A stretch of DNA of 64,000 bases from Candidatus Latescibacterota bacterium. Lineage in GTDB: Bacteria > Latescibacterota > UBA2968. The stretch is taken from contig JAJEHL010000049.1 in NCBI GenBank assembly GCA_022823725.1, positions 1-64,000 on the forward strand, given 5' to 3'. The first letter of the stretch is position 1; each line of letters opens with the position of its first letter. A program made the position numbers and the translations under genes. Under the pieces are notes generated by a model. That model worked only from the letters and a program-made list of their open reading frames with translations, made no database searches and was not told the origin of the DNA. This document shows, piece after piece, positions 1-64,000 of the stretch.

Positions 1-135
1 GAGTATATTGAAGGGTGGTATAATCCTCACCGCAGACACTCTGCACTGAAGTATCAATCGCCCATCACCTATGAAAAACTGATGGCAAAAGGTGATTGGG
101 TTGAAAGTGCCACACTATCCACTAAAGCGGGGTAA
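1..135 (+). pseudogene. 3' end of IS3-family transposase (OrfB), cut by window edge
   Basis: The first 44 codons of frame 1 are open and end in TAA at 133-135. The peptide contains the C-terminal signature of IS3-family integrase-core transposases (W-Y-N-x-x-R-x-H-S-A-L, followed by a short S-P-x-x-Y stretch). The start lies outside the window, so I cannot tell whether the copy is complete. The right end of the element should fall soon after 135, but no terminal repeat can be fixed without the other end. The fragment lies tail-to-tail with the effector gene ending at 212. Confidence 0.8.
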
Positions 136-211
136 CTCCAACTCCAAACCACTTGCAGTCCGTTGTTTGTGACAAGTCTCTTTTTTGGGGTATCGTATAA
201 TACACTGTTAA

Positions 212-1201
212 TCAAGCACTTTTAGTACCGTTAATCTCAAATTTGCGCTCAACGGAGACCATTGGAAATGTCTCATCCCGAATTTGATTCCACAATTCCA
301 GATATATTTTATGGTCAACAATCTGAAGGACATCTGGTGCATCAGTCGCTATTTTTGCACTATCCGTACCATATCCCACAATTACGCCGCAATGGTTAGA
401 CAGCACATAGCGGTTGTGAAAGGGGTGTGCGCCTCTTTCTATTTTTCCATCTTGATCTGTTTGCCATAAAAGAACCCTTACAGATTTCCCGATTGGTATT
501 AAGTTCGCGTAGTGCCTGTTAAGTGCATTTTCAACGTAATCTAAATCAGGCATATTATTTTCGGCTGGGCAGAAATGGATTGTCAGTGATGGAAAGGGAT
601 CACAATAGGAGGCTAAATCCCGAATAATCAGCGTGTAATTTTGGGTAAATGAACTGTTGCTGTCCACGTTAAAATATCGATCTAAAAAGTGAATATTCGA
701 AGCGACTCGAAGCATTGGTAAAATGGCATTTACAAATTCTCCAGGGCTGCGCGTGATTGAAACGCCACTGGGCTTATTCCACGCTTCCACGGTTCTATTG
801 AGTTCATCGGGATGGTACTTTAGCTCCGCGTCGTCAGCCCCCGCGTAATCAGGGCTAACGACAGCAGAAAAAGGCTCTCGTTGATGCTCCTGATCTATTT
901 CGGCTGTCCAAGAAAATTGTGAAAAATCGTCATAATACCAATCAGTCCAAATATTTCCTGGTCGATCTACCAGTTGACCTCGTACCATATCCAGACAGCT
1001 TTTCAAACTGCGTACTTTTATAGGGGGGAGATTAAGTGCTTGAACGTGTTGATCAAGAATCGCGTTTGCATTTTCATACCACTGACCAGATGGCAAATCT
1101 GCAATTACACGCCCCTGATATGGTTGACAGTGCTCCGTGCAATATCGAAACCAATCCAAATTTTCACATATTTTGGGATCAATAGCAAAAATACTCAGCA
1201 T
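212..1201 (-). CDS. Putative effector of AAA/DUF3696-like cassette, copy A (HxRY-motif protein)
   Basis: A 329-residue protein, second gene of the copy A operon. I do not recognise a named family. The C-terminal half carries an H-N-R-Y motif near residue 262, followed by a hydrophobic strand and a G-T-D-S turn, recalling the HxK/HxR strands of phospholipase-D-like nucleases. The copy B homologue shares the layout: H-D-R-Y near residue 255, and a central strand with L-D-R-Y here where copy B has I-D-P-Y. The N-terminal 160 residues are divergent. The ATG at 1201 was chosen over a GTG at 1213 because it lies two bases after the ATPase stop and matches the copy B start. The ATPase-plus-small-partner arrangement suggests the partner is the effector. 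That role is inference, and a nuclease or phosphodiesterase activity is only a possibility. Confidence 0.6.
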   Translation of the reverse strand: MLSIFAIDPKICENLDWFRYCTEHCQPYQGRVIADLPSGQWYENANAILDQHVQALNLPPIKVRSLKSCLDMVRGQLVDRPGNIWTDWYYDDFSQFSWTAEIDQEHQREPFSAVVSPDYAGADDAELKYHPDELNRTVEAWNKPSGVSITRSPGEFVNAILPMLRVASNIHFLDRYFNVDSNSSFTQNYTLIIRDLASYCDPFPSLTIHFCPAENNMPDLDYVENALNRHYANLIPIGKSVRVLLWQTDQDGKIERGAHPFHNRYVLSNHCGVIVGYGTDSAKIATDAPDVLQIVDHKIYLELWNQIRDETFPMVSVERKFEINGTKSA

Positions 1202-1203
1202 AA

Positions 1204-2559
1204 TTAATACCACTCCGAATCACGTTCTTCGAAAAAGCCTTCTGGCCATGGTGCATCAAAATCACCCTTATCTGTTACAGTGAGTGGCGTGAATTTAACG
1301 CCTGCTGGCGTTGGTCGAACATAGACCACAGAAAGATCATTGGGGGTTAATTCATGATATGTCTTTTCTGAATCATTGGTCTGGTATCTGCTACGACGAG
1401 TCGTTTCACGCACACGCCGCAGCAATCGCAACAGCAAGTGCTCAGAATGTGTTTCAATGAGCATAGTGCGATTGCTATTTTTTATACCATCAATGAATAA
1501 GTCGCCCAAAGCCACTTGAACGGCAGGGTGAACGTGAAGTTCTGGTTGTTCAACCGCGAAAACCTGAGACGTGTCATCTAACGCACCCACCACAACTGGA
1601 ATAACCTGAGAAATACCAACACCAACATCTGAGAGACCAATATCTATGTTATTATCTTCATCATGGAGGCGAAACTGCTCGTCGGATTTTGCCTGATTGA
1701 TGCTGTATCCAAGTTTCAAAACATCTTGTATATAATGGTTTGTTTTTGTGACCAATGCGGGGTCTCGTGCGAGTGCATCCCAGGCTCCAAATCCCCTTTC
1801 CCATCGCGATTCATCAGACGTTTGATGTGTCTGATAATCGTCATGGGGCACTTCTCGAAATGGTCCCAAATGTCGAATAGCATCCAGCTTTTTAGACTCT
1901 TGCAGACTACGCAACGATTTACCTATTGCCTTACCGATTGCCGCTCCCGCTATGCCGCCGATAAGCCCCCCTATAGGTAGGCCGAGAGCTGTGCCGAGAA
2001 CTACGACAGAAACCAGGCTAGTATCCAGGCCGGCTGCATCAAGCCTTTTAGGAGTCAATACCCTGCCATTCGGGCCAACTACCGGATCGTCGGGTATTTC
2101 CCCTGAAACGATGAAACACATTTCTTTGCCATTTATGACGCATCCCAATAAGACTGACTCAACATGGATATCTTCTTTCCAACTCGTTACCACTTCATTC
2201 CATAGAAGATAAATTTGATTTTGCTTATCTATGACATTGGGTGCATAGGTGATGCGGATTCGAATTTTCCGATCCAACTCATGGCGATGTACTAGGGAAG
2301 GAAAATCTCCCAGATCAATATCATGACCACCAGCCATTTCTATAGTTCTATTCAATTCGTTATTAAAAATTGCGTAGTAATAGCGTAGTGCCTGCAACAC
2401 CGTTGATTTGCCCGAGCTGTTTTTGCCAAATAACAAGGTGATGGGGCGAATGGGAATGGTTACTGCATCGCCAATGCCCTTAAAGTTTTCAATAGTGACA
2501 GATGTAATACGGCCTTGCTGGGATAATACCTCAATGATTTCAGTATCGGAAATGTTCAT
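1204..2559 (-). CDS. AAA (OLD/SMC-like) ATPase with DUF3696-like C-terminus, copy A
   Basis: A 451-residue ATPase of the AAA15/SMC-like kind. Visible motifs are Walker A G-K-N-S-S-G-K-S-T at 45-53, a Q-loop-like F-P-S-L-V segment, Walker B with E-Q-P-E-L-H-V-H-P near 337-345, and an E-T-H-S-E-H switch near 370. The C-terminus ends in a P-E-G-F-F-E-E segment typical of DUF3696 ATPases. A longer frame reaches 2619, but the extra 20 codons align with the non-coding leader of copy B, and the ATG at 2559 follows a GAGAG. Residues 181-215 form a Gly/Ala-rich hydrophobic glycine-zipper stretch that copy B lacks, so this protein may touch or insert into membrane. It ends two bases before the effector start. 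Confidence 0.8.
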   Translation of the reverse strand: MNISDTEIIEVLSQQGRITSVTIENFKGIGDAVTIPIRPITLLFGKNSSGKSTVLQALRYYYAIFNNELNRTIEMAGGHDIDLGDFPSLVHRHELDRKIRIRITYAPNVIDKQNQIYLLWNEVVTSWKEDIHVESVLLGCVINGKEMCFIVSGEIPDDPVVGPNGRVLTPKRLDAAGLDTSLVSVVVLGTALGLPIGGLIGGIAGAAIGKAIGKSLRSLQESKKLDAIRHLGPFREVPHDDYQTHQTSDESRWERGFGAWDALARDPALVTKTNHYIQDVLKLGYSINQAKSDEQFRLHDEDNNIDIGLSDVGVGISQVIPVVVGALDDTSQVFAVEQPELHVHPAVQVALGDLFIDGIKNSNRTMLIETHSEHLLLRLLRRVRETTRRSRYQTNDSEKTYHELTPNDLSVVYVRPTPAGVKFTPLTVTDKGDFDAPWPEGFFEERDSEWY

Positions 2560-2713
2560 GTTTTCTCTCACGAGTTGATAAAAGTATTCAAGTTTGTCTG
2601 ATACGCTTGAGGTTGACAAATTTTTGGAATATCCAACCCGCTACGCTCTGAAATGAGTCAACATATCACTCAATTCTTCAAACAACACGCCAAGTTGTCA
2701 AGGAATTTTTTCA

Positions 2714-2739
2714 GGAGACGGGGGAAGGCCCCCGTCTCC
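2714..2739 (-). terminator. Strong hairpin between small membrane peptide gene and ATPase A
   Basis: Two perfect 11-base arms (GGAGACGGGGG / CCCCCGTCTCC) flank a 4-base loop. It lies just after the small peptide stop at 2751 and before the ATPase leader. There is no U-tract after the stem on the minus strand, so partial termination, an attenuator or an mRNA-stability hairpin fits better than a full stop. It may set the ratio of small peptide to ATPase. Confidence 0.5.
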
Positions 2740-2750
2740 GATACTACATC

Positions 2751-2876
2751 TTAGTCGTCATCACTGAATATAATCGCCGCAATTACAAAGCCAGCGAGAA
2801 GTGGCGTGCCGACTAATACGAGTGCGGGGAGGCCAATTGCTGTGCCTCCGTACGCAATACCAACACTGGGGCCCAT
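2751..2876 (-). CDS. 41-residue single-span hydrophobic membrane peptide
   Basis: A small gene between the copy A sigma54 promoter and ATPase A. An AAGGAG sits 7 bases before the ATG at 2876. The 41 residues begin with about nine Gly/Ala/Ser-rich residues. They continue as one long hydrophobic helix rich in Gly, Ala, Leu, Val and Ile, and close with an acidic tail ending in three Asp. This looks like a small membrane protein or type I-toxin-like peptide. Its G-T-A-I-G-L-P piece resembles G-T-A-L-G-L-P in the glycine-zipper insert of ATPase A. The segment holding this gene is absent from the otherwise homologous upstream region of copy B. Function unknown; expression would depend on the same promoter. 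Confidence 0.6.
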   Translation of the reverse strand: MGPSVGIAYGGTAIGLPALVLVGTPLLAGFVIAAIIFSDDD

Positions 2877-3104
2877 GACAGATCTCCTTCTGATTGGAGG
2901 TTTCATACGCTACGCGCCTGTACTGTTCTCCAAAACCTTCAGGCCGCTGCCGTATAAGGACGATTCATGTTCGCTACCGCCTCCTTCTGAATTGTGTCCA
3001 TAAGGACAGACAAATTTTTGTTGATAACTTGACGTTTCTATCTGTTGGCACTGCCCCTTGATCCCACCTCCGAACATCCCCTTCGCTGTCACACCCATTA
3101 CTTA

Positions 3105-3120
3105 AGCATGTTCCGTGCCA
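3105..3120 (-). promoter_or_regulatory. Sigma54 (-24/-12) promoter of copy A
   Basis: On the minus strand the sequence is TGGCACGGAACATGCT. It matches the sigma54 consensus TGGCACG-N4-TTGCW at all but one base, with exact GG-to-GC spacing. The predicted start of transcription is near 3094. A near-identical element stands before copy B. The matching CARF/sigma54 activator gene lies about 4.6 kb upstream on the same strand. Confidence 0.85.
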
Positions 3121-3131
3121 ATTCGATCTGA

Positions 3132-3200
3132 AATTTGATTTTTCCTAAAAATTTTTCTCTTTTTTCTTATTTTTGCCAATTTTTACGCCATGAACACGAT
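3132..3200 (-). pseudogene. Remnant of the 3' end of a sigma54-activator gene
   Basis: Just upstream of the copy A promoter the minus strand encodes H-G-V-x-I-x-K-N-K-K-K-E-K-N-F followed by a stop. This closely matches the last residues of the intact activator at 7732-9258 (H-G-V-A-I-N-K-K-R-K-K-K-N-F). The frame breaks further upstream, and nothing else of the gene is recognisable. The spacing from stop codon to promoter matches copy B, which indicates that activator, promoter and operon were once duplicated together. Confidence 0.55.
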
Positions 3201-3359
3201 AAAAGCGGTGTTTGGACTTCCGCTAATCAAGCGGGAATGGTGATAGGGAGTAAAATTTATTGTGTAATCATAAAATTTTTTATGTTCTTTGTTGATTTGA
3301 CACTCTTGGGAACCGCTATTTCTCTCGTTCCACATCCTGAATTTTATACACAAACAAAA

Positions 3360-3387
3360 ACGGTGAGCATCTCTCGACACTCACCGT
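3360..3387 (-). terminator. Rho-independent terminator after the copy B effector
   Basis: An 8-base stem (ACGGTGAG / CTCACCGT) is followed on the minus strand by GTTTTTG. It lies about 77 bases after the effector stop at 3464 and separates the copy B operon from the copy A promoter. The stretch from 3121 to 3463 otherwise holds only the activator remnant. Confidence 0.7.
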
Positions 3388-3918
3388 AGTCTTGCAAAGC
3401 TGGTACGGTAGTGAATTCTACTTGTTCCGGGCACGTAAAGCCGGTTTCGTGATAAATCCCAATTTACGGTATTGTAAAATTAAACTGGTATTTAGGGTGT
3501 CTTTTACCTTGAATATTAGCATCAAAATCACGTTCTACATCTTCTCGGTCTGTTCTCCCAATTCGCGACCATATTGTTTGGAGTGGGCCTGTTGCAGTGT
3601 CAAATCCATTAGACATCTGAATCCCCACCAAATCACTAATCAGATAGCGGTCATGGAAGTCATCCCATACAAAGACTTTTACTTTTAAGTTTGACTGCAA
3701 AAGAGCAGGTCCAAATTTATTCCGAAAAGTGTTTTCCATATTTTTCTGATCCCATAAGGGAGCATTTTTTCCAGAGCCGCGAAGACTTTTACGGTGTATC
3801 TCAATGAGTGGCTGGGGTGATTGTGTTGGTCTATTACCTGCTGCTTCAAGTAATTGTATAAAATCAGCATAGTTACGTTGTTCTGGGTCAATATAGGGGT
3901 CGATAAACATAATAGATT

Positions 3919-3927
3919 TCGCATGTC
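3919..3927. repeat. 9-bp target site duplication, left copy
   Basis: TCGCATGTC lies immediately outside the left terminal repeat of the IS256-family element. The identical 9 bases stand at 5361-5369. Nine bases is a usual duplication length for this family. Confidence 0.9.
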
Positions 3928-5360
3928 GGTCAAGTCCTATATTTAGTTGAAATAATGGAGGCTGTTGGATTCAATCAGCAGCAATCGCGTCTTGCCAGTC
4001 CGTATCGAGCTTCAAGTTCTTCATAAGTGCGCGTCTGAGCCTGGGTAGGCTTTTATAGCCTTTGACCCTCCGCAAGCGGGGTTCAATGTCCAAGAGTGCG
4101 GTTGCCAACCAGCGACGGCGTTGATTAGAGTTTGTCCATCGCTTCACATTCCGGGTGAGTTGTGCCACCATTGAGTTAAGCGACTCAATGCAGTTCGTCG
4201 TACGAAAGGACTGCTTCAAGTCTGGCATCAGTCCGAGGCGATGCAAGCTGAGGGTTTCTTCAAGACCTTCTTCAAGGCTGTTTAGCGCGTCTTCGTTGAT
4301 CAAGGCCAATTCGGCTTTGAGGGATAAGAGCGCAGTTTTAGCTTCTTTGTAGGTAGGCAGGTCGTAGGCATGTTGGAGCAGCTTTTTGATCTCATCTTGT
4401 TTATTTTTTGGCAGATAGGACATGACATTCTCCCTTTTGTGCCATTGGCAACGCTGGATGACCACATAACCGTCGAGTGCCTTTGTAAGGGCAGCATATA
4501 GCCCTTTTGAGCCGTCAATGATACACAGCAGACCCTTGTCATAGCTCAGGTCACGTTCTATGAGAGAGCCTATAAACTGCCGACAGACACGCTCGTTCTC
4601 AGTGGCAGCCTGGACAAAGCCTATGGGGATCTTCTCGCCTTCTATCGTCACGCCGAGGGCAATGATCATCTCTTGATCCGCGAAGGTCTTGCCATCTATA
4701 AAGAGGGCAACGATATCGTATTGTGCCAACGAGCGTTCCCTAAACTGCTTCAGCTTTTGTGCCGATGCCTTGATAAAGCGTCTCGATACCGTGGATGAGG
4801 ACAGCCCAAAGGCTTTAGGGATCGCTTCGGCACAGGCCTGATAAGACCGGGTAGCAATACCTTTGATCATACGAAGGAGCAGGCCTTCATCCATACGTCT
4901 GGGAACCTGGAGATGATGATAGGTAGAAAGGGTGACTTCCTCATCCCTCTCCACATTACGTACCCTGGGCACGGAGATAGGCACTTTTTGATCGGCCAGA
5001 TACACAGACCCTTGTTGACTGCCCCACCGACGATTGGGGTTTTGAGTGTCTTTGCGGCTGTATCTGTCCCCGGATAGGCGGGTCACTTCGCGCTGCAATT
5101 CTTCTGCCACGGCGTCTAATCCTAATGGGATCAAGGCCTGGATCAATGCGATGCGGGTATCCATGGTGTCCAGTTCTTCTTCTATAGGTGTATCCGGCGT
5201 TTTATCGTCTTTGTGGATTGCCTTGACTTTGGGGGCTTTGTGCGATACTTTTTTCATCACGGGATCCTTTGGTTGAGGACACAGCGTTTTCAGGGTTGAA
5301 TCTGCTGTATCCAATTTACATTGGAGCCTCTACTATTTCAACTAAGATAGGCACAACCTC
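3928..5360 (-). mobile_element. IS256-family (Mutator-like) insertion sequence, 1433 bp
   Basis: The element is bounded by imperfect inverted repeats of about 36 bases. The left end begins GGTCAAGTCCTATATTTAG and the right end, read inward, begins GAGGTTGTGCCTATCTTAG. They share the inner block TTAGTTGAAATA and then GAGGCT. Nine-base direct repeats flank it. It carries a single transposase gene and sits inside the copy B effector. The intact transposase, perfect duplication and undamaged host frame on both sides point to a recent insertion. Confidence 0.9.
3971..5257 (-). CDS. IS256-family transposase
   Basis: A 428-residue DDE transposase. The catalytic residues can be placed in L-F-I-D-G-K (first Asp), C-I-I-D-G-S-K-G (second Asp) and T-T-N-C-I-E-S-L-N (Glu). 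The R-C-x-W-H-K-R-E-N motif typical of the family lies between the second Asp and the Glu. The ATG at 5257 is chosen because AAGGA stands upstream. A longer frame from a TTG at 5314 has no ribosome-binding site. No frameshift or stop is visible, so the enzyme is probably active. Confidence 0.92.
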   Translation of the reverse strand: MKKVSHKAPKVKAIHKDDKTPDTPIEEELDTMDTRIALIQALIPLGLDAVAEELQREVTRLSGDRYSRKDTQNPNRRWGSQQGSVYLADQKVPISVPRVRNVERDEEVTLSTYHHLQVPRRMDEGLLLRMIKGIATRSYQACAEAIPKAFGLSSSTVSRRFIKASAQKLKQFRERSLAQYDIVALFIDGKTFADQEMIIALGVTIEGEKIPIGFVQAATENERVCRQFIGSLIERDLSYDKGLLCIIDGSKGLYAALTKALDGYVVIQRCQWHKRENVMSYLPKNKQDEIKKLLQHAYDLPTYKEAKTALLSLKAELALINEDALNSLEEGLEETLSLHRLGLMPDLKQSFRTTNCIESLNSMVAQLTRNVKRWTNSNQRRRWLATALLDIEPRLRRVKGYKSLPRLRRALMKNLKLDTDWQDAIAAD

Positions 5361-5369
5361 TCGCATGTC
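5361..5369. repeat. 9-bp target site duplication, right copy
   Basis: TCGCATGTC immediately follows the right terminal repeat and is identical to 3919-3927. The effector reading frame is restored when one copy is removed together with the element. Confidence 0.9.
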
Positions 5370-5858
5370 TGAGAATCAGCTTAAGAGCATCTTTATAGTC
5401 CGTGATGGTGCGTTTTAGCCGAATTGAACTGTCTGTAGGAGACCACCATTCGACATTGGGAAACAAGAGTTTATTCACACTTGAAACCCGCGATTTTTTG
5501 CGATAGGTCCTTTCAATAGCATCACTTACTATAATGCCATTCAAAGGTGTGGTGTCATGCGAAGCCAACGCCTCTTTGCACCATTCACGATCGGTCTGAG
5601 GTGTATGACTTAATTCTGGATTACTTGGTACCAAACGCCCATTTATGTTTAGATTTTTTAAAAAATTTCTTACGAGTCTGTCCCAAGCATTTCCTGACAA
5701 GAACTGTTGCCATTCACCATTGCGAAGATCTCGAACCAGCCCCTCAGTTAAAAAAGTCTGCTGTAATTGTCTAATATGTGTTTCCCACAAGTCCCGCGAA
5801 TTATAGCAAGCCAAATTAAACACATCAGGTGTTACAGCATACTCAGAAAATAAAGCCA

Positions 5859-7514
5859 TTAAGCAAATACCTCTTCTATATCTTCCTCAAAGAAACCGCC
5901 CGGCCAGGCTTTGACCAAATCTCCACGTTCATTCACAGGCATTTCTCGTATGATTGTTTGCGAATCATGCCATTCAACGAATAGCACGACAATATCATCA
6001 GGGGTTACAGGAAACCGATTTTCTTCAATCCTATCTTCGAAAGTCTCACGCATCCGCCTCATAATCCTCAGTAGCAAGTGCTCCGAATGTGTTTCAATGA
6101 GCATGGTGCGATTGCTGTTTTTTATTCCGTCAATAAATACATCGCCCAAAGCCACTTGAAGGGCAGGGTGAATATGGAGCTCTGGTTGTTCAATTGCAAA
6201 AACTCCAGGGCTCTGACTGTCGTCTAACGCACCCACCAAAACTGGAATGACCTGAGAGATGCCAAACCCTACATCTAAGGGGTGAAGGTATATCTTATGG
6301 GTCTCATCATAAAGTTGAATCCTCTGTTCGAGGTCTTCAGATAGTCTGATGCTATATCCAAGTTTCAAAACATTTTTCATATAGTGGTTTGTTTTTTCGA
6401 CTAATTGAGGGTTTTGTGCAAGCGCATCCCAGGCCTCTAATCCCATTGCCCATCTCGATACAGCGGAATTAGACATTGAGAGCGGTGAGTTATGATGGCG
6501 AGGGAGCACATCTCGCACTGGCCCTAAATGTCGTATGTCAGGCAATTCTTCGATTACAATGCCATGCACTTCTTTGATTACATCCTCCACCAATCTTTCG
6601 AGCACAAGCTTCTCTAAACGGAGCCTTAAATTTATCTTATCTAAACCCTCAATAGTGTCGCGAAACCAAGAGAGGTATTCTGTCAGCAATTCGCTTTCAC
6701 TCAGGCCGAGCTTGATTGCCTGGGTGATAGGGTGTGAATATATTTTTGGATCACTAGGCCGTCTTACATTTATTTCATCGGGTTTGTTTGCCGGGGTGAT
6801 ATAAATCCATTCTGCGCCGTTTAAAGCATACTTGTATGAATCGAGATAAACAACCTGCTGTTTTTCGTCCCAACCTGTTACTATTTCTATCCCCGCGGAC
6901 TGTAGATCCACCATATCCTTCGGTATTATTGCAAGACTCAAAATACGATTCAAAAATTTCGCTTGTTTGGATTTTATATCAAAATCGAGGCGAATTCGAA
7001 TCTTCCGATCAAACTCATGGCGATGCACCAGGGAAGGAAAACCGCCCAAATCAGTAAAGCGGCCTGGATAGATTTCTCCATGTTCCCAGGCTTCTGCTTC
7101 TGCTTGGAATTTCTCCTCATCTTTTAATTCTGACAAATCAGCATCTTCAATTAGTTTTTGTATAGATTTTAGAACTTCGCTGGGGCGAGAGCCAAGGTTA
7201 GATAGATCAGCATTTGATATTTTTTCTAATTTATGTATTGGTATGGAATTCAGAACTTCGCGATATTTGAGACCGTCGGAATGGCTGCATACAATGTGGA
7301 GTGCCTTCAATTGTTCATATACGCCATCGTGCGATGCTTCTTCCAACTTTTGATTCAAGTCACCGCATATTTCGCGCAGATAGCGTAGTGCCTGCAACAC
7401 TGTTGATTTACCTGAGCTGTTCTTGCCAAACAATAAGGTGAGGGGGCGAATGGGAATGGTCACGGCGTCGCCAATGCCCTTGAAATTTTCGATGGTGATA
7501 GATGTAATAGCCAT
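5859..7514 (-). CDS. AAA (OLD/SMC-like) ATPase with DUF3696-like C-terminus, copy B
   Basis: A 551-residue paralogue of the copy A ATPase. Walker A is at 30-38 and identical to copy A. Walker B has E-Q-P-E-L-H-I-H-P near 442-450, the E-T-H-S-E-H switch lies near 476, and the DUF3696-like tail ends P-G-G-F-F-E-E. The first 38 residues and the C-terminal third are very close to copy A at both DNA and protein level. The middle, probably coiled-coil and helical, is longer and has no glycine zipper. The stop overlaps the effector start (TAATG), so the two products are translationally coupled. The 5' leader from the sigma54 promoter is about 166 bases and contains a small TTCAGG/CCTGAA dyad. The ATPase presumably senses or holds back its partner, which is inference. 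Confidence 0.85.
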   Translation of the reverse strand: MAITSITIENFKGIGDAVTIPIRPLTLLFGKNSSGKSTVLQALRYLREICGDLNQKLEEASHDGVYEQLKALHIVCSHSDGLKYREVLNSIPIHKLEKISNADLSNLGSRPSEVLKSIQKLIEDADLSELKDEEKFQAEAEAWEHGEIYPGRFTDLGGFPSLVHRHEFDRKIRIRLDFDIKSKQAKFLNRILSLAIIPKDMVDLQSAGIEIVTGWDEKQQVVYLDSYKYALNGAEWIYITPANKPDEINVRRPSDPKIYSHPITQAIKLGLSESELLTEYLSWFRDTIEGLDKINLRLRLEKLVLERLVEDVIKEVHGIVIEELPDIRHLGPVRDVLPRHHNSPLSMSNSAVSRWAMGLEAWDALAQNPQLVEKTNHYMKNVLKLGYSIRLSEDLEQRIQLYDETHKIYLHPLDVGFGISQVIPVLVGALDDSQSPGVFAIEQPELHIHPALQVALGDVFIDGIKNSNRTMLIETHSEHLLLRIMRRMRETFEDRIEENRFPVTPDDIVVLFVEWHDSQTIIREMPVNERGDLVKAWPGGFFEEDIEEVFA

Positions 7515-7690
7515 AATTTCTCACAAGTTGAAAAAACGTTCAGGTCTGCCTGAAACGCTTGAAGTGACAAATTTTTGGAATATCCCATTTTGCATAGATC
7601 AGGATACTAATTTTTTAGCTAATATAGCAGCTTTGCCAAGAAATTCTTTCAGGTGCCGGGAGTCCGTATCGCTGTCACGCCCATTGTTAT

Positions 7691-7706
7691 AGCATATTTC
7701 GTGCCA
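7691..7706 (-). promoter_or_regulatory. Sigma54 (-24/-12) promoter of copy B
   Basis: The minus strand reads TGGCACGAAATATGCT, matching TGGCACG-N4-TTGCW at all but one base with correct spacing. It starts only about 26 bases past the stop of the activator gene. Predicted transcription start is near 7680. The adjacent activator is the obvious candidate to drive it. Confidence 0.88.
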
Positions 7707-7731
7707 ATACACGCTAAAATTTGATATTTTT

Positions 7732-9258
7732 TTAAAAATTTTTCTTTTTTCTTTTTTTATTTATTGCTACGCCGTGCTTTTTTGCCCAGTTGGTAAAGGT
7801 CTGGGGGCTGGGCAATCCCACGAGTTCTGCGGCTTCTTTTTTTGTTTTTGATTCTTGCAAAGCGCGATTCAGGTAGTGTTTTGCAACTTCATCAATGAGA
7901 GCGGGCAAGCTAAACTCTGCGTCAAGAGGGCGATTCAAGATACCTTCATCGTGTTTCCCAAACGCGGGTAAGAGGGCTTCTTCAATGTCTTGTCGCGTGA
8001 GGGTCTCTCTGTCTGTCCACACCATTGCGCGTCTAAGCGTATTTTGCAACTCGCGTATATTGCCGGGCCAATGGTGATTGAGGATAATATTTTTTGCGCC
8101 AACGGAAATTTTTTTATGTTTGTATCCAGGCTGTGTTTCATTCTCCCGGTTGATCAGTTCGAGAGAATGGTTAATCAATAAACTCATATCTCCCTCTCGT
8201 TCGCGCAGTGGGGGCAATTTGAGATAGGCTACTGCAATCCGATAGAACAGGTCTTCGCGGAACCGTCCTTCACCAACTTCATCAATGAGATTTCGGTTTG
8301 TCGCCGCAACAATGCGGACATCCACTTTTCTGGGTTTGGATTCACCGAGTCGCACGACCTCACCTTCTTGTAAGACGCGCAATAGTCTCACCTGTATATC
8401 TTTGGATAGTTCGCCAATTTCGTCTAAAAAGATTGTGCCTTTATTTGCCTGTTCAAAGTGGCCTTCGCGATCAGCATGGGCATTTGAGAATGCGCCTTTT
8501 TTGTGTCCAAACAGTTCAGATTCCGCAAGGTTAGGATGAATCGCACCGCAGTTTACAGCGATAAACGGCTTTCCTTTTCGCGGGCTGTGTTGGTGAATGG
8601 CGCGTGCAAAGAGTTCTTTTCCCGTACCTGATTCTCCTTCGAATAAGACGGGGATATTTCGCACGGCAGCACGCTGAGCTTTTTCGACCACGCGAGCTAT
8701 GGCCGGGCTCCTGTATATTATATCTCCAAAGTTCGCTGATTCTGTAGGTTTTTCTTCGCTCAATGAGCGGAGTTCTGCATCGGGCTTTTGCAGGAGGGTT
8801 GGCAAAAATTCTGCAGAAATATCAAAGGGGACGGAGGCGGTTTGAACGCCGTGTGCTATTGAGGACTCGATCAATTCAGCGGGAAAGCGCGTTTTCGCCA
8901 GAATGATCCATACCGCGGCCATTGCTGGCGTGCCGGGGCTGAGGTGAAAGGTCAGTTCTATTTGATTGCCATATTGGTCCAATGCTTTTTGGCAGACGCT
9001 TGCAGCAGCCTCGTAAATTTCTCCAAAGTGGGTGGGGCTTGAAAGTTGCCTATTAAATAGTTGGTGTGGCGTCGGAGTTCTTTCTTGTATCCAGTTGATG
9101 TAAGGCTTTACGCGAGCAGTTTCATAATCTGTGATGAAGAAGACTTCATCAAATTCGCGCTTGTCCAGTGCCTGGGCGATAGGTCCCACACCTACATCTT
9201 GACCTTCAGATGCTTGCAAGTCTGTGTTGCCGATCCAGCATGTTAAAATTCGTTTCAT
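7732..9258 (-). CDS. Sigma54-dependent activator with N-terminal CARF-like (RtcR-type) sensor domain
   Basis: A 508-residue bacterial enhancer-binding protein. Residues 1-150 form a Rossmann-like sensor with an S-P-G-T-P-A-M motif at 107-113, the ligand-loop signature of CARF domains as found in RtcR and Csm6/Csx1. The AAA+ domain has Walker A G-E-S-G-T-G-K-E at 208-215 and Walker B F-L-D-E at 277-280. The sigma54-contacting loop reads GAFSNA at 255-260 in place of GAFTGA. A Fis-type helix-turn-helix ends the protein, with a Lys-rich tail. There is no rtcA or rtcB nearby; instead a sigma54 promoter follows at once. By analogy with RtcR, a cyclic oligonucleotide or an RNA end could be the inducer. 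That is inference. Confidence 0.85.
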   Translation of the reverse strand: MKRILTCWIGNTDLQASEGQDVGVGPIAQALDKREFDEVFFITDYETARVKPYINWIQERTPTPHQLFNRQLSSPTHFGEIYEAAASVCQKALDQYGNQIELTFHLSPGTPAMAAVWIILAKTRFPAELIESSIAHGVQTASVPFDISAEFLPTLLQKPDAELRSLSEEKPTESANFGDIIYRSPAIARVVEKAQRAAVRNIPVLFEGESGTGKELFARAIHQHSPRKGKPFIAVNCGAIHPNLAESELFGHKKGAFSNAHADREGHFEQANKGTIFLDEIGELSKDIQVRLLRVLQEGEVVRLGESKPRKVDVRIVAATNRNLIDEVGEGRFREDLFYRIAVAYLKLPPLREREGDMSLLINHSLELINRENETQPGYKHKKISVGAKNIILNHHWPGNIRELQNTLRRAMVWTDRETLTRQDIEEALLPAFGKHDEGILNRPLDAEFSLPALIDEVAKHYLNRALQESKTKKEAAELVGLPSPQTFTNWAKKHGVAINKKRKKKNF

Positions 9259-9313
9259 GGTCTTTTAGAGTATGAGGAGTATTTGAAAAAATCTGCTAAC
9301 ATTTTTTTAATAG

Positions 9314-9399
9314 ACTGGATTGCGGCTCAACCCCATGCCGCAATGACAACCAAAATCACTGGATTGCGGCTAAAACCCTGCCGCAATGACACCCGAATC
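9314..9399. repeat. Tandem pair of REP-like palindromic repeats (about 43 bp each)
   Basis: Two adjacent units at 9314-9357 and 9358-9399 share ACTGGATTGCGGCT, a variable loop and GCCGCAATGACA. Each contains the inverted pair ATTGCGGC / GCCGCAAT. A related unit lies near 41407-41453. They occupy the gap between the activator and the next gene and may be an interspersed intergenic repeat family. Confidence 0.7.
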
Positions 9400-9456
9400 T
9401 TTTGGCTTAAGTTGAAAAATAAACTTATTTGAAAGACCCATGCGAATACAAATGGT

Positions 9457-10698
9457 TCAACTAAACAATAGCTTCAAATAAAACAGGGGATTGGTGAGTT
9501 GTTTTTTGGGTACGGCATTGGCCATCATGCCGCAGATTAGATCGCGCACTTTGTCGTTGTGTGCGGCTTTGTGGATGGTAAAATTGAGGAGGGGGCGCCA
9601 TTGTCCCAAGTTTTGCATTCGCGTGCTTGTCGCCAATTCATCGCCTATTGTATCCCATAATCGGTCTTCGTATCGCTTAAAAAAAGCCGCTGAATAATCA
9701 TCTGCCGCAAGGGCTTCTTGCACGGCATCCACGGCAAAACGCGCGGAATACAACGCATTGCCAATTCCCTCGCCCGTAAAGGGGTCGATCAATCCCGCGG
9801 CATCGCCCAATAGCAATATGCCATTTCCATAACTTTTTCGACGGGTGCTTCCCACTGGGAGATTCCACCCCACCGGGTCTTCTATTGGACGCGCATTTTT
9901 GAACCGATGGGCATAAGGCGAGCGGTTGATCACTTCATTCAACGCCTCTTTTAAATCCACGCCCTGTTTCTTCAACACATCGTGACGCATGCCAATGCCC
10001 ACATTTGCCGTCCCATTTTCCAGTGGGAAAATCCAGAAATAACCCGGCAAGACTTCATCTACAAAATGCAACTCGATTTGATCCTTCAGACCCGCCACAT
10101 TTTCGTAATAGCAGCGAATCGCTACGACCCAATGTCTGGATTCATGGGCGTATAGTCCCGCTTTGCGCGCGACCATTGAGTTAAAACCATCACAGCCGAG
10201 AACGACGCGGCTCCGTATTTCTCGTTCTCTGCCATCTACGATGCCGCCCACACCCACAATTTGCTCGTTTTCCCGTATCAGGTCTTTAACGGCAAATCCC
10301 TCATAACAGGTGTTCACGACTTTTTTTGCTTCTTGGAAGAGAAAATTATCCAGTATCTCGCGTCGGATCACAAACCCCTCCATTGGCAGTATTTTGCCCG
10401 TGGCCTGATCCCGGTGGTCATACCGTCGCAAATCCACGCGTGCATCCACGTGATTCGGGCTGCCAAATACGACTTCTCGAATGGCCGCGCCAGGCAATCG
10501 CGCGACCTGGTCGAACAGATTGAGTTCGTGTAAAATCGACACGACTTTGCCCGATAGCGCGTCGCCGCAGATTTTATCCCGCGGAAATCGCGCCTTATCT
10601 ACCAGACAGACATTGAGTCCCGCGCGATGGGCGTATAATGCCGCTGTCGCGCCTGCTGGACCTGCGCCAACAATGATCAGGTCGTATATCTCAGTCAT
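9457..10698 (-). CDS. Geranylgeranyl reductase-family FAD-dependent oxidoreductase
   Basis: A 413-residue flavoprotein. The N-terminus has the FAD-binding V-G-A-G-P-A-G motif followed about 30 residues later by D-K-A-R-F-P-R-D-K-I-C-G-D, where the C-G-D is characteristic of geranylgeranyl reductases and related monooxygenase-like enzymes. A second FAD motif G-D-A-A-G-L-I-D-P lies in the C-terminal half. The ATG at 10698 was chosen over an upstream start because GGGAG precedes it. Members saturate prenyl chains of lipids or quinones; the substrate here cannot be told. It lies 40 bases downstream of the DUF1015 gene on the same strand. Confidence 0.85.
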   Translation of the reverse strand: MTEIYDLIIVGAGPAGATAALYAHRAGLNVCLVDKARFPRDKICGDALSGKVVSILHELNLFDQVARLPGAAIREVVFGSPNHVDARVDLRRYDHRDQATGKILPMEGFVIRREILDNFLFQEAKKVVNTCYEGFAVKDLIRENEQIVGVGGIVDGREREIRSRVVLGCDGFNSMVARKAGLYAHESRHWVVAIRCYYENVAGLKDQIELHFVDEVLPGYFWIFPLENGTANVGIGMRHDVLKKQGVDLKEALNEVINRSPYAHRFKNARPIEDPVGWNLPVGSTRRKSYGNGILLLGDAAGLIDPFTGEGIGNALYSARFAVDAVQEALAADDYSAAFFKRYEDRLWDTIGDELATSTRMQNLGQWRPLLNFTIHKAAHNDKVRDLICGMMANAVPKKQLTNPLFYLKLLFS

Positions 10699-10738
10699 AT
10701 ATCTCCCACATCTGAATTGCAATTGAAAGTATCATATA

Positions 10739-12082
10739 TTATCGTTTGGTGCAGACAAGACTTCGGCATTCCATATAGTAACGCTTTTCGTCGGCGTGTC
10801 CAATGGATATGGATTTTCGGGGATAGGCGCCGTAGCGAACAATGGATTCGAATACGTTGTCTTTTGAAATGGGTGGCATGTAAAAACCGAGGGCGTCGGG
10901 TTTGTTGCCCAGGTTGTCGATTACGTCTTCGCCGTGGATGAATCCGACTTCGGCTTCGGTGTTTTCTCGCGTGAACAGGTCGAGCGCGGCTTCCATTGTT
11001 TCGGGTATGGTTCTTTGAGATGGGTTTTCAATTACGAGTATGCCCAGGTCTCCTGCCGCGCGATAGGGGAGGCAATGGGTGGATGGCGATGATAGGGCTG
11101 CGGTGCGCTGATGTTGCGCGTCGGGGGATGAGACTTTTTCCAGATGCGCCCGCGCGCCCGATGCATTGAGGAGTGCGACGAGGGTGTTGCATGCGATTTT
11201 TGGATCAACCCGGGTGATCAGTCTGTGGATTGGTTCTATATCTATCGCGTCGTCGTGTAGATTGATCAATTCGACCATGGCATGTCTGGCTGGATGGTGT
11301 GCTGACCTGTTGTTGCGTGTTGATTTGATTTTTTTCCAGGCTTTTTGCGCGGCGGCAAATGAGTGGTTGCCATCGCCCATGGCGTAGAGGAGTGTTTCGT
11401 TTTCGACACCGTATTTTTGCTGGATGTAAGCGGGTTCAATGCGTTTGGCGAGTTTTTGGGCAATGCGCGCAATGTCTTTCTTATTGTCGATTAAGTGATA
11501 TTTGAGTTGTCCCCCGTTCATCATGAGTTCGAAATCGACGATGTTGGGATGATCTTCTTCAAAGAGGGGTTCGATAATTTCTTTTTTTGGATCGTCAATG
11601 AGCACTAAAATATGAGGTGATTCGAGTGAGGCATTGCCCCGAACTTCAAAACGCGCTTCGAGATTTTTGGGATAGGTGCCCTCGGTTGTGCGGATAAGGG
11701 TTTTGGACTGGCTTTGGCTGTCGTAATGTTCGAGGTCGAGGGTGACGACGAGTCCTTTGCGCGATTTTCCCGAGGGCAAAATGCGATCGACGAGCAAAAA
11801 GCCTTCGATTTCGTCGCGGAAAATGCCAGCGGTAACAAAGCGTTTCATGTTGTTGTGTACGCGGGCAATGCGTTCTTCGTGTTCGTCGTCGTAGAGATAG
11901 ACTTCGGGATAGATGAGGTCCAGGGTTGAGGGCGTGTCTCCCACAATGTTTTTGACTTCTTCCCAATACGATATGTCGTGTACATACTGATCACAGGCGA
12001 TGACTGCCCATTTTCTTAAGTCGATTTCGGGATTTGGAAGCAAAATTTTGGGTACGCCGAGGGCGATGTTGTCAAAAAACAT
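10739..12082 (-). CDS. DUF1015 family protein
   Basis: A 447-residue member of the DUF1015 family, widespread and of unsettled function. Family signatures visible are an N-terminal Y-D-x-Y/C-D-Q-Y-type segment, a central Y-A-M-G-D-G-N-H-S-F-A block and H-P-A-R-H-A-M-V-E-L-I-N-L-H-D-D-A. The ATG at 12082 has GAGGA upstream; the longer frame starts with TTG and is less likely. The gene is divergent from the sulfatase at 12187, leaving about 100 bases for two promoters. Confidence 0.85.
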   Translation of the reverse strand: MFFDNIALGVPKILLPNPEIDLRKWAVIACDQYVHDISYWEEVKNIVGDTPSTLDLIYPEVYLYDDEHEERIARVHNNMKRFVTAGIFRDEIEGFLLVDRILPSGKSRKGLVVTLDLEHYDSQSQSKTLIRTTEGTYPKNLEARFEVRGNASLESPHILVLIDDPKKEIIEPLFEEDHPNIVDFELMMNGGQLKYHLIDNKKDIARIAQKLAKRIEPAYIQQKYGVENETLLYAMGDGNHSFAAAQKAWKKIKSTRNNRSAHHPARHAMVELINLHDDAIDIEPIHRLITRVDPKIACNTLVALLNASGARAHLEKVSSPDAQHQRTAALSSPSTHCLPYRAAGDLGILVIENPSQRTIPETMEAALDLFTRENTEAEVGFIHGEDVIDNLGNKPDALGFYMPPISKDNVFESIVRYGAYPRKSISIGHADEKRYYMECRSLVCTKR

Positions 12083-12186
12083 GGTGTTTTTCCTCTGCAA
12101 GAGATCGATTTATTCTTATCAAACAGAGACAATTTAATGCTTTATCTCATAGTCTGCAAACACATACATCTTGAAAGGAGAATTTT

Positions 12187-13710
12187 ATGGTGCGAAGACC
12201 AAATGTGTTGTGGCTGATGTCGGATCAGCACAATGCTAATTGTACGGGATTTGCCGGACATCCAAATGTCGTGACCCCGAATATGGACCGCATTGCGGAT
12301 GAGGGGGTGGTGTTTACACGCGCTTTTTGCAATAATCCGATTTGTTCGCCGTCGCGGATCTGTTTTATGACCGGGCAGTATTGCCATACGCATCGGATGT
12401 TTGGCAATGATCATTCGGAGATTCCCGAGGCGAATCCCAATACGCTGGCGTGCCAATTTCGGAGATACGGATATCAAACGGCTGTGATTGGCAAGGCGCA
12501 CATGGTTCGGCGCTGGGATGAAGATGGTTTTGAGCGCATCCGATATACGGATTTGTGCGATGCGACGCATTTGGACCCGACCGAGACACACTATTTTAAG
12601 TATTTGGAAGATCTGGGATTGTCGGATTTTTACGAAGAAGGCTCGGCCAGATCCGGGCAGGAATATACGATGGATGGCAGTGCGCCAGCCAAGTTGCCCT
12701 ATCAGCATTCGATTGAGCATTATACGGGCAATGAATCGCTGGCATTTTTGAAGGAGCGGGACGATGAGCGGCCGTTTTTTTTGCACATGAGTTTTCAAAG
12801 GCCCCATGCACCGATTGCGCCTGCGGCAGAGCATTTTGGTATGTACAATCCCGATGAGATGGTGTTGCCCGACAGTGCGGTTGATTATTTTGAGCGTCGC
12901 TTTGCCAGCAAGCCCGAGTTTATGCAAGCGCGTTTGGCCGATGGGTGTGGGTATCCGCTGGCCGATCCAAATCCCGATCGCCTGAAGCGCTGTTTGGCGA
13001 GTTATTACGCGCTGATTACGGCGATTGATTCCGAGATTGGGCGGGTGCTGGATTATCTGGATGAGGTGGGGGAGTTGGAGAATACCGTGGTGTTGTATTG
13101 TGCGGATCACGGGGATTTTGCGGGTGATCACGGGTTGTTTCACAAGAATTTTGGGATTTATGATTCGATTCATCGCATTCCTTTTGTCTTGCGTTATCCA
13201 GGTGGCCCCTCGGGCGCGAGGTGTGATGCGATTGTCGAATCGGTCGATTGGTATCCCACGCTGTGTCGTCTCTGCGATATTCCCATTCCCGATGGGCGCG
13301 ATGGGCGCGATTTGGTTCCGGTTGTGAATGGCGGGGCGGATGGCAAAGATGCGGCGTTTTGCGAGTGGGATTGGGGCAATCCCGGGGGCAAGGTGTCGGC
13401 GATTCGCACGCGCGATTTTCGGCTGGTGTTTTACGGGAGCCTGGATGAGGGTGAGTTGTACGATCACCGCAATGATCCGGGTGAGATCGAAAATGTTTGG
13501 GCTGATCCAGAATATGCAGATACGCGTTTTGATTTGCTCGCACAATTGATGCGATTTACGCTGCAATATCGAACCGATACGGGTCGGTCGAGTCACGAAA
13601 GGGTTTTGAACAAGCGGTTCGCGCCGACAAATCTGGTTCACAAAGGCAGGCGGTATTGGCGCGATCTGAAAGAGGCATATACGAAAGAGACGGTTTGGCC
13701 GCCGGGGTGA
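12187..13710 (+). CDS. Type I sulfatase (sulfatase-like hydrolase)
   Basis: A 507-residue arylsulfatase-family enzyme. The metal-binding S-D-Q-H is at 12-15 and the formylglycine motif C-S-P-S-R at 53-57, so Cys53 would be converted by a formylglycine-generating enzyme encoded elsewhere. An A-D-H-G-D-F-A-G-D-H-G block carries the second metal/sulfate-binding residues. The SD AAGGAG is ideal. No signal peptide is seen, so it is probably cytoplasmic. The substrate is likely a sulfated sugar or small sulfate ester. It converges with the MFS transporter gene, and the second sulfatase lies beyond. Confidence 0.9.
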   Translation: MVRRPNVLWLMSDQHNANCTGFAGHPNVVTPNMDRIADEGVVFTRAFCNNPICSPSRICFMTGQYCHTHRMFGNDHSEIPEANPNTLACQFRRYGYQTAVIGKAHMVRRWDEDGFERIRYTDLCDATHLDPTETHYFKYLEDLGLSDFYEEGSARSGQEYTMDGSAPAKLPYQHSIEHYTGNESLAFLKERDDERPFFLHMSFQRPHAPIAPAAEHFGMYNPDEMVLPDSAVDYFERRFASKPEFMQARLADGCGYPLADPNPDRLKRCLASYYALITAIDSEIGRVLDYLDEVGELENTVVLYCADHGDFAGDHGLFHKNFGIYDSIHRIPFVLRYPGGPSGARCDAIVESVDWYPTLCRLCDIPIPDGRDGRDLVPVVNGGADGKDAAFCEWDWGNPGGKVSAIRTRDFRLVFYGSLDEGELYDHRNDPGEIENVWADPEYADTRFDLLAQLMRFTLQYRTDTGRSSHERVLNKRFAPTNLVHKGRRYWRDLKEAYTKETVWPPG

Positions 13711-14853
13711 TTAACGCCTTGTGATGGCGAGTACGACGATCAAGCCGATAAAGAGGCCGGGGATAACAGCGAAGCCCGCTTTCAGGCCAGCGCTGTCTCC
13801 GATGACGCCCATGATCCAGGGGATGATGCCAAATCCGGCAATGCCAAAGCAGGCGAGTACGACAAAGAGCATGGTGGTATCAAAGGACAGGTGTTCTGCG
13901 GCTTCGGCGAGTATGGTGGGCCAGAAGCAGGCGGTTGCAAATCCGGCGATGAGGAGCAAGATATAAAATCCGATCAGATTGTCGGAGAAGGGAATACCGC
14001 TGCTGACGACGACACCGAAGATGGCAGAACCGAGCATCAGGGTTTTCAGGCGGATTATCTGGGACAATTTTGCGGAAAGTAAGCGGCCCAGTGCCATTGT
14101 GAACGCAAAGACGACGACTGCGATTGCACCGGCGCGGGGCATGTCTTGTAGATAGGTTTCCACATAGCTGCGGCTCCAGAATGTGAATGCCGCTTCGACA
14201 CCTGCGCCCAAAAATATGGCGATGGCAAAGAGCCAGAATTTGGGCGTTTTGAGGATTTGTGCAATCAGGTGTTTGGATGATTGCTGATCTGCTACGGGTA
14301 TGGGAAAGCGCGATAGGTGGAACAGGATGCCCATGATAAGCGCGCCCCCTGCAGCAATGCGAAACATGAGCCGCCAGGAATATCCGAGGGTCAGGAGTTC
14401 GCCAAAGAGGAGCGCGGAGATCATGACGCCGATGGGATAAAAGGCGTTGGTGATGTTGAGGTATTTGCCCGAGTCTTTGGGATGAATGTCGATGATTAGG
14501 GGATTGATGAGGGCTTCGGTGAATCCACCGCCAATGCCGGTGACCATGAGGGACAGGATGAGCATGGGATAGCTGTCGGCATAGCTGATCATGAGAAGGC
14601 CGATGGCGAGGAGATATTGCCCATAGGTCACAAAGTGTTTTTTGCCCCATTTGCGCGCGAGGATGCCGGACAGGATTAAGACGACGAGCAAGAGACATGT
14701 TCTCGCGGTTTCCAGACCACCGCTTTCAGAGAGGGAGATGGACAGGGCGCTGGATATTTCGGGCAGGCATATTGGGGTGACAACACCGCTGGTGGCAAAC
14801 ATCATAAACCCGCCCCAGCAGGCCAAATCGAGTCTGGTTAGTTCGGTTTTCAT
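13711..14853 (-). CDS. MFS transporter
   Basis: A 380-residue membrane protein with about 12 predicted helices and a central loop near the middle, typical of major facilitator superfamily sugar or metabolite carriers. A much longer frame exists upstream, but that part is Arg/Pro-rich shadow of the sulfatase. The start at 14853 begins M-K-T-E-L-T-R-L-D and lies 8 bases after the sulfatase stop, suggesting coupling. It may import the desulfated product or the sulfated substrate of the neighbouring sulfatase. It overlaps nothing and ends next to the first sulfatase stop. Confidence 0.82.
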   Translation of the reverse strand: MKTELTRLDLACWGGFMMFATSGVVTPICLPEISSALSISLSESGGLETARTCLLLVVLILSGILARKWGKKHFVTYGQYLLAIGLLMISYADSYPMLILSLMVTGIGGGFTEALINPLIIDIHPKDSGKYLNITNAFYPIGVMISALLFGELLTLGYSWRLMFRIAAGGALIMGILFHLSRFPIPVADQQSSKHLIAQILKTPKFWLFAIAIFLGAGVEAAFTFWSRSYVETYLQDMPRAGAIAVVVFAFTMALGRLLSAKLSQIIRLKTLMLGSAIFGVVVSSGIPFSDNLIGFYILLLIAGFATACFWPTILAEAAEHLSFDTTMLFVVLACFGIAGFGIIPWIMGVIGDSAGLKAGFAVIPGLFIGLIVVLAITRR

Positions 14854-14861
14854 AGGCACCG

Positions 14862-16349
14862 CTATTCCAGATAATCCATTTCGGGGCGCAAGTCCCAGCG
14901 GATCGTATCTGCGGGTTTGGTATGGCGTGCCCATGCCGTGAGGATGCGGGCGTCTCTGTTTCGGGCGGCGAGTTGCGTTGCGATGGCGTCGGGATCCCAG
15001 CCGTCGAAGATGCGGGCGGTGAAGTCTCTGATCAGGCTTTGGCAGGATGGGTCGTTTGCGCGGTCGTGCAATTCGTTCGGGTCTTCTTTCAGGTTGAAGA
15101 GCTGACAGGGCTGGTTGTGATAGTAATTGAATTTCCATTCGTCCTGCCGAATCATGCGCTGGTACACGCCTTCGGCGGAGAAGGGGCCGCCACCGCCCGC
15201 TCTGTCCTGACAAAATTCGGAGAAGGCGAGGTTGTCCCAAGATGTGTTTTCACCGCGCATAAGGGACAGGAGCGAACGCCCGCGAGAGTAGGGGAGTTCG
15301 GGGCATTGCATGGCGTCGATCATGGTGGCGTTGAGGTCGAGAGACGAGATGACGTTGTCAAAGCGTTTGCCTTCGGGCAGGTGACCGGGCCAGGAGAGGA
15401 TAGCGGGCACTTTGGCGGAGTGTTCATAGAAGGTTTGTTTCCACCACAGGCCGTGTTCGCCGGCTTGTTCGCCGTGGTCAGACATGTAAATGATGAGGGT
15501 GTTGTCGATCAAGTCGTTTTGGCGGAGTGCTGTGAGGATCTGTCCGATCATGTAATCCATGCGATCTACAAGTGCCCAGTATGCCGTGCGCGCGCGGTGG
15601 ATTTCGGCTTCTGTGACGGTTGTAATACCGCAGCGTTCGCGCCAGGATTTGATGTGGGGATGCAGATCGTCGGAGAAGGGGACTGAGATAGTGGGGGGCG
15701 GTACGCGACCGTCGTAACGTTCGTAGTCGGCTCGGCGTGCGACAAATGGCTGGTGAGGAAGCATATACCCAACGGTGAGAGAGAAGGGTTCTGCGGGTTG
15801 TCCTGCGCGTTTTTTTACGCCCAGGCGGTCGAGATACGCGACTGTTGCTGCGGTTACGTCTTCGTCGTGTACCTGGTACGCGCTTTGTCCGATACCCGAT
15901 TTCGTCAGGCTGACGCGGCCGGGACCTGCTGTGCCCGAGAGCATCCCATGGTTGACGCCGCCACCACCGGAATGATTGGCTCCGTGATCGCCGACGAGGC
16001 GCTGGGCATATCCGTGTAGCTGATCGGGTCCATTGGAATGCATGCGTCCGACGAGCACGGGGTCGTAGCCTCCCGCGCCCATTGCATGGGCAAATGTGGG
16101 AATGCTCGAGTTGAGTATGTGCCCGTTTGTCCACACTTCGTTTTCAAAGGGATAGCGCCCCGATAACATGGACATGCGCGAGGGCACGCATATTGGCGAG
16201 GGGCAATAGCAGTTTTCAAATACAACGCCATTTGCCGCGAGGCTGTCGAGATTGGGGGTTTGTACGACTTGGTCGCCATAACAGCCCGTCACATAAGGGT
16301 CGTGCTGGTCGGAGTGGATGTAGAGCAGGTTGGGTTTTGAATGCGCCAT
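14862..16349 (-). CDS. Type I sulfatase (second)
   Basis: A 495-residue sulfatase. The metal site S-D-Q-H is at 13-16 and the formylglycine motif C-V-P-S-R at 54-58. A later M-S-D-H-G-E-Q-A-G-E-H-G block carries the second metal-binding set, and the C-terminal F-N-L-K-E-D-P-N-E-L segment is typical. No signal peptide is apparent. It forms a two-gene unit with the MFS transporter. It is clearly diverged from the sulfatase at 12187, so the pair may act on successive sulfates of one substrate. Confidence 0.9.
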   Translation of the reverse strand: MAHSKPNLLYIHSDQHDPYVTGCYGDQVVQTPNLDSLAANGVVFENCYCPSPICVPSRMSMLSGRYPFENEVWTNGHILNSSIPTFAHAMGAGGYDPVLVGRMHSNGPDQLHGYAQRLVGDHGANHSGGGGVNHGMLSGTAGPGRVSLTKSGIGQSAYQVHDEDVTAATVAYLDRLGVKKRAGQPAEPFSLTVGYMLPHQPFVARRADYERYDGRVPPPTISVPFSDDLHPHIKSWRERCGITTVTEAEIHRARTAYWALVDRMDYMIGQILTALRQNDLIDNTLIIYMSDHGEQAGEHGLWWKQTFYEHSAKVPAILSWPGHLPEGKRFDNVISSLDLNATMIDAMQCPELPYSRGRSLLSLMRGENTSWDNLAFSEFCQDRAGGGGPFSAEGVYQRMIRQDEWKFNYYHNQPCQLFNLKEDPNELHDRANDPSCQSLIRDFTARIFDGWDPDAIATQLAARNRDARILTAWARHTKPADTIRWDLRPEMDYLE

Positions 16350-16399
16350 TGTGTGTCCTGTTTTTTGGTTATGAGTGACTTTGAAATAGCTCTGGTCTG

Positions 16400-17527
16400 T
16401 TATTGACTATCCGAGACCGGGTAAAGGGTTAGTCTCGCTTTTCTTCCCGCGCCTTCATCGGAAACGATTAGTGTGCCGTCCGCGGCGAAGGCAATACCTT
16501 CTATCTGGCGATGCCACTGGGCGGGAAACTCTCTGACAGCAACGACCTGGCCATCTGGCGTGATCTCCGCGATAGCTCCCTGACGCGCAGCTACGATAAA
16601 GTAATTTCCAGACATTGGGTGTCGCTCGATTCCCGAAGGCTGGAATTTTTTTCCTTTGATGTGTTGAGAGAATTCAGCGACAGGTATTACGGTATGTGCA
16701 TCTACACTGAGCTGTTTGTCGTCAATTGACCAATGATATATTGCCAACTGTCCCTCCATGTCTGCACTGCGAGCGTCCTTGCACATCAGTAAGAGCGCTC
16801 GCTTGCTCTCGTCATACGCCAGGCCCTCTATTTCGCAATCTCTGCCGACGCCAGTCGTATAGACATTGAAGAGAACAGACACGCCAGCAGCCCCCTCACG
16901 ACACGCGTATAGTCGTCCTGAACTCGTGACCAAATAGATCTGGTCGCCAATTGTTGCAATGCCCTCGAAATCACTGGCAACCGGGTTCTTCATGTCCGTC
17001 AGTTGGAATGATTTTGCGATTGACCCATTTTGATAATCGATCTCGAAAATGATCCCTCTTTCATCATTGTGCGCCAGGAGTCGGTTGTCTCTGGTCATTG
17101 CCAAACCCGAGATTTCCTCAAGATTCGTGGGGAGCTTTAAGTGCGTCGCGGTCTTTTCGTTTAGTGTATAGTTTTCGAGAGATATTTTCCTTTGTAATAC
17201 TGCCATCGTGTCCACCAAAGGGGAGGCGATCGAAGTATCTGAAGCTGTCTCTTCGTTCAGTGTATAGTTTTCGGGAGATATTTCTCCTTCTAATACTGCC
17301 ATTGTATCTGCCAAAGGGCGAATAATCGAAGTATCTGAAGCGGTCTCCATTGTGTCTGCCAAAGGAAGGATGGTAGAAGTATCTAAAATAGGAACATCAG
17401 GATCTGCTTTTGACGAATTTCCACTAAAATCTGAAGAGGGATCCCCTCCATAGAACATTGACAACAGGTAGAGAAAAATGCCAAAACCAAGGAATCCCAG
17501 CAGAAATTTATCTGTGTGATTTTTCAT
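16400..17527 (-). CDS. SdiA-regulated-like beta-propeller protein with N-terminal anchor
   Basis: A 375-residue protein. One hydrophobic segment at about 9-26 likely anchors it in the inner membrane with the rest outside. Residues 45-130 contain two to three imperfect copies of a D-T-S-I-x-x-P-L-x-D-T-M unit followed by I-S-x-E-N-Y-T-L-N-E, a low-complexity linker made by internal duplication. Residues 130-372 look like an SdiA-regulated (YjiK-type) propeller with E-I-S-G-L-A, D-F-E-G-I-A, E-I-E-G-L-A-Y-D and Q-I-E-G-I-A-F blocks. The molecular role of this family is not settled; calcium-dependent esterase-like folds have been suggested for relatives. Confidence 0.7.
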   Translation of the reverse strand: MKNHTDKFLLGFLGFGIFLYLLSMFYGGDPSSDFSGNSSKADPDVPILDTSTILPLADTMETASDTSIIRPLADTMAVLEGEISPENYTLNEETASDTSIASPLVDTMAVLQRKISLENYTLNEKTATHLKLPTNLEEISGLAMTRDNRLLAHNDERGIIFEIDYQNGSIAKSFQLTDMKNPVASDFEGIATIGDQIYLVTSSGRLYACREGAAGVSVLFNVYTTGVGRDCEIEGLAYDESKRALLLMCKDARSADMEGQLAIYHWSIDDKQLSVDAHTVIPVAEFSQHIKGKKFQPSGIERHPMSGNYFIVAARQGAIAEITPDGQVVAVREFPAQWHRQIEGIAFAADGTLIVSDEGAGRKARLTLYPVSDSQ

Positions 17528-17598
17528 TTGTCATTATACCGTTATGGGTGTGCGTACCAGACTTTTCAAGTGACAGGAAGGCTTTGAGGATACCAATT

Positions 17599-18513
17599 TT
17601 AAACTTTTGTCAGCGTTGCGTTTTTGATACTTTTTTTGCTTTTTTCAATATCCCGGATGAGGATAGGCAGAGCGACGGATTGTTTTAATAAAACATCATA
17701 CACAATGATGGCCGTTCCATCTTCTTTCTCGATCACATCTGCTACCTGCCACTGTTTGGTCCCGGATTTCAGGATTTGAGCTGTTGCTTTTTGCGCTGTT
17801 TCGACCTTCGTTGTGTGTACCTCAATCCGGGCATCATAGGGATTCCCGGCAGTGGTCTTTGTTTCAGAAGTATGGACCGAGTGATCAGGAGAAACAATTC
17901 TCCAGCCGGATAGTACTGGGGGTTCCGCGCCATAATTTATTTTCCACACGCCCAGTGTTATGGTGACAAAAGCCAGCGATGCGATGTAGGCCACAGTCGT
18001 AAGCTGGGTGCCGGCCGCCAGCCCTATCCCGATGACCATAAACATGTACACGCCCTCTATGGTCGATTTGAGTGAGAGTCGAAAGGTGACGGCGGCCACG
18101 ATACCCGCCAGACTGAACGCAAGGGCAAGACTACCCTTCACCAAAAAAACAACCAGTGAGATCGCGACAGGTATCACGAGCAGAGTTTGTATAAAGGCTT
18201 GACTGTATTTCTTGGACGGATGCGTCCAGGCATATACCCAGGTAATTGGGAGGGTGACACCGAAGGCCAGTACCAGAGCGACCACAACTGGAATCGTGTG
18301 TTCCGGATCGGCGAGCCGGTTTATCCCTTCTTTGATGTTGCCAAGCGGAACGGCCGCATCGACTCCAGAATTAAAGGATGTTCCTACAAAGATGCGTTCG
18401 CGCTCCTGGGCGACATAATGGAGAATTTCCGGGAATATGTGAAATATCGCGTTGAGAATCAAAAGCCACGTGATATAGTAAACGGCGAGACGTATAATGA
18501 TGTTGTTGAGCAT
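17599..18513 (-). CDS. DUF4956 domain membrane protein
   Basis: A 304-residue protein with about five to six membrane helices in the first 200 residues and a soluble C-terminal part. The segment V-K-G-S-L-A-L-A-F-S-L-A-G-I-V-A-A-V-T-F-R is the DUF4956 signature. An excellent SD (AAGGAGG) precedes the start. The family often occurs beside VTC/polyphosphate-polymerase-like or CotH kinase-like proteins. Here the upstream neighbour, 18 bases away on the same strand, is a kinase-like/beta-barrel fusion, which fits that association pattern. Confidence 0.8.
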   Translation of the reverse strand: MLNNIIIRLAVYYITWLLILNAIFHIFPEILHYVAQERERIFVGTSFNSGVDAAVPLGNIKEGINRLADPEHTIPVVVALVLAFGVTLPITWVYAWTHPSKKYSQAFIQTLLVIPVAISLVVFLVKGSLALAFSLAGIVAAVTFRLSLKSTIEGVYMFMVIGIGLAAGTQLTTVAYIASLAFVTITLGVWKINYGAEPPVLSGWRIVSPDHSVHTSETKTTAGNPYDARIEVHTTKVETAQKATAQILKSGTKQWQVADVIEKEDGTAIIVYDVLLKQSVALPILIRDIEKSKKSIKNATLTKV

Positions 18514-18531
18514 CGCATCCTCCTTTATGAG

Positions 18532-21252
18532 CTAAAACATAAAACCAGCGCGCAGATATACGCCCGTGAGGTCATCGCCTTTTACAACTGCCGCGCTAAA
18601 GGTCTGCTGGCGCTTGAGAAAGGACAGCCAGAATCCACCTCCGATACTGGTGTGCCATTTGTCAGCATTGTCCGGGTCTCCGTCATAAATCACCCGGCCA
18701 GTATCAGCCGTACCGAATAATCCGAACTCTCCCGACACCAGAAGCTTAATTTTGGTCAGAACCAGTCGCAGTTCGGAATTTCCATACAGCGCAGTTTCTC
18801 CAGCGAACCGGTTTTTTCGGAAACCGCGTAAATTGCCACTGGATATGCCACTGCCGACAAAACCCGACCCGCCCAGAAAGGCACTTTCGTGAAAGGGAAA
18901 GGTTCCCCACACTTTCTTGCCACCTGCTCTTAAGGCAAGGGTCGGGGTAGTCGGAATAGGAGCAGTCAGGTAAGTACTGGCTTCCCCATCTATGCTGCCA
19001 AAGGTCGATTCCGCATCCCAGACGCCCGGATAGATGTCTCCGGCAACTCTGACCCTGACCCCCTGAGTGGGATATCCTAAACTGTTGCGCGTGTCGTACA
19101 CGACTTCACCCAGTGCGCCTACCTGACCGAAGGAGTCCGTACCGTACAGTGGTTGATCGAGCGAACCGATATATTTTTCCCTGTTGGAACTGAGTGGTGT
19201 GTTTGAATACTTGATAATTGGCCCAAAGTCAATGGTTAATTTCGAGCGGAGCGATCCCATACCAACATGAGGCATATCTCCTTTATAATCTCCCACTCGA
19301 AACTCGAGGGCCGGTGCGAAAACGAAATAATTTTGTTCCACCTTGTAGAAGGAAGACGGACGTGGCACCTCCGTTTTGTTACCGAATCCGTTGAACCGGA
19401 CTGTGTGGATTCCGGAGTACTCTAAGTAGATTTTCGCGTCGTAGCCGCGCATGAGTTCGCGAAAGTTTCCCGTATATGAGGCAAAGGGCTTAATTCCATC
19501 GAGATCATTGTCTTTCGCCAACCCGATTTTAAAAAAATGTTGCGAAGAGAAAGGGTCTTTTCGATAGCCGAAATGCTGCCGATGGTAGGTCAATCCCACG
19601 AATGCATCCAGATCCGGATTTATCCTGATAATCGGAGCAGTTAGAGCCTGCCCGCCCCAGTCCAGTGCATATCTCGCGCGGAGAAGCCGAGCGGGAGGAC
19701 GCTTGTAGGGTCTCTCGTCGAGTTTTGCTCCCTTGCCTTTGATAAACTGATTTTTTCCACGATAATCATAAAACCGAGTTTTTGAGGCACCAGATTGGGA
19801 TGCGTTTGTCAGTGTGTCATCTCCACCGCCACCATCAATGCGAACCACAATCCGTCCCTTTGTCCCCGATATTTCCGCACGGTCATCCCCGCCCCGGAGG
19901 TATATCCGAACTTCCCGGGTTTCCTGGGGGTGGAAAGTTCTTTGGAAATAGGGCGTTGTTTTCCCTTCTCCTCCAGTACCTTCTATCAGACCGATACGAA
20001 CCGCGAGATCACCGTTCGGCAGGTGCTCACACTGGGCGTACTCGTCCTTATCGGTTGCCTGGATTTCGACCTGTCGGGTAATCAATTCATAGTATCTGTT
20101 GACAAATTCAGGCAATGCGTCCCGCCTCGATTTGAGGGCTTGTGTAAGTGTTTCTCCGATCATTTCGTAATAAGGTGGTGGAAGTCTCCGCACGGCATCC
20201 TCAATAACCTGGTCGGGCAAGTCATTGCGAAACGCCGTTACGACCGAATCCCAGGCGGTCTTATTGAGTTCGGCCAGAAACTCGCGGTCCATCTCCCAAC
20301 CCGTAGTCGATAGCCCCACCAGGCTCGGATACTTGTCTCCGAACGTGATTTGTCGGGGGAGCCGTTTGCGTGCCATTGCCATAGCAAATCCCTTGAAGCC
20401 GATAAAAGCCTGGTCGCGGTCTTCGGGTATTGTAAGCCATGTATAACAATCGCCATCGGGGAATTGCGCCCATCTCCACTGGCCGTAATGGCGGTCCTTG
20501 TCGCCGATGAAAAGATCCATCAGTTTCGCCTTTAGATAGGCACGGGCATCGATGCGGTTGCAGGGACTTTCTTCAAGGTGTTCCCACAGCCTTTCTGTCC
20601 CGCTGACCCTCCGGGAACCCGCAAAGCCGGGCGTATCGTCCGGTCCTTCAGACGGGTGTTCTTGCAGCGTTCCGATAAGGCCGGCAAACTCTTCGCGGTA
20701 TTCCCCCAGCCTTGGATCATCCGGAATAACGACGAGCGTGTGCTTGGAATGGAGGATACCAGTGGCTTCCATCAGAGGGTCAACCACGAGTGCCCCTGTT
20801 GGTAAAAGCGCGCTGATCAAGTCCTGAAGGACGTCATCTACAATCGTATCCTTGAGTTCGTCCCATATTCTTTTGGTGGGATCTTTATCCAGGGACCGAA
20901 CTGTATAGCGGCGGCCGTCTTCCCCTGTAAAGTGAAGCGAGATGGACTGCCCGAATCCGCCAGTGCGCAGCGGTGTCAGGCCACCTCCTGTGCTGTTGAG
21001 GTCGAGGACCGCAACCTCGATAGGGGTGGTCCAGAGGTCCCGGTTATTGCTGCCGTAGAACCAGCGTTTGAATCCGCCAGCCTGGAACCTTTCTCCTGGA
21101 ATTACCACATGGGTCTTAGCACCCGGCGGAGGAATAGATCGGTGAATCCTGTATCCCGGTGGCGGTGAATCCTCCTGAGATGTGGATTCTGCTGATAGAG
21201 AAGAAGCGAGCAATAGCGAAAGTACAATAGCGTTCCATCTGGAAAATATCAT
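18532..21252 (-). CDS. Outer-membrane beta-barrel fused to a kinase-like domain
   Basis: A 906-residue secreted protein with a signal peptide at about 1-22. Residues 110-290 contain G-D-K-D-R-H-Y-G-Q at 250-258 and P-E-D-R-D-Q-A-F at 276-283, which resemble the catalytic-loop and metal-binding Asp motifs of HipA/Fam20-type kinases (D-R-H-x-x-N and a later D). A short Asp/Gly-rich strand region (about 460-500) follows. The C-terminal 350 residues are a BamA/Omp85-like surface-antigen barrel with alternating strands, G-E-V-V-Y-D-T-R-N-S-L-G-Y-P-T-Q-G, G-S-G-F-V-G-S-G and a terminal Phe. The SD is AAAGGAAAA. It is transcribed with the DUF4956 gene. The kinase role is inferred from motifs only. 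Confidence 0.7.
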   Translation of the reverse strand: MIFSRWNAIVLSLLLASSLSAESTSQEDSPPPGYRIHRSIPPPGAKTHVVIPGERFQAGGFKRWFYGSNNRDLWTTPIEVAVLDLNSTGGGLTPLRTGGFGQSISLHFTGEDGRRYTVRSLDKDPTKRIWDELKDTIVDDVLQDLISALLPTGALVVDPLMEATGILHSKHTLVVIPDDPRLGEYREEFAGLIGTLQEHPSEGPDDTPGFAGSRRVSGTERLWEHLEESPCNRIDARAYLKAKLMDLFIGDKDRHYGQWRWAQFPDGDCYTWLTIPEDRDQAFIGFKGFAMAMARKRLPRQITFGDKYPSLVGLSTTGWEMDREFLAELNKTAWDSVVTAFRNDLPDQVIEDAVRRLPPPYYEMIGETLTQALKSRRDALPEFVNRYYELITRQVEIQATDKDEYAQCEHLPNGDLAVRIGLIEGTGGEGKTTPYFQRTFHPQETREVRIYLRGGDDRAEISGTKGRIVVRIDGGGGDDTLTNASQSGASKTRFYDYRGKNQFIKGKGAKLDERPYKRPPARLLRARYALDWGGQALTAPIIRINPDLDAFVGLTYHRQHFGYRKDPFSSQHFFKIGLAKDNDLDGIKPFASYTGNFRELMRGYDAKIYLEYSGIHTVRFNGFGNKTEVPRPSSFYKVEQNYFVFAPALEFRVGDYKGDMPHVGMGSLRSKLTIDFGPIIKYSNTPLSSNREKYIGSLDQPLYGTDSFGQVGALGEVVYDTRNSLGYPTQGVRVRVAGDIYPGVWDAESTFGSIDGEASTYLTAPIPTTPTLALRAGGKKVWGTFPFHESAFLGGSGFVGSGISSGNLRGFRKNRFAGETALYGNSELRLVLTKIKLLVSGEFGLFGTADTGRVIYDGDPDNADKWHTSIGGGFWLSFLKRQQTFSAAVVKGDDLTGVYLRAGFMF

Positions 21253-21305
21253 GCTTTTCCTTTCGTTTCAAGGTGATTTGGATAACTCGAAGTTGGAATG
21301 ACGTA

Positions 21306-23546
21306 TCAAAACGCAAATCCGACTGAGGTATAAATCCGGACATCTTTTTCTTCTGTACTCACAATATCAACGCGAATGGGGCCTAAAAACGTCGTGCTGA
21401 TATAACCCCCAATACCAAAACCGTGGATACGGGTATTGGGCTGATCCGGATTGGAAGACATATTGTACAGACCGCCCTGATAGAAAATGCCGACAGCACT
21501 GAGTGGTATGGATCCCCAAAATTTCATGTGGCTCCAAATAGAAATGCCCGCCGATACGAACCTGAAAGCTCTCAAGTTGTCGCGTTTGAGACCGACAACG
21601 CGCAATGCTGCATTACTAAAGTGTCCTGCACCCCCTAATGCGAAGTGTTCATATATCGGTGCGGGCTGTGTCATATAGCCTCCGTGAGACCAGAGGCCCA
21701 CACTCAATTGCGGATGGGGGCTGGCGAAGTACGCGAGTTGTGTTTGCACCTGCTTATGTGAAAATGTCCGATGCACCCATTTTGCTTGCGTTTGAAAATA
21801 GATGCCGTGTCTTGTCAAAAACGCATCATCTCGGGTGTCAATGCCTGCAGATAGCCACAAGGCGGGCAGATCTTTAGACGCATTGCCTATTGAACTGTCC
21901 ACATCGCGAATGCGGGCATGCTCAACTTGATACCCCACTTTGAAACCACCCCAACTGTGGAACAAAACCTGCATGCCCAATCGCGCGCGAAAACGCTTCT
22001 CGTTATACGTGTTCTGGCGTTGCCCATTTTGAAAATACAACCGGTCTTGATTCCAACCTCGAATCTGCCCGAAGAAACCCAGACGCTTAGATGAGCGAAA
22101 AATTAAATCCACTTCAGCAAGCTTCAAATTGCCCAATAGACCGCGAAAATAAAACTCTGCTACGGGGCCATAAGCATTTTGATGTGCAAACTCGGTCAGT
22201 GCCGCAACCCCAAAATCGTTGTCGTAATGAAGTCCTATTTTCAACTCACTGGGAGGATTTTCAAGCACCTGAAAAACCAATTCGGTATAGTCTTCATGGT
22301 AGATAACCTCGTAATCTACCGTTTGAAATAATCCGGTCGCATAGAATCGGCCAGATTCGTTTTCCAGTTTTCGAAACGATATCGGCTTGTTGACGAACTT
22401 TTCCAATCGCGCTGTAAATACCTCTTGTGAATAGCGCTCTAAACCCTCAATCCGAACCCGGTCAATCACAATATCCGATGGTATATCTACCCAGGTTCTG
22501 AAATCAAAATCATCTGGCAATATCGACGGTCTCGACTTTTCAACGCGTTTTGAAATTCCGAGCTTTTGCAGAGCCTTCCAGATCGCACCTATATGTTTTT
22601 CGGCTTCTTTTTCCCCAACCGGGATCAAGGTGTACGACAGATTAAAATCGCCTGCATCAAATCCTTTTAAATCGGGCATTATCAACACATGAGCGCGTTT
22701 TCGATTTTCGATTTTTTTTTCTTCAATTCGAAAACTAACAGCTTGATCGATGACGTCGACGAGGTCTTCAATTTCGTGTTTTTGAGACTTCAAAGGCGTG
22801 GCGCAATCTACGGCAATAACCAAATCAGCACCAGCGTCTAATGCGACATCTACAGGCAAGTTATTGACAATGCCGCCATCTACGAGATGGGTTTGTTCTG
22901 TACTTATCGGTGCAAATACCCCGGGAACAGAAATACTTGCTCTGATTGCCGTGCCGAGCGAGCCATTTTTAATCACGACCTGTTCGCCAGATAAAATATC
23001 TGTTGCTATTGCGCGAAAAGGCGTTGACAGCCGATCAAAATCGTTTCTCGCCCGATAAATTGCGCCCAGGGTCAATTGATTGAGAAAATGCTGAATTTTT
23101 TGTCCGGCAAAAACTCCATAGGGCAATTTCAGGTTCAGTTTATCGAGGCGCAATGCAAGCATCTGGCGATCAGCTATTGGTTTGCGATTCAAATTCGACA
23201 GACGGCGGTTGGGGCTATTGTTGGTTATTTCCCACCAATCTGTTCCCACAATAATGCGTTCGACATTATCAACAGAATATCCAGCGGCGTACAATCCTCC
23301 TACCAGAGCACCGTAACTCACGCCCACAATCAAATCAATGGGGATGCCTTCGCGTTCGAGCACGCGTAACACGCCGATATGTGCCCCTCCACGCGCGCCT
23401 CCTCCACTGAGCACGAGTGCGACTCGGGGCTTCTGTTTTGCAAAAGAAGGAAGCGTGCTGAACAGGACAAAACCAAAACAAAAAATAAAAACAAATAGGC
23501 TTTGAACTATCCCGCATTTGGTTGCGTATAACGTTTTGTTCGTCAT
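21306..23546 (-). CDS. Patatin-like phospholipase with POTRA and beta-barrel (type Vd/PlpD-like)
   Basis: A 746-residue protein. After a signal peptide comes a patatin domain with the oxyanion motif S-G-G-G-A-R-G-G, nucleophile motif G-V-S-Y-G and catalytic D-G-G-I-V-N-N. A POTRA-like segment and a C-terminal Omp85-type barrel follow, ending in a terminal Phe. This order matches PlpD-like type Vd autotransporters, which display a lipase at or beyond the outer membrane. The ATG at 23546 has GGGAA upstream; the longer frame begins with TTG. It lies tandem to the kinase/barrel gene, 54 bases apart, so the two outer-membrane proteins may be co-expressed. Confidence 0.88.
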   Translation of the reverse strand: MTNKTLYATKCGIVQSLFVFIFCFGFVLFSTLPSFAKQKPRVALVLSGGGARGGAHIGVLRVLEREGIPIDLIVGVSYGALVGGLYAAGYSVDNVERIIVGTDWWEITNNSPNRRLSNLNRKPIADRQMLALRLDKLNLKLPYGVFAGQKIQHFLNQLTLGAIYRARNDFDRLSTPFRAIATDILSGEQVVIKNGSLGTAIRASISVPGVFAPISTEQTHLVDGGIVNNLPVDVALDAGADLVIAVDCATPLKSQKHEIEDLVDVIDQAVSFRIEEKKIENRKRAHVLIMPDLKGFDAGDFNLSYTLIPVGEKEAEKHIGAIWKALQKLGISKRVEKSRPSILPDDFDFRTWVDIPSDIVIDRVRIEGLERYSQEVFTARLEKFVNKPISFRKLENESGRFYATGLFQTVDYEVIYHEDYTELVFQVLENPPSELKIGLHYDNDFGVAALTEFAHQNAYGPVAEFYFRGLLGNLKLAEVDLIFRSSKRLGFFGQIRGWNQDRLYFQNGQRQNTYNEKRFRARLGMQVLFHSWGGFKVGYQVEHARIRDVDSSIGNASKDLPALWLSAGIDTRDDAFLTRHGIYFQTQAKWVHRTFSHKQVQTQLAYFASPHPQLSVGLWSHGGYMTQPAPIYEHFALGGAGHFSNAALRVVGLKRDNLRAFRFVSAGISIWSHMKFWGSIPLSAVGIFYQGGLYNMSSNPDQPNTRIHGFGIGGYISTTFLGPIRVDIVSTEEKDVRIYTSVGFAF

Positions 23547-23635
23547 TTGATTCCCGGCTTCGAAAGATCGATCCGCTCTCTGCCCCAATCAAATCATTTT
23601 ATGCACATATCTCAATGAATTACAGAATTTTAAAA

Positions 23636-23674
23636 AAAACGATATATCGTTTTAAAGCCAATATATCGCCCTTA
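23636..23674 (-). promoter_or_regulatory. Palindrome plus shared ATATATCG motif upstream of patatin/barrel gene
   Basis: An 18-base perfect palindrome AAAACGATATATCGTTTT (23636-23653) is followed by ATATATCGCCCTTA (23661-23674). The second motif recurs with one mismatch at 42967-42980, upstream of another outer-membrane barrel gene at a similar distance from the start. A common operator or promoter element is plausible. Confidence 0.45.
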
Positions 23675-23692
23675 TTAAAGAGGAACAAGTCT

Positions 23693-23780
23693 TATTCGGG
23701 TTGCGTCTGTAGCACGGCAATCAGGCCACCGCGCACAACGGGATGATCGTCTGCAACGACGATGCGACTGGGCCTGTCAT
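23693..23780 (-). pseudogene. N-terminal scrap of a NarL-type response regulator
   Basis: Directly after the WD40 gene stop, one minus-strand frame reads R-I-V-V-A-D-D-H-P-V-V-R-G-G-L-I-A-V-L-Q and stops soon after. This is the beta1-alpha1 part of a NarL/LuxR-type receiver. No start codon lies in frame and nothing else of the protein follows, so it is a decayed fragment. Confidence 0.6.
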
Positions 23781-23782
23781 AT

Positions 23783-26700
23783 CTATTCCCCTTCTTTGTC
23801 AAAGGCGTTGGCAAAGATTAGAAAATCACTGAACTCGATAGTGCCATCCCCATCCAGATCGTATCGCACATCATACCCAGCATCGCCATGATTTAATCCG
23901 AACTGTGCCGCAAATAACAAAAAGTCGGGAAAGCCCACAGTCCCATCCCCATCAAAGTCGGGCGTAGGGGCTGTTGCGGAAGTTTGAGGTGTGATATACG
24001 GCGACATGTCCCATAGCAGAACCGTGCCATCCAAACTCCCACTGGCGAGTACACTGCCATCCCGATTAAACGCGACGCTCCAGACTTCCGATATATGCCC
24101 TTCGAGCGTTTGCTCGGGCTGTCCGGTGGCGACATTCCATAGACGAATGGCGCGGTCCAAACTCCCACTGGCGAGTATGCTGCCATCAGGGCTGAACGCA
24201 ATGCTTCGGATATCATCCGTATGCCCTTCCAGCGTCTGCATGGGCTGTCCGGTGGCGACATTCCATAGGCGAATGATGCCGTCTGCATCCGCACTGGCGA
24301 GTGTCTTCCCGTCTGAACTGAATGCAACGCTCCAGACTGCCGACGTATGCCCTTCGAATGCCTTTAAGGGCTGTTCACTGGTGGCATCCCACAGACGGAT
24401 GATGCCGTCCGTACTCCCACTGGCGAGTGTGCCATCTGGACTGAATGCGACACTCCAGACATCCGCCTCAAGCCCTGTGATCCTCTTTAGTAACTTTCCC
24501 GTGGTAGCATCTCGAAAATCAATAGAACCATGAACATGGTCTCCACCTTTTCCAGCTGCGAGCATACTACCATCCCTTGAGAACGCGACCGAAAAAATAA
24601 AAGGATCATATTTATAGGGGTCACTGCCGCCGCCAAGGCCAAAGCCGATGGTGATACCTCCAATTCTAATGCCAGTGAGACCACCGCTGGTGTCACCAAA
24701 GCCGATGCCACCAATGCCGATTCCGATGCCAGAGCCAGAGCCTCCATAGGATCTATCGGGCAGGCTCCTTTTGTACTGTCCCGTGACTCCATCCCACAGA
24801 TGGATTGTTTTGCCCGCCACACTGGCGAGCGTGCTGCCATCCGGATTGAACGCGACGCTGCGGACGGCAGATGCATGCCCTGGTAGCCTCTTCTCGTGCT
24901 GTGCTGTATCCCCATCCCACAGATCAATTGAACCAGCCCAATTGCCACTGACGAGGGTGCCATCCGGGCTGAACGCGACGCTTCGGCCCAACCATTTATG
25001 CCCTGTGATCGTGTTTAATGGTAGTCCTGTAGTGCCCCATAGAATGAGTTCTTCTCCACCTCCACTGGCGAATCGCCCATCCTGGCTGAACGCGACCTTT
25101 CGCACAGGCCACGCATGCCCTGTGAGCCTCTGCTTGTGTTGCCCTGTGTCCACATCCCATAAATCAATATTGCCTCCCCCAAAAAACTTTCCTCCGCCAC
25201 TGATCAGCGTGTTGCCATCTGGACTAAATGCGACGCTATAATAGTAGGTAGGCACTGGAGGAAAATCGGACTTTTCTAAACGTTGCTCTGTGCCTGTGTC
25301 CGGATCCCACAAATAGAGGTCGCCCTGGCGCATTCCCGGGAGAGTCTGACTGGCACCGGCGAGTGTGCTACCATCCGGGCTGAATGCGACACTCCAGATT
25401 CCACCTGCATTCACTCCCCACGGTTCGATCTTTTTCCTGTGCTGTCCTGTGGTGGCATCCCAAAGATGGATGATACCACTAAGAAAAGATTTTCCAGCAC
25501 TGGCGAGCGTGTTGCCATCCGGGCTGAACGCGATACCATTGACAATCTCCGCATTTCCAAATACATCCAGCGTAGTGAGCACTCTCAGGTGCTGTCCTGT
25601 GGTGGCGTCCCACAGATGGATTGTACCGCCCTGACTGCCACTGGCAAGCGTGCCATTCCGGCTGAACGCGACGCTGCGGACGGCAGACCGGTGCCCAGTG
25701 AGCGTATTCAAGTGCTGTCCTGTGGTGGCGTCCCACAGATGGATTGTACCGTCCCAACCGCCACCAGCGAGTGTGCTGCCATCCGGGTTGAACGCAACGC
25801 TGCGGACGGCAGACGTATGTCCCGTGAGGAGGTCGATCTCGGCACCGGTGAGTGCATTATAGACCCAAACACCGATGCCACTGCCGACTGCCAACCGCGT
25901 GCCATCATCTGAATACGCGATATCCAATATCCAACCTTTGCCCAGGCGTGCGGTTACGCCATTGGGTAAATGCCATGTCCAGTAATCACGATCTCTGCTG
26001 TGCGGCACGTCAGGCGTTCCAACAGTAAATATCACAAACTCCTGTCCAGCAGATACTCTGACAATAGTGTATGTTCCCGGGCCGGGACCAAGCGTGAGCG
26101 TCCGTTCTGCGCGACCATTGGCATCGGTTGTTACGTGCTCAACTGTGAGCAGACCACTGAGCTTTCCCTCACCGGCGGTGACCGTAAAGGTGACTTGAAC
26201 CCCCGGTAAAGGATTACCGTACTGATCTCGTACTTCAACGATCAGGGGATTGGGCAACGCAGTGCCGGGTGTGCCTTGCTGATCATTGCCGGATATTATC
26301 ACCAATCCCGCAGGCTGTGGCTGAACCGCCTCAGCTACGTCCCATAGTTTGATCGTCTCATCCTCTGACCCAGAAGCGACCGTCGTCCCATCGGGGGAGA
26401 ACGCTACCGAAAGAACCTCCTCTGTATGGCCTTCAAGTGTGGCGATATTTGTGCCCGTCGCCACGTCCCACAGCTTGACCTTTCCATCCTCTGACCCGGA
26501 AACGATGGTTGCACCATCGGGTGAAAATCCCACAGATGTGACGTAATCCTTATGCCCTTCAAAGGTAGCGGTATTTGTGCGCGTTACCACGTCCCACAGC
26601 TTGACTGTCTTATCATTTGATCCAGAAGCGAGTTGTGTGCCATCGCGCGAGAACACTAATGAAGTGACATTTCCCGTATGCCCTTTAAGTGTGATCGCGT

Positions 26701-27259
26701 TTCCCGTCGCCACATTCCATAGCTTGATTGTATCATCAAAAAACTCTGACGCGGTAGTAGCGAGGGTCCCATCGCGTGAAAACGCCACTGATTCGACACC
26801 GCCATAAGGCGTCTCTTCAAGTATGGTGGTACTGGTACGCGTTGCCACATCCCACAGTTTGATCCCCTCCCAGGATGCGGAGGCCAGAGTTTGCCCATCG
26901 GGTGCAAACGCCACCGATTCGAAATATCTCCCCTCAAGAGTGGCAATATTTGTGCGCGTCGCTATGTCCCACAGCTTGATGCTATACAAAGACGCGGTGG
27001 CGAGGGTTGTACCATCAGGGGAAAATGCCACCGATTCGACACCATAAATGTTGTCTTCAAATGTGGTAATATTTGTGCGCGTCGCCATATCCCACAACAC
27101 AACCGTTCCATCCTCTGACCCAGAGGCAAGAATCGTTCCGTTGGGTGCAAACGCCACGGAAGTGACATCTCTTCTATGCCCTTCCAAGGCGGTCTGAGCG
27201 AGGCTGTTCTGTACGAACAAGATAGAGAGGATGAGGTTGAACAACAGGATCTTTTTCAT
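23783..27259 (-). CDS. Secreted WD40-repeat protein with Ig-like insert and dockerin-like EF-hand tail (first copy)
   Basis: A 1158-residue secreted protein. Signal peptide at 1-22. A first WD40 block of about seven repeats (S-V-A-F-S-P-D-G-T and L-A-S-G-S-x-D-x-T-I-K-L-W-D units) runs to about 320. A bacterial Ig-like domain (about 335-430, with V-E-V-R-D-Q-Y-G-N-P-L-P-G-V) follows, then a second larger WD40 block of about 14 repeats broken by a Gly/Ile-rich loop. The last 60 residues hold two Ca-binding D-x-D-G-D-G-T-x-x-F-x-D-F motifs resembling dockerins. The SD is AAGGAGG. Its paralogue at 34843-38178 has the same order. Probably an extracellular scaffold; no cohesin partner was seen. 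Confidence 0.88.
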   Translation of the reverse strand: MKKILLFNLILSILFVQNSLAQTALEGHRRDVTSVAFAPNGTILASGSEDGTVVLWDMATRTNITTFEDNIYGVESVAFSPDGTTLATASLYSIKLWDIATRTNIATLEGRYFESVAFAPDGQTLASASWEGIKLWDVATRTSTTILEETPYGGVESVAFSRDGTLATTASEFFDDTIKLWNVATGNAITLKGHTGNVTSLVFSRDGTQLASGSNDKTVKLWDVVTRTNTATFEGHKDYVTSVGFSPDGATIVSGSEDGKVKLWDVATGTNIATLEGHTEEVLSVAFSPDGTTVASGSEDETIKLWDVAEAVQPQPAGLVIISGNDQQGTPGTALPNPLIVEVRDQYGNPLPGVQVTFTVTAGEGKLSGLLTVEHVTTDANGRAERTLTLGPGPGTYTIVRVSAGQEFVIFTVGTPDVPHSRDRDYWTWHLPNGVTARLGKGWILDIAYSDDGTRLAVGSGIGVWVYNALTGAEIDLLTGHTSAVRSVAFNPDGSTLAGGGWDGTIHLWDATTGQHLNTLTGHRSAVRSVAFSRNGTLASGSQGGTIHLWDATTGQHLRVLTTLDVFGNAEIVNGIAFSPDGNTLASAGKSFLSGIIHLWDATTGQHRKKIEPWGVNAGGIWSVAFSPDGSTLAGASQTLPGMRQGDLYLWDPDTGTEQRLEKSDFPPVPTYYYSVAFSPDGNTLISGGGKFFGGGNIDLWDVDTGQHKQRLTGHAWPVRKVAFSQDGRFASGGGEELILWGTTGLPLNTITGHKWLGRSVAFSPDGTLVSGNWAGSIDLWDGDTAQHEKRLPGHASAVRSVAFNPDGSTLASVAGKTIHLWDGVTGQYKRSLPDRSYGGSGSGIGIGIGGIGFGDTSGGLTGIRIGGITIGFGLGGGSDPYKYDPFIFSVAFSRDGSMLAAGKGGDHVHGSIDFRDATTGKLLKRITGLEADVWSVAFSPDGTLASGSTDGIIRLWDATSEQPLKAFEGHTSAVWSVAFSSDGKTLASADADGIIRLWNVATGQPMQTLEGHTDDIRSIAFSPDGSILASGSLDRAIRLWNVATGQPEQTLEGHISEVWSVAFNRDGSVLASGSLDGTVLLWDMSPYITPQTSATAPTPDFDGDGTVGFPDFLLFAAQFGLNHGDAGYDVRYDLDGDGTIEFSDFLIFANAFDKEGE

Positions 27260-27291
27260 GTGAGCACCCTCCTTGCTCTGAAGGCTGAGTG

Positions 27292-30200
27292 TTATTGCTC
27301 CTCACGCATATTCACGCGCCTGGGCTTCAACTCGATCTGCTTGTACTCATCAATCTCGCCGATGGGTTCTGTCAGGAGGCAGTTAATTGGGATCAGGTGC
27401 TCAGATGCGATCGCCAATTTAGCAGCGGCAGGAGAGGGAAGGGTGTACGCATCAGCCTGGCTGACATCGACGATGTAGCCCAGATCGGCCAGAGACTGGA
27501 TGGTGATCGCGCTCAACGGTTGGCGCATTGCAGCACTGGGAGAAGCGAATCCCTCCATGAGTTCATTGGGACCGAATACAGACTGCCGCCAGTGACCGTC
27601 CCGTGTACCCACTCCGCCTTTCTCATTCTCCACAGGCACCTTTCCATCCGCGTAGTCTGTTCCACCAGCGTCATTGAATGCCCCAATCGCACTTGCTCCC
27701 GCGAAATGCGTATCGGCACCATCTACCTCTACGGGAATAATAAAAAATTGGAATTTAATTGACGGATTTTTTAACAAGCCGAGGGGTTTCCACGCAGTAC
27801 CGATTCCCAAACAATGACCCATCTCATGCAGATAGAGATCTTGCAGAGCTTCAAGCGTAAAATCGCCCAGATCGGATGTGTCGAATTTCATTTGTGCTAC
27901 AATCGGCAATTTTGATTGCTCGCGCGTTTCTCGAGGACCAGCACTCCCCAGAGTTTCACCCGGGCCATCAATATTAGTGAGGCGTGCGTAGATTCTCAGG
28001 TCATCTACAAGACCGAAGACCTTAGCACCGTCTATTGTCCCTCCTTCATCTGCACTGACAAAAACATCGGGGATGTCGCTCGTGATAATGTTCTCCCAAC
28101 GCGTAACTGCGGCATTGAAGGCTGCCTGGTGAGCTGCAGATGGCTCGCTGCCGACCCAAATGACTTCGATATTGAAGGCGTTGGGATCGGGCGGATCGGA
28201 AAACTGCCACTGCTGGGGTGAATCGTAGTTTTGTTCGCTACCACATTTGGCGCGTAAAGTGCCTGTGGTTGTTGAAGAGAAGGTCATTTCGATTGTACAG
28301 GTACCACCCAAATGCCCCCCATCATAGTTTTGCGTAAGTATGCCAGTATTCGAGCCGGTATTTGAAAATGTATAGCTTCCCGGATATGCATTGTTTTCCT
28401 CAAAGCGACCAGCAGACAAGAATTCGATATAATAGGTCTCTACTGACAGGACTTTGTCGCTAACAAATGTATTGAATGCATTCTGATCTACCGGGGCAAA
28501 GCCGGGCGCGGGACGACTGGTCGTGCCATTACCCGATGGCGACCAGCCGCTCGTGCCTTCGTCATTGGTCGCCCGCACCTGTACCTCGTAAGAGGTCTCA
28601 GACATCAAGCCCGTGATCGTCGTGCTCAGACCTGGCCCAATATGGGACCAATCGGTGAAGTTTCCACCTGTCGCTCTGTACTGCACATCGTAGTCGCTGA
28701 TCGCAGGACCGGGGTTCGTCGGTGCTGTCCAGCGCAGGCTCAGGCTATTCGATGAGGCTGTGACTGTGGGTGCAGCAGGTCTGCCCGGGGGTTCGTTCTC
28801 ATCGGTGAGGGTGATCTCCACTGCAATGGTCGCACTGCCGCCTTTACTGTCCTGTGCCCGCACGGTTACCGAATAGGTATCCTTCGTCTCATAGTCATAC
28901 GTCTGACCTGATTGGGTACTGAGTTGCCCGCTGCCTGAGACTATGGTAAATGCAGAGGCATCCCTGCCTGTGAGGCTGTAGGTGATCTGGTCGTTGTCGC
29001 CATCTGTCGCACTGACCGGGTTTCCGATGTCCTGCCCTGCGCCTGTGTTCTCGGCTATGCTGCGCGTTGTGTTCGCGCCCTCGCTGAATACTGGAGATTG
29101 ATTGGATATGGTTGTGCCGGTAACCGATGGGGACCAGTTGCTCATTCCCTGGGCATTGGTCGCACGCACCTGTATTTCGTAATTGGTGTTCGCGGTTAAG
29201 CCCGTGATTGTTGTCGTCGTGCCAGTTCCAGTATGGGGCCAGTCGGTGAAGTTGCCGCCTGCTTCTCTGTATTGCACATCGTAGTCACTGATCGCAGGAC
29301 CGGGGTTCGTCGGTGCTGTCCAGCGCACGCTCAGGCTGTTCAATGTTGAGGCTGTGACTACAGGTGCGTCTGGTCTATCTGGCGGTTCATTTTCATCGAT
29401 GAGGGTGATGGCCACTGTGATGGTCGCACTGCCGCCTTTGCTGTCCTGTGCCCGCACGGTTACTGAATACCTGTTCTTTGTCTCATAGTCATACGTTACA
29501 CCCGATCTGGTTCTGAGTTGACCACTGCCTGAGACTATGGTAAATGCAGATGCATCCCTGCCTCCGAGGCTGTAGGTGATCTGGTCGCCATCGCCATCTG
29601 TTGCGCTGACCGGGTTCCCGATGTTCTGCCCTGCGCCTGTGTTCTCGGCTATGCTGCGCGTCGTGCTTGTTCCCTCGCTGAATACTGGAGGCTGATTGGG
29701 GGCGGGTGGAGGAGGGGCGCTTCTCACGGTCACGATGACAGCACTGGAGCAGTTGTTACCTGTGTCGGATTCGCCAGTGACAGCATCGACACAGGCTCCG
29801 TAGTAATATCTGCCAGCACTTGACGGGGCGGACAAGTAATCCAACTCATCACTGGTTTCAGAAGGATCGAGGGAGCTGACATAGTCCGTATCTATTTCTG
29901 TATCACTCTGGTCAATCGTCTGGTCGGTTGACAGATAATAGCGCAATGTAGTAGAGGAAGCTCGCCCGCCACCCTGATTGCGAACAGTTGCATTCAATGT
30001 GAAGGATGCACCTGGTCCTGGACTACTATTGCTGACCGAAGGCGATTCGACGATTAAATCAGAACCAATAACAGTGACGGCGACAGTGCTGGAGCAGTTG
30101 TTTCCGGTATCGCTCTCCCCGCTGACGCTTTCGACACAGGCTCCGTAGTAATGTGTGCCCTCACTCGATGGTGCGTCCAAACGAACAGACTCATCACTGG

Positions 30201-33200
30201 TCCTGGACGCATCAAGGCGGCTCACGTAGTCCATGCCCACTTCCGTATCACTTGTCGTAATCGTATTGTCGGTTGACAGATAATAGCGCAATGTCGTGGA
30301 GGAAGACCGCTCGCCTCCTTGATTGCGAACAGTTGCACTTAGCCTGAAGGCTTGCTCTGGTGACAGGGTGTTATTATCGACCGAAGGCGATTCAACGATC
30401 AGATCGGGATTATTGCCACCAGTAGTACTGGTCGTTCCACTGCCCGATGGCGACCAGTTGCCCGTGCCTTCGTCATTGGTCGCCCGCACCTGCACCTCGT
30501 AATTGGTGTTCGCAGTCAAGCCCGTGATTGTCGTCGTCGTGCTCGTACCTGTATGAGACCAGTCGGTGAAGCTGCCTCCTGTCGTCCTGTATTGCACATC
30601 GTAGTCGCTGATTGCAGGGCCGGCGTTCGTCGGTGCTGTCCAGCGCAGGCTCAGGCTATTAGATGAAGCCGTGACTGTGGGGGCTGCAGGTCTGCCCGGT
30701 GCTTCGTTCTCATCGGTGAGGGCGATGGTCACTGCAATGGTCGCACTGCCGCCTTTGTTGTCCTGCACTCGCACGGTTACCGAATAGCTGTCTTTCGTTT
30801 CATAGTCATACGTTTGACCTGATCTGGTCATCAGTTGACCACTATTTGACTGGACGGTGAATGCAGAGGCATCCCTGCCTACAAGGCTATAGGTAAGCTG
30901 GTCCCTGTCGCCATCTGTCGCGCTGACCGGGTTTCCGATGTTCTGACCTGCCCCTGTGTTCTCTGCTATACTGCGGGTCGTGCTCGTTCCTTCGCTGAAT
31001 ACTGGGGACTGATTGGCCGTGGTCGTTCCGGTAGCAGATGGCGACCAGTTGCTCACGCCCTGTGCATTGCGCGCTCGCACCTGTACCTCGTAATTGGTGT
31101 TCGCGGTCAAACCCGTGATTGTTGTCGTCGTGCTCGTGCCAGTATGGGGCCAGTCTGTGAAACTACCACCTGCTTCTCTATATTGTACGTCGTAGTCGCT
31201 GATGGGAGAGGTGGGGTTCGTCGGTGCTGTCCAGCGCAGGCTCAGGCTGTTCAAGGTCGAGGCTGTGACTGTGGGCGCATCTGGCCTGCCTGGCGTTTCG
31301 TTCTCATCGGTGAGGGTGATGGTTACGGCGATGGTCGTACTGCCGCCTTTGCCGTCCTGTGCCCGCACGGTTACCGAATAGCTGTTCTTTGTTTCGTAGT
31401 CATACGTCACACCTGATCGGGTCCTGAGTTGACCGCTATTAGAGAGGATGGTAAAGGCTCTGGCATCCGTGCCTTCGAGACTGTAGGTGAGCCGGTCTCC
31501 GTCGCCATCTGTCGCGTTGATCGGATTTCCGATGTTCTGTCCTGCGCCTGTATTCTCGGCTATACTGCGCGTCGTGCTCGCGCCTTCACTGAATACTGGG
31601 GGCTGGTTGGGAGTGGGTGGGGGTGGGGGAGTTGTGCCGCCCACGGTTATAGTGACCGCACGGGAGCAGTTGTTACCCGTGTCGGATTCGCCAGACACTG
31701 CCTCGACACAGGCCCCGTAGTAATATGTGCCCTCACTCGATGGGGCGTTCAAATAAGCAGATTCCTCGCTGGTTTCAGAAGGGGCGAGGCGACCCACGTA
31801 GTCGTTTTCTACTTCCTGATCGTTGGTATTGATCGTCACATCGGTTGAGAGATAATAGCGCAATGTCGTAGATTCAGACCGACTGCCGCCCTGATTGCGA
31901 ACAGTTGCATATAGCCTGAAGTATGCACCTGCCTTTGGAGTACTTTCGCTAACTGTAGGTGGTTCGACGATTAAGTCAGAACCACTAACCGTGACAGTGA
32001 CAGCGCTGGAGCAGTTGTTACCCGTATCGCTCTCACCAGTGACGCTTTCTACACAGGCACCATAGTAGTACGTGCCCTCACTCGACGGTGCGTTCAAATA
32101 GGTCCGCTCATCGCTGGTTTCAGAAGGATCGAGGCTGGTCACATAGTCCGTATCTACTTCCGTATCACCTGTCGTGATGGTCTGATCTGTTGACAGATAA
32201 TAGCGCAATGTGGTAGAGGCAGCCGCGCCACCACCCTGGTTGCGAACAGTCGCACTCAACGTGAAGGATGCGCCTGGCCCCGGGCTGCTATCGCTGACTG
32301 CAAGCGATTCGACGATTAAGTCAGAGCCGAGAACAGTGATGGTGACCGCACTGGAGCAGTTGTTGCCCGTGTTGGATTCGCCAGACACCGCATCGACACA
32401 GGCCCCATAGTAATACGTGCCCTCACTTGATGGTGCTTCTATCCGAGCGGATTCATCACTAATTGCAGAAGCATTAAGGCGGGTCACGTAGTCGGTTTCT
32501 ACTTCTGTATCGCCTGTGGTGATTGTCTGATCGGTTGACAGATAATAGCGCAATGTGGTAGAGGCAGAACGGCTGCCGCCCTGATTGCGCACAGTCGCAC
32601 TTAACGTGAAGGATACACCTGCATCCGGGCTGCTATCGCTGACTGCAGGTGATTCGACAATTAGATCGGGATTATTCGTGGGGGTGGTTGTGCCGCCTAC
32701 GGTTATGGTGACCGCACTGGAGCAGTTGTTACCTGTGTTGGATTCGCCAGACACCGCATCGACACAGGCGCCGTAGTAATACGTGCCAGCACTCGACGGT
32801 GCTCTCAAAGTAACAGACTCCTGGTTGTCGTCTTCAAAGCTACTCAAAGAATCCGTACCTATTTCTGTATCGTCTGTCGTGATGGTCGCATCGGTTGACA
32901 GATAATAGCGCAACGTCGTAGGGAAAACCCGCCCGCCACCCCGATTGCGAACAAGCGTACGCATATTGAAGGCCGCACCTGGTTCCGGATTGCTATTGCT
33001 GACAGTAGGCGTTTCGACGATTAGATCGGGATTATTACTACCACTGCTACTACTGGTCGTACCAATGCCCGATGGCGACCAGGGACCTGCTCCCTGGGCA
33101 TTGGTCGCCCGCACCTGCACCTCGTAAGTGGTGTTCGCTGTCAAGCCCGTGATTGTCGTGCTCGTGCTCGTGCCTGTATGGGGCCAGTCAGTAAAATTGC

Positions 33201-34779
33201 CACCCTGTGCCCTGTACTGCACGCCGTAGTCACTGATCGCAGGGTTGGCGTTCGTCGGTGATGTCCAGCGCAAGCTCAGGCTGTTCAATGTTGAGGCTGT
33301 GACTACTGGTGCGTCTGGTCTGCCCGGCGGTCCACTCGGTGTGGGGGTGGGCGGAGGCGGGGTGGTTGTGCCGCCTACGGTCACAGTGACAGCACTGGAG
33401 CAATTGTTTCCTGTGTCGGATTCACCAGTGACCGTCTCGACACAGGCTCCGTAGTAGTATGTGCCCCCACGCGACGGTGCCCTTACACGAGCAGACTCAT
33501 CACTGGTTTCAGAAGGATCAAGGCGGCTCACAAAGTCCGTAGTCACTTCTGTATCACTTGTCGATATTGTCTCATCTGTTGACTGATAATAGCGCAATGT
33601 GGTAAAGTCAGACCGACTGCCCCCTTGATTGCGAACAGTTGCACTCAGGGTAAAGGATGCACCTGCATCCGGACTGCTATCGCTGACTGCAGGCGATTCG
33701 ACGATTAAGTCCGGACCAATAACAGTGACAGCGACAGCACTGGAGCAGTTGTTTCCTATGTCAGATTCACCAGACGCTGCCTCGACACAGGCACCATAGT
33801 AATACGTGCCCTCACTCGACGGTGCGCTCAAACGAATAGACTCATCGCTGGTTTCGGAAGCGTCAAGGCGGCTTACATAGTCTGTGCCTACTTCCGTGTC
33901 ACTTGTCGAGATTGTCGCATCTGTTGAAAGATAATAGTGCAATGTTGTAGAGGCAGACCGCCCCCCACCTTGATTGCGCACAGTTGCACTCAGGTAGAAG
34001 GCTTCCTCTGGCCCCAGAGAATTACTGCTTACCGAAGGCGATTCAACGACTAAATCAGAGCCAAGAACAGTGACGGCGACAGCGCTGGAGCAATTGTTTC
34101 CCGTGTCAGATTCGCCAGATACAACCTCGATACAGGCTCCGTAGTAGTATGTGCCACCACTCAGCGGTGCCCTTACGCGATCCGACTCATCGCTGGTTTC
34201 AGAAGGATCAAGGCGGCTCACGAGGTCCCAGCCCACTTCTGTATCACTTGTCGAGATTGTCGCATCGGTTGATAGGTAATAGCTCAACCTCATAAGGAGA
34301 GGAGAAGTCCCTGTGCCCTGATTGCGAACAGTCACACTCAGCGTGAAATATGCCTCTGCTTCCGGATTATTGTCGCTGACTTTGGGTGATTCAACTATCA
34401 GATCAGGACGAGCAGTGCCCTGACCCGGTGGAGTTGGAGGGATTGGAGGGGTTGGGGGCTTCTGGGCTACGACGTTTTTGCCAAAGTTGTCGGTTAGGAT
34501 TAGAAAATCGTCAAAAGCAATTTTACCATCGCTATTGAGATCGTATTTTGGATCGTACTTATCCTGGCCTTCCTCAGATCCAAACACGCTTACAAACATC
34601 AAAAAGTCGGGAAAATCCACAATTCCGCTGCCGTCAAAGTCGAGAGAAGGTGGCGCAGTGGTCTCTAAGGCTAAGCTGCTGGTCTGTGGAGATAATGACC
34701 GTGGGTAGATCAAGAAGATCAGGCTCAACAGACTGGTGATACCGAGTACGAAGGAGAGAAATTTAATAGGAGGTTTCAT
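27292..34779 (-). CDS. Giant secreted CARDB/FN3/cadherin protein with leishmanolysin-like metalloprotease end
   Basis: A 2495-residue protein. Signal segment at 5-35, then a dockerin-like EF-hand pair, a Pro-rich linker, nine CARDB domains (each opening D-L-I-V-E-S-P), five fibronectin type III domains (W-T-A-P-T-N and Y-E-V-Q-V-R-A-x-N) and four cadherin-like domains (F-S-E-G-x-x-T-x-R-S-I-A-E-N). The C-terminal 250 residues carry H-E-M-G-H near 2316 and a downstream G-H-W-R-Q-S-V-F-G-P-N-E-L-M, the zinc-site pattern of M8 leishmanolysin-type peptidases. The ATG at 34779 is preferred because a degenerate homologous leader at 41795 starts at the same place. Domain copies are nearly identical in DNA, implying recent internal duplication. 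A likely role is cell-surface adhesion or degradation. Confidence 0.85.
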   Translation of the reverse strand: MKPPIKFLSFVLGITSLLSLIFLIYPRSLSPQTSSLALETTAPPSLDFDGSGIVDFPDFLMFVSVFGSEEGQDKYDPKYDLNSDGKIAFDDFLILTDNFGKNVVAQKPPTPPIPPTPPGQGTARPDLIVESPKVSDNNPEAEAYFTLSVTVRNQGTGTSPLLMRLSYYLSTDATISTSDTEVGWDLVSRLDPSETSDESDRVRAPLSGGTYYYGACIEVVSGESDTGNNCSSAVAVTVLGSDLVVESPSVSSNSLGPEEAFYLSATVRNQGGGRSASTTLHYYLSTDATISTSDTEVGTDYVSRLDASETSDESIRLSAPSSEGTYYYGACVEAASGESDIGNNCSSAVAVTVIGPDLIVESPAVSDSSPDAGASFTLSATVRNQGGSRSDFTTLRYYQSTDETISTSDTEVTTDFVSRLDPSETSDESARVRAPSRGGTYYYGACVETVTGESDTGNNCSSAVTVTVGGTTTPPPPTPTPSGPPGRPDAPVVTASTLNSLSLRWTSPTNANPAISDYGVQYRAQGGNFTDWPHTGTSTSTTITGLTANTTYEVQVRATNAQGAGPWSPSGIGTTSSSSGSNNPDLIVETPTVSNSNPEPGAAFNMRTLVRNRGGGRVFPTTLRYYLSTDATITTDDTEIGTDSLSSFEDDNQESVTLRAPSSAGTYYYGACVDAVSGESNTGNNCSSAVTITVGGTTTPTNNPDLIVESPAVSDSSPDAGVSFTLSATVRNQGGSRSASTTLRYYLSTDQTITTGDTEVETDYVTRLNASAISDESARIEAPSSEGTYYYGACVDAVSGESNTGNNCSSAVTITVLGSDLIVESLAVSDSSPGPGASFTLSATVRNQGGGAAASTTLRYYLSTDQTITTGDTEVDTDYVTSLDPSETSDERTYLNAPSSEGTYYYGACVESVTGESDTGNNCSSAVTVTVSGSDLIVEPPTVSESTPKAGAYFRLYATVRNQGGSRSESTTLRYYLSTDVTINTNDQEVENDYVGRLAPSETSEESAYLNAPSSEGTYYYGACVEAVSGESDTGNNCSRAVTITVGGTTPPPPPTPNQPPVFSEGASTTRSIAENTGAGQNIGNPINATDGDGDRLTYSLEGTDARAFTILSNSGQLRTRSGVTYDYETKNSYSVTVRAQDGKGGSTTIAVTITLTDENETPGRPDAPTVTASTLNSLSLRWTAPTNPTSPISDYDVQYREAGGSFTDWPHTGTSTTTTITGLTANTNYEVQVRARNAQGVSNWSPSATGTTTANQSPVFSEGTSTTRSIAENTGAGQNIGNPVSATDGDRDQLTYSLVGRDASAFTVQSNSGQLMTRSGQTYDYETKDSYSVTVRVQDNKGGSATIAVTIALTDENEAPGRPAAPTVTASSNSLSLRWTAPTNAGPAISDYDVQYRTTGGSFTDWSHTGTSTTTTITGLTANTNYEVQVRATNDEGTGNWSPSGSGTTSTTGGNNPDLIVESPSVDNNTLSPEQAFRLSATVRNQGGERSSSTTLRYYLSTDNTITTSDTEVGMDYVSRLDASRTSDESVRLDAPSSEGTHYYGACVESVSGESDTGNNCSSTVAVTVIGSDLIVESPSVSNSSPGPGASFTLNATVRNQGGGRASSTTLRYYLSTDQTIDQSDTEIDTDYVSSLDPSETSDELDYLSAPSSAGRYYYGACVDAVTGESDTGNNCSSAVIVTVRSAPPPPAPNQPPVFSEGTSTTRSIAENTGAGQNIGNPVSATDGDGDQITYSLGGRDASAFTIVSGSGQLRTRSGVTYDYETKNRYSVTVRAQDSKGGSATITVAITLIDENEPPDRPDAPVVTASTLNSLSVRWTAPTNPGPAISDYDVQYREAGGNFTDWPHTGTGTTTTITGLTANTNYEIQVRATNAQGMSNWSPSVTGTTISNQSPVFSEGANTTRSIAENTGAGQDIGNPVSATDGDNDQITYSLTGRDASAFTIVSGSGQLSTQSGQTYDYETKDTYSVTVRAQDSKGGSATIAVEITLTDENEPPGRPAAPTVTASSNSLSLRWTAPTNPGPAISDYDVQYRATGGNFTDWSHIGPGLSTTITGLMSETSYEVQVRATNDEGTSGWSPSGNGTTSRPAPGFAPVDQNAFNTFVSDKVLSVETYYIEFLSAGRFEENNAYPGSYTFSNTGSNTGILTQNYDGGHLGGTCTIEMTFSSTTTGTLRAKCGSEQNYDSPQQWQFSDPPDPNAFNIEVIWVGSEPSAAHQAAFNAAVTRWENIITSDIPDVFVSADEGGTIDGAKVFGLVDDLRIYARLTNIDGPGETLGSAGPRETREQSKLPIVAQMKFDTSDLGDFTLEALQDLYLHEMGHCLGIGTAWKPLGLLKNPSIKFQFFIIPVEVDGADTHFAGASAIGAFNDAGGTDYADGKVPVENEKGGVGTRDGHWRQSVFGPNELMEGFASPSAAMRQPLSAITIQSLADLGYIVDVSQADAYTLPSPAAAKLAIASEHLIPINCLLTEPIGEIDEYKQIELKPRRVNMREEQ

Positions 34780-34842
34780 GATTAACCGTGTGGATGGTTT
34801 TGCCACTCAGGGCTAACATTAGGTCCGCAATCAGAGCAGTAG

Positions 34843-37800
34843 TTAATTCGAGGATCCTTCTTTGCCGAATGCACTGGCAAAGATCAGAAAATCGCCAAAT
34901 CCAATGGTGCCATCCCTGTCCAGATCGTACCGCGCTTGATATGCCTCGTCGTTCTGGCTTAATCCAAACAGGGCTACGAACAGCAAAAAGTCGGCAAAGC
35001 CAACAGTCCCATCGCCATCAAAGTCGGGATTGGGCGTTTGAGGTGTGATATACGGCGACATATCCCACAGTAGGATGGTGCCATCCTCTGATCCGGAAGA
35101 TAGCAGCATTCCATCTGGGGAAAACGCCACGGAAAAGACGTTGTCCGTATGCCCTTCGAGAAGAGTGGCATTTTCAGTGGCAATGTCCCATAGGAGGATC
35201 GTGTCATCCAGAGACCCGGAGGATAGCATTGTTCCATCGGGTGAAAAGGATACAGAACTGACTGCTTCTGTATGTCCTTTAAGCGTGGCGGTATTTGTGC
35301 GTGTGGCGATATCCCACAGGAGGATGGTGCCATCTGCTGATCCAGAAGCGAGTAGTGTCTCATCCTCATCCTGCGAAAATGCCATAGAACTGACCACCTG
35401 CGTATGTCCCTCAAGAGTGGTGGTGTTTCCAGTCACAACGTCCCACAGCAGGATTGTGCCATCTACTGACCCGGAAGATAGTATTGTCCCATCAGGCGAA
35501 AATGCCATAGAACTGATCGCAGGTCCTTTAAATGAGGCGGTCGTTGTGCGCGTTGCTACGTCCCACAGTAGGATCGTGCCATCTATTGACCCGGAAGCGA
35601 GCAGCATTTCATCCTCATCGGGAGAGAAGGCGACAGAACTGACTGCCTGTCCCTCAAGAGTGGTGGTGTTTCCAGTCACAATATCCCACAGCAGGATCGT
35701 GCCATCTATTGATCCGGAAGCTATCAGCCTTCCATCTGGAGAAAACGACACAGAAAAGACATCTCCCGAATGTGCTTCAAGGGTGGTAATCTGTTCTTTT
35801 CTCGCTGTGTCCCACAGCAGGATTGTGCCATCCAGAGATCCGGAAGCGAGCAGCGTTTCGTCCTCATCGGGAGAGAAGGCGACAGAACTGACTGACTGCG
35901 TATGGCCTTCAAGGGTGGTCGTAGTGCGCGTGTTTACATCCCACAGCAGGATTGTGCCATCTACTGACCCGGAAGATAGTAGCAGTCTCTCATCTTCATC
36001 CTGAGACAGGGATACAGAATTGACATGGTCTGTGTGTCCCTCAAAGGTGGCGGTATTTGTGCGCGTGGCTATGTCCCACAGTTTGATCGTATTATCATCA
36101 GATCCGGAAACGAGGATTGTTCCATTGGGTGAAAATGACACGGAACGGACATCATCTGTATGCTCTTCAAGGGGGGTGGCATTTTCTGTCGCGATGTCCC
36201 AAAGCACAACCGAACCATCTCCTAACCCGGAAGCGAGTATTGTTCCATCGGGTGAAAATGCCACGGACAAGACATTGCCTCTGCGCGCTTCGAAGATGGC
36301 AGTCCTTGTGCCTGTCTGCACATTCCACAGTTTGATCGTTCTGTCCAAAGACCCAGAAGCGAGTACTCCCTGGCTGGAAAACGCCACAGAACTGACCCAA
36401 TCTGTATGTCCTTCAAGTGTGGTGGCGTTTCCAGTCGCTATATCCAGCAGCACGACTGTGCCATCCTTTCGTCCAGAAGCTATCAGCGTTCCATTGGGGG
36501 AAAATGCCACGGATTCGACGGCCCTGGAAGCTGTTAGTATCCCCTTTTGTGAAAAGGACACGGGAGAGATCTTGCCTCTGCGCGCTTCAAAGGTATCGGT
36601 ATTTTGTCCCGTCTCGATGTCCCACAGCGCAACCGTGCCATCTACTGATCCTGAAGCCAATTGCATCCCATCTCTTGAAAACGCGACAGAACTGACGGCA
36701 CTTGCAGAGGGTAGTAGCATGAGTTCACGGGAGGTCGCCACGTCGTAAAGCCATACACCAATGCCACTTGCCACAGCGAGGAGTTGACCGTTTGGCGAGA
36801 ATGCGACCGCTTTGTCCCCTGTGCCAATGGGTCCTTTTCCCAGACGTGCGATTGCACCGTCGGGTACATGCCATGTTGGATAATCCCCGTCCAGGTTCGG
36901 CATAGCAGGCGTTCCAATGCTTATTGCATTAAACATCTCCGGATCGCGCCCGACGACAGATACTTCAACGGTGTTTGTTCCCGGATTGGGACCGAGGGTG
37001 AGCGTCCCCTCTGCGCGGCCATTGGCATCGGTTGTTGCGTACTCAATCGTGAATCGGCCGCTGAGTTGCCCCGCGCCAGCGGTAACTCTGAATGTGACCT
37101 GTACATCTGGTAAGGGGTTATCGTTCTGATCTCGTACTTCGACGATCAGGGGATCCGCCAACATTGCTTTGGGCGTGCCCTGCTGGTTGTCGCCGGAGAT
37201 TTTTCTCAGTATATCGGGGCGAGGCAGTGTCCATTCAGGTACGTTCCAAAGCAAGATCCCACCATTCACTGATCCGGAAGCGAGCATTGTCCCATCGGGT
37301 GAAAAATCTACAGAACTGACTGCATTTTTATCTTCTTCAAGAGAGATGATTTGTTTTCTTTTTGCTATGTTCCACAGTATAACCATGCCATCCACTGATC
37401 CGGAGGATAGTACTGTTCCATCTTGCGAAAACGCTACAGAACTGACGGCATCCGTATGCCCCTCAAAGGTGGTGATATTTGTTCCTGCCTGCACGTCCCA
37501 TAGCTTGACCGTGTTATCATCAGACCCGGAAGCGAGGATTGTGCCGTCTTGAGAAAACATCACAGAAGAGACATCATCCGTATGCCCCTCAAAAGTGGCG
37601 ATATTTGTTCCTGTCTGCACATCCCACAGCAGGATTGTGCCATTCACTGACCCGGAAGCGAGTAGCGTTCCATCTGGAGCAAATGCCATAGAGATGACGG
37701 CATCCCTGTGTCCCTCAAGGTTGGTGGCATTCTCCGTCGCTACGTCCCACAGACGGATCGCGCCATTCACAGACCCGGAAGCGAGCAATATCCCATCTGA

Positions 37801-38178
37801 GGTAAATGTCACAGCACTGACCACATCTGTCTGCTCCTCAAGAATGGCAATATTTGTTCCCGCCTGCACATTCCACAACTTGACTGTGCCATCCACTGAT
37901 GATCCGGCAGCGAGTAGTGTCCCATCAGGGGCAAATGCCATCGCACTGACCACATCCGTATGTCCTTCAAAGGTGTCGGTATTTTGTCTGGTCGTCGCGT
38001 TCCAAAGCACAACCGTGCCATCCCTTGAGCCAGAAGCGAGTACTGTGCCGTCCTGAGAAAATGCCACGGATTCGACCGCATTGGTATGCCCTATAAGGGC
38101 GTTTTGAGCGCGGCTGTCCTGCACAAATAGCAAGAGTACGAGATTAAGAAAGACGGAATAGAGAATGGATTTTTTCAT
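34843..38178 (-). CDS. Secreted WD40-repeat protein with Ig-like insert and dockerin-like EF-hand tail (second copy)
   Basis: A 1111-residue paralogue of the protein at 23783-27259. The ATG at 38178 begins a signal peptide (M-K-K-S-I-L-Y-S-V-F). The longer frame to 38289 adds 37 residues without such features. Order: WD40 block of about seven repeats, an Ig-like domain opened by S-G-D-N-Q-Q-G-T-P, a second WD40 block of about 14 repeats, then two D-x-D-x-D-G-T-x-G-F-x-D-F Ca-binding motifs. Several repeats contain E-D-E-T-L-L-A-S-G inserts where S-P-D-G-T is usual. Together with the giant protein between them the two form a three-gene block on one strand. Confidence 0.87.
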   Translation of the reverse strand: MKKSILYSVFLNLVLLLFVQDSRAQNALIGHTNAVESVAFSQDGTVLASGSRDGTVVLWNATTRQNTDTFEGHTDVVSAMAFAPDGTLLAAGSSVDGTVKLWNVQAGTNIAILEEQTDVVSAVTFTSDGILLASGSVNGAIRLWDVATENATNLEGHRDAVISMAFAPDGTLLASGSVNGTILLWDVQTGTNIATFEGHTDDVSSVMFSQDGTILASGSDDNTVKLWDVQAGTNITTFEGHTDAVSSVAFSQDGTVLSSGSVDGMVILWNIAKRKQIISLEEDKNAVSSVDFSPDGTMLASGSVNGGILLWNVPEWTLPRPDILRKISGDNQQGTPKAMLADPLIVEVRDQNDNPLPDVQVTFRVTAGAGQLSGRFTIEYATTDANGRAEGTLTLGPNPGTNTVEVSVVGRDPEMFNAISIGTPAMPNLDGDYPTWHVPDGAIARLGKGPIGTGDKAVAFSPNGQLLAVASGIGVWLYDVATSRELMLLPSASAVSSVAFSRDGMQLASGSVDGTVALWDIETGQNTDTFEARRGKISPVSFSQKGILTASRAVESVAFSPNGTLIASGRKDGTVVLLDIATGNATTLEGHTDWVSSVAFSSQGVLASGSLDRTIKLWNVQTGTRTAIFEARRGNVLSVAFSPDGTILASGLGDGSVVLWDIATENATPLEEHTDDVRSVSFSPNGTILVSGSDDNTIKLWDIATRTNTATFEGHTDHVNSVSLSQDEDERLLLSSGSVDGTILLWDVNTRTTTTLEGHTQSVSSVAFSPDEDETLLASGSLDGTILLWDTARKEQITTLEAHSGDVFSVSFSPDGRLIASGSIDGTILLWDIVTGNTTTLEGQAVSSVAFSPDEDEMLLASGSIDGTILLWDVATRTTTASFKGPAISSMAFSPDGTILSSGSVDGTILLWDVVTGNTTTLEGHTQVVSSMAFSQDEDETLLASGSADGTILLWDIATRTNTATLKGHTEAVSSVSFSPDGTMLSSGSLDDTILLWDIATENATLLEGHTDNVFSVAFSPDGMLLSSGSEDGTILLWDMSPYITPQTPNPDFDGDGTVGFADFLLFVALFGLSQNDEAYQARYDLDRDGTIGFGDFLIFASAFGKEGSSN

Positions 38179-38281
38179 GGGGCTGGAGATACATCGAGAG
38201 AGGATAGCTTGATCGGTTATAGACGGAGCCAGAGAAAGTTCTGGTCTGCGGGCGTTGATGAGAGCGAAAAACGATGGTCGT

Positions 38282-38704
38282 TTAATCAACCTCGTGAGCG
38301 GTCAGAAATATCGATTTTGCCAGAGATGTGAAGAAATTTTGATATACTATTGGGTCCTTAACAGCCTTTTTTTTGTATTGCACGTTTGCACGTACCAACA
38401 ATTGGGTTTCTCCTCTCGGTCGAACTGTTACCGTTATTCGGTATTGATGTTTGTCGAGTTTTGTGGCACTAATCATTCCAAGCGTTGCATCTGCTTTATC
38501 CAGGACGTAGTCGAAATCTTGAAGTGTGGTTATTATCGTTCTAAGCATCTGATTCTTTTCTGTGGTGTCGAATGCACGGGTTTGTATGCTTCGCAACTGG
38601 ACCTGGCTTTCATCTATTTTTAGCAAATGATTTTTTGATGTTCCACATCCGAACAACCCAATTAAGATGACAATTGCGGTCGTCAATATTCTGGAGAGTT
38701 TCAT
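38282..38704 (-). CDS. Small lipoprotein, related to its upstream neighbour
   Basis: A 140-residue lipoprotein with signal peptide and lipobox ending G-L-F-G-C near residue 20. The core has a T-L-Q-D-F-D-Y-V-L-D-K-A-D-A-T-L-G segment and an R-I-T-V-T-V-R-P strand. The upstream gene shows the same pattern (V-L-Q-D-L-G-F-N-L-D-E-S-E-T-K-L-G and S-V-V-I-R-P), and both end with Y-Q-x-F-F-x-x-L-x-K-S-x-F-L. The two are therefore paralogues in one operon, joined by an ATGA overlap. Function unknown; probably periplasmic face of a membrane. Confidence 0.75.
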   Translation of the reverse strand: MKLSRILTTAIVILIGLFGCGTSKNHLLKIDESQVQLRSIQTRAFDTTEKNQMLRTIITTLQDFDYVLDKADATLGMISATKLDKHQYRITVTVRPRGETQLLVRANVQYKKKAVKDPIVYQNFFTSLAKSIFLTAHEVD

Positions 38705-39255
38705 ATTTTTTGTCCTTCCAGAAAGACTGATTTTGAAAGCCGATCAAAAAATTCTTGATATATTTTCGGCTCGTTCAGGGTCTCTTGTTTCGTAATTTTG
38801 TCGGCGGTATCCCAAACAATCCGCTGGAATGTCACACTGACATAGTGTGTTTTATCATTATCTTTTGATATTGGACGTATGACAACAGATGCCCTGAACT
38901 TTTGATAGTCATCAGTCTCATCAAAAAACGTCGAGTACCCGTAAGTAAGCAACGCCTTAGTCCACCACCAGACCTCCTGCCCTATTTCAGTCGCATCTCT
39001 GTCCTTTGAGCCAACGACAAGTCCAAGTTTTGTTTCACTCTCATCGAGGTTGAATCCGAGATCTTGAAGCACACCAGCAGATGCTGATAAAATATCAACT
39101 TCTGCAATGCCTTCGTATTTTCTCGTTTTTAATTCCCGCTTTTGCAATAATTCTGGCGTTAGCTTAAAAGCATCTTTGGGGATACTCCCGCAACTCGTCA
39201 AAACTATTACCACTATGGCAAGTAGTGGTAATAGACGATTTTTTTTATAAATCAT
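38701..39255 (-). CDS. Small lipoprotein, paralogue of the next gene
   Basis: A 184-residue lipoprotein. The ATG at 39255 has GGAGG seven bases upstream; an upstream start gives a less plausible leader. Lipobox V-L-T-S-C at about 18-22. It shares its fold pattern with the downstream lipoprotein and adds a W-W-W-T-K-A-L-L-T-Y-G-Y insert. The stop overlaps the next start (ATGA). No family name is recognised. Confidence 0.78.
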   Translation of the reverse strand: MIYKKNRLLPLLAIVVIVLTSCGSIPKDAFKLTPELLQKRELKTRKYEGIAEVDILSASAGVLQDLGFNLDESETKLGLVVGSKDRDATEIGQEVWWWTKALLTYGYSTFFDETDDYQKFRASVVIRPISKDNDKTHYVSVTFQRIVWDTADKITKQETLNEPKIYQEFFDRLSKSVFLEGQKI

Positions 39256-39313
39256 CTGTGACCTCCCTTGAGGCTGGTCCACAACTTCCACTTCTATACC
39301 TGGTGTGTCTGTC

Positions 39314-39757
39314 TCAGAACCGCGATGCGTGATACGCGAAGTCTCTCACCTTTTTATCTTCATTAAATTTTATTATGACAGTGAGGGTTCTCTGAGATGT
39401 TGAACTGGCTCCGGATGTACCTGATGCTCCGCCACCTCCGCCAAGAAACACATCGGCTATGCTGCTTACGAGGATGAGAGAAGCAATACCGCCTTCACTG
39501 GTCGAGTATGCTGTTTCGGTCGAGATTTTGTCGTATATCCATACTTCGCGCCGTTCTTCATCTGTTGAAACGATATTTGGGGATCCGAGAACCTCGGCGA
39601 CTTCGGCCCCGCTCATACCTACTCTTATTTCCTTTTGAACCTTTCCGACGGTCATCCGGTCGCCGGAATCATCCCGCACAGCCCTTCGATGCTGCGGGGT
39701 CATCATGCAACCTGACAGGAATACCACAGCCATTGCTGCTACCAGTAATTTTTTCAT
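39314..39757 (-). CDS. SmpA/OmlA (BamE-like) domain lipoprotein
   Basis: A 147-residue lipoprotein with lipobox L-S-G-C at 15-18 and the best SD of the region (AAGGAGG). Residues 40-75 contain I-R-V-G-M-S-G-A-E-V-A-E-V-L-G-S-P and later E-V-W-I-Y-D, the hallmark of SmpA/OmlA domains. A Gly/Ser-rich loop separates this from a last strand with R-T-L-T-V-I-I-K-F. BamE itself belongs to outer-membrane assembly, but many proteins share this fold. It heads a probable three-lipoprotein operon. Confidence 0.8.
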   Translation of the reverse strand: MKKLLVAAMAVVFLSGCMMTPQHRRAVRDDSGDRMTVGKVQKEIRVGMSGAEVAEVLGSPNIVSTDEERREVWIYDKISTETAYSTSEGGIASLILVSSIADVFLGGGGGASGTSGASSTSQRTLTVIIKFNEDKKVRDFAYHASRF

Positions 39758-39864
39758 GTTACGCCTCCTTTAGTTTAATACCTGCTCGTATGGAATTTAC
39801 ACGCTAAAAACAATATGAAATGCTTCAGGTACCTTAATAATATACGATGAAAATCAAACGTTTA

Positions 39865-40310
39865 CTATGAATTTGTCCTGCTGTTCAAAATTTGTTGCAG
39901 TTTCCATTTTCTGCGATATGTGGTTGGATTATCCCCATACGTCGCTTTGAAAACCCTGCTAAACGTCGATAAGTACGCAAAGCCACACTGATAGGCAATT
40001 TCTGAAATGGAATCGGATGTGTTCTTCAACGCTTCTTCAGCCTTTGTCAGGCGCACCTTCCGCAGGCACATCCTGAATGATTCGCCCAAATGTTTTTTGA
40101 ACAATTCATACCCATAGGTCTTAGAAAACTTGAAATAGTGCATGATGTCTTCAAATTTCAGCTCTGGATTGGTGTAATTGTCTTCTAAAAATGATTGCAA
40201 TTGGTTCTTCCACATATCATGTGAAAGCATATATCTCTTAACTCTGGCCAAGAATTGGTCTCTCTCTATGGGTTTATCAAATACACTCACGGCACCAGCG
40301 GTTAGAGCAG
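39865..40310 (-). pseudogene. Truncated copy of the receiver/AraC-type regulator
   Basis: This frame encodes a stretch that is nearly identical to residues 95-232 of the intact regulator at 40488-41216. It starts inside the receiver (A-G-A-V-S-V-F-D-K-P) and keeps the complete AraC-type DNA-binding domain and a proper C-terminus (Q-Q-I-L-N-S-R-T-N-S). The first 95 receiver residues are missing and replaced by unrelated sequence, so any product would be a DNA-binding domain without a sensor. It could still be expressed, but no ribosome-binding site is visible. Confidence 0.7.
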
Positions 40311-40407
40311 ATTTTGATCGACCTGTCGCGCTTCGACAAACTCCGTATATCGCATTTTTCGCATTATAAAAAATATATTGCTCCAAATTAGAGAGAATCA
40401 AGGTGTA

Positions 40408-40535
40408 AAATTTGTCCTACTGTTCAAAATTTGTTCCAGTTTCCATTTTTTTCTTATGTGATCGGATTATTTCCATTGAAAACCCTGTTAAAAGTCGATG
40501 AGGACGTAAAACCACATAGATAAGTAATTTCTGAA
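40408..40535 (-). repeat. Duplicated 3' segment of the regulator gene
   Basis: Bases 40408-40535 repeat, with about 10-20 percent divergence, the terminal part of the regulator gene: the helix-turn-helix coding stretch seen at 40560-40645 and the tail seen at 39867-39920. A further tail fragment lies at 43018-43072. The duplication changes the last 18 residues of the intact gene. Confidence 0.65.
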
Positions 40536-41216
40536 ATGGAATTTCCGATATGTAGTTGGATTCTCCCCATACGTCGCTTTGAAAACCTTGCTAAAAGTCG
40601 ATAAAGACGTAAAACCACACCGATAAGCAATTTCTGAAATGGAATCGGATGTGTGCTTCAACGCTTCTTCTGCCTTTGATAGGCGTACATGCCGCAGGCA
40701 CATCCTGAATGATTCGCCCAAATATTTTTTGAACAATTCATATCCATAGGTCTTAGAAAACTTGAAATAGTGCATGATATCTTCAAATTTCAGGTCTGGG
40801 TTGCTGTAATTATCTTCCAAAAATGATTCCAACCGGTCTTTCCACATATACTGTGATGGCATATATCTTTTTACTCTGGTCAAAAACACATCTCTCTCTA
40901 TGGGTTTATCAAATACACTCACGGCACCCGCCTTGATCAGTTGCGCGCCCAATTCTGCAGATCCTGAACTCGTCATGATCAGCATAGTCGTCTGAATTTT
41001 CTCTGCCTGCACATGTTCCAACAGCGTTATTCCATCCATATCCTCTACCTGTGCCTCAACCACAGCGAGGTCAATTTTCTCCTTGTGCAAAATTTCAAGG
41101 CTTTTATGCCCATTTTCCGCAGTGAATATTTCATACGATTTGTCTCTCAGGAATCTTTCAAGTGCTGAGATTACGAGTGGCTCCTGATCTACAATCAGAA
41201 TTTTCTGCTTGTCCAT
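40488..41216 (-). CDS. Response regulator: degenerate receiver plus AraC-type DNA-binding domain
   Basis: A 242-residue protein. The receiver spans 1-120 and the AraC helix-turn-helix pair 130-230. The site aligned with the phosphoacceptor Asp is Glu54 (V-V-E-A-Q-V-E-D-M-D-G), and the acidic pocket reads V-D-Q-E-P instead of V-D-D-E-P. Thr82 and Lys104 are kept. Such a receiver is unlikely to be switched by ordinary phosphorylation and may be locked or ligand-driven. The ATG at 41216 has GGGGGA upstream. The final 18 residues come from an out-of-frame duplicated segment, so the natural end has been replaced. No histidine kinase lies nearby. Confidence 0.8.
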   Translation of the reverse strand: MDKQKILIVDQEPLVISALERFLRDKSYEIFTAENGHKSLEILHKEKIDLAVVEAQVEDMDGITLLEHVQAEKIQTTMLIMTSSGSAELGAQLIKAGAVSVFDKPIERDVFLTRVKRYMPSQYMWKDRLESFLEDNYSNPDLKFEDIMHYFKFSKTYGYELFKKYLGESFRMCLRHVRLSKAEEALKHTSDSISEIAYRCGFTSLSTFSKVFKATYGENPTTYRKFHFRNYLSMWFYVLIDF

Positions 41217-41652
41217 ATATCCCCCGCATTGTTGAATTTCGCTGTGAAAGAGACCGGGCATTGAGCAATACATCGCCTGCATCAGATCCTTTGCAAACAC
41301 TCTGAATTACATCATGGCGTATTTCATATAGATTGCCGTCACTCCCTTGCTTTAAGCATGCAAGGGCAGGCTCTGCGGAGGCAGGAGTCCAGTATGGGAA
41401 GTTCACCTGTGGCTTGCAGCTTTACACATGCCGCAATGACGATAGCAAAATCGATATGCACTTCTTGCCACGATGCACCGAGTTACATCGGATTCAACAC
41501 ACGCAGAAATACCGCTGATATACCGCATAGACCTGTCCCGTGTAGCGTCATCACGAGACAAGTCCATGTGGTACATGCCAGGAATATCTATGCGGAAAAT
41601 CTGGAGGAAAACAGCGTGATTGGGAGGTACACCGAGAGAGGATACTGCACGA
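41217..41652. other. Non-coding stretch with interspersed-repeat sequence
   Basis: No credible gene. Around 41350-41453 are CCCTTGC / GCAAGGG inverted motifs and a unit ending CATGCCGCAATGACGATAGC that resembles the REP-like repeats at 9314-9399. The rest looks like decayed sequence. Confidence 0.5.
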
Positions 41653-41795
41653 TCGCTTTCAGAACTATCCAGATCCAGAGAAGGGGAATAGCTGCTGGTC
41701 TGGGGGGAAAGCGACCGCGGGTAAAACGAGGATATCCGGCTCAGCAGACTGGTGAAGCCGAGCGCGAAGGGAAAGAATTTGAGAGAAAGTGCCAT
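41653..41795 (-). pseudogene. N-terminal fragment paralogous to the giant CARDB protein
   Basis: From the ATG at 41795 the minus strand encodes a leader with F-A-L-G-F-T-S-L-L-S and Y-P-R-S-L-S-P-Q-T-S-S. This is nearly identical to the signal region of the giant protein at 27292-34779. Similarity ends inside the first EF-hand (L-D-L-D-S-S). The downstream read-through is unrelated, so only the 5' end of a second copy survives here. Confidence 0.7.
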
Positions 41796-42093
41796 AGCCA
41801 ATTGTGTGAATAGTTTTGCAAATTGGATTTGTAAGGATTTGTCTGGACAACTTACAGACTCCGAATTCCAAGTTGCATAAATGTTTGTTTGTCAACAGCT
41901 TAAAGAAAACCGTTCACACTATTGATCGTGGCAATTCCCTCCCGATAAAGATAGAATAAAAACGTTGATACTGCTGATATGGTAGGAAAGGCGTGCAATC
42001 AATTTTGCCATCGCCTCTGTTCCGTTTCTCACGCTTTGTCCTGTATAAAGTTTCAAAAAAGTGACAATTCTACAAATCGTACCGAGTGCATGA
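41796..42093. other. Intergenic stretch without recognised features
   Basis: About 300 AT-rich bases between the giant-protein fragment and the terminator of the barrel gene. The first 40 bases still resemble the leader upstream of the giant protein. I see no gene or clear signal in the rest. Confidence 0.4.
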
Positions 42094-42182
42094 TAAAAAA
42101 TAAGACCTGTGCAAATTGTTAAAAAGAGTTGGGTTTGAATGTTCCAAAACGAACCTTTCTCATCTCAACAAGGCACAGGTCT
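42094..42182 (-). terminator. Probable terminator of the barrel gene
   Basis: Perfect 10-base arms AGACCTGTGC (42103-42112) and GCACAGGTCT (42173-42182) enclose a long loop. On the minus strand they are followed by TATTTTTTA. It starts 17 bases after the stop of the barrel gene. The 60-base loop is unusually long for a simple terminator. Confidence 0.45.
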
Positions 42183-42199
42183 ATATCTTCTCTCCTTCA

Positions 42200-42874
42200 C
42201 TATTTCCCGATAGGAAAACCGACACCGACTTGGAGAGCAATAGCGCGGTTCTTAATATCAATATCACTACCCTCTTCGATATCATCACCCTTTTCGGAAA
42301 TCGACAGGAGCCCCAGGGTGTACAGTAACTCGACTGAGAATGTCATTCCTTCGGATATCGCCATTTCTGTACCGATCCCTCCTGTAATGCCGAAGTCAAA
42401 GTTTTTGCTCGCCTCGCCGCAGCTCTCTGTCTCGTTCTCTGACAAAAACACGCCTGAGTAGGAGCTTTCACACTTGGTATTAAACGCCACCGCCGGTCCG
42501 GCGAGCACATACACAGAAGCTGCGCTCTCGGGTGGCGTGAGGTTGACGACGCCCAGGCCCGAAAGCTCGATGTAATCCAAACTTGTATCTGCACTAAGAC
42601 CTTCTGAATCTGCACTCCAACCCTTCTGCACATAGTCGCCACCGAGTCGAAGGCTGAATTTGTCCTGTATTGGGATAGTCGCAGAAGCACCGAGTTTGAT
42701 GCCGATGCGTGCGTCCACATCCACGCCTTCTTCGGACGCGTCCTCTCCGCCTATAGTTGCCCGGCTCATGCCACCCCGAATGCCGATTGCGGTCTGACCG
42801 AAAATGGAGGTAGGTAAGTTCATGGCGACCAAGGCGATGGCGCTTATAACGATAGATTTCCGCAGGTGTTTCAT
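42200..42874 (-). CDS. Outer-membrane beta-barrel (porin-like) protein
   Basis: A 224-residue secreted protein. The ATG at 42874 has AAGGAG nearby and begins a signal peptide with cleavage near S-I-F-G-Q. The remainder is made of alternating strands (G-I-R-G-G-M-S-R-A, K-F-S-L-R-L-G-G-D-Y-V-Q-K-G-W) typical of the small PorT/OMP_b-brl_2 barrels of FCB-group bacteria. It ends V-G-V-G-F-P-I-G-K. Role unknown, probably structural. The upstream region carries the motif shared with the patatin/barrel gene. Confidence 0.8.
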   Translation of the reverse strand: MKHLRKSIVISAIALVAMNLPTSIFGQTAIGIRGGMSRATIGGEDASEEGVDVDARIGIKLGASATIPIQDKFSLRLGGDYVQKGWSADSEGLSADTSLDYIELSGLGVVNLTPPESAASVYVLAGPAVAFNTKCESSYSGVFLSENETESCGEASKNFDFGITGGIGTEMAISEGMTFSVELLYTLGLLSISEKGDDIEEGSDIDIKNRAIALQVGVGFPIGK

Positions 42875-42964
42875 AGCTGCTACTCCTTTGAAAAATGATT
42901 GTGTTGAGGGCAATCTCAACAGATGTGTGTCCTGCACACGGTTTGAAAACCGCGTCTTTATAGA

Positions 42965-42980
42965 CGATATATCGCTCTTA
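42965..42980 (-). promoter_or_regulatory. ATATATCG motif upstream of barrel gene
   Basis: CGATATATCGCTCTTA lies about 93-106 bases before the start. It differs by one base from the motif at 23661-23674 upstream of the patatin/barrel gene. A shared regulator for outer-membrane genes is possible. Confidence 0.4.
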
Positions 42981-43082
42981 AAAATAGGCCCTATTTGCCC
43001 TTAAATGTCAACCTCGTAAGTTTGTCCTGAAGTTCAAAATTTGTCCCAGTTTCCATTTTTTTGCGATACTGGGATAGAATCC

Positions 43083-43117
43083 CAAAAATAAAAGCCCTGC
43101 TTGCTTGAGCAGGGCTT
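43083..43117 (-). terminator. Rho-independent terminator of the MscS-family gene
   Basis: Stem AAGCCCTGCT / AGCAGGGCTT with a 6-base loop, followed on the minus strand by TTTATTTTTGGG. It lies 36 bases past the channel gene stop. Just beyond it (43018-43072) is a stray copy of the regulator-gene tail. Confidence 0.88.
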
Positions 43118-43152
43118 GAAAAAATATAAATGGAATCCAACGCTTTTCAGTT

Positions 43153-44442
43153 TTAGATCAATCGACCTCCATGGCAATTTTTTTCAGCGAGATGCTTAAA
43201 ATCATGTCCTGTTGGTGCCTGAAATACGCTGAGATCAAACTCGGGCACTACGGATAGGATGTGGTCGAAAATATCCGCCTGGATTGCCTCGTAATTCGCC
43301 CATACCGTATCGCTGCAGAAAACGTATATTTCTATTGGCAAGCCGTGTTCTTGTGGCGGCAGTTGCCGCACCAAAAATGTCATTTCCTGGTTGACTTTTG
43401 GATGGTGTCTCAAATACGCGACGATGTATGCCCGAAACGTGCCCACATTGGTCATGCGCCGCCCGTTTACCAGGCTCGACTCATCTACCTTTTGATCCTG
43501 GTTGAATTTTGCGAGTTCGTCTTTTTTGTGTTCGATATAGGCAGCGATATGTTTGATTTTTGAGAATCGCGCCAACATCTCTTCGTCGCAGAATTTGATT
43601 GTTTGAATATCGATTAAAATTGACCGCTTGATCCGACGGCCACCCGATTCCTGCATGCCGCGCCAGTTCTTAAACGATTCGCTGATCAATGAATACGCTG
43701 GGATCGAGGTAATCGTTTTGTCCCAATTTTGCACCTTTACGGTGGTCAATGCCACTTCAATGACATCTCCATCTGCACCGTATTTCGGCATCTCAATCCA
43801 ATCGCCCACGGCGACCATTTTATTTGCACTCAGTTGTATGCCCGCGACCAGTCCCAGGATGGCGTCTTTGAATACCAGCAAGAGTATGGCCATCAATGCG
43901 CCCAATCCGCTCAAGAAATATACGGGATTGCGGTCTAACAAAATTGACAAAATCAAAATGCCGCCTACAAAATACGTCAGTATTTTCAAGACCTGCACAA
44001 AACCCCTGCCGGGGACTTCTCGGGAGATCTCAAATGTCTGATAGACAGATAGCGCGGCATTGAGAAATGCTGCAATTACCCAGATGCTGATGATCACGAC
44101 AAAAATTTGCACGGCATCCCGAACAATTGCTACGCAATAATCCCGGTCTGCTTCTGTCATTCCCGCAAATGGCAAATCGGCCAAAAGGTAGATGACTACT
44201 GCTGGAGCCATATGTGCCAACCGGTCCAGAACCCGATGCTCCACAAATGCATCGTCCCAGGGTGTTGTCGTTTTTTCTATCACGTACTTCAGTGTTCTCA
44301 GAGCTATGCGCTTTACGATAAAATCGGCAATCACACTGAGTGCCAGAATGCACAGGCCCACCAATAGTGGTGCGGTCCAATTTTTAGCCATCTCTGGTTC
44401 GACACCCAGGCTGAGTAACCAGTCGTAAATGAATTCTAACAT
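43153..44442 (-). CDS. MscS-family mechanosensitive ion channel (YbdG-like)
   Basis: A 429-residue inner-membrane channel. About five membrane helices occupy the first 190 residues, followed by the pore/beta-domain signature L-L-L-V-F-K-D-A-I-L-G-L-V-A-G and the Q-N-W-D-K-T-I-T-S-I-P and F-K-N-W-R-G-M-Q-E-S-G-G-R-R-I-K-R-S segments that mark the YbdG branch. It should release solutes at hypo-osmotic shock. It follows the peptidase gene by 24 bases, so both probably share one transcript ending at the hairpin at 43083. Confidence 0.9.
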   Translation of the reverse strand: MLEFIYDWLLSLGVEPEMAKNWTAPLLVGLCILALSVIADFIVKRIALRTLKYVIEKTTTPWDDAFVEHRVLDRLAHMAPAVVIYLLADLPFAGMTEADRDYCVAIVRDAVQIFVVIISIWVIAAFLNAALSVYQTFEISREVPGRGFVQVLKILTYFVGGILILSILLDRNPVYFLSGLGALMAILLLVFKDAILGLVAGIQLSANKMVAVGDWIEMPKYGADGDVIEVALTTVKVQNWDKTITSIPAYSLISESFKNWRGMQESGGRRIKRSILIDIQTIKFCDEEMLARFSKIKHIAAYIEHKKDELAKFNQDQKVDESSLVNGRRMTNVGTFRAYIVAYLRHHPKVNQEMTFLVRQLPPQEHGLPIEIYVFCSDTVWANYEAIQADIFDHILSVVPEFDLSVFQAPTGHDFKHLAEKNCHGGRLI

Positions 44443-44466
44443 TGTGATTTCCTTCGTTTCTTGAGC

Positions 44467-46539
44467 TTACAACAGCCCATTTTGCCGTAATAATGCCTCT
44501 GTGCTTGGCTCGCGTCCGCGAAATTCTCGGTACACATCCATCGGGTGTTTGCTGCCGCCCAGTGCGAGAATTGTGTCGCGGAATTTGCATCCGGTTGCTT
44601 TCACGGCTTCTTCGTCATCCAGTCCGGCCTCTTCAAACGCCCCGAATGCATCTGCGCTCAAGACCTCTGACCATTTGTAGCTGTAATACCCGGCGGCATA
44701 GCCTCCAGCGAAAATATGGGAGAATGAGCACAAGAAGCGACTTTCTGGTAAGGGAGGCAATACGGACATTTCCTCGGTTACCCTGCGCTCTACATCAAAA
44801 GCTGTTTCTTCGCCATCTGGGTCATAGGCAGAATGTAGCAGTATGTCTGTTTTTCCAAAGGACAACTGGCGCATCATCAAAGACCCCGCCTGAAATGTGC
44901 GTGCGGCGACGATTTTCTCAAACAGGTCATCTGGCAGAGGTTCGCCCGTTTCCACGTGTGCGGTCATTCCAATCAGCGTGGGTTTTTGATAACACCAGTT
45001 TTCCATGAACTGGCTGGCAATTTCCACGGCATCCCATTCCACGCCGTGCAATCCCGCTACATCGGCGTAATCAACGGTTGTCAACATGCCCTGTAACCCG
45101 TGACCGAACTCGTGGAACAGGGTTTCCACTTCTGAAAAACTCATCAGCGACGGTGTGTCTCCCACGGGTGGTGTGCCGTTGCACACGAGGTGTACTGCGG
45201 GCAAGCGAAGTTCGCCGTTGAGCCATCGCCGTCCCAGGCAGTCGTTCATCCACGCGCCACCGCGCTTTTCTGCTGGACGAGAATAGGGGTCGAGATAAAA
45301 CGACGCGATGCGCTCGCCATCACGGCGCACTTTGAAGAATTGCACATCTTCGTGCCATTTGTGGGCGTCTTCATCGTCTGCCCGCGCGATCTCAATATCA
45401 AAAAGGCGTTCGGCCAGTGCAAACAGGCCATCGAGTACTTTGGGAAGTGGAAAATAAGGGCGCAACTGGTCGTCGGTATAATCGAATTTTTGCTCGCGCA
45501 ACCGCTCTGACCAGAAGGATGTGTCCCAGTGCATGACTGGTTCTTCCTGACCACTTGCCTTTGCCAATTCTTCCAGCGCGCCAAAATCATTTTCGCTATG
45601 GGGCTGCGAAGCTGTCTGCAATTCGCCGATCATGCGCTCGACTGCATCTACATCGGGGGCCATTTTGACATTCAGGCTCCTGTCTGCATAGGTCTCAAAC
45701 CCCAGGAGCGCGGATTGCTCTTTGCGCAATTTTAAGGTGCGCGCAATCAGATCGCTGTTGTCCCATTCGCCAGAGGATGCGCGTTGGACATACGCTTTAT
45801 ACACTTGCTCGCGGTGGTCGCGTATGCGATGGTGTTGCATAAAGGGATAAAAGCTCGGGAAATCCAGTGTAATGCGCCAGGGACCATTTTCCGGTGTGGC
45901 TTCGCTGCCTTCATTGGCTTGTGCATAAGATTGCGCGGTCACTTGTCGCAAACTGTTCGGCCAGCCTTCCGTATCTTTTTTATTTTTAATGATTAGTTCA
46001 TAATCTTTGGTCGCATCCAGTACATGGTTGGAAAAATCTGTGCTGATTTGCGACAATTCTTTGGCGATTTCGTTAAAGCGTTCTTTTGCTGCGCCTTCTA
46101 ATCCCACTCCGGCGTGTTCGGCTGCGCGAATTTTTAGCTCGATACATCGCTTTTGAGCCTCATCTAACTTTGCCCATTCCTCGCCGTCTCGAATTGCCAC
46201 CAGGCCTTCGTAAATGGGACGGCTCTGCTGCACGCGCAGACCATAAGCCACGACATCTTGCAAAACGGCCTCATGTGCTTCGCGCAAATCATCCGAATTT
46301 TTTACACTGAGCAAATGGCCCACTGGCCCCCAGGCATAAGAAAAGGGCACGTCGAGTTCTTCGAGCGGGACGAGTAACCCATCCCACGATGGGGTCATGT
46401 TTTGCTCCAGTGACGCAATCTGTTTCTCTGCTTCTGATAGCATATATTTTACGCCCGGTACAACGTGTTCTGGTTCAATTTCGTCGTACCTCGGCAATCC
46501 CTCTTTGACCAGCAGGGGATTGTTTTTTAATTCACTCAT
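44467..46539 (-). CDS. prlC: Oligopeptidase A-like M3 metallopeptidase
   Basis: A 690-residue cytoplasmic M3 peptidase of the usual length. The zinc motif H-E-F-G-H lies near 479, with the downstream Glu in V-E-W-D-A-V-E and a G-Y-Y-S-Y-K-W-S-E substrate-binding segment. It degrades short peptides, including cleaved signal peptides. The start at 46539 begins M-S-E-L-K-N-N-P-L-L, typical of OpdA/PrlC. Upstream of the channel gene on the same strand. Confidence 0.9.
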   Translation of the reverse strand: MSELKNNPLLVKEGLPRYDEIEPEHVVPGVKYMLSEAEKQIASLEQNMTPSWDGLLVPLEELDVPFSYAWGPVGHLLSVKNSDDLREAHEAVLQDVVAYGLRVQQSRPIYEGLVAIRDGEEWAKLDEAQKRCIELKIRAAEHAGVGLEGAAKERFNEIAKELSQISTDFSNHVLDATKDYELIIKNKKDTEGWPNSLRQVTAQSYAQANEGSEATPENGPWRITLDFPSFYPFMQHHRIRDHREQVYKAYVQRASSGEWDNSDLIARTLKLRKEQSALLGFETYADRSLNVKMAPDVDAVERMIGELQTASQPHSENDFGALEELAKASGQEEPVMHWDTSFWSERLREQKFDYTDDQLRPYFPLPKVLDGLFALAERLFDIEIARADDEDAHKWHEDVQFFKVRRDGERIASFYLDPYSRPAEKRGGAWMNDCLGRRWLNGELRLPAVHLVCNGTPPVGDTPSLMSFSEVETLFHEFGHGLQGMLTTVDYADVAGLHGVEWDAVEIASQFMENWCYQKPTLIGMTAHVETGEPLPDDLFEKIVAARTFQAGSLMMRQLSFGKTDILLHSAYDPDGEETAFDVERRVTEEMSVLPPLPESRFLCSFSHIFAGGYAAGYYSYKWSEVLSADAFGAFEEAGLDDEEAVKATGCKFRDTILALGGSKHPMDVYREFRGREPSTEALLRQNGLL

Positions 46540-46577
46540 TACACATACCTCATTTTGTTAAGAGCCTAAAAATAGAT

Positions 46578-47216
46578 TTAATCCAACTTCTCTATCTCAT
46601 CTACGACATCTCGCACCGAGTTCAGTATTTTGTACGCGGATGAAAAGTCTCCGTCTTTCGACAATGCATTTGGCACGGCGAGCACGCGCAAGCCAGCCGC
46701 TACTGCCGCGGCACATCCGCGCTCAGAATCTTCTACAACAACGCAGTCATCGGGTTGTAGCCCGTGCAATCGCATGGCCGTTAAATACGCATCTGGATGT
46801 GGCTTTGATTCTTCGTAATCTTCTCTTGCCAGCACAAAGTCGAAGAATGGGAGCAAATCCGTCTTTGCGTGAACAATGTCGAAATGATCTCTGCGAGAAC
46901 CTGTTACAATGCCCATTTGCACCCGACCATAGAATGTTTCGAGTGTTTCGATCACGCCATCCAAAATCTGCACGCCTTCGGCTAATAATGCGCTGTACCG
47001 CGCGTTGCGTTTCAGACGCAACTGCTCGATCAATTCGGCATTTTGATCGGGCAGAAAATCGAATACACTCAGCCCTTTTTTTAACGACTGTTCGGCAAAA
47101 TCCCTATGCGTTAGTTCAACTCCTTGTGTCGCCAATACCTCATGTCCCGCCTGAAAGTACAGACCTTCGGTATCTACCAGCACGCCATCATTGTCCCACA
47201 AAATTGCACGAATCAC
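46578..47216 (-). CDS. HAD-superfamily phosphatase/phosphomutase-like hydrolase
   Basis: A 212-residue HAD hydrolase starting with GTG after AAGGAGG. Motif I is D-N-D-G-V-L-V-D-T-E near residue 8, motif II is the Thr of I-V-T-G-S, and motifs III/IV are the K of E-S-K-P-H-P and V-V-E-D-S-E-R-G. The layout fits beta-phosphoglucomutase or phosphoglycolate-phosphatase relatives. The substrate is open. It precedes the peptidase gene by 38 bases. Confidence 0.88.
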   Translation of the reverse strand: MIRAILWDNDGVLVDTEGLYFQAGHEVLATQGVELTHRDFAEQSLKKGLSVFDFLPDQNAELIEQLRLKRNARYSALLAEGVQILDGVIETLETFYGRVQMGIVTGSRRDHFDIVHAKTDLLPFFDFVLAREDYEESKPHPDAYLTAMRLHGLQPDDCVVVEDSERGCAAAVAAGLRVLAVPNALSKDGDFSSAYKILNSVRDVVDEIEKLD

Positions 47217-47295
47217 AACTCCTCCTTATATTCATTATTGCAGGCGACCTCCGTAAAATGGTTAAAAACAAACACCTTTGAAATTTACGTGAACA

Positions 47296-48915
47296 ATGGA
47301 CTCAGGTCAACACATCCGCGCTTCTTTTGCGCAGACATCCGATGGTCTTGTCGCAGAAAACGACTATGCCCGCATTTTGCTTTCTCCCGTTCAGGGCAAT
47401 GTGATTTCTGATCATCTGGTTGAGGCTACTGAATGCAACTGCCTCATCCGTCCGCTGAATGGGGAAGATATTTCGGTCTATATCGACGATCAACCCGCGG
47501 AGACGCTTGGTTTTCTCCGCGACGGGCACGCGCTATGGGGACGGATAGGTACGGGCGATCATCCAGGGCACATCCGTTTTTGCATTCGCTCAGATCATGC
47601 CGATCTGCTCTATGCCGAACTCGATGTGCGTCCCTCGCATCTCGACTACGAAACCGATTATCAATTCATGCGCGCCGATCTCGAGCGTGTCAGCCGCGAA
47701 CTCGTTTACCTTTTGCCCGATCAAACCCGTATCACGACTCGTCTGATAGATGAAAAGGGCAGCAATTTAGACTTTCATCAGGTGCTGGATCATCTTCTGA
47801 ATCAACTCGTCCGAACTTTGCATGCGATTCTCAAACGCCCGCACCGCCGTCTCAAAACCATTCAACGCATCCGCGCGGTTGATCGCGCACAGGGCCGCGA
47901 TCCCGATGCTATTGTCGATATGATTCGCTCGCCACAATTCTGGACACATAGCGGGACCGATCTTCCACACTTGCCTTTGGCGGACGATATCGGGTGTACG
48001 CATTTGCGCGAGACCCATCGCCATTCCGATATTGATACGCCACTCAATCGCCATCTCGTTGCCCACTTAAAGCGTCTGTCACTGCGTGCGAAACCTATCG
48101 CACATACCGATCTGGGGCATCGTTTAAAAATATACGTGGATCGCTGCTTGCGGTTGCTTCCTCTGCCACCTGCGCGACGCGATGACGCTTTGCCCGTTCA
48201 TCTCGATGTGCGTTACCAGATGGCTTTTGCGTTCATCCGCGATCTCAATCGCGCGCTTGCACCCTGTACGGGTGGTCCATTTGATCTGTCCTATCGCGAT
48301 ACGCACGCACTTTACGAATACTGGGTTTATTTTACGCTGGTTCATGCGCTGTGCGATATGGGCTTTGTTCCGATCCGCGAAGATAACCTTTTTCATTTGA
48401 CCAACCGGGGTCTGAGCGTTTCTCCCGCGCAGGGCGAATCCTCTGCGATACATCTTCGGCGCGGCGAGCACAGCATTCGTTGTCTCTACAATATGACCTA
48501 TACCACCTCGTCGGGACGCGCGCTTACCCATGATCTGAGACCCGATGTCATTATTGAGATCCAAAACTCGAATGCATGTGCTGGAATGTCTAAATCCAGT
48601 AGCGAGCGCGCTATTTATGCATTTGACGCCAAATATCGCCGCGAAGATTACAATGGAACATGGATTCCCATGCGTGAAGATATCGATAAGATGCACGCTT
48701 ATAGGGACGCTATTGGCCAGGTGATAGATACAGATTTTCAACGTATTCTCAAAAGTGCTGTTGTTCTGTTTCCCGCTCAGGTGGATCCCGCGTATCAGAC
48801 TCACGCTTTTTACACCAGTCTGTCTCACGGGATCGGTGGCCTCCCGCTCTTGCCGGGGGATGCAAACACGTTATCTGCCCTGAACGAATATATCAAAGAG
48901 CATATCCTTTCATAA
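47296..48915 (+). CDS. DUF2357/McrC-like PD-(D/E)XK nuclease, without partner
   Basis: A 539-residue protein. The C-terminal third holds a PD-(D/E)XK nuclease core: R-P-D-V-I-I-E-I near 415, then F-D-A-K-Y-R near 441 with the D-x-K pair, and D-I-D-K-M-H-A-Y-R-D-A. This matches the DUF2357/McrC-type endonucleases of modification-dependent restriction. Such proteins usually work with an AAA+ GTPase or ATPase (McrB-like), and none is adjacent. No SD motif precedes the ATG. A strong terminator follows. It may act alone or with a distant partner. Confidence 0.8.
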   Translation: MDSGQHIRASFAQTSDGLVAENDYARILLSPVQGNVISDHLVEATECNCLIRPLNGEDISVYIDDQPAETLGFLRDGHALWGRIGTGDHPGHIRFCIRSDHADLLYAELDVRPSHLDYETDYQFMRADLERVSRELVYLLPDQTRITTRLIDEKGSNLDFHQVLDHLLNQLVRTLHAILKRPHRRLKTIQRIRAVDRAQGRDPDAIVDMIRSPQFWTHSGTDLPHLPLADDIGCTHLRETHRHSDIDTPLNRHLVAHLKRLSLRAKPIAHTDLGHRLKIYVDRCLRLLPLPPARRDDALPVHLDVRYQMAFAFIRDLNRALAPCTGGPFDLSYRDTHALYEYWVYFTLVHALCDMGFVPIREDNLFHLTNRGLSVSPAQGESSAIHLRRGEHSIRCLYNMTYTTSSGRALTHDLRPDVIIEIQNSNACAGMSKSSSERAIYAFDAKYRREDYNGTWIPMREDIDKMHAYRDAIGQVIDTDFQRILKSAVVLFPAQVDPAYQTHAFYTSLSHGIGGLPLLPGDANTLSALNEYIKEHILS

Positions 48916-48917
48916 AA

Positions 48918-48957
48918 AACTGGACCGACCTTCGCCGATCCAGTTGTGCATTTTTTT
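48918..48957 (+). terminator. Rho-independent terminator of the McrC-like gene
   Basis: Outer stem AACTGGA / TCCAGTT with further internal pairing, followed by GTGCATTTTTTT. It begins three bases after the stop codon. Confidence 0.85.
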
Positions 48958-49019
48958 AATTTCGCTATATTTGCAAATATCAGGTGAGACCTTCCTCCAG
49001 TTTCTTTCCCAATTTTTAT

Positions 49020-49286
49020 ATGATGACCGATTCCCAACTTCTCCAAGAATTTGAAGCTCTTGCCCATCGCCTGAATATTCCCTTATTCCGCGAAGACCTC
49101 ATGGGTGGTGCCGGTGGTCTGTGTGTCGTGCGCGGCGAACAGCGCCTGATTCTCGATTACCGCCTCGATGTGCCCACACAGGTCGATATTCTCGCACACG
49201 CTTTTTCCCAATTGCCCCTCGATGATGTTTTCATCAAGCCCTCCCTCCGCGCTCGTATTGACCTCTATGGCGAAGCTCAGATTTAG
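49020..49286 (+). CDS. Small hypothetical protein
   Basis: An 88-residue protein starting at one of two adjacent ATGs (49020 or 49023); a longer frame from 48984 has an unlikely leader. Residues 20-50 contain F-R-E-D-L-M-G-G-A-G-G-L-C-V-V-R-G, followed by regular alternating hydrophobic residues, so it looks like a compact folded domain. No SD motif and no known family recognised. It converges with manA, five bases separating the stops. Confidence 0.6.
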   Translation: MMTDSQLLQEFEALAHRLNIPLFREDLMGGAGGLCVVRGEQRLILDYRLDVPTQVDILAHAFSQLPLDDVFIKPSLRARIDLYGEAQI

Positions 49287-49290
49287 CGAT

Positions 49291-50250
49291 TTACCCACAT
49301 GATGAGATCAAATATTCCACCTGCTCTTCAGGCGATACGGTGACGGTTCGATTGGCCGGTATGAAGAATGTGTCGCCTGTTTGTGCGGTGTGGGTTTTGT
49401 TTAAGTGGGCCTGGCCAGTGAGGATTGTGAGTGCGGCGAATGTGGGATAGGTGTGTTGGACGGTGCCCGCAGGGGCAAAGCGTTCGAGGCGGAAGTATTC
49501 GGTGTCTTCCGATCCGATGAGTGTGTTGTCTGTATCGTGACGCGAGTGTCGCGGTTTTGGCGCGGGTGCATCAAAGGCGATGACGTCGAAGGCGCGGTCA
49601 ATGTGCAGTTCGCGCGGCTTGCCGTCGGTGCCGGGGCGGTTGCAGTCGTAGATGCGAAAGGTGAGGTCGCTGGATTGTTGCACTTCGTAGATCATGACGT
49701 TCTGGCACAGGGCGTGTACTGTGCCGGGGGGTACGAAGATCACGTCCCCTTCCTGTACGTCGAAGAATTGCACGGTGTCCTGTACGCGGTTTTCCCGGAT
49801 GGATAATTTCAAGCTGTGTTTATCGACGCCGTTTTTCAGGCCACACGCCACGCGCCCGTGGTCTGATTTGAGTACGTACCACGCTTCTGTTTTGCCATAC
49901 GTGCCCAAGTTTTCTGAACGGGCATAGGTGTCGTCGGGGTGTACCTGGATGGAGAGGTCGTCGCGCGCGTCGAGGAGTTTGATGAGCAATGGGAATGCGG
50001 TGCCGTAACGCTGGATAACGCGCTGTCCGAGGAGGTCAGCGCCATAAATTGCGACGAGGTCGGCGAGGTTTTGTCCGGCAAGTGGTCCGTCTGCAACAAT
50101 GCTTTCCATTCCACTGTATGCCGAGACTTCCCACGATTCGCCAATGGGTACATCCGGGGGAAGTGCTTTGTTGTAGTATGTCCCCAGGCTACGCCCGCCC
50201 CAGACAGTTTCGCGGAGGTAGGGTTTTAAGGGTAAGAGGTCGGGTATCAT
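49291..50250 (-). CDS. manA: Mannose-6-phosphate isomerase, class I (short form)
   Basis: A 319-residue cupin isomerase. Zinc and active-site motifs are visible: Q-V-H-P-D-D near 103, Y-G-K-T-E-A-W-Y near 119 and P-P-G-T-V-H-A-L near 177. It interconverts mannose-6-phosphate and fructose-6-phosphate and feeds GDP-mannose or sugar catabolism. The length matches the Bacillus/Bacteroides short form. The gene stands alone on this strand. Confidence 0.92.
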   Translation of the reverse strand: MIPDLLPLKPYLRETVWGGRSLGTYYNKALPPDVPIGESWEVSAYSGMESIVADGPLAGQNLADLVAIYGADLLGQRVIQRYGTAFPLLIKLLDARDDLSIQVHPDDTYARSENLGTYGKTEAWYVLKSDHGRVACGLKNGVDKHSLKLSIRENRVQDTVQFFDVQEGDVIFVPPGTVHALCQNVMIYEVQQSSDLTFRIYDCNRPGTDGKPRELHIDRAFDVIAFDAPAPKPRHSRHDTDNTLIGSEDTEYFRLERFAPAGTVQHTYPTFAALTILTGQAHLNKTHTAQTGDTFFIPANRTVTVSPEEQVEYLISSCG

Positions 50251-50284
50251 AGATGCTCCTGCTGTAGGGTAGTCCGGTTGCCCG

Positions 50285-51496
50285 TCAAAGTGCGGATACG
50301 GGAATCGACATGGCAGTTTCTGTGAGTGGTAAAAGTTGTTCTGTCAGGCAGATGACACCGCCCGGTCCGATGGGCAGGTTTAATTTTTTTAGAACGCGGA
50401 AATGTTGGACGTGGTTTTTGTTGGGTGAGGCGGTTTTTTTGATTTCCAGCGGATAGATTGTACCATCCCGCAAAATGAGGAGATCAATTTCTTTTCCGTC
50501 TCGATCCCGGTAGTAATAGAACGGGGGCATGTGGCCGTTGTGCCGGTAGCTTTTCAACAGTTCGCTCACGATCCAGGATTCCAAAATGGGGCCGGACATT
50601 GCGCCGGCTTCCAGTGTTTCAGGGCTGGACCATTCGGTGAGGTAGGCGCATAGTCCGGTATCGAGAAAATAGAGTTTGGGGCTTCTCACCAGTCGTTTGG
50701 TGAGGTTGGTATAATAGGGTTCCAGGAGATAGATGATTCCGGAAGCCTGTAAAATGGAAAGCCATGTTTTTGCCGTGTTTGGCGCGACATCGGCATCGCG
50801 CGCCAGGTCTGAAAAATTTAACATTTGTGCGGTTCGGGCAGCGGCAGCCCTGAGAAAGCGAAGAAAGGATAACTCATCGCCCACTCGGGCGAGGTCCCGG
50901 ATATCGCGCTGGAGGTAGGTTTGCAAGTAAGAACTGTAAAATAGGTTCCAATCCATCTGGTCATCCAGGGCAATAGCGGGAAAGTCGCCGCGCCATATCA
51001 GTCTGTAGAGTTCTTTTAGGCCGAGGGTATCTCCGGTTTGGAGTCTGTTGTGAATCGTGTCGGAGACTGGCAAGAATGGGGGAGAGTTACTCCCGATTCG
51101 CTCGCGTCTCGATAGGCCAAAAAGCTGCACGATGCCCACCCGACCGGCGAGAGATTCAGAGACGCCTTTCATGAGATGAAATTGCTGCGATCCCGTAAGC
51201 CAGAACTGACCGGGCGAGCGGTCTCGATCCACGGCGATTTTGATATGGGGCAATAGCTCTGGCGCGTATTGGATTTCGTCGATGAGCACGGGTGGCGGGT
51301 AACGCTGCATGAACAGAGCCGGATCTTCTTTTGCCAGGCTCTGGACAAGCGGATCGTCCAGGGTGACATAAGTTCGGTCCGGTTCGCTTAAGTGCCGTAG
51401 AAATGTCGTCTTGCCGACCTGTCTGGCACCAGAGAGCATGAGTACGGGAAAGCGGGAAGATGCGACAAAGGATTCAAGTGTGCGGGAAATGTACAT
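50285..51496 (-). CDS. AAA_14/DUF4143 ATPase
   Basis: A 403-residue protein. The N-terminal AAA_14 domain has Walker A S-G-A-R-Q-V-G-K-T-T near 22, Walker B V-L-I-D-E-I-Q near 78 and a sensor G-S-Q-Q-F. The C-terminal DUF4143 domain contains F-L-D-T-G-L-C-A-Y-L, W-I-V-S-E-L and a nuclease-like D-G-K-E-I-D-L-L and P-L-E-I-K-K block. The start at 51496 replaces a longer frame that runs through a palindrome. The family is common and functionally obscure, often near toxin-antitoxin or defence genes. Confidence 0.88.
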   Translation of the reverse strand: MYISRTLESFVASSRFPVLMLSGARQVGKTTFLRHLSEPDRTYVTLDDPLVQSLAKEDPALFMQRYPPPVLIDEIQYAPELLPHIKIAVDRDRSPGQFWLTGSQQFHLMKGVSESLAGRVGIVQLFGLSRRERIGSNSPPFLPVSDTIHNRLQTGDTLGLKELYRLIWRGDFPAIALDDQMDWNLFYSSYLQTYLQRDIRDLARVGDELSFLRFLRAAAARTAQMLNFSDLARDADVAPNTAKTWLSILQASGIIYLLEPYYTNLTKRLVRSPKLYFLDTGLCAYLTEWSSPETLEAGAMSGPILESWIVSELLKSYRHNGHMPPFYYYRDRDGKEIDLLILRDGTIYPLEIKKTASPNKNHVQHFRVLKKLNLPIGPGGVICLTEQLLPLTETAMSIPVSAL

Positions 51497-51515
51497 TTTG
51501 AGACACCCAAAAAAT

Positions 51516-51548
51516 CGGCTATTTTGCAATTGCATTGCAAAATAGCCG
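51516..51548. promoter_or_regulatory. Perfect palindrome before the DUF4143 ATPase gene
   Basis: Arms CGGCTATTTTGCAA and TTGCAAAATAGCCG, 14 bases each, flank TTGCA. It lies 20 bases before the ATPase start and inside a decayed copy of a small gene also seen at 52440-52562. It could be an operator, a leader hairpin or a miniature repeat. Confidence 0.6.
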
Positions 51549-51696
51549 AAAATTTAGATATTGTCAAGGCTGTCAGACATGCCTTTTCAAGTAACACCCT
51601 TCCTCAGTGGGAGTTATGCAGGATAGTGCCGGAAAATCGCTTGACCTGTGTGATATTATACTATATTGTTTTTTCACTTAACATAAGGAGCCTAAC

Positions 51697-52131
51697 ATGT
51701 CTATGATGTCAGCGACTCCACCAGAGGAGACTGAAGCCTCTTGGTTAGTTCGTCAATCATTACTAAGCCGCTTTGAGGAAAAAGGTCATGCTTGTCTGGA
51801 TGATTATTCCCGCAAAGAATCTGAATCCCCTGCACCACCACAAGAGGACGAACCAGTTCGCTGGATAAAGGCTAATTTGCCTTTACCTGGCGGACATCAC
51901 ATTGTTACCTTTGAGGAATTTCGAGACGGATCATGGGCGGTGTTTTTTGAAGATTTTCCGAGCATTATTGGTGGTAGCAATGATAGTTGGGAAGATGCGT
52001 TGGATGTCTTGGTCGAGATTGTTTGCGACGATATTCAAGATATTGAAGAACTCAAAAAATCCAAAGACAACGATAGTTCCCCATATCAGAAAAGGCGATA
52101 TAAATTCTTAAAAGAGGTTTTCAAAGTATGA
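51697..52131 (+). CDS. Hypothetical protein with HicB-like core
   Basis: A 144-residue protein with a good SD (AAGGAG). The N-terminal 60 residues are polar and probably disordered. Residues 65-120 (S-W-A-V-F-F-E-D-F-P-S-I-I-G-G-S-N-D-S-W-E-D-A-L) follow the strand-strand-helix pattern of HicB-type antitoxins, but no HicA toxin stands beside it. A 13-codon frame overlaps its stop by ATGA and may be all that remains of a partner gene. Short direct repeats flank the gene on both sides. Confidence 0.6.
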   Translation: MSMMSATPPEETEASWLVRQSLLSRFEEKGHACLDDYSRKESESPAPPQEDEPVRWIKANLPLPGGHHIVTFEEFRDGSWAVFFEDFPSIIGGSNDSWEDALDVLVEIVCDDIQDIEELKKSKDNDSSPYQKRRYKFLKEVFKV

Positions 52132-52243
52132 CTTTGGCAGAACATAGACGAAAGGTTCTTAGAAAGCAGTGAAATTGTTTAGGACCGGCACTCTGCTACA
52201 TAGTGCCCTAAAAATTAGTGCCGAAAGAGAAAAGAGAAAATGT

Positions 52244-52276
52244 AAAATGGGGAACGCAACTTGCGTTCCCCATTTT
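52244..52276. terminator. Bidirectional terminator hairpin
   Basis: Perfect 16-base arms AAAATGGGGAACGCAA and TTGCGTTCCCCATTTT around a single base. On the minus strand the A/T end of the stem is followed by ACATTTTCTCTTTTC. It follows the small gene at 52278 directly and also faces the plus-strand gene ending at 52131. Confidence 0.88.
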
Positions 52277-52277
52277 G

Positions 52278-52436
52278 TTATGCGGCTGCGGATTTGGATA
52301 TTTTTAAACCGAAACGTTTGGCAAGTTGCAGTGCAGCTTCTCGACGATCCTGAGCTTCTTCGGGATCTTTTTCGGAATTGGTATCTCTCAGACGCCGCAA
52401 CCATTCGGGACTCAGAGGTTTGTTTTCAGGCTTCAT
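52278..52436 (-). CDS. Small 52-residue hypothetical protein
   Basis: ATG at 52436 preceded by a strong GGAGGTGAT. The 52 residues are charged and helical (L-S-P-E-W-L-R-R-L-R-D and R-R-E-A-A-L-Q-L-A-K-R-F-G-L-K-I-S), like many small antitoxins or adaptor proteins. It is followed at once by a terminator hairpin and preceded, three bases away, by another small gene. No family recognised. Confidence 0.6.
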   Translation of the reverse strand: MKPENKPLSPEWLRRLRDTNSEKDPEEAQDRREAALQLAKRFGLKISKSAAA

Positions 52437-52439
52437 TGG

Positions 52440-52562
52440 TTATATCACCTCCGGAGGCGAAATAATATCGATTGGACGATGCCCCAACATCAGACAGGCG
52501 GACTGGATTTGACGCCGCATGAAATGGCCGAAATTTTTGATGTTGTCAAGGCTGTCAGGCAC
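52440..52562 (-). CDS. Small 40-residue hypothetical protein
   Basis: A GTG-started frame reading V/M-P-D-S-L-D-N-I-K-N-F-G-H-F-M-R-R-Q-I, later L-G-H-R-P-I-D-I-I-S-P-P. The SD of the next gene lies inside its last codons, so the two are coupled. A related but broken copy (M-S-D-S-L-D-N-I then stop) precedes the DUF4143 gene at about 51549-51580. That recurrence supports it being a real coding unit. No clear SD of its own. Confidence 0.45.
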   Translation of the reverse strand: MPDSLDNIKNFGHFMRRQIQSACLMLGHRPIDIISPPEVI

Positions 52563-52688
52563 TTAAAAAGGCCAATTAGCGGTTGAAACCATCATACTTG
52601 CCCAGTAGAGCCGTCATCGCGGCGTGGTCCCCGTATAGAATCACTACGGGGCATGCTTGAGCCGCGATCCAGAAGGTTTTTTGTCATT

Positions 52689-53237
52689 TTAAAATATGTC
52701 GTCAAGGCTCAAAGTGAATCCTTGCAATGTGGGCGAAGTCAATGTTTCCCCTTCGCCGTAGGTATCGACAACCTCGAATCCGCGCTCGCCGAGACGCAGA
52801 ACCGTTATGGTTTTTGTGGTAAGATCTACCATCCAGTACTCGGTTATACCGTGCTTGGCATACAGGCTGCGCTTGAAGGTCTTGTCGCGTGCGGCTGTAG
52901 AAGGAGATAGGATTTCGCCGACGAGGTCCGGCGCGCCCTGAATATTCGCGGGAGTGATGATATCGGCGCGCTCATTGGAGACGAAGATCAGATCGGGTTG
53001 CACCACATCCATATCTGATAGCACCACGTCGAAGGGCGCGTGATAGACCCGGCCCAGGCGATTCTCAACCGCGAACTGAACCAATTTCGCCCCCAGCTGG
53101 ATGGAAACTCTTTGATGAAATTCTTCCGGTGAAGAGAGCGCAACTAAATCCCCGTTCAAAAGTTCATAACGCTTGTCTTCAGGCGCGTTCAGGTAATCGT
53201 CGTAGGTAAATTTAATGAGGGGATTTGGGATCGCCAT
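52689..53237 (-). CDS. Uma2-family (DUF820) putative nuclease
   Basis: A 182-residue protein with the PD-(D/E)XK pattern of the Uma2 family: Y-E-L-L-N-G-D-L near 24, V-V-Q-P-D-L-I-F-V-S near 77, L-V-G-E-I-L-S-P-S-T near 104 and E-Y-W-M-V-D near 132. These genes are numerous in cyanobacteria and related genomes, and their biological role is unclear. It overlaps the small upstream frame at its start and probably belongs to a three-gene unit with the HTH gene. Confidence 0.88.
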   Translation of the reverse strand: MAIPNPLIKFTYDDYLNAPEDKRYELLNGDLVALSSPEEFHQRVSIQLGAKLVQFAVENRLGRVYHAPFDVVLSDMDVVQPDLIFVSNERADIITPANIQGAPDLVGEILSPSTAARDKTFKRSLYAKHGITEYWMVDLTTKTITVLRLGERGFEVVDTYGEGETLTSPTLQGFTLSLDDIF

Positions 53238-53349
53238 GGTTGTCGTCCTTACTCTCCCACGTCTTACCCGCCTCCGCCTCCCACATTACGCTAATCGGTT
53301 CAATAATGTCGCCGAGGATGCGAATTTTGTCCCGGTCCCTGCCAAACAT
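53212..53349 (-). CDS. Small 45-residue hypothetical protein
   Basis: ATG at 53349 with AGGAG nine bases upstream. The peptide begins M-F-G-R-D-R-D-K-I-R-I-L-G-D-I and contains P-I-S-V-M-W-E-A-E-A-G-K-T-W. A longer frame starts at TTG 53403, overlapping the HTH gene stop. It overlaps the Uma2 start by 26 bases. The good SD and the tight packing argue for a real small gene; function unknown. Confidence 0.45.
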   Translation of the reverse strand: MFGRDRDKIRILGDIIEPISVMWEAEAGKTWESKDDNHGDPKSPH

Positions 53350-53399
53350 GTTCGGTTTCTCCTCGTGATAGGGAACGGGGCGCGATACAGGTCGGTCGT

Positions 53400-53690
53400 T
53401 CAACGCACTTTCTCCAACGCCCTCAAAACCGCCTGAGGTTCGTGGGCTAACAAATGTAGCAACACCCGTGCGGGTCCCTGAGGGGTTCGCTCACCGCGCT
53501 CCCAGCGACGTATCGTACTGAGGCTAACGCCAAACGTAGTTGCAAAGGCTGTTTGCGTCATCCCAACTTGCTCCCGTATGGATTTCACATCCGGGGTGCG
53601 TGGGAAATGCACAACTGCCTCACTTTCCCGGCCTGCCGCATGCTCAATCGCTTCTGTTAATCCTTGTTTGATGCTCTCGAACTGGCTCAT
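53400..53690 (-). CDS. HTH (XRE/NadS-like) antitoxin-type regulator
   Basis: A 96-residue protein. The N-terminal 30 residues are acidic; residues 33-85 are a Cro/CI-type helix-turn-helix with I-R-E-Q-V-G-M-T-Q-T-A-F-A and S-L-S-T-I-R-R-W-E-R-G. The final G-P-A-R-V-L-L-H-L-L segment is the signature of HigA/NadS-type antitoxins. A HigB-like toxin would be expected next to it, but the neighbours are the 45-residue gene and Uma2. Confidence 0.85.
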   Translation of the reverse strand: MSQFESIKQGLTEAIEHAAGRESEAVVHFPRTPDVKSIREQVGMTQTAFATTFGVSLSTIRRWERGERTPQGPARVLLHLLAHEPQAVLRALEKVR

Positions 53691-53767
53691 AAAAAATAAA
53701 ATTCAGATCAAATTAAGGCGACCACTTGCTCGCAGAGGAGCCGAACGACTCGTTGATTAGGACTCGA

Positions 53768-54409
53768 TTAAAGACTGCCCAAACCTTGGCGTTTCATATA
53801 TTCTACTTCATTAAGATGACATTTTTTGTACTTTTTGCCGCTTCCACAAGGGCATAAGTCGTTTCTACCAAGATCAAGCTTGTATATATTGAAAATTTCT
53901 TTTATGTACTCTATTTGTCCTTTTTCCCCATGAGAATACTCGCCCCAAAGATCATTTCTGGCAGCAGTGATGCCAAATTTTTCTGTGTAAGAGAGACGAT
54001 AGAAGAAAGGGATTACCAGTTCTTCAATAAACCATTTAATGCCAAAGTTCCTCTCAGGTGTACATTTTATGCCTAAGCAACAAGCACCATCATATGAGAA
54101 AATGTGCAAGTCGATGATTTTGACTTTACATCTTTGGGCAATTTTACGATACCTTCCTCCGATTTCATATACTTTTGGCCAACCATTAGAGTCTATGGAA
54201 TCTAAACGGATTTCTATTTCGAATACATCTCGAATAAAGGTGTTTCGTTCTCGGTCTTCATCACCATTGCCAGTTATTAGTTTTTTAGATGCCTTGTCAT
54301 AGTAGGCGCAAAAGTCAAGTTCTCCCACTATTTTTTTGGTTTTTACCTCGTATTGTAAGTTAGGGAAATACGATTTTAACCACTGAATTTCCTTGTCATT
54401 GACCTTCAT
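53768..54409 (-). CDS. CBASS E2-like conjugation protein fused to SEC-C zinc motif
   Basis: A 213-residue protein, third gene of the CBASS operon. Residues 1-165 follow the E2 ubiquitin-conjugating pattern of CBASS E2 proteins: F-E-I-E-I-R strand, W-P-K-V-Y-E, D-L-H-I-F-S-Y-D-G-A-C-C-L-G with candidate catalytic Cys110/111 after His102, then I-P-F-F-Y. Residues 181-198 are a SEC-C zinc motif (G-R-N-D-L-C-P-C-G-S-G-K-K-Y-K-K-C-H). No E1-like Cap2 or JAB-like Cap3 is nearby, so this matches the type II-short layout, where an E2 alone modifies the CD-NTase. The SEC-C tail could bind the CD-NTase or RNA. AAGGTG precedes the ATG. Confidence 0.75.
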   Translation of the reverse strand: MKVNDKEIQWLKSYFPNLQYEVKTKKIVGELDFCAYYDKASKKLITGNGDEDRERNTFIRDVFEIEIRLDSIDSNGWPKVYEIGGRYRKIAQRCKVKIIDLHIFSYDGACCLGIKCTPERNFGIKWFIEELVIPFFYRLSYTEKFGITAARNDLWGEYSHGEKGQIEYIKEIFNIYKLDLGRNDLCPCGSGKKYKKCHLNEVEYMKRQGLGSL

Positions 54410-54417
54410 TATTCACA

Positions 54418-55359
54418 TCACCTTGCATAAGGTTTCCGAGGGGCTACTACTGCCGCCACAGAAGCGATATTTTCCTTGAGTTCTCCGAATTTCTCTCCAA
54501 ACAACTCCCTCCATTTTTTGACACTGGTATTGTGTTCAGTGGCGTCAAATGCTTCGTTCACCTTACCGTTGTAAATATCGAACATTTTTCTAAAGTGGCG
54601 GTATTTATCCTGATCCCAGTGTCTGGTAAAGCTTTCGGACGGCAAAACGGGATTACATACTTCCGGCATGTATGGATTGTCTTGCAAGAAATCATTTATT
54701 CGATTTGAAATTGTCTTCAATGCGATTGGGATGTTTTTGAAGTTTTCACTGCCCTCTTCATAATCGTACACTGCGTTACCAATGAGTGTGGTCAAGAGGA
54801 TTGATTTTACCGAGAAGTTCCCTTTATGATCTCGAAGGTATTTCAACAGTCTCGTGACCCTCTTTAAGTTCCCATGTGTAATTCTCGTCTTATCGTTAAA
54901 CCAGTCTCTATAACCAGTTCCATCGGTAATTTCGAACACATTCTCCTTATTGTTGCAAATATATTGATCTGATCCGTATGTAATGCACGGAACGATATCT
55001 AAGTGAAAATCTCCCACGTAATCTATATATACACATCTGGTTTTTCTGTGTACTTTGTCCTTGTAGTTTTTGTTTTTTTTAAGACATTTGTAAAGTTTCT
55101 TGATATAATCTTTCGGTTTTTTATCTGGGTCGTATTTCATGAAAAGTAAAATGTCAGCGTCATATTCATGATTGTTGACAGGTTTGATAATTGTCCGCAA
55201 GGCATACGACCCCTGTCGCTTAGTCTTTTTGTATGATTTCAGGTTTTTGCTCAGGAACTCGCTTACAGCTGATACACTATCATTTAACCTTTTAAGTCGT
55301 GTTTCGTTGAGATTTACCTCATTGTCGAGAAAATCTTCGAAATATTGTACATGCTTCAT
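54418..55359 (-). CDS. CBASS CD-NTase (cyclic oligonucleotide synthase)
   Basis: A 313-residue nucleotidyltransferase of the SMODS/CD-NTase family. Catalytic motifs are G-S at 50-51, D67 and D69 in Y-D-A-D-I, and the third Asp at 121 in F-H-L-D-I-V-P. The helical C-terminal half is typical, and the last residues A-P-R-K-P-Y-A-R may be the site used by the E2-like protein. It makes a cyclic di- or trinucleotide on phage infection, which activates the patatin effector. The product cannot be told from motifs. It lies between effector and E2 genes. Confidence 0.9.
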   Translation of the reverse strand: MKHVQYFEDFLDNEVNLNETRLKRLNDSVSAVSEFLSKNLKSYKKTKRQGSYALRTIIKPVNNHEYDADILLFMKYDPDKKPKDYIKKLYKCLKKNKNYKDKVHRKTRCVYIDYVGDFHLDIVPCITYGSDQYICNNKENVFEITDGTGYRDWFNDKTRITHGNLKRVTRLLKYLRDHKGNFSVKSILLTTLIGNAVYDYEEGSENFKNIPIALKTISNRINDFLQDNPYMPEVCNPVLPSESFTRHWDQDKYRHFRKMFDIYNGKVNEAFDATEHNTSVKKWRELFGEKFGELKENIASVAAVVAPRKPYAR

Positions 55360-55426
55360 TTTTGTACTCTCCTTCTGAATTGTGAAGATGAATAATGAAT
55401 CCTTGGCGGTCGTTCTCTATACTTCG

Positions 55427-56386
55427 TTAAAGTGCGAGGAACTCTTTAATTTTATGACCCTTATGTGTAAAATCCTGATCAGCCTCTCTTGTCCAGTCAG
55501 ATAATTTACGTGGATCATCCATCGAAAGAGGTTTGTCCGATACGAAATTGATACGCAGCAGTTGCTCTGATTCGCTCTGATCTTTCGTCTGAAAAAGCAG
55601 ATTTAACATATTGTGCGAACTTTCGGCTTGAAGATTGAGGATCAAATTAATAAACTTCTGTCGTCCCCAACGGGTTGCTATTCCCCACCCGAAAAATGTA
55701 TTGCGAAACCATCCGGCGGTGCTCCCATAGCAGGTTTCACTTTTGCCCGTCCCAATTGAAAGGATTCTGAGGTCACATAGATCAACACCGAGGCGACGTT
55801 TCGCATCAATTGCAGCAACAAAAGCAGGGTTATTTGCCCACAAGCCACCATCAGTCAGGGGATAATGACCCACTACATAAGGATCAAAATATGTAGGTGC
55901 TGAACAAGAGGCCATCACGGCATCGGCTACAGGGACTTTGGGGTCTCGATGGAACTCAGGATCATACGCTGATTTGAAAACATGAACGCGACCATCCCCA
56001 ATATCAACTGATGGAATGATAAGAGGCACTGGTATATCCTTCAGTTGGGTGTCTCCAAACACTTCATGCAGACAAGATCTCAACTTCTTTCTACTATAAC
56101 GGCTGGCAATGAGGCTCGAAAAATCCCCTATATCAAGTCTGGCAAACCATCGCTTTCTAAAAATTGATTGACCGTGTTCAGCATAGAGATTGTATAGCGA
56201 ACTTGCTGACCGTCCATGAGCCAATCCTGCCGCTATGATGGCCCCCGTGCTTGTACCGGCAAACAAGTTGAACTGCGCCAGCCAATCAATGTCCCATTCG
56301 TCCTCCATGCGCTTGAGAAGATAGGCTGAGTATGCGCCTCTGAAGCCACCTCCGTCAATGGAGAGAATATAGAATTTGTTACTCAA
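55427..56386 (-). CDS. capV: CBASS patatin-like phospholipase effector (CapV-like)
   Basis: A 319-residue patatin. Oxyanion motif D-G-G-G-F-R-G at 11-17, nucleophile G-T-S-T-G at 44-48 (Ser46) and catalytic D-G-G-L-W-A-N-N-P near 190. Cyclic-nucleotide-activated CapV enzymes of this kind degrade the inner membrane and kill the infected cell. The TTG at 56386 is chosen as start because AAGGA precedes it by about 8 bases; a longer frame begins at 56425. It heads the CBASS operon, about 54 bases from the predicted transcription start. Confidence 0.88.
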   Translation of the reverse strand: MSNKFYILSIDGGGFRGAYSAYLLKRMEDEWDIDWLAQFNLFAGTSTGAIIAAGLAHGRSASSLYNLYAEHGQSIFRKRWFARLDIGDFSSLIASRYSRKKLRSCLHEVFGDTQLKDIPVPLIIPSVDIGDGRVHVFKSAYDPEFHRDPKVPVADAVMASCSAPTYFDPYVVGHYPLTDGGLWANNPAFVAAIDAKRRLGVDLCDLRILSIGTGKSETCYGSTAGWFRNTFFGWGIATRWGRQKFINLILNLQAESSHNMLNLLFQTKDQSESEQLLRINFVSDKPLSMDDPRKLSDWTREADQDFTHKGHKIKEFLAL

Positions 56387-56446
56387 TTTAAGATTCCTTA
56401 TAGAGACAACCAAGAGGGACCGCAACTATAAGCACTTAACTCACCA

Positions 56447-56475
56447 AAATTACTGAAGGCCCTACTTAATGTCAA
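56447..56475 (-). promoter_or_regulatory. Promoter of the CBASS operon
   Basis: On the minus strand TTGACA (56475-56470) is followed after 17 bases by TAATTT (56452-56447). Predicted start is near 56440. The divergent XRE promoter lies about 95 bases away, so one regulator could cover both. Confidence 0.6.
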
Positions 56476-56567
56476 CAAAAAAAAGCTATATATGCTTTGC
56501 ATTAAAAACTATTTGTGAGTAATTTTTCCCGAGTAGGAATATCGCGAGCACCCTGTTGCTTTTTATT

Positions 56568-56603
56568 GCTTGACATTTTTGATCAAGCCTTTATATTTTA
56601 TAT
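56568..56603 (+). promoter_or_regulatory. Promoter and operator of the XRE/ImmA pair, leaderless
   Basis: TTGACA (56570-56575) and TATATT (56592-56597) are 16 bases apart. The expected start site falls on or next to the ATG at 56604, so the mRNA would be leaderless, in agreement with the absent SD. The inverted repeat GCTTGA / TCAAGC (56568-56588) spans the -35 box and is a plausible autorepressor site. Confidence 0.6.
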
Positions 56604-56987
56604 ATGCGACGGATACCTGACTCAGAGAGGCTTTACGAATTTGTAGGCCAGAAGGTGGAACGGCAGCGGCGCGAGGCGAGCCTCACGCAGACCCAACTCG
56701 CGCAGCGTTGTGGCCTTGCACGAGGCTCAATTGCCAATATTGAAATCGGCAATCAACGACCGACGCTTCACACGCTGTGGTCAATTGCCGATGCGCTTGG
56801 AGTTGATATGCGCTCATTTTTGCCTTCGCGAGATGAATTTCTAAAAAGCGAGACAGGCACCGCAAGTCCCAAAATCACAGGCAGGCTGAAGAAAGCAGCA
56901 GGAGATAGCGAGAATCAGGTAGCGTCCTTTATCGCCAGCAGCCGCGAGAAAGTCAGTCCAGATGTCGTCTATAGAACGAAAAGCTAA
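56604..56987 (+). CDS. XRE-family transcriptional regulator
   Basis: A 127-residue protein with a Cro/CI helix-turn-helix at 15-70 (L-T-Q-T-Q-L-A-Q-R-C-G-L-A-R-G-S-I-A-N-I-E) and an unstructured polar tail. It overlaps the ImmA/IrrE protease gene by 26 bases, the usual arrangement in which the protease cleaves the repressor after DNA damage or infection. It stands divergent to the CBASS operon. Control of CBASS by such a pair has precedent in CapH/CapP modules, where an XRE-type repressor and its protease govern a CBASS operon. Confidence 0.85.
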   Translation: MRRIPDSERLYEFVGQKVERQRREASLTQTQLAQRCGLARGSIANIEIGNQRPTLHTLWSIADALGVDMRSFLPSRDEFLKSETGTASPKITGRLKKAAGDSENQVASFIASSREKVSPDVVYRTKS

Positions 56988-57465
56988 GCAGCTACTCGCA
57001 GAAGCGGAAATATACGCCCCTCCAGTTTCAGTAGAGCAAGTCGCTAATTCTTTGGGCATAAAGATCGAATTGGCAGATCTTGGAGAAGATTGCTCGGGGG
57101 TGCTCGTTCGCAATGGGAATCGCGCTGTCATTGGTGTCAACTGGGGACACCATCCCAACCGACAGCGTTTTAGCATCGCGCATGAGATCGGTCATTTTAT
57201 GCTTCACGAAGGCGATACTTATATTGACAAGGGGTATCGCGTACAATTCCGAGATCTCGAATCGGGTTCTGGTACCAAAGGGGAAGAGATGGATGCCAAT
57301 GCGTTTGCGGCAGCTCTCCTCATGCCTGCTGAATGGGTCAAGGAAGCCTTCTATCAGCAACCCTTTGAGCTAACCGAGGATGACGTCTTGCAGATGCTCG
57401 CCCAAAAATTCCAGGTGAGCACCCAGGCGATGAGCTACCGTCTTATGAGGCTACGGCTACTCTGA
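56962..57465 (+). CDS. ImmA/IrrE family metallopeptidase
   Basis: A 167-residue peptidase. Zinc motif H-E-I-G-H at 74-78, and the later E-M-D-A-N-A-F-A-A-A-L-L-M-P segment supplies the third ligand Glu and the family signature. Predicted to cleave the XRE repressor encoded just upstream and thereby derepress target genes. The overlapping genes are surely co-translated. Its resemblance to CapP of CBASS is one of context and family only. Confidence 0.88.
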   Translation: MSSIERKAKQLLAEAEIYAPPVSVEQVANSLGIKIELADLGEDCSGVLVRNGNRAVIGVNWGHHPNRQRFSIAHEIGHFMLHEGDTYIDKGYRVQFRDLESGSGTKGEEMDANAFAAALLMPAEWVKEAFYQQPFELTEDDVLQMLAQKFQVSTQAMSYRLMRLRLL

Positions 57466-57601
57466 CTTGACCATTGCACCCATCCCGTTCAATCCCGCTC
57501 ACATGTATGTATCTATAGCGGCTAATTCTTGGAATCCACTTACTTGCCTGCGTGTACGTGCAAGCAGGCTATTAGGGCTTACAATGCGTTAGTGAATACT
57601 T

Positions 57602-58027
57602 ATGGCAGAAGAAGTAAACAACCTGGTGCCTGAAGATCCTGGAGAAGGCTCTCGCCAGAGACACCAAAGACAACAGAAAGAGCGTCATCGTCAGGCACTT
57701 CAAGGGATTACGCGGGAACTGTCTGATGAGGATTTTGCGAGTCCGGTGGTGCAGAAGTTCTTGCTTGATGAGATAGAGCGGCTGGATATTGAGAACCATG
57801 AACTCAATAAATATCGGGATCAATTCCATGTAGAAAATAAAAAGGTTGCCGTTCTCGAAGAGAAGATCAAAACGAACATCGCTTTTGAAGTCATCTCAAT
57901 AGCATGCCTTACCATCGGAGCTGCCGCTGTCGGGTACGCGCCTGCACAACCAGACAATGGGATCATCTTGGCATTAGGAATAATATTGATTCTCGGCGGT
58001 ATTGCCGCTAAAGTGAGAAGGTGGTGA
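57602..58027 (+). CDS. Hypothetical membrane protein with coiled coil
   Basis: A 141-residue protein. Residues 1-45 are highly charged, 45-95 contain a heptad-like helix (D-E-I-E-R-L-D-I-E-N-H-E-L-N-K-Y), and 97-138 hold two hydrophobic segments with a short turn, ending in K-V-R-R-W. It is followed after four bases by the next gene, so the two form an operon. No family recognised. A membrane-anchored coiled coil is a common effector or adaptor form, which makes it interesting in this location. Confidence 0.65.
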   Translation: MAEEVNNLVPEDPGEGSRQRHQRQQKERHRQALQGITRELSDEDFASPVVQKFLLDEIERLDIENHELNKYRDQFHVENKKVAVLEEKIKTNIAFEVISIACLTIGAAAVGYAPAQPDNGIILALGIILILGGIAAKVRRW

Positions 58028-58031
58028 AGTC

Positions 58032-58406
58032 ATGAGACTGGCTATTCTTTCCGTAGAAAATAAGGGGGATCTGAAAAAGGAACGCCTAATCCTTAATGTG
58101 CGTGCCAATACAGATATTGGTGAATATATATTGCTCCAAACGGTTTACGACAGCGGCTTAACCACGCATGCGTACAACACCTATTGGTTTCCCGATAAAA
58201 GAGTAAAAACGGGTGACATCGTAGTGGTTTACACAAAAGATGGTCGCGAAAACGAGATAGAAGAAAATGGGCATAGGATCCATTTTTTATACTGGGGACT
58301 TTCTATGCCCATTTGGTCGGAGGAAGGTCGTGCGCCGGTTCTTCTCCATGCTCCTGAATGGACGAGTAAGAGTCCAGAAGAGCTCGCCAATACAGGCACG
58401 GGTTGA
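58032..58406 (+). CDS. Hypothetical protein, partner of the membrane coiled-coil protein
   Basis: A 124-residue soluble protein of mostly beta-strand pattern (R-L-A-I-L-S-V-E-N-K, G-D-I-V-V-V-Y-T-K-D-G, H-F-L-Y-W-G-L). No known family recognised. It ends before a perfect convergent hairpin. Tight coupling with the membrane gene suggests a two-component system of unknown purpose. Confidence 0.65.
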   Translation: MRLAILSVENKGDLKKERLILNVRANTDIGEYILLQTVYDSGLTTHAYNTYWFPDKRVKTGDIVVVYTKDGRENEIEENGHRIHFLYWGLSMPIWSEEGRAPVLLHAPEWTSKSPEELANTGTG

Positions 58407-58476
58407 TCTTCTCAATTTTGTGGGATCAGAACGACTGTTTCTTGTCCCTATAGTAATCCCGAGTAACTTGATTTGA

Positions 58477-58508
58477 AATGGGGTCGCTCTGCAGAGAGCG
58501 ACCCCATT
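58477..58508. terminator. Bidirectional terminator hairpin
   Basis: Perfect 14-base arms AATGGGGTCGCTCT and AGAGCGACCCCATT with loop GCAG, placed between the convergent genes ending at 58406 and 58562. U-tracts are weak on both sides. Confidence 0.65.
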
Positions 58509-58561
58509 GAAATTTATCCAAAGCAAACATCTACTCAAACCCGAATTCAAAGCCTTTCTGT

Positions 58562-61366
58562 TCAGCCCAAAAACGCCACTGCAGGACGGTTAGAGACGGT
58601 AGGTTCAAGTGTGATTCGTTTGCGCCAGTCCGCAATTTTCATTCCATCCATGTGAAGGACCTGCGCGGCGGCTTCGTCGATGCGGGCGCGGACAGGACAG
58701 GTGTCCATCTCTTTCCAGGGCTTGAGCACTTGCTGGTGGGTTTTAGCGAAAACATCAATGAGCGGGGAGACATCGACAGTGCGCGGATTGGGGATGAGCA
58801 ATTTGCGTAGCAGATCCAAAGAATATGCTGGATATGTCAATTTTTTGGACCTGGCATGAAGCATCGTCAGTATCCCTGGCGTCGAGTTCCACCACGCACA
58901 CAGGGCCTGATCAAAGTGAGGTGTTGTTGATAGTGAGGTGACAGGCACCCAGGCAGAGCCAAGCACTGGCTCCTCTGTATAGCATGCTGCTGTTCGCACG
59001 GCGTATGTATAAAGCCGGTTAGAGATAACCAGTCGGCTGGCTTTCTCTACCAAACTCCGTGCATATTTCTCTCTACCTCGCTTCGGTGTTGCTACCACAT
59101 CAGGCTCTGCTGCCATCGTCGTACGGACATCTGTCTGGTGATCCCAAAGAACTGGTGTTTTCCATGGTGTATCTGACTGTGAGTTACGAGAAAAAGCGTC
59201 TCGAATCCGCTGACCAGCGGGTTCAATTTTACAAGCATTACCAGCAAGGCTTAAACGGGTACCATTCAAAGCGGCAAGGTCATAATATGCCTCAGCAAGT
59301 GCTTCATCATAAAACAACGCGGCTTGCCAATCACCATCTCGCATTCGCTCCCATCGCCATTCACATTCTCTACCCCACGCGCCAGAAATTTTGCCTTGAT
59401 TGATCATATCTGCCAACAACATCGCCTCATGAGCATCCCCAGGCATGCGGCCTAAAGAAATAAATCGGGTAGGGGGTTTTGGGGCATCAGACCGACGCGC
59501 AATAAATAGGGATTCATGGATATCTGTGTTCTCAGAAAAATTTATACGATACGGATCATGGCTGGTAATAATGGTCTCAATCTGAAATCGATCCGCAAGA
59601 AACATGCGTTCCTGTTTTCCGGATGCATTAGTCAAAGCCGTTGTCGGAAGAACCTTGGCGAGCACACCTGTTTCCTTTTTTATCAATATATCTGCCAGCG
59701 GCGTAAAAAAACTGCTCGCATTGGTGTGATCAATAGCTTCACCTGGTGAGGATACGCCTAACGTTCCTTGCCGTTTGCGAACAAAATTAGCAACCTCTTT
59801 TTCTCGATCCTGAATACGCTTACGATCCCTCGCGGTATATTGCCTATTGCGTATATCGTTGCGGGTAAACGGCGGGTTCATGATTACCACATCAAATATA
59901 CCGACGTAAGAATCCCCATCGACATCCCCAGGTTGTGCGCGTTCTGCTTCGAGGTTTTCCAGTCTCGGCAGTGGCGAAATAAACTGTGTGAGATTGGGTA
60001 TGCCGTCATCCCTTGCTGTTGCAAGCAACTCCAATGACCCAATGTGCGTTTTGCCACTGGCTTGAGGACCATGGCGCATGGTGAACAAATTCATCTTGGT
60101 ATAATCCACCCGCGGATTGCCCAGTGTCAAATTGCAGGCCGCCAACTGTATGCCATGCCTGTTTATGTCCAATCCGTGGAGCACATCTTCTACCATAAAT
60201 AGGTGCAAAAAATCGGCATCCTGGCCCGCAGCATTGATATACCTATCGCGGATGGTGTGCATCGCAGCCATCAGCAATGTGCCTGTTCCGCACGCCGGGT
60301 CAACCACTTTCAGTTTTCCCAGACCTTCCTCATCTGACCAGTCCGTAAAATTTTCTGTCAGAGCCAGTCGCGCCAGCAATAAGGCTGAGACATTATTCGT
60401 ATAAAACGAGCCATCATACCTTGCCGATTCCAACAGGCGATGATACAGTGGCCCTGCATGATCAAAACGCAGTACAGCCAAATCATCTGCATGGGCAAGG
60501 GCGTATTTGACCAGCAAACGGACGGCATGAACAGCACCCATACGCACATTGTGATCAACTGCTCTGAAAGTTTCCAAAACCGATACCGCAGGATCAAATA
60601 CAGGATGATAGTCTATCTTTAATATGGCTTTCCAAGCATCTATTATCGCCCGCAAAAATGTATCGTCACTGCGATCCATACACGCTCGCAACGTAGGCAC
60701 GTCCAAAAGGTTATCCACCACACGCAACCGATGGTGAAGCAAAGCCGCGTTGGAGACCATCAATGCGGCAATCAATACCGCAGCGCGTTTATCTTTTGCC
60801 GTCTTAGAAGGCAATGCCAATGCTTTGGCGAGCAAGGGAGGCAATTTTTCTGCCTGAGCAGGGCTGAAGAGCGTTCTATCAGACATCGAGTCTGCCGCCT
60901 GGCGAACCGAATACTCAATCGCATCCGCGACATTACTTTGTGGAAGATCATTTTGGAATAAAACGCTGGCAAATTCCTGCACAGAACCTTCACGCCATGT
61001 TGGTGCCTTACCTACGCGGGTCACAGGTGCAAACCATAGCTGCTGCGTATTTGCCATGCCTGTTTCCAGTTGTGACAGAGAGGCGAGACCCTTGAGATCA
61101 TTGGGATAACACACCGCAAATGCCATCGCAGTGGGCCGACTCTCCAAACGCTGACGAACTTGTTTGGCGGCTTCTCTCTTCTTTCCCGCAGACGTTCCAA
61201 TTTTGGCTTCAATAACCACTTCTGTATTGCGGGTATTCTCATGCCGCACCGTAATATCAATCGCCTCTGGACCTTCGCGCTGTTCAGGGGCAGCCTCGAT
61301 ACTGTCATATTTGGACAGCATTGAAGCCACAACAGTGTTCAGTACTTCTTCTCGTGTATTTGCCAT
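58562..61366 (-). CDS. Single-chain restriction-modification enzyme (nuclease plus N6-adenine methyltransferase)
   Basis: A 934-residue protein with the layout of type IIG-like enzymes. Residues 30-60 hold a PD-(D/E)XK-type motif, with D37 and E53-A-K55 in V-V-I-E-A-K-I-G. The middle is an N6-adenine methyltransferase with motif I V-D-P-A-C-G-T-G-T near 357 and motif IV N-P-P-F near 495. The remaining C-terminal part probably contains target recognition. SD AGGAGAAGGA is very strong. No separate specificity or nuclease gene is adjacent. A dyad lies 43-96 bases upstream. Confidence 0.82.
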   Translation of the reverse strand: MANTREEVLNTVVASMLSKYDSIEAAPEQREGPEAIDITVRHENTRNTEVVIEAKIGTSAGKKREAAKQVRQRLESRPTAMAFAVCYPNDLKGLASLSQLETGMANTQQLWFAPVTRVGKAPTWREGSVQEFASVLFQNDLPQSNVADAIEYSVRQAADSMSDRTLFSPAQAEKLPPLLAKALALPSKTAKDKRAAVLIAALMVSNAALLHHRLRVVDNLLDVPTLRACMDRSDDTFLRAIIDAWKAILKIDYHPVFDPAVSVLETFRAVDHNVRMGAVHAVRLLVKYALAHADDLAVLRFDHAGPLYHRLLESARYDGSFYTNNVSALLLARLALTENFTDWSDEEGLGKLKVVDPACGTGTLLMAAMHTIRDRYINAAGQDADFLHLFMVEDVLHGLDINRHGIQLAACNLTLGNPRVDYTKMNLFTMRHGPQASGKTHIGSLELLATARDDGIPNLTQFISPLPRLENLEAERAQPGDVDGDSYVGIFDVVIMNPPFTRNDIRNRQYTARDRKRIQDREKEVANFVRKRQGTLGVSSPGEAIDHTNASSFFTPLADILIKKETGVLAKVLPTTALTNASGKQERMFLADRFQIETIITSHDPYRINFSENTDIHESLFIARRSDAPKPPTRFISLGRMPGDAHEAMLLADMINQGKISGAWGRECEWRWERMRDGDWQAALFYDEALAEAYYDLAALNGTRLSLAGNACKIEPAGQRIRDAFSRNSQSDTPWKTPVLWDHQTDVRTTMAAEPDVVATPKRGREKYARSLVEKASRLVISNRLYTYAVRTAACYTEEPVLGSAWVPVTSLSTTPHFDQALCAWWNSTPGILTMLHARSKKLTYPAYSLDLLRKLLIPNPRTVDVSPLIDVFAKTHQQVLKPWKEMDTCPVRARIDEAAAQVLHMDGMKIADWRKRITLEPTVSNRPAVAFLG

Positions 61367-61408
61367 TCCTTCTCCTAAAAAAGAAAAGGTGATGCCCTCA
61401 TAGGTGCC

Positions 61409-61462
61409 TGATAATACCCCGGATTTTCCTTTTAGCTACTTTCTCATCTGGGGGCATTATCA
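61409..61462. promoter_or_regulatory. Imperfect dyad upstream of the restriction-modification gene
   Basis: TGATAATACCCCGG and CCAGGGGGCATTATCA-type arms (one mismatch in the inner pairs) flank about 25 bases. It may be a terminator of the TonB receptor transcript or an operator for the restriction gene. No U-tract follows. Confidence 0.35.
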
Positions 61463-61499
61463 AATATGATATACAACACAAACACCCCTTTTCACGCAA

Positions 61500-64000
61500 T
61501 CAAAAAACATAGCGCATGCCGATTTGCACTTCTCGTGGATCGCCGAGGCCCGATTGTACGGTGCCGTCAAAGTTGAAGAGTAAGCCAGCGCTGGAGGGGT
61601 CGCGGAAGTTGTCTGTGTTGAGCAGGTTGAAGACTTCGACGATGGCTTCTAATTGACCGTTGCCCAATGGGATGGGGCGGGACAGGCGTGTGTCCCATGA
61701 GAAGAACGCATTGTCTTTGCGGAGGGTGTTGCGCTGGGTAATGCTGCCGTCGGCGCATATACGGTCAGAGGTTGCGCCCCATGGATTGGTCGTGGGTTGG
61801 CCCGTGCAGGATGCGGAGGTGGGTTGTGCCGAATAGTAGCTTATGCGATTGTTGAGGAATATATCGCCGGGAAATCTGGATAGGGTCCACAGGTTGAAAC
61901 GATGGCGCTGGTCGCGGTCTGAATAGCCCCATTCGCGGTCCAATTGCGTGGGATCGACGTAGCGGAAGGTGAAGGGATCGCGCTCGTTGTCGTCGTCGGA
62001 TTTGTCCCAGGATAGGGTATAGTTCATCTGGAATTGGAAGTCGTCTCGCACCATCTGGCGCAGCCCAAAGCTGAGGCCGTGATAGCGCGATTTGGCTGTG
62101 CTCTCGACCACGGTCAAGTCACCGACGCCGTTGTAGCCATCGGGACCTAAACCCGTTGACCAGGGAGAACCGAAGACCGCGTCGTTGCGGTTGACAAAGC
62201 GCGTCAAGTTGTCGGTGCGGGAGTATGTATAGCCAAAGGTACCGACGACCCCCTTTGCATGCAATTCGCGTTCGAGACCGACATGCGTGCTGATGGTGCG
62301 GGGGTTTTTAAAATTTTTGTCGAAGACAAAGATATTGGGGCGGAAGGGATCGCCTGTGGGGGAGGGCAATAACTCGCCGTAGGTCGGGGGCGGTCCCAAT
62401 ATGGGCGTCAGTGCGCTGGAGCGGAAGATGGATTGCCCGCGCGAGCCATTGGTCGAGCGAGTGCCCGCCAGATTCAAGCCCGGGATGCGGGCGTAGTAGA
62501 TCCCCGCGCTGCTCCGCAACAGGGTTTTATTGTCGCCGTGTACATCGTAGGCTATGCCTAGGCGCGGCTGGAACATAGCCCAGGCAGAGGGGATTTTGCC
62601 ATTGGAGGGAAATGTGTATGTACCCGTTTCGTTGGTGACTGTTTTGCCAATGAAATCGGCGAAGAAGACCTCGTCTGGATCGGTGATTACATCGGGCTGG
62701 ATCTGTGCCTCCCAGCGCAGTCCGTAATTGAGTGTGAGTTTGTTTGAGGGTTGCCAACTGTCCTGTACAAACAGGGCGAATTCGTGCTGGGGGATATTCT
62801 GTGTGCCCGCTTCTTCCACGCTCAGGCCGCCGACGCCGGACTGCTGCAAGTAGATGAGGACAGGTCCGGTAATTTCCGTTCCGTCGGGACAGGTCCCGGT
62901 GGTACTGGTGCTGCCGTCGGAGCATTCGACATAGGTATTGCCCTGCTGGACGAAGTTGAGAAAGCCATCCACAGAATTGAAGATGTAGCGGCCGTTGGCA
63001 AAACCGATAAAGGTTTGTACGGATTCGACGCGGTTCCACTCGATCCCGGCTTTGATCAGGTGATTGTCCTTGCTTATGGAGATATTGTTGAGTAGCTGGA
63101 TGCGGGTGTCGTGGTATTCGATGGGAATGAAGAAGGGCATGCCAAAGCGATAGCCGTGTAGAAAATCCATGCCCGTGTCGGGAAAGGGGCGCCCGGTGTT
63201 GGGGTTGTGCGGTCCGCCATAGGGACGTGGACGATCTTCGCGGGCGATTTGGAAGCGGAATTCGTTAACCGTGCTGGGGGATAGTAGCGATACCAGACTG
63301 CCGTTGAAGGCGTGTGACCAGTCCCGTTCAATCGCATTGGCGCTGCGCGCCCAGGAGTCAACATCAAAGGTGCCGTTTTCCTGTTCGGACCAGGTGTAAT
63401 TGTATTTGAAGGTGGCGGAGTGTTCCTGCGACAGGTGGTAATCGACCTTGAGTAGAAAAGCGCGGGCATCATTGGTGCGGTCTATAGCGCCGTAGTCGTC
63501 TGAAAGATTGAACTCAGAGGACATGAAGTGGCGTAGGCGGGCATCTCCGCGTTCGATATTGTTCTGTTTCGTATCTCTAAAAATCTGCTGGTCGTACGCG
63601 GCAAAGAAAAATGCCCTGTCCTTTTTAAGTGGACCCCCCAGGGTGAAGCCGAATTGCCCCTGTTTGAAATTGGGCGTGCGTTCTATCCCGTTGTGCCTGG
63701 CCGTGCTGGACAGGGCGTCGTGTTTGCCAAAAAAATGCACGGAGCCGTGGAATTGGTTGGTACCCGATTTGGTGATGACATTGACAAAGCCGCCGCTGGA
63801 GCGTCCAAATTCGGCATTGGCTCCCTGGGGCACGACCACCATTTCCGCTACTGCGTTTAAATTAAAGGTGAAGGCGGGGCGCTGTCCGCCGCGCTGTTCG
63901 CCGAAGAAGGGGTTGTTGAAATCCGCACCATCTACTGAGATGTTGTTGTGTATGCCGCGCTGACCGGCAATGGTCAATTCATCGCCATCAGGTCCTTGCA
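61500..64000 (-). CDS. TonB-dependent receptor, N-terminus beyond the window
   Basis: At least 833 codons, open to the window edge. The visible part begins in the plug domain (I-S-V-D-G-A-D-F-N-N-P-F-F and V-V-P-Q-G-A-N-A-E-F-G-R-S-S-G-G-F-V-N-V-I-T-K-S-G-T), followed by a long barrel with alternating strands and a terminal Phe. Such N-terminal carboxypeptidase-regulatory/plug receptors of the OmpA-type or Cna-like kind import large substrates or act as OmpC-type porins in FCB bacteria. The 5' part would decide the class. The internal TTG at 63977 is not the real start. Confidence 0.9.
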   Translation of the reverse strand, partial: QGPDGDELTIAGQRGIHNNISVDGADFNNPFFGEQRGGQRPAFTFNLNAVAEMVVVPQGANAEFGRSSGGFVNVITKSGTNQFHGSVHFFGKHDALSSTARHNGIERTPNFKQGQFGFTLGGPLKKDRAFFFAAYDQQIFRDTKQNNIERGDARLRHFMSSEFNLSDDYGAIDRTNDARAFLLKVDYHLSQEHSATFKYNYTWSEQENGTFDVDSWARSANAIERDWSHAFNGSLVSLLSPSTVNEFRFQIAREDRPRPYGGPHNPNTGRPFPDTGMDFLHGYRFGMPFFIPIEYHDTRIQLLNNISISKDNHLIKAGIEWNRVESVQTFIGFANGRYIFNSVDGFLNFVQQGNTYVECSDGSTSTTGTCPDGTEITGPVLIYLQQSGVGGLSVEEAGTQNIPQHEFALFVQDSWQPSNKLTLNYGLRWEAQIQPDVITDPDEVFFADFIGKTVTNETGTYTFPSNGKIPSAWAMFQPRLGIAYDVHGDNKTLLRSSAGIYYARIPGLNLAGTRSTNGSRGQSIFRSSALTPILGPPPTYGELLPSPTGDPFRPNIFVFDKNFKNPRTISTHVGLERELHAKGVVGTFGYTYSRTDNLTRFVNRNDAVFGSPWSTGLGPDGYNGVGDLTVVESTAKSRYHGLSFGLRQMVRDDFQFQMNYTLSWDKSDDDNERDPFTFRYVDPTQLDREWGYSDRDQRHRFNLWTLSRFPGDIFLNNRISYYSAQPTSASCTGQPTTNPWGATSDRICADGSITQRNTLRKDNAFFSWDTRLSRPIPLGNGQLEAIVEVFNLLNTDNFRDPSSAGLLFNFDGTVQSGLGDPREVQIGMRYVF

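Follow-up and report, generated by a model that had tools for sequence, protein, structure and literature searches.

What does a CARF domain control when it is carried by a sigma54 activator that stands at the head of two ATPase–effector gene pairs? Among effectors that CARF domains regulate, those known best are the ligand-switched enzymes of type III CRISPR systems. In the window, i.e. the whole stretch of DNA analysed here (64,000 nucleotides, 64 kb), which probably comes from a Candidatus Latescibacterota genome, a CARF–sigma54 activator is followed by a -24/-12 site and then by two ATPase–effector pairs, all on the minus strand, and the second pair is preceded by its own sigma54-type -24/-12 site. 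We interpret the locus, with a probability of roughly 0.6, as an antiviral module of ATPases and phospholipase D (PLD)-like effectors that is induced by a CARF ligand.

The activator (508 aa; 7732..9258, minus strand) consists of a CARF domain (approximately residues 1-150), an AAA+ sigma54-interaction domain and a C-terminal HTH. A sequence-only reading had proposed a CARF-like sigma54 activator, and the searches bear this out. Residues 2-497 matched positions 1-480 of 481 of the PADLOC model RtcR_PspF2--CARF_AAA_HTH (E 1.1e-196), which covers the whole model (CARF, AAA sigma54 and HTH), and Pfam Sigma54_activat was matched with E 8.5e-69. The predicted structure of the CARF domain (pLDDT 79) had as its best PDB match Csm6 of Enterococcus italicus with a cyclic hexa-adenylate analogue (Z 14.7, 147 residues, 3.1 A), and the top structural matches listed were CARF or ring-nuclease proteins. 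The dN/dS of the activator was 0.15-0.24 (four genus genomes).

Site 1 (TGGCACGAAATATGC; 7692..7706, minus strand) begins 26 nt past the activator stop codon, where a canonical promoter had been claimed; the position is right, but both site 1 and site 2 read ATGC rather than the canonical TTGC. The claim that the second unit has a near-identical site of its own on the same strand holds as made (TGGCACGGAACATGC at 3120-3106, i.e. 3106..3120, minus strand, by pattern match): site 2 lies within a 92-column stretch that is 80% identical to the site-1 region. Beyond these two, the 64-kb window has no match to TGGCACG-N4-WTGC; the expected count was 0.13, and two sites occurred in 0 of 100 shuffles. 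In the whole genome, the looser pattern TGGCACG-N5-TGC gave 44 sites versus 8 for the reversed control pattern. Site 1 is conserved across the aligned promoter regions of five genus genomes, and a second sigma54-type site is present also in G036. The possibility, raised beforehand, that the genome has no rpoN did not hold (rpoN, E 1.8e-59). The expected co-occurrence of activator and site was found at all 16 activator loci examined, several of them close relatives: a sigma54-like site with at most 2/11 mismatches lies shortly after each activator, weakest in L087 and L088. The per-locus chance of such a site, relative to random windows of the same locus, was 0.005-0.057 for a test window of -25 to +195 nt of the activator stop that was chosen after some loci were known. 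Judged from the sequence, the activator probably switches on both ATPase–effector pairs upon an RNA or nucleotide signal.

The two cassettes that had been described are both present on the same strand, but they are not copies of one unit, since their effectors are of two types (HDRY and HNRY; 16-23% identity in alignments). Pair 1 consists of ATPase 1 (551 aa, AAA_15/AAA_21, HDRY-type tail; 5859..7514, minus strand) and effector 1, which is interrupted by an insertion into a 5' part (5338..5859) and a 3' part with an FHDRY motif (3464..3910). Pair 2 consists of ATPase 2 (471 aa, TTG start, HNRY-type tail; 1204..2619, minus strand) and the unbroken effector 2 (HNRY type, 333 aa; 212..1213, minus strand). 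Simple duplication of one cassette was rejected because the order, an HDRY pair first and HNRY pairs after it, is fixed in all six multi-pair loci, five of which come from one genus. A terminator-like hairpin with a T-run (12-pair stem; 3360..3387, minus strand) lies 3' of effector 1; the region holds eight such hairpins versus a mean of 9.6 in shuffles, i.e. no excess. Between site 2 and ATPase 2, a small ORF with a Shine-Dalgarno-like sequence encodes a hydrophobic peptide of 41 aa (2751..2876, minus strand), and candidate short hydrophobic ORFs were seen also 3' of sigma54 sites in L043, L045, L083 and L084.

An HxRY protein coupled to each ATPase had been predicted, and both motifs exist (HNRY in effector 2, HDRY in effector 1), with the reservation that effector 1 is split by the insertion. 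The AlphaFold2 model of effector 2 (pLDDT 85, pTM 0.84) gave Z 8-11 to PLD-superfamily proteins over approximately residues 147-326; Foldseek results were weaker (three matches at E 0.001, best TrmB, 2.8e-4). By this model, the effector fold is phospholipase-D/MIT_C-like with an invariant HxR. No Toprim domain was found in a Pfam search, and the dN/dS of effector 2 was 0.20-0.36. Enzymes of the PLD superfamily have the catalytic motif HxK(x4)D. Enzyme activity of the effectors is doubtful because HxR replaces HxK in 20/20 sequences, and the position of the Asp is mostly N (19/20; E in 1/20); D is found there in the effector-1 piece of the window and in L046.

It is therefore possible, though we would not bet on it, that the effector is non-enzymatic, with a PLD-like domain that binds membranes like MITD1, and that the envelope is the target of the pair, possibly in concert with small hydrophobic peptides such as those encoded by the candidate ORFs after several sigma54 sites. 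MITD1 is known to bind membranes; it scored Z 9.9 against the effector model and aligns weakly to the effector at DPY and HDR (E 0.09 and 0.24). Pfam MIT_C (PF16565) was matched by three of the 20 family members at E 0.1, two of them above the cut-off of 25 (L074, 25.6 bits; L076, 31.0 bits), the effector of the window being without a match. Against this stands that a phospholipase D (7wu1) ranks first among the structural matches (Z 11.2), that PLD nucleases score like MITD1 (SauUSI Z 9.7, Nuc 9.1, BfiI 8.5), and that R153, D176, H264, R266 and G274 are invariant in the 20 sequences down to approximately 20% identity, a pattern that fits an active site or a ligand site.

The AAA/DUF3696-like nature claimed for the ATPases was confirmed as to AAA_15, which matched both (E 6e-23 and 3e-24); DUF3696 stayed below its cut-off of 22 bits (17.3 and 18.7 bits; ATPase 1, E 0.0056). 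Among the PADLOC models, PDC-M55A (ATPase 1, E 2e-49) scored higher than NsnB, which matched both proteins (2e-41 and 1e-39), and AriA also matched both (4e-24 and 7e-25). ATPase 2 has a glycine-rich hydrophobic stretch at approximately residues 202-235 (by hydrophobicity). The identity of the ATPase tails followed that of the effectors (Spearman 0.74, 0 of 500 Mantel shuffles; 0.83 within the genus), versus 0.15 for the ATPase body (-0.13 within the genus), and body and core also correlated slightly (14 and 16 of 500 shuffles). This comparison omitted the broken pair 1 of the window and L075 (partial ATPase) and relied on incomplete sequences for the G037a effector and the L047 ATPase; gene adjacency could be partly behind the co-variation of tail and effector.

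Effector-2 homologues occur in five of the 11 genus genomes; the same five have full-length activators, and in each of them activator and pairs share one locus, with other genes between pair 1 and pair 2 in G038. The order of activator, site, HDRY-type pair and HNRY-type pair recurs in L072 (Vicinamibacteraceae). The alternative considered beforehand, that most homologous pairs lack a nearby CARF activator, did not hold: a CARF link was found in 8 of the 13 lineages with the pair, by an activator upstream on the same strand (five) or by a CARF domain in the ATPase (three), and in 9 of 13 if one locus split over two contigs is counted. In the fusions, seen at three cyanobacterial loci, the ATPase begins with a Csx1-type CARF domain (best E values with the PADLOC CARF1 models 1.5e-17, 7e-39 and 2.5e-38), and the two CARF classes differ after strand 4, with GTP in the activator versus GTK or GSK in the fusions. 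PADLOC matched CARF domains in L074, L076 and L077 that the broader of the in-house models missed; because the CARF models are narrow, the absence of CARF near the pair in L080, L075, G021 and a Deinococcus plasmid applies to the activator class. One plasmid carrying the effector was found by effector search and another via the activator. Spread by phage was set aside, as no effector homologue was confirmed in viral contigs, searched with one peptide pattern that excluded HARY types, or in phage records, searched like the plasmids with one HDRY-type query that missed the Azotobacter effector.

Type I restriction genes lie upstream of the pair in 7 of the 13 lineages: R, M and S were identified by Pfam in L078, R by Pfam and M and S by eye in L079, S by Pfam and PADLOC and R and M by eye in G021, M and S by annotation in L090, and the genes of L074, L076 and L077 by eye. 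In L078, L079 and on an Azotobacter plasmid, the pair has a CARF activator upstream of it in addition to such restriction genes, which speaks for the antiviral module. Guards of type I restriction are known, PrrC being one. The pair might thus chiefly guard type I restriction, as the available accounts of PARIS describe for that system, with the ATPase body sensing phage anti-restriction proteins and freeing the effector and CARF as an optional layer. The AriA matches and the almost independent variation of body and effector are in line with such a role. We regard it as rather unlikely, as no type I genes were seen adjoining the pair in the ORF lists of the window and L072, where the activator directly precedes the pair, and the CARF domain is part of the ATPase in cyanobacteria.

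An improbable alternative is that the locus serves, as with RtcR, in the response to RNA damage or stress as a regulon of that kind, rather than in phage defence. NCBIfam RtcR matched residues 63-477 of the activator (334 bits, short of the equivalog cut-off of 650), and the CARF domain has GTP where cyclic-oligoadenylate CARFs show GTK; in the sections consulted of Makarova et al. (2014, PMC4012209), the positive residue at this position is mostly absent from RtcR-type CARFs. This alternative is opposed by the lack of RtcB in all 11 genus genomes and by the homologous activators on the five plasmids found, all of which head type I restriction genes (three) or vWA-PP2C-kinase-AAA genes (two). 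Csm1-type Cas10 was found in 4 of 11 genus genomes, and Cmr2 in 4 of 11 at E 1e-3 and in none above the cut-off; the genome of the window has neither, so Cas10 was rejected as ligand source. Since that genome lacks Csm1-type Cas10 and RtcB, it shows no sign of either of the CARF-ligand routes that are known best. A CBASS cyclase (SMODS) is encoded in 5 of 11 genus genomes, one such gene lying within the 64-kb window. Csm1 or SMODS is present in each of the four carriers whose activator is unbroken (G000, G032, G037, G038), and G036, whose activator has an in-frame stop, has neither; this pattern shows little because 3 of the 6 non-carriers also have one.

The insertion in effector 1 (3928..5361, minus strand) was recognized by its IS256-family transposase (5314..3971; NCBIfam transpos_IS256, E 1.1e-63) and an 8-bp target duplication (CGCATGTC at 3920-3927 and 5362-5369); its end repeats agreed at only 10 of 40 positions in an ungapped test. 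The 5' part of effector 1 shows 62-63% identity with the first half of the unbroken genes of G032 and G036, and the 3' part 68-70% identity with its counterparts in G032, G036 and G037. That the locus is decaying and no longer functions in this genome, as the insertion, the likewise split effector 1 of G037 and the activator stop of G036 might suggest, is the least probable alternative, given that the other genes are open and under purifying selection (dN/dS 0.15-0.42 among genus genomes) and that pair 2 is intact, as are the two sites.

In the antiviral module that we favour, the activator CARF would bind a nucleotide or RNA-end signal produced in infection, and the AAA+ domains would assemble and open the sigma54 promoter after the activator gene and its second copy, so that two ATPase–effector pairs of different type would be made. 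Each ATPase may hold its own effector via the C-terminal tail, as the co-variation suggests, and the exchangeable body may serve as second sensor or gate; once triggered, the PLD-like effector would hit nucleic acid or membrane and halt the infected cell. With effector 1 broken, only pair 2 can act fully in the genome of the window. More tentatively, and at slightly less than even odds, one ATPase–PLD-like chassis that is coupled to CARF in two independent ways, by a sigma54 activator or by a Csx1-type fusion to the ATPase, with two effector types that act jointly in fixed order under one switch, each docked to its own ATPase by a type-specific tail, would constitute a distinct immune system. 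The same pair is tied to CARF by transcription in some lineages and by protein fusion in others, with two CARF classes. Nature has thereby set up a comparison of the signals to which the two classes respond, and one can ask whether infection is what RtcR-type CARF activators signal. The split between tail and body leads to a testable prediction on effector choice by OLD-type ATPases.

The pair is, by sequence, distantly related to NsnB/NsnC of Nsn (NsnA-NsnB-NsnC in PADLOC), which we take to be Menshen. The ATPases match NsnB, and NsnC is a distant relative of the effector family, matched at E 0.1 by 6 of 20 members (best 2e-9) and at 1e-3 by three cyanobacterial relatives, with no match for the effector of the window at E 0.1 and none in G000 at 1e-3. 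Unlike Menshen, the window locus is under putative CARF–sigma54 control and has no NsnA, for which the only match in G000 is on contig C7 (E 6.5e-4); a weak match (3e-5) approximately 5 kb from the pair was seen in G021 alone. With PARIS (AriA-AriB), the locus shares an ABC/OLD-type ATPase matched by AriA models and a separate effector gene; it differs in that AriB, in the accounts available, is a Toprim nuclease, whereas the effector here is PLD-like and under putative CARF–sigma54 control. In the CARF effectors of type III CRISPR (Csm6, Can2, Card1), of which Csm6 is nearest to the activator CARF, CARF is tied to the effector, whereas here it is predicted to act via transcription or, in cyanobacteria, as part of the ATPase. 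From RtcR of the RNA repair operon, the activator differs by its score below the equivalog cut-off and by the absence of a linked rtcB. The literature searched contained no description of this ATPase–effector pair under a CARF–sigma54 switch, and no paper combining DUF3696 with CARF, or DUF3696 with defense and ATPase. The sequence-only claim that no such arrangement had been described was too broad, as published work, according to the parts consulted of PMC4012209 and PMC11090510, already has RtcR-like CARF–sigma54 activators that head and control genes of restriction systems and CoCoNuTs. In those parts, the activators have the same architecture, with the activator gene first and the regulated defence genes downstream on the same strand; their targets are restriction and CoCoNuT genes, whereas the predicted direct targets here are two types of ATPase–PLD-like pair, with a second site.

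Here we describe a CARF-linked ATPase–effector module that is real and conserved, and whose function we infer. The window's genome (5.34 Mb, 98% complete) contains rpoN, on which the sequence-only reading depended, and the layout which that reading had proposed, a CARF-like sigma54 activator followed by a -24/-12 promoter and ATPase–effector genes, is present on the minus strand. For the activator (9258..7732), a full-length match was obtained to the PADLOC model RtcR_PspF2--CARF_AAA_HTH (E 1.1e-196). Downstream, also on the minus strand, are two ATPases (ATPase 1, 7514..5859; ATPase 2, 2619..1204), each with one effector gene beside it (effector 2, 1213..212). The -24/-12 sites, site 1 at 7706-7692 (-) and site 2 at 3120-3106 (-), are the sole matches to TGGCACG-N4-WTGC within the 64-kb window (0.13 expected). 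The proposed two cassettes exist as two pairs, each with its own site, but effector 1 is split by the insertion of an IS256-family element, flanked by an 8-bp duplication of the target; the pieces of the gene are similar to the two halves of intact genes in related genomes. The effectors belong to separate types, named HDRY (effector 1) and HNRY (effector 2) after their HxRY motif, and are 16-23% identical, which rules out recent copies. The promoter was probably duplicated along with the second cassette, because about 90 bp around site 1 recur around site 2 with 80% identity. An apparent transposase remnant (1-135, +; by eye) adjoins the end of effector 2. Elsewhere, the window (23783-38289, -) encodes three repeat-rich proteins of great length (1158, 2504 and 1148 aa), whose repeats look WD40-like in two of them and fibronectin/cadherin-like in one, by eye.

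A search with effector 2 gave matches in 7 of 64 genomes. Four further genomes of the genus combine the activator and a sigma54 site with several pairs at one locus: G032 has three pairs there, G036 two pairs along with two sigma54 sites, G037 two pairs of which the first has a split effector, and G038 two pairs separated by other genes. Among the matches listed, 8 of the 64 genomes have activator matches above 600 bits spanning model positions 1 or 2 to 480, a ninth (G018) spans positions 2-479 with 420 bits within a 906-aa frame, and 5 of the 11 genus genomes carry both effector and activator, the remaining 6 neither. In G042, the activator and an ATPase fragment end one contig, and the remaining ATPase and the effector start another; both ends are probably one locus. 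The G036 activator (L055; G036:C381:9497-10981) has an in-frame TAG stop.

The effector alignment was scanned against 84,980 species genomes via one peptide pattern, yielding 13 loci, 4 of them from the window's genus. In a Vicinamibacteraceae genome (L072), the activator is followed by a sigma54 site right after its stop, an HDRY pair and an HNRY pair. One locus each from Desulfobacterales (L078) and Gammaproteobacteria (L079) begins with a CARF activator, continues with type I restriction genes and ends with one HDRY pair, and an Azotobacter plasmid carries an activator, annotated type I genes and the pair. In three cyanobacteria (L074, L076, L077), type I restriction genes (by eye) precede an ATPase that carries a CARF1/Csx1-type domain at its N-terminus, and the effector follows. 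G021 combines type I genes, a Dsr1-like SIR2 gene, a further ATPase and the pair, and on a Deinococcus plasmid (L086 3991-8750) a pAgo-like gene (PADLOC 8e-30; Pfam Piwi under cut-off) directly precedes the pair. With the five genus genomes counted as one, 13 lineages have the pair; an activator lies upstream on the same strand in 5 (6 including G042) and a CARF domain inside the ATPase in 3. A CARF link of either kind is present in 8 of 13 lineages, or in 7 of 12 (8 with G042) without Azotobacter, which was reached via the activator and is biased to linkage. No activator was found in L075 and G021, where a contig edge lies upstream of the pair, nor in L080 and the Deinococcus plasmid, which have no such edge.

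Regarding the proposed sigma54 control, the part borne out is the site itself: each of the 16 activator loci has one, no more than 2 of its 11 positions mismatched, within -25 to +195 nt of the activator stop. Random windows drawn from that locus reach an equal score in 0.5-5.7% of cases, the weakest sites being those of plasmids L087 and L088. The genes downstream differ, comprising ATPase–effector pairs, type I restriction genes on 3 plasmids, and vWA–PP2C–kinase–AAA genes on 2 plasmids, which by analogy may be CoCoNuT-like. In G049 (L082 7229-15977), a perfect site at the activator stop precedes a gene for a membrane-like protein rich in glycine (by eye) and one for a fused type I methylase/specificity protein. 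Because such varied defence genes follow activators with a trailing sigma54 site, we infer that activator and promoter act as a plug-in switch for defence genes. Two papers propose CARF–sigma54 regulation of restriction and CoCoNuT genes (PMC4012209, PMC11090510). Hydrophobic ORFs of just 23-41 aa, accompanied by Shine-Dalgarno-like sequences, lie between the sigma54 site and the ATPase or contig end (window 2751-2876; L043 15145-15240; L045 5809-5883; L083 9629-9703; L084 8755-8826), those of L045 and L083 resembling each other although from different genera; these candidates could encode small membrane peptides that the switch also controls. A GIY-YIG-looking small protein (by eye; L043 14773-15084, L045 13896-14222) separates site 2 from ATPase 2 in one genome and follows effector 2 in the other.

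Modelling of the activator's CARF domain, suggested by the sequence-only reading, gave a predicted fold closest to Csm6. At strand 4, 11 of 14 aligned activators have the motif SPGTPAM and the others SPGAPAM, SSGTPQM and ASGTPQM; the three cyanobacterial fusions have TGGTK, TGGTK and TGGSK. Published work states that RtcR-type CARFs mostly lack a positive residue at the strand-4 position (Makarova et al., PMC4012209), that tRNA fragments ending in a cyclic phosphate bind to RtcR (PMC7790460), and that its signal is unlike oligoadenylates (PMC9650030). On the basis of these motifs, the RtcR-type residue and the published ligands, we lean towards an RNA end as the putative signal sensed by the activators and towards a cyclic oligoadenylate as that sensed by the fusions. 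None of the 11 genus genomes gave an RtcB match, and a search of G036 found neither Csm1-type Cas10 nor SMODS. About 45 kb from the activator, the window contains a CBASS operon (53768-56425, -) encoding an E2-like protein with SEC-C motif, a DncV/SMODS-type cyclase and a patatin phospholipase effector; it is a possible candidate source of nucleotides.

The effector 2 model (331 residues, beginning two residues into the 333-aa ORF; pLDDT 85, pTM 0.84) has a predicted PLD-superfamily domain at 147-326, with a phospholipase D as top match (Z 11.2); Foldseek matches were weaker (3 at E 0.001). Pfam MIT_C matched 3 of 20 family members (two over cut-off), and the DPY and HDR motifs gave a weak alignment with MITD1. 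Residues R153, D176, H264, R266 and G274 are invariant, and HxR replaces HxK in 20/20. The effector may cleave nucleic acid or lipid, or may act by binding alone. Among 22 ATPase–effector pairs (231 comparisons, 45 within the genus), identity of the ATPase tail, the part after ETHSEH where DUF3696 is located, follows effector identity (Spearman 0.74, 0/500 shuffles; genus 0.83), and part of this could stem from gene adjacency. The ATPase body (0.15, 14/500; genus -0.13) is hardly related to the effector, and the same applies to the core that directly precedes the tail (0.14, 16/500; genus 0.04). The HDRY pair comes first in 6/6 multi-pair loci, five of them from one genus, and dN/dS was 0.15-0.42. 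ATPase 2 has a glycine-zipper-like hydrophobic stretch at about residues 202-235 (window ~1915-2016; Pfam Gly-zipper_Omp E 0.01, under cut-off), and the first ATPase of G038 has a hydrophobic stretch too.

The arrangement had been thought undescribed; its control is of a known kind, CARF–sigma54 control of defence genes having been proposed in PMC4012209 and PMC11090510, and the effector pair was not found described in the literature searched. The window's ATPases match PADLOC PDC-M55A and NsnB; at E 0.1, NsnC matches 6 of 20 effectors and not that of the window. The Nsn genes are presumably those of Menshen. According to a review (PMC10952713), Menshen combines a DUF262 gene and a predicted OLD nuclease. 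NsnA is missing from the window locus and, among 17 genomes and records searched, was near the pair in G021 only (weak match, 3e-5). Since NsnA is not at the locus and the window's effector has no NsnC match, the pair, judged by sequence comparison, is not Menshen but a distantly NsnBC-like ATPase–effector family.
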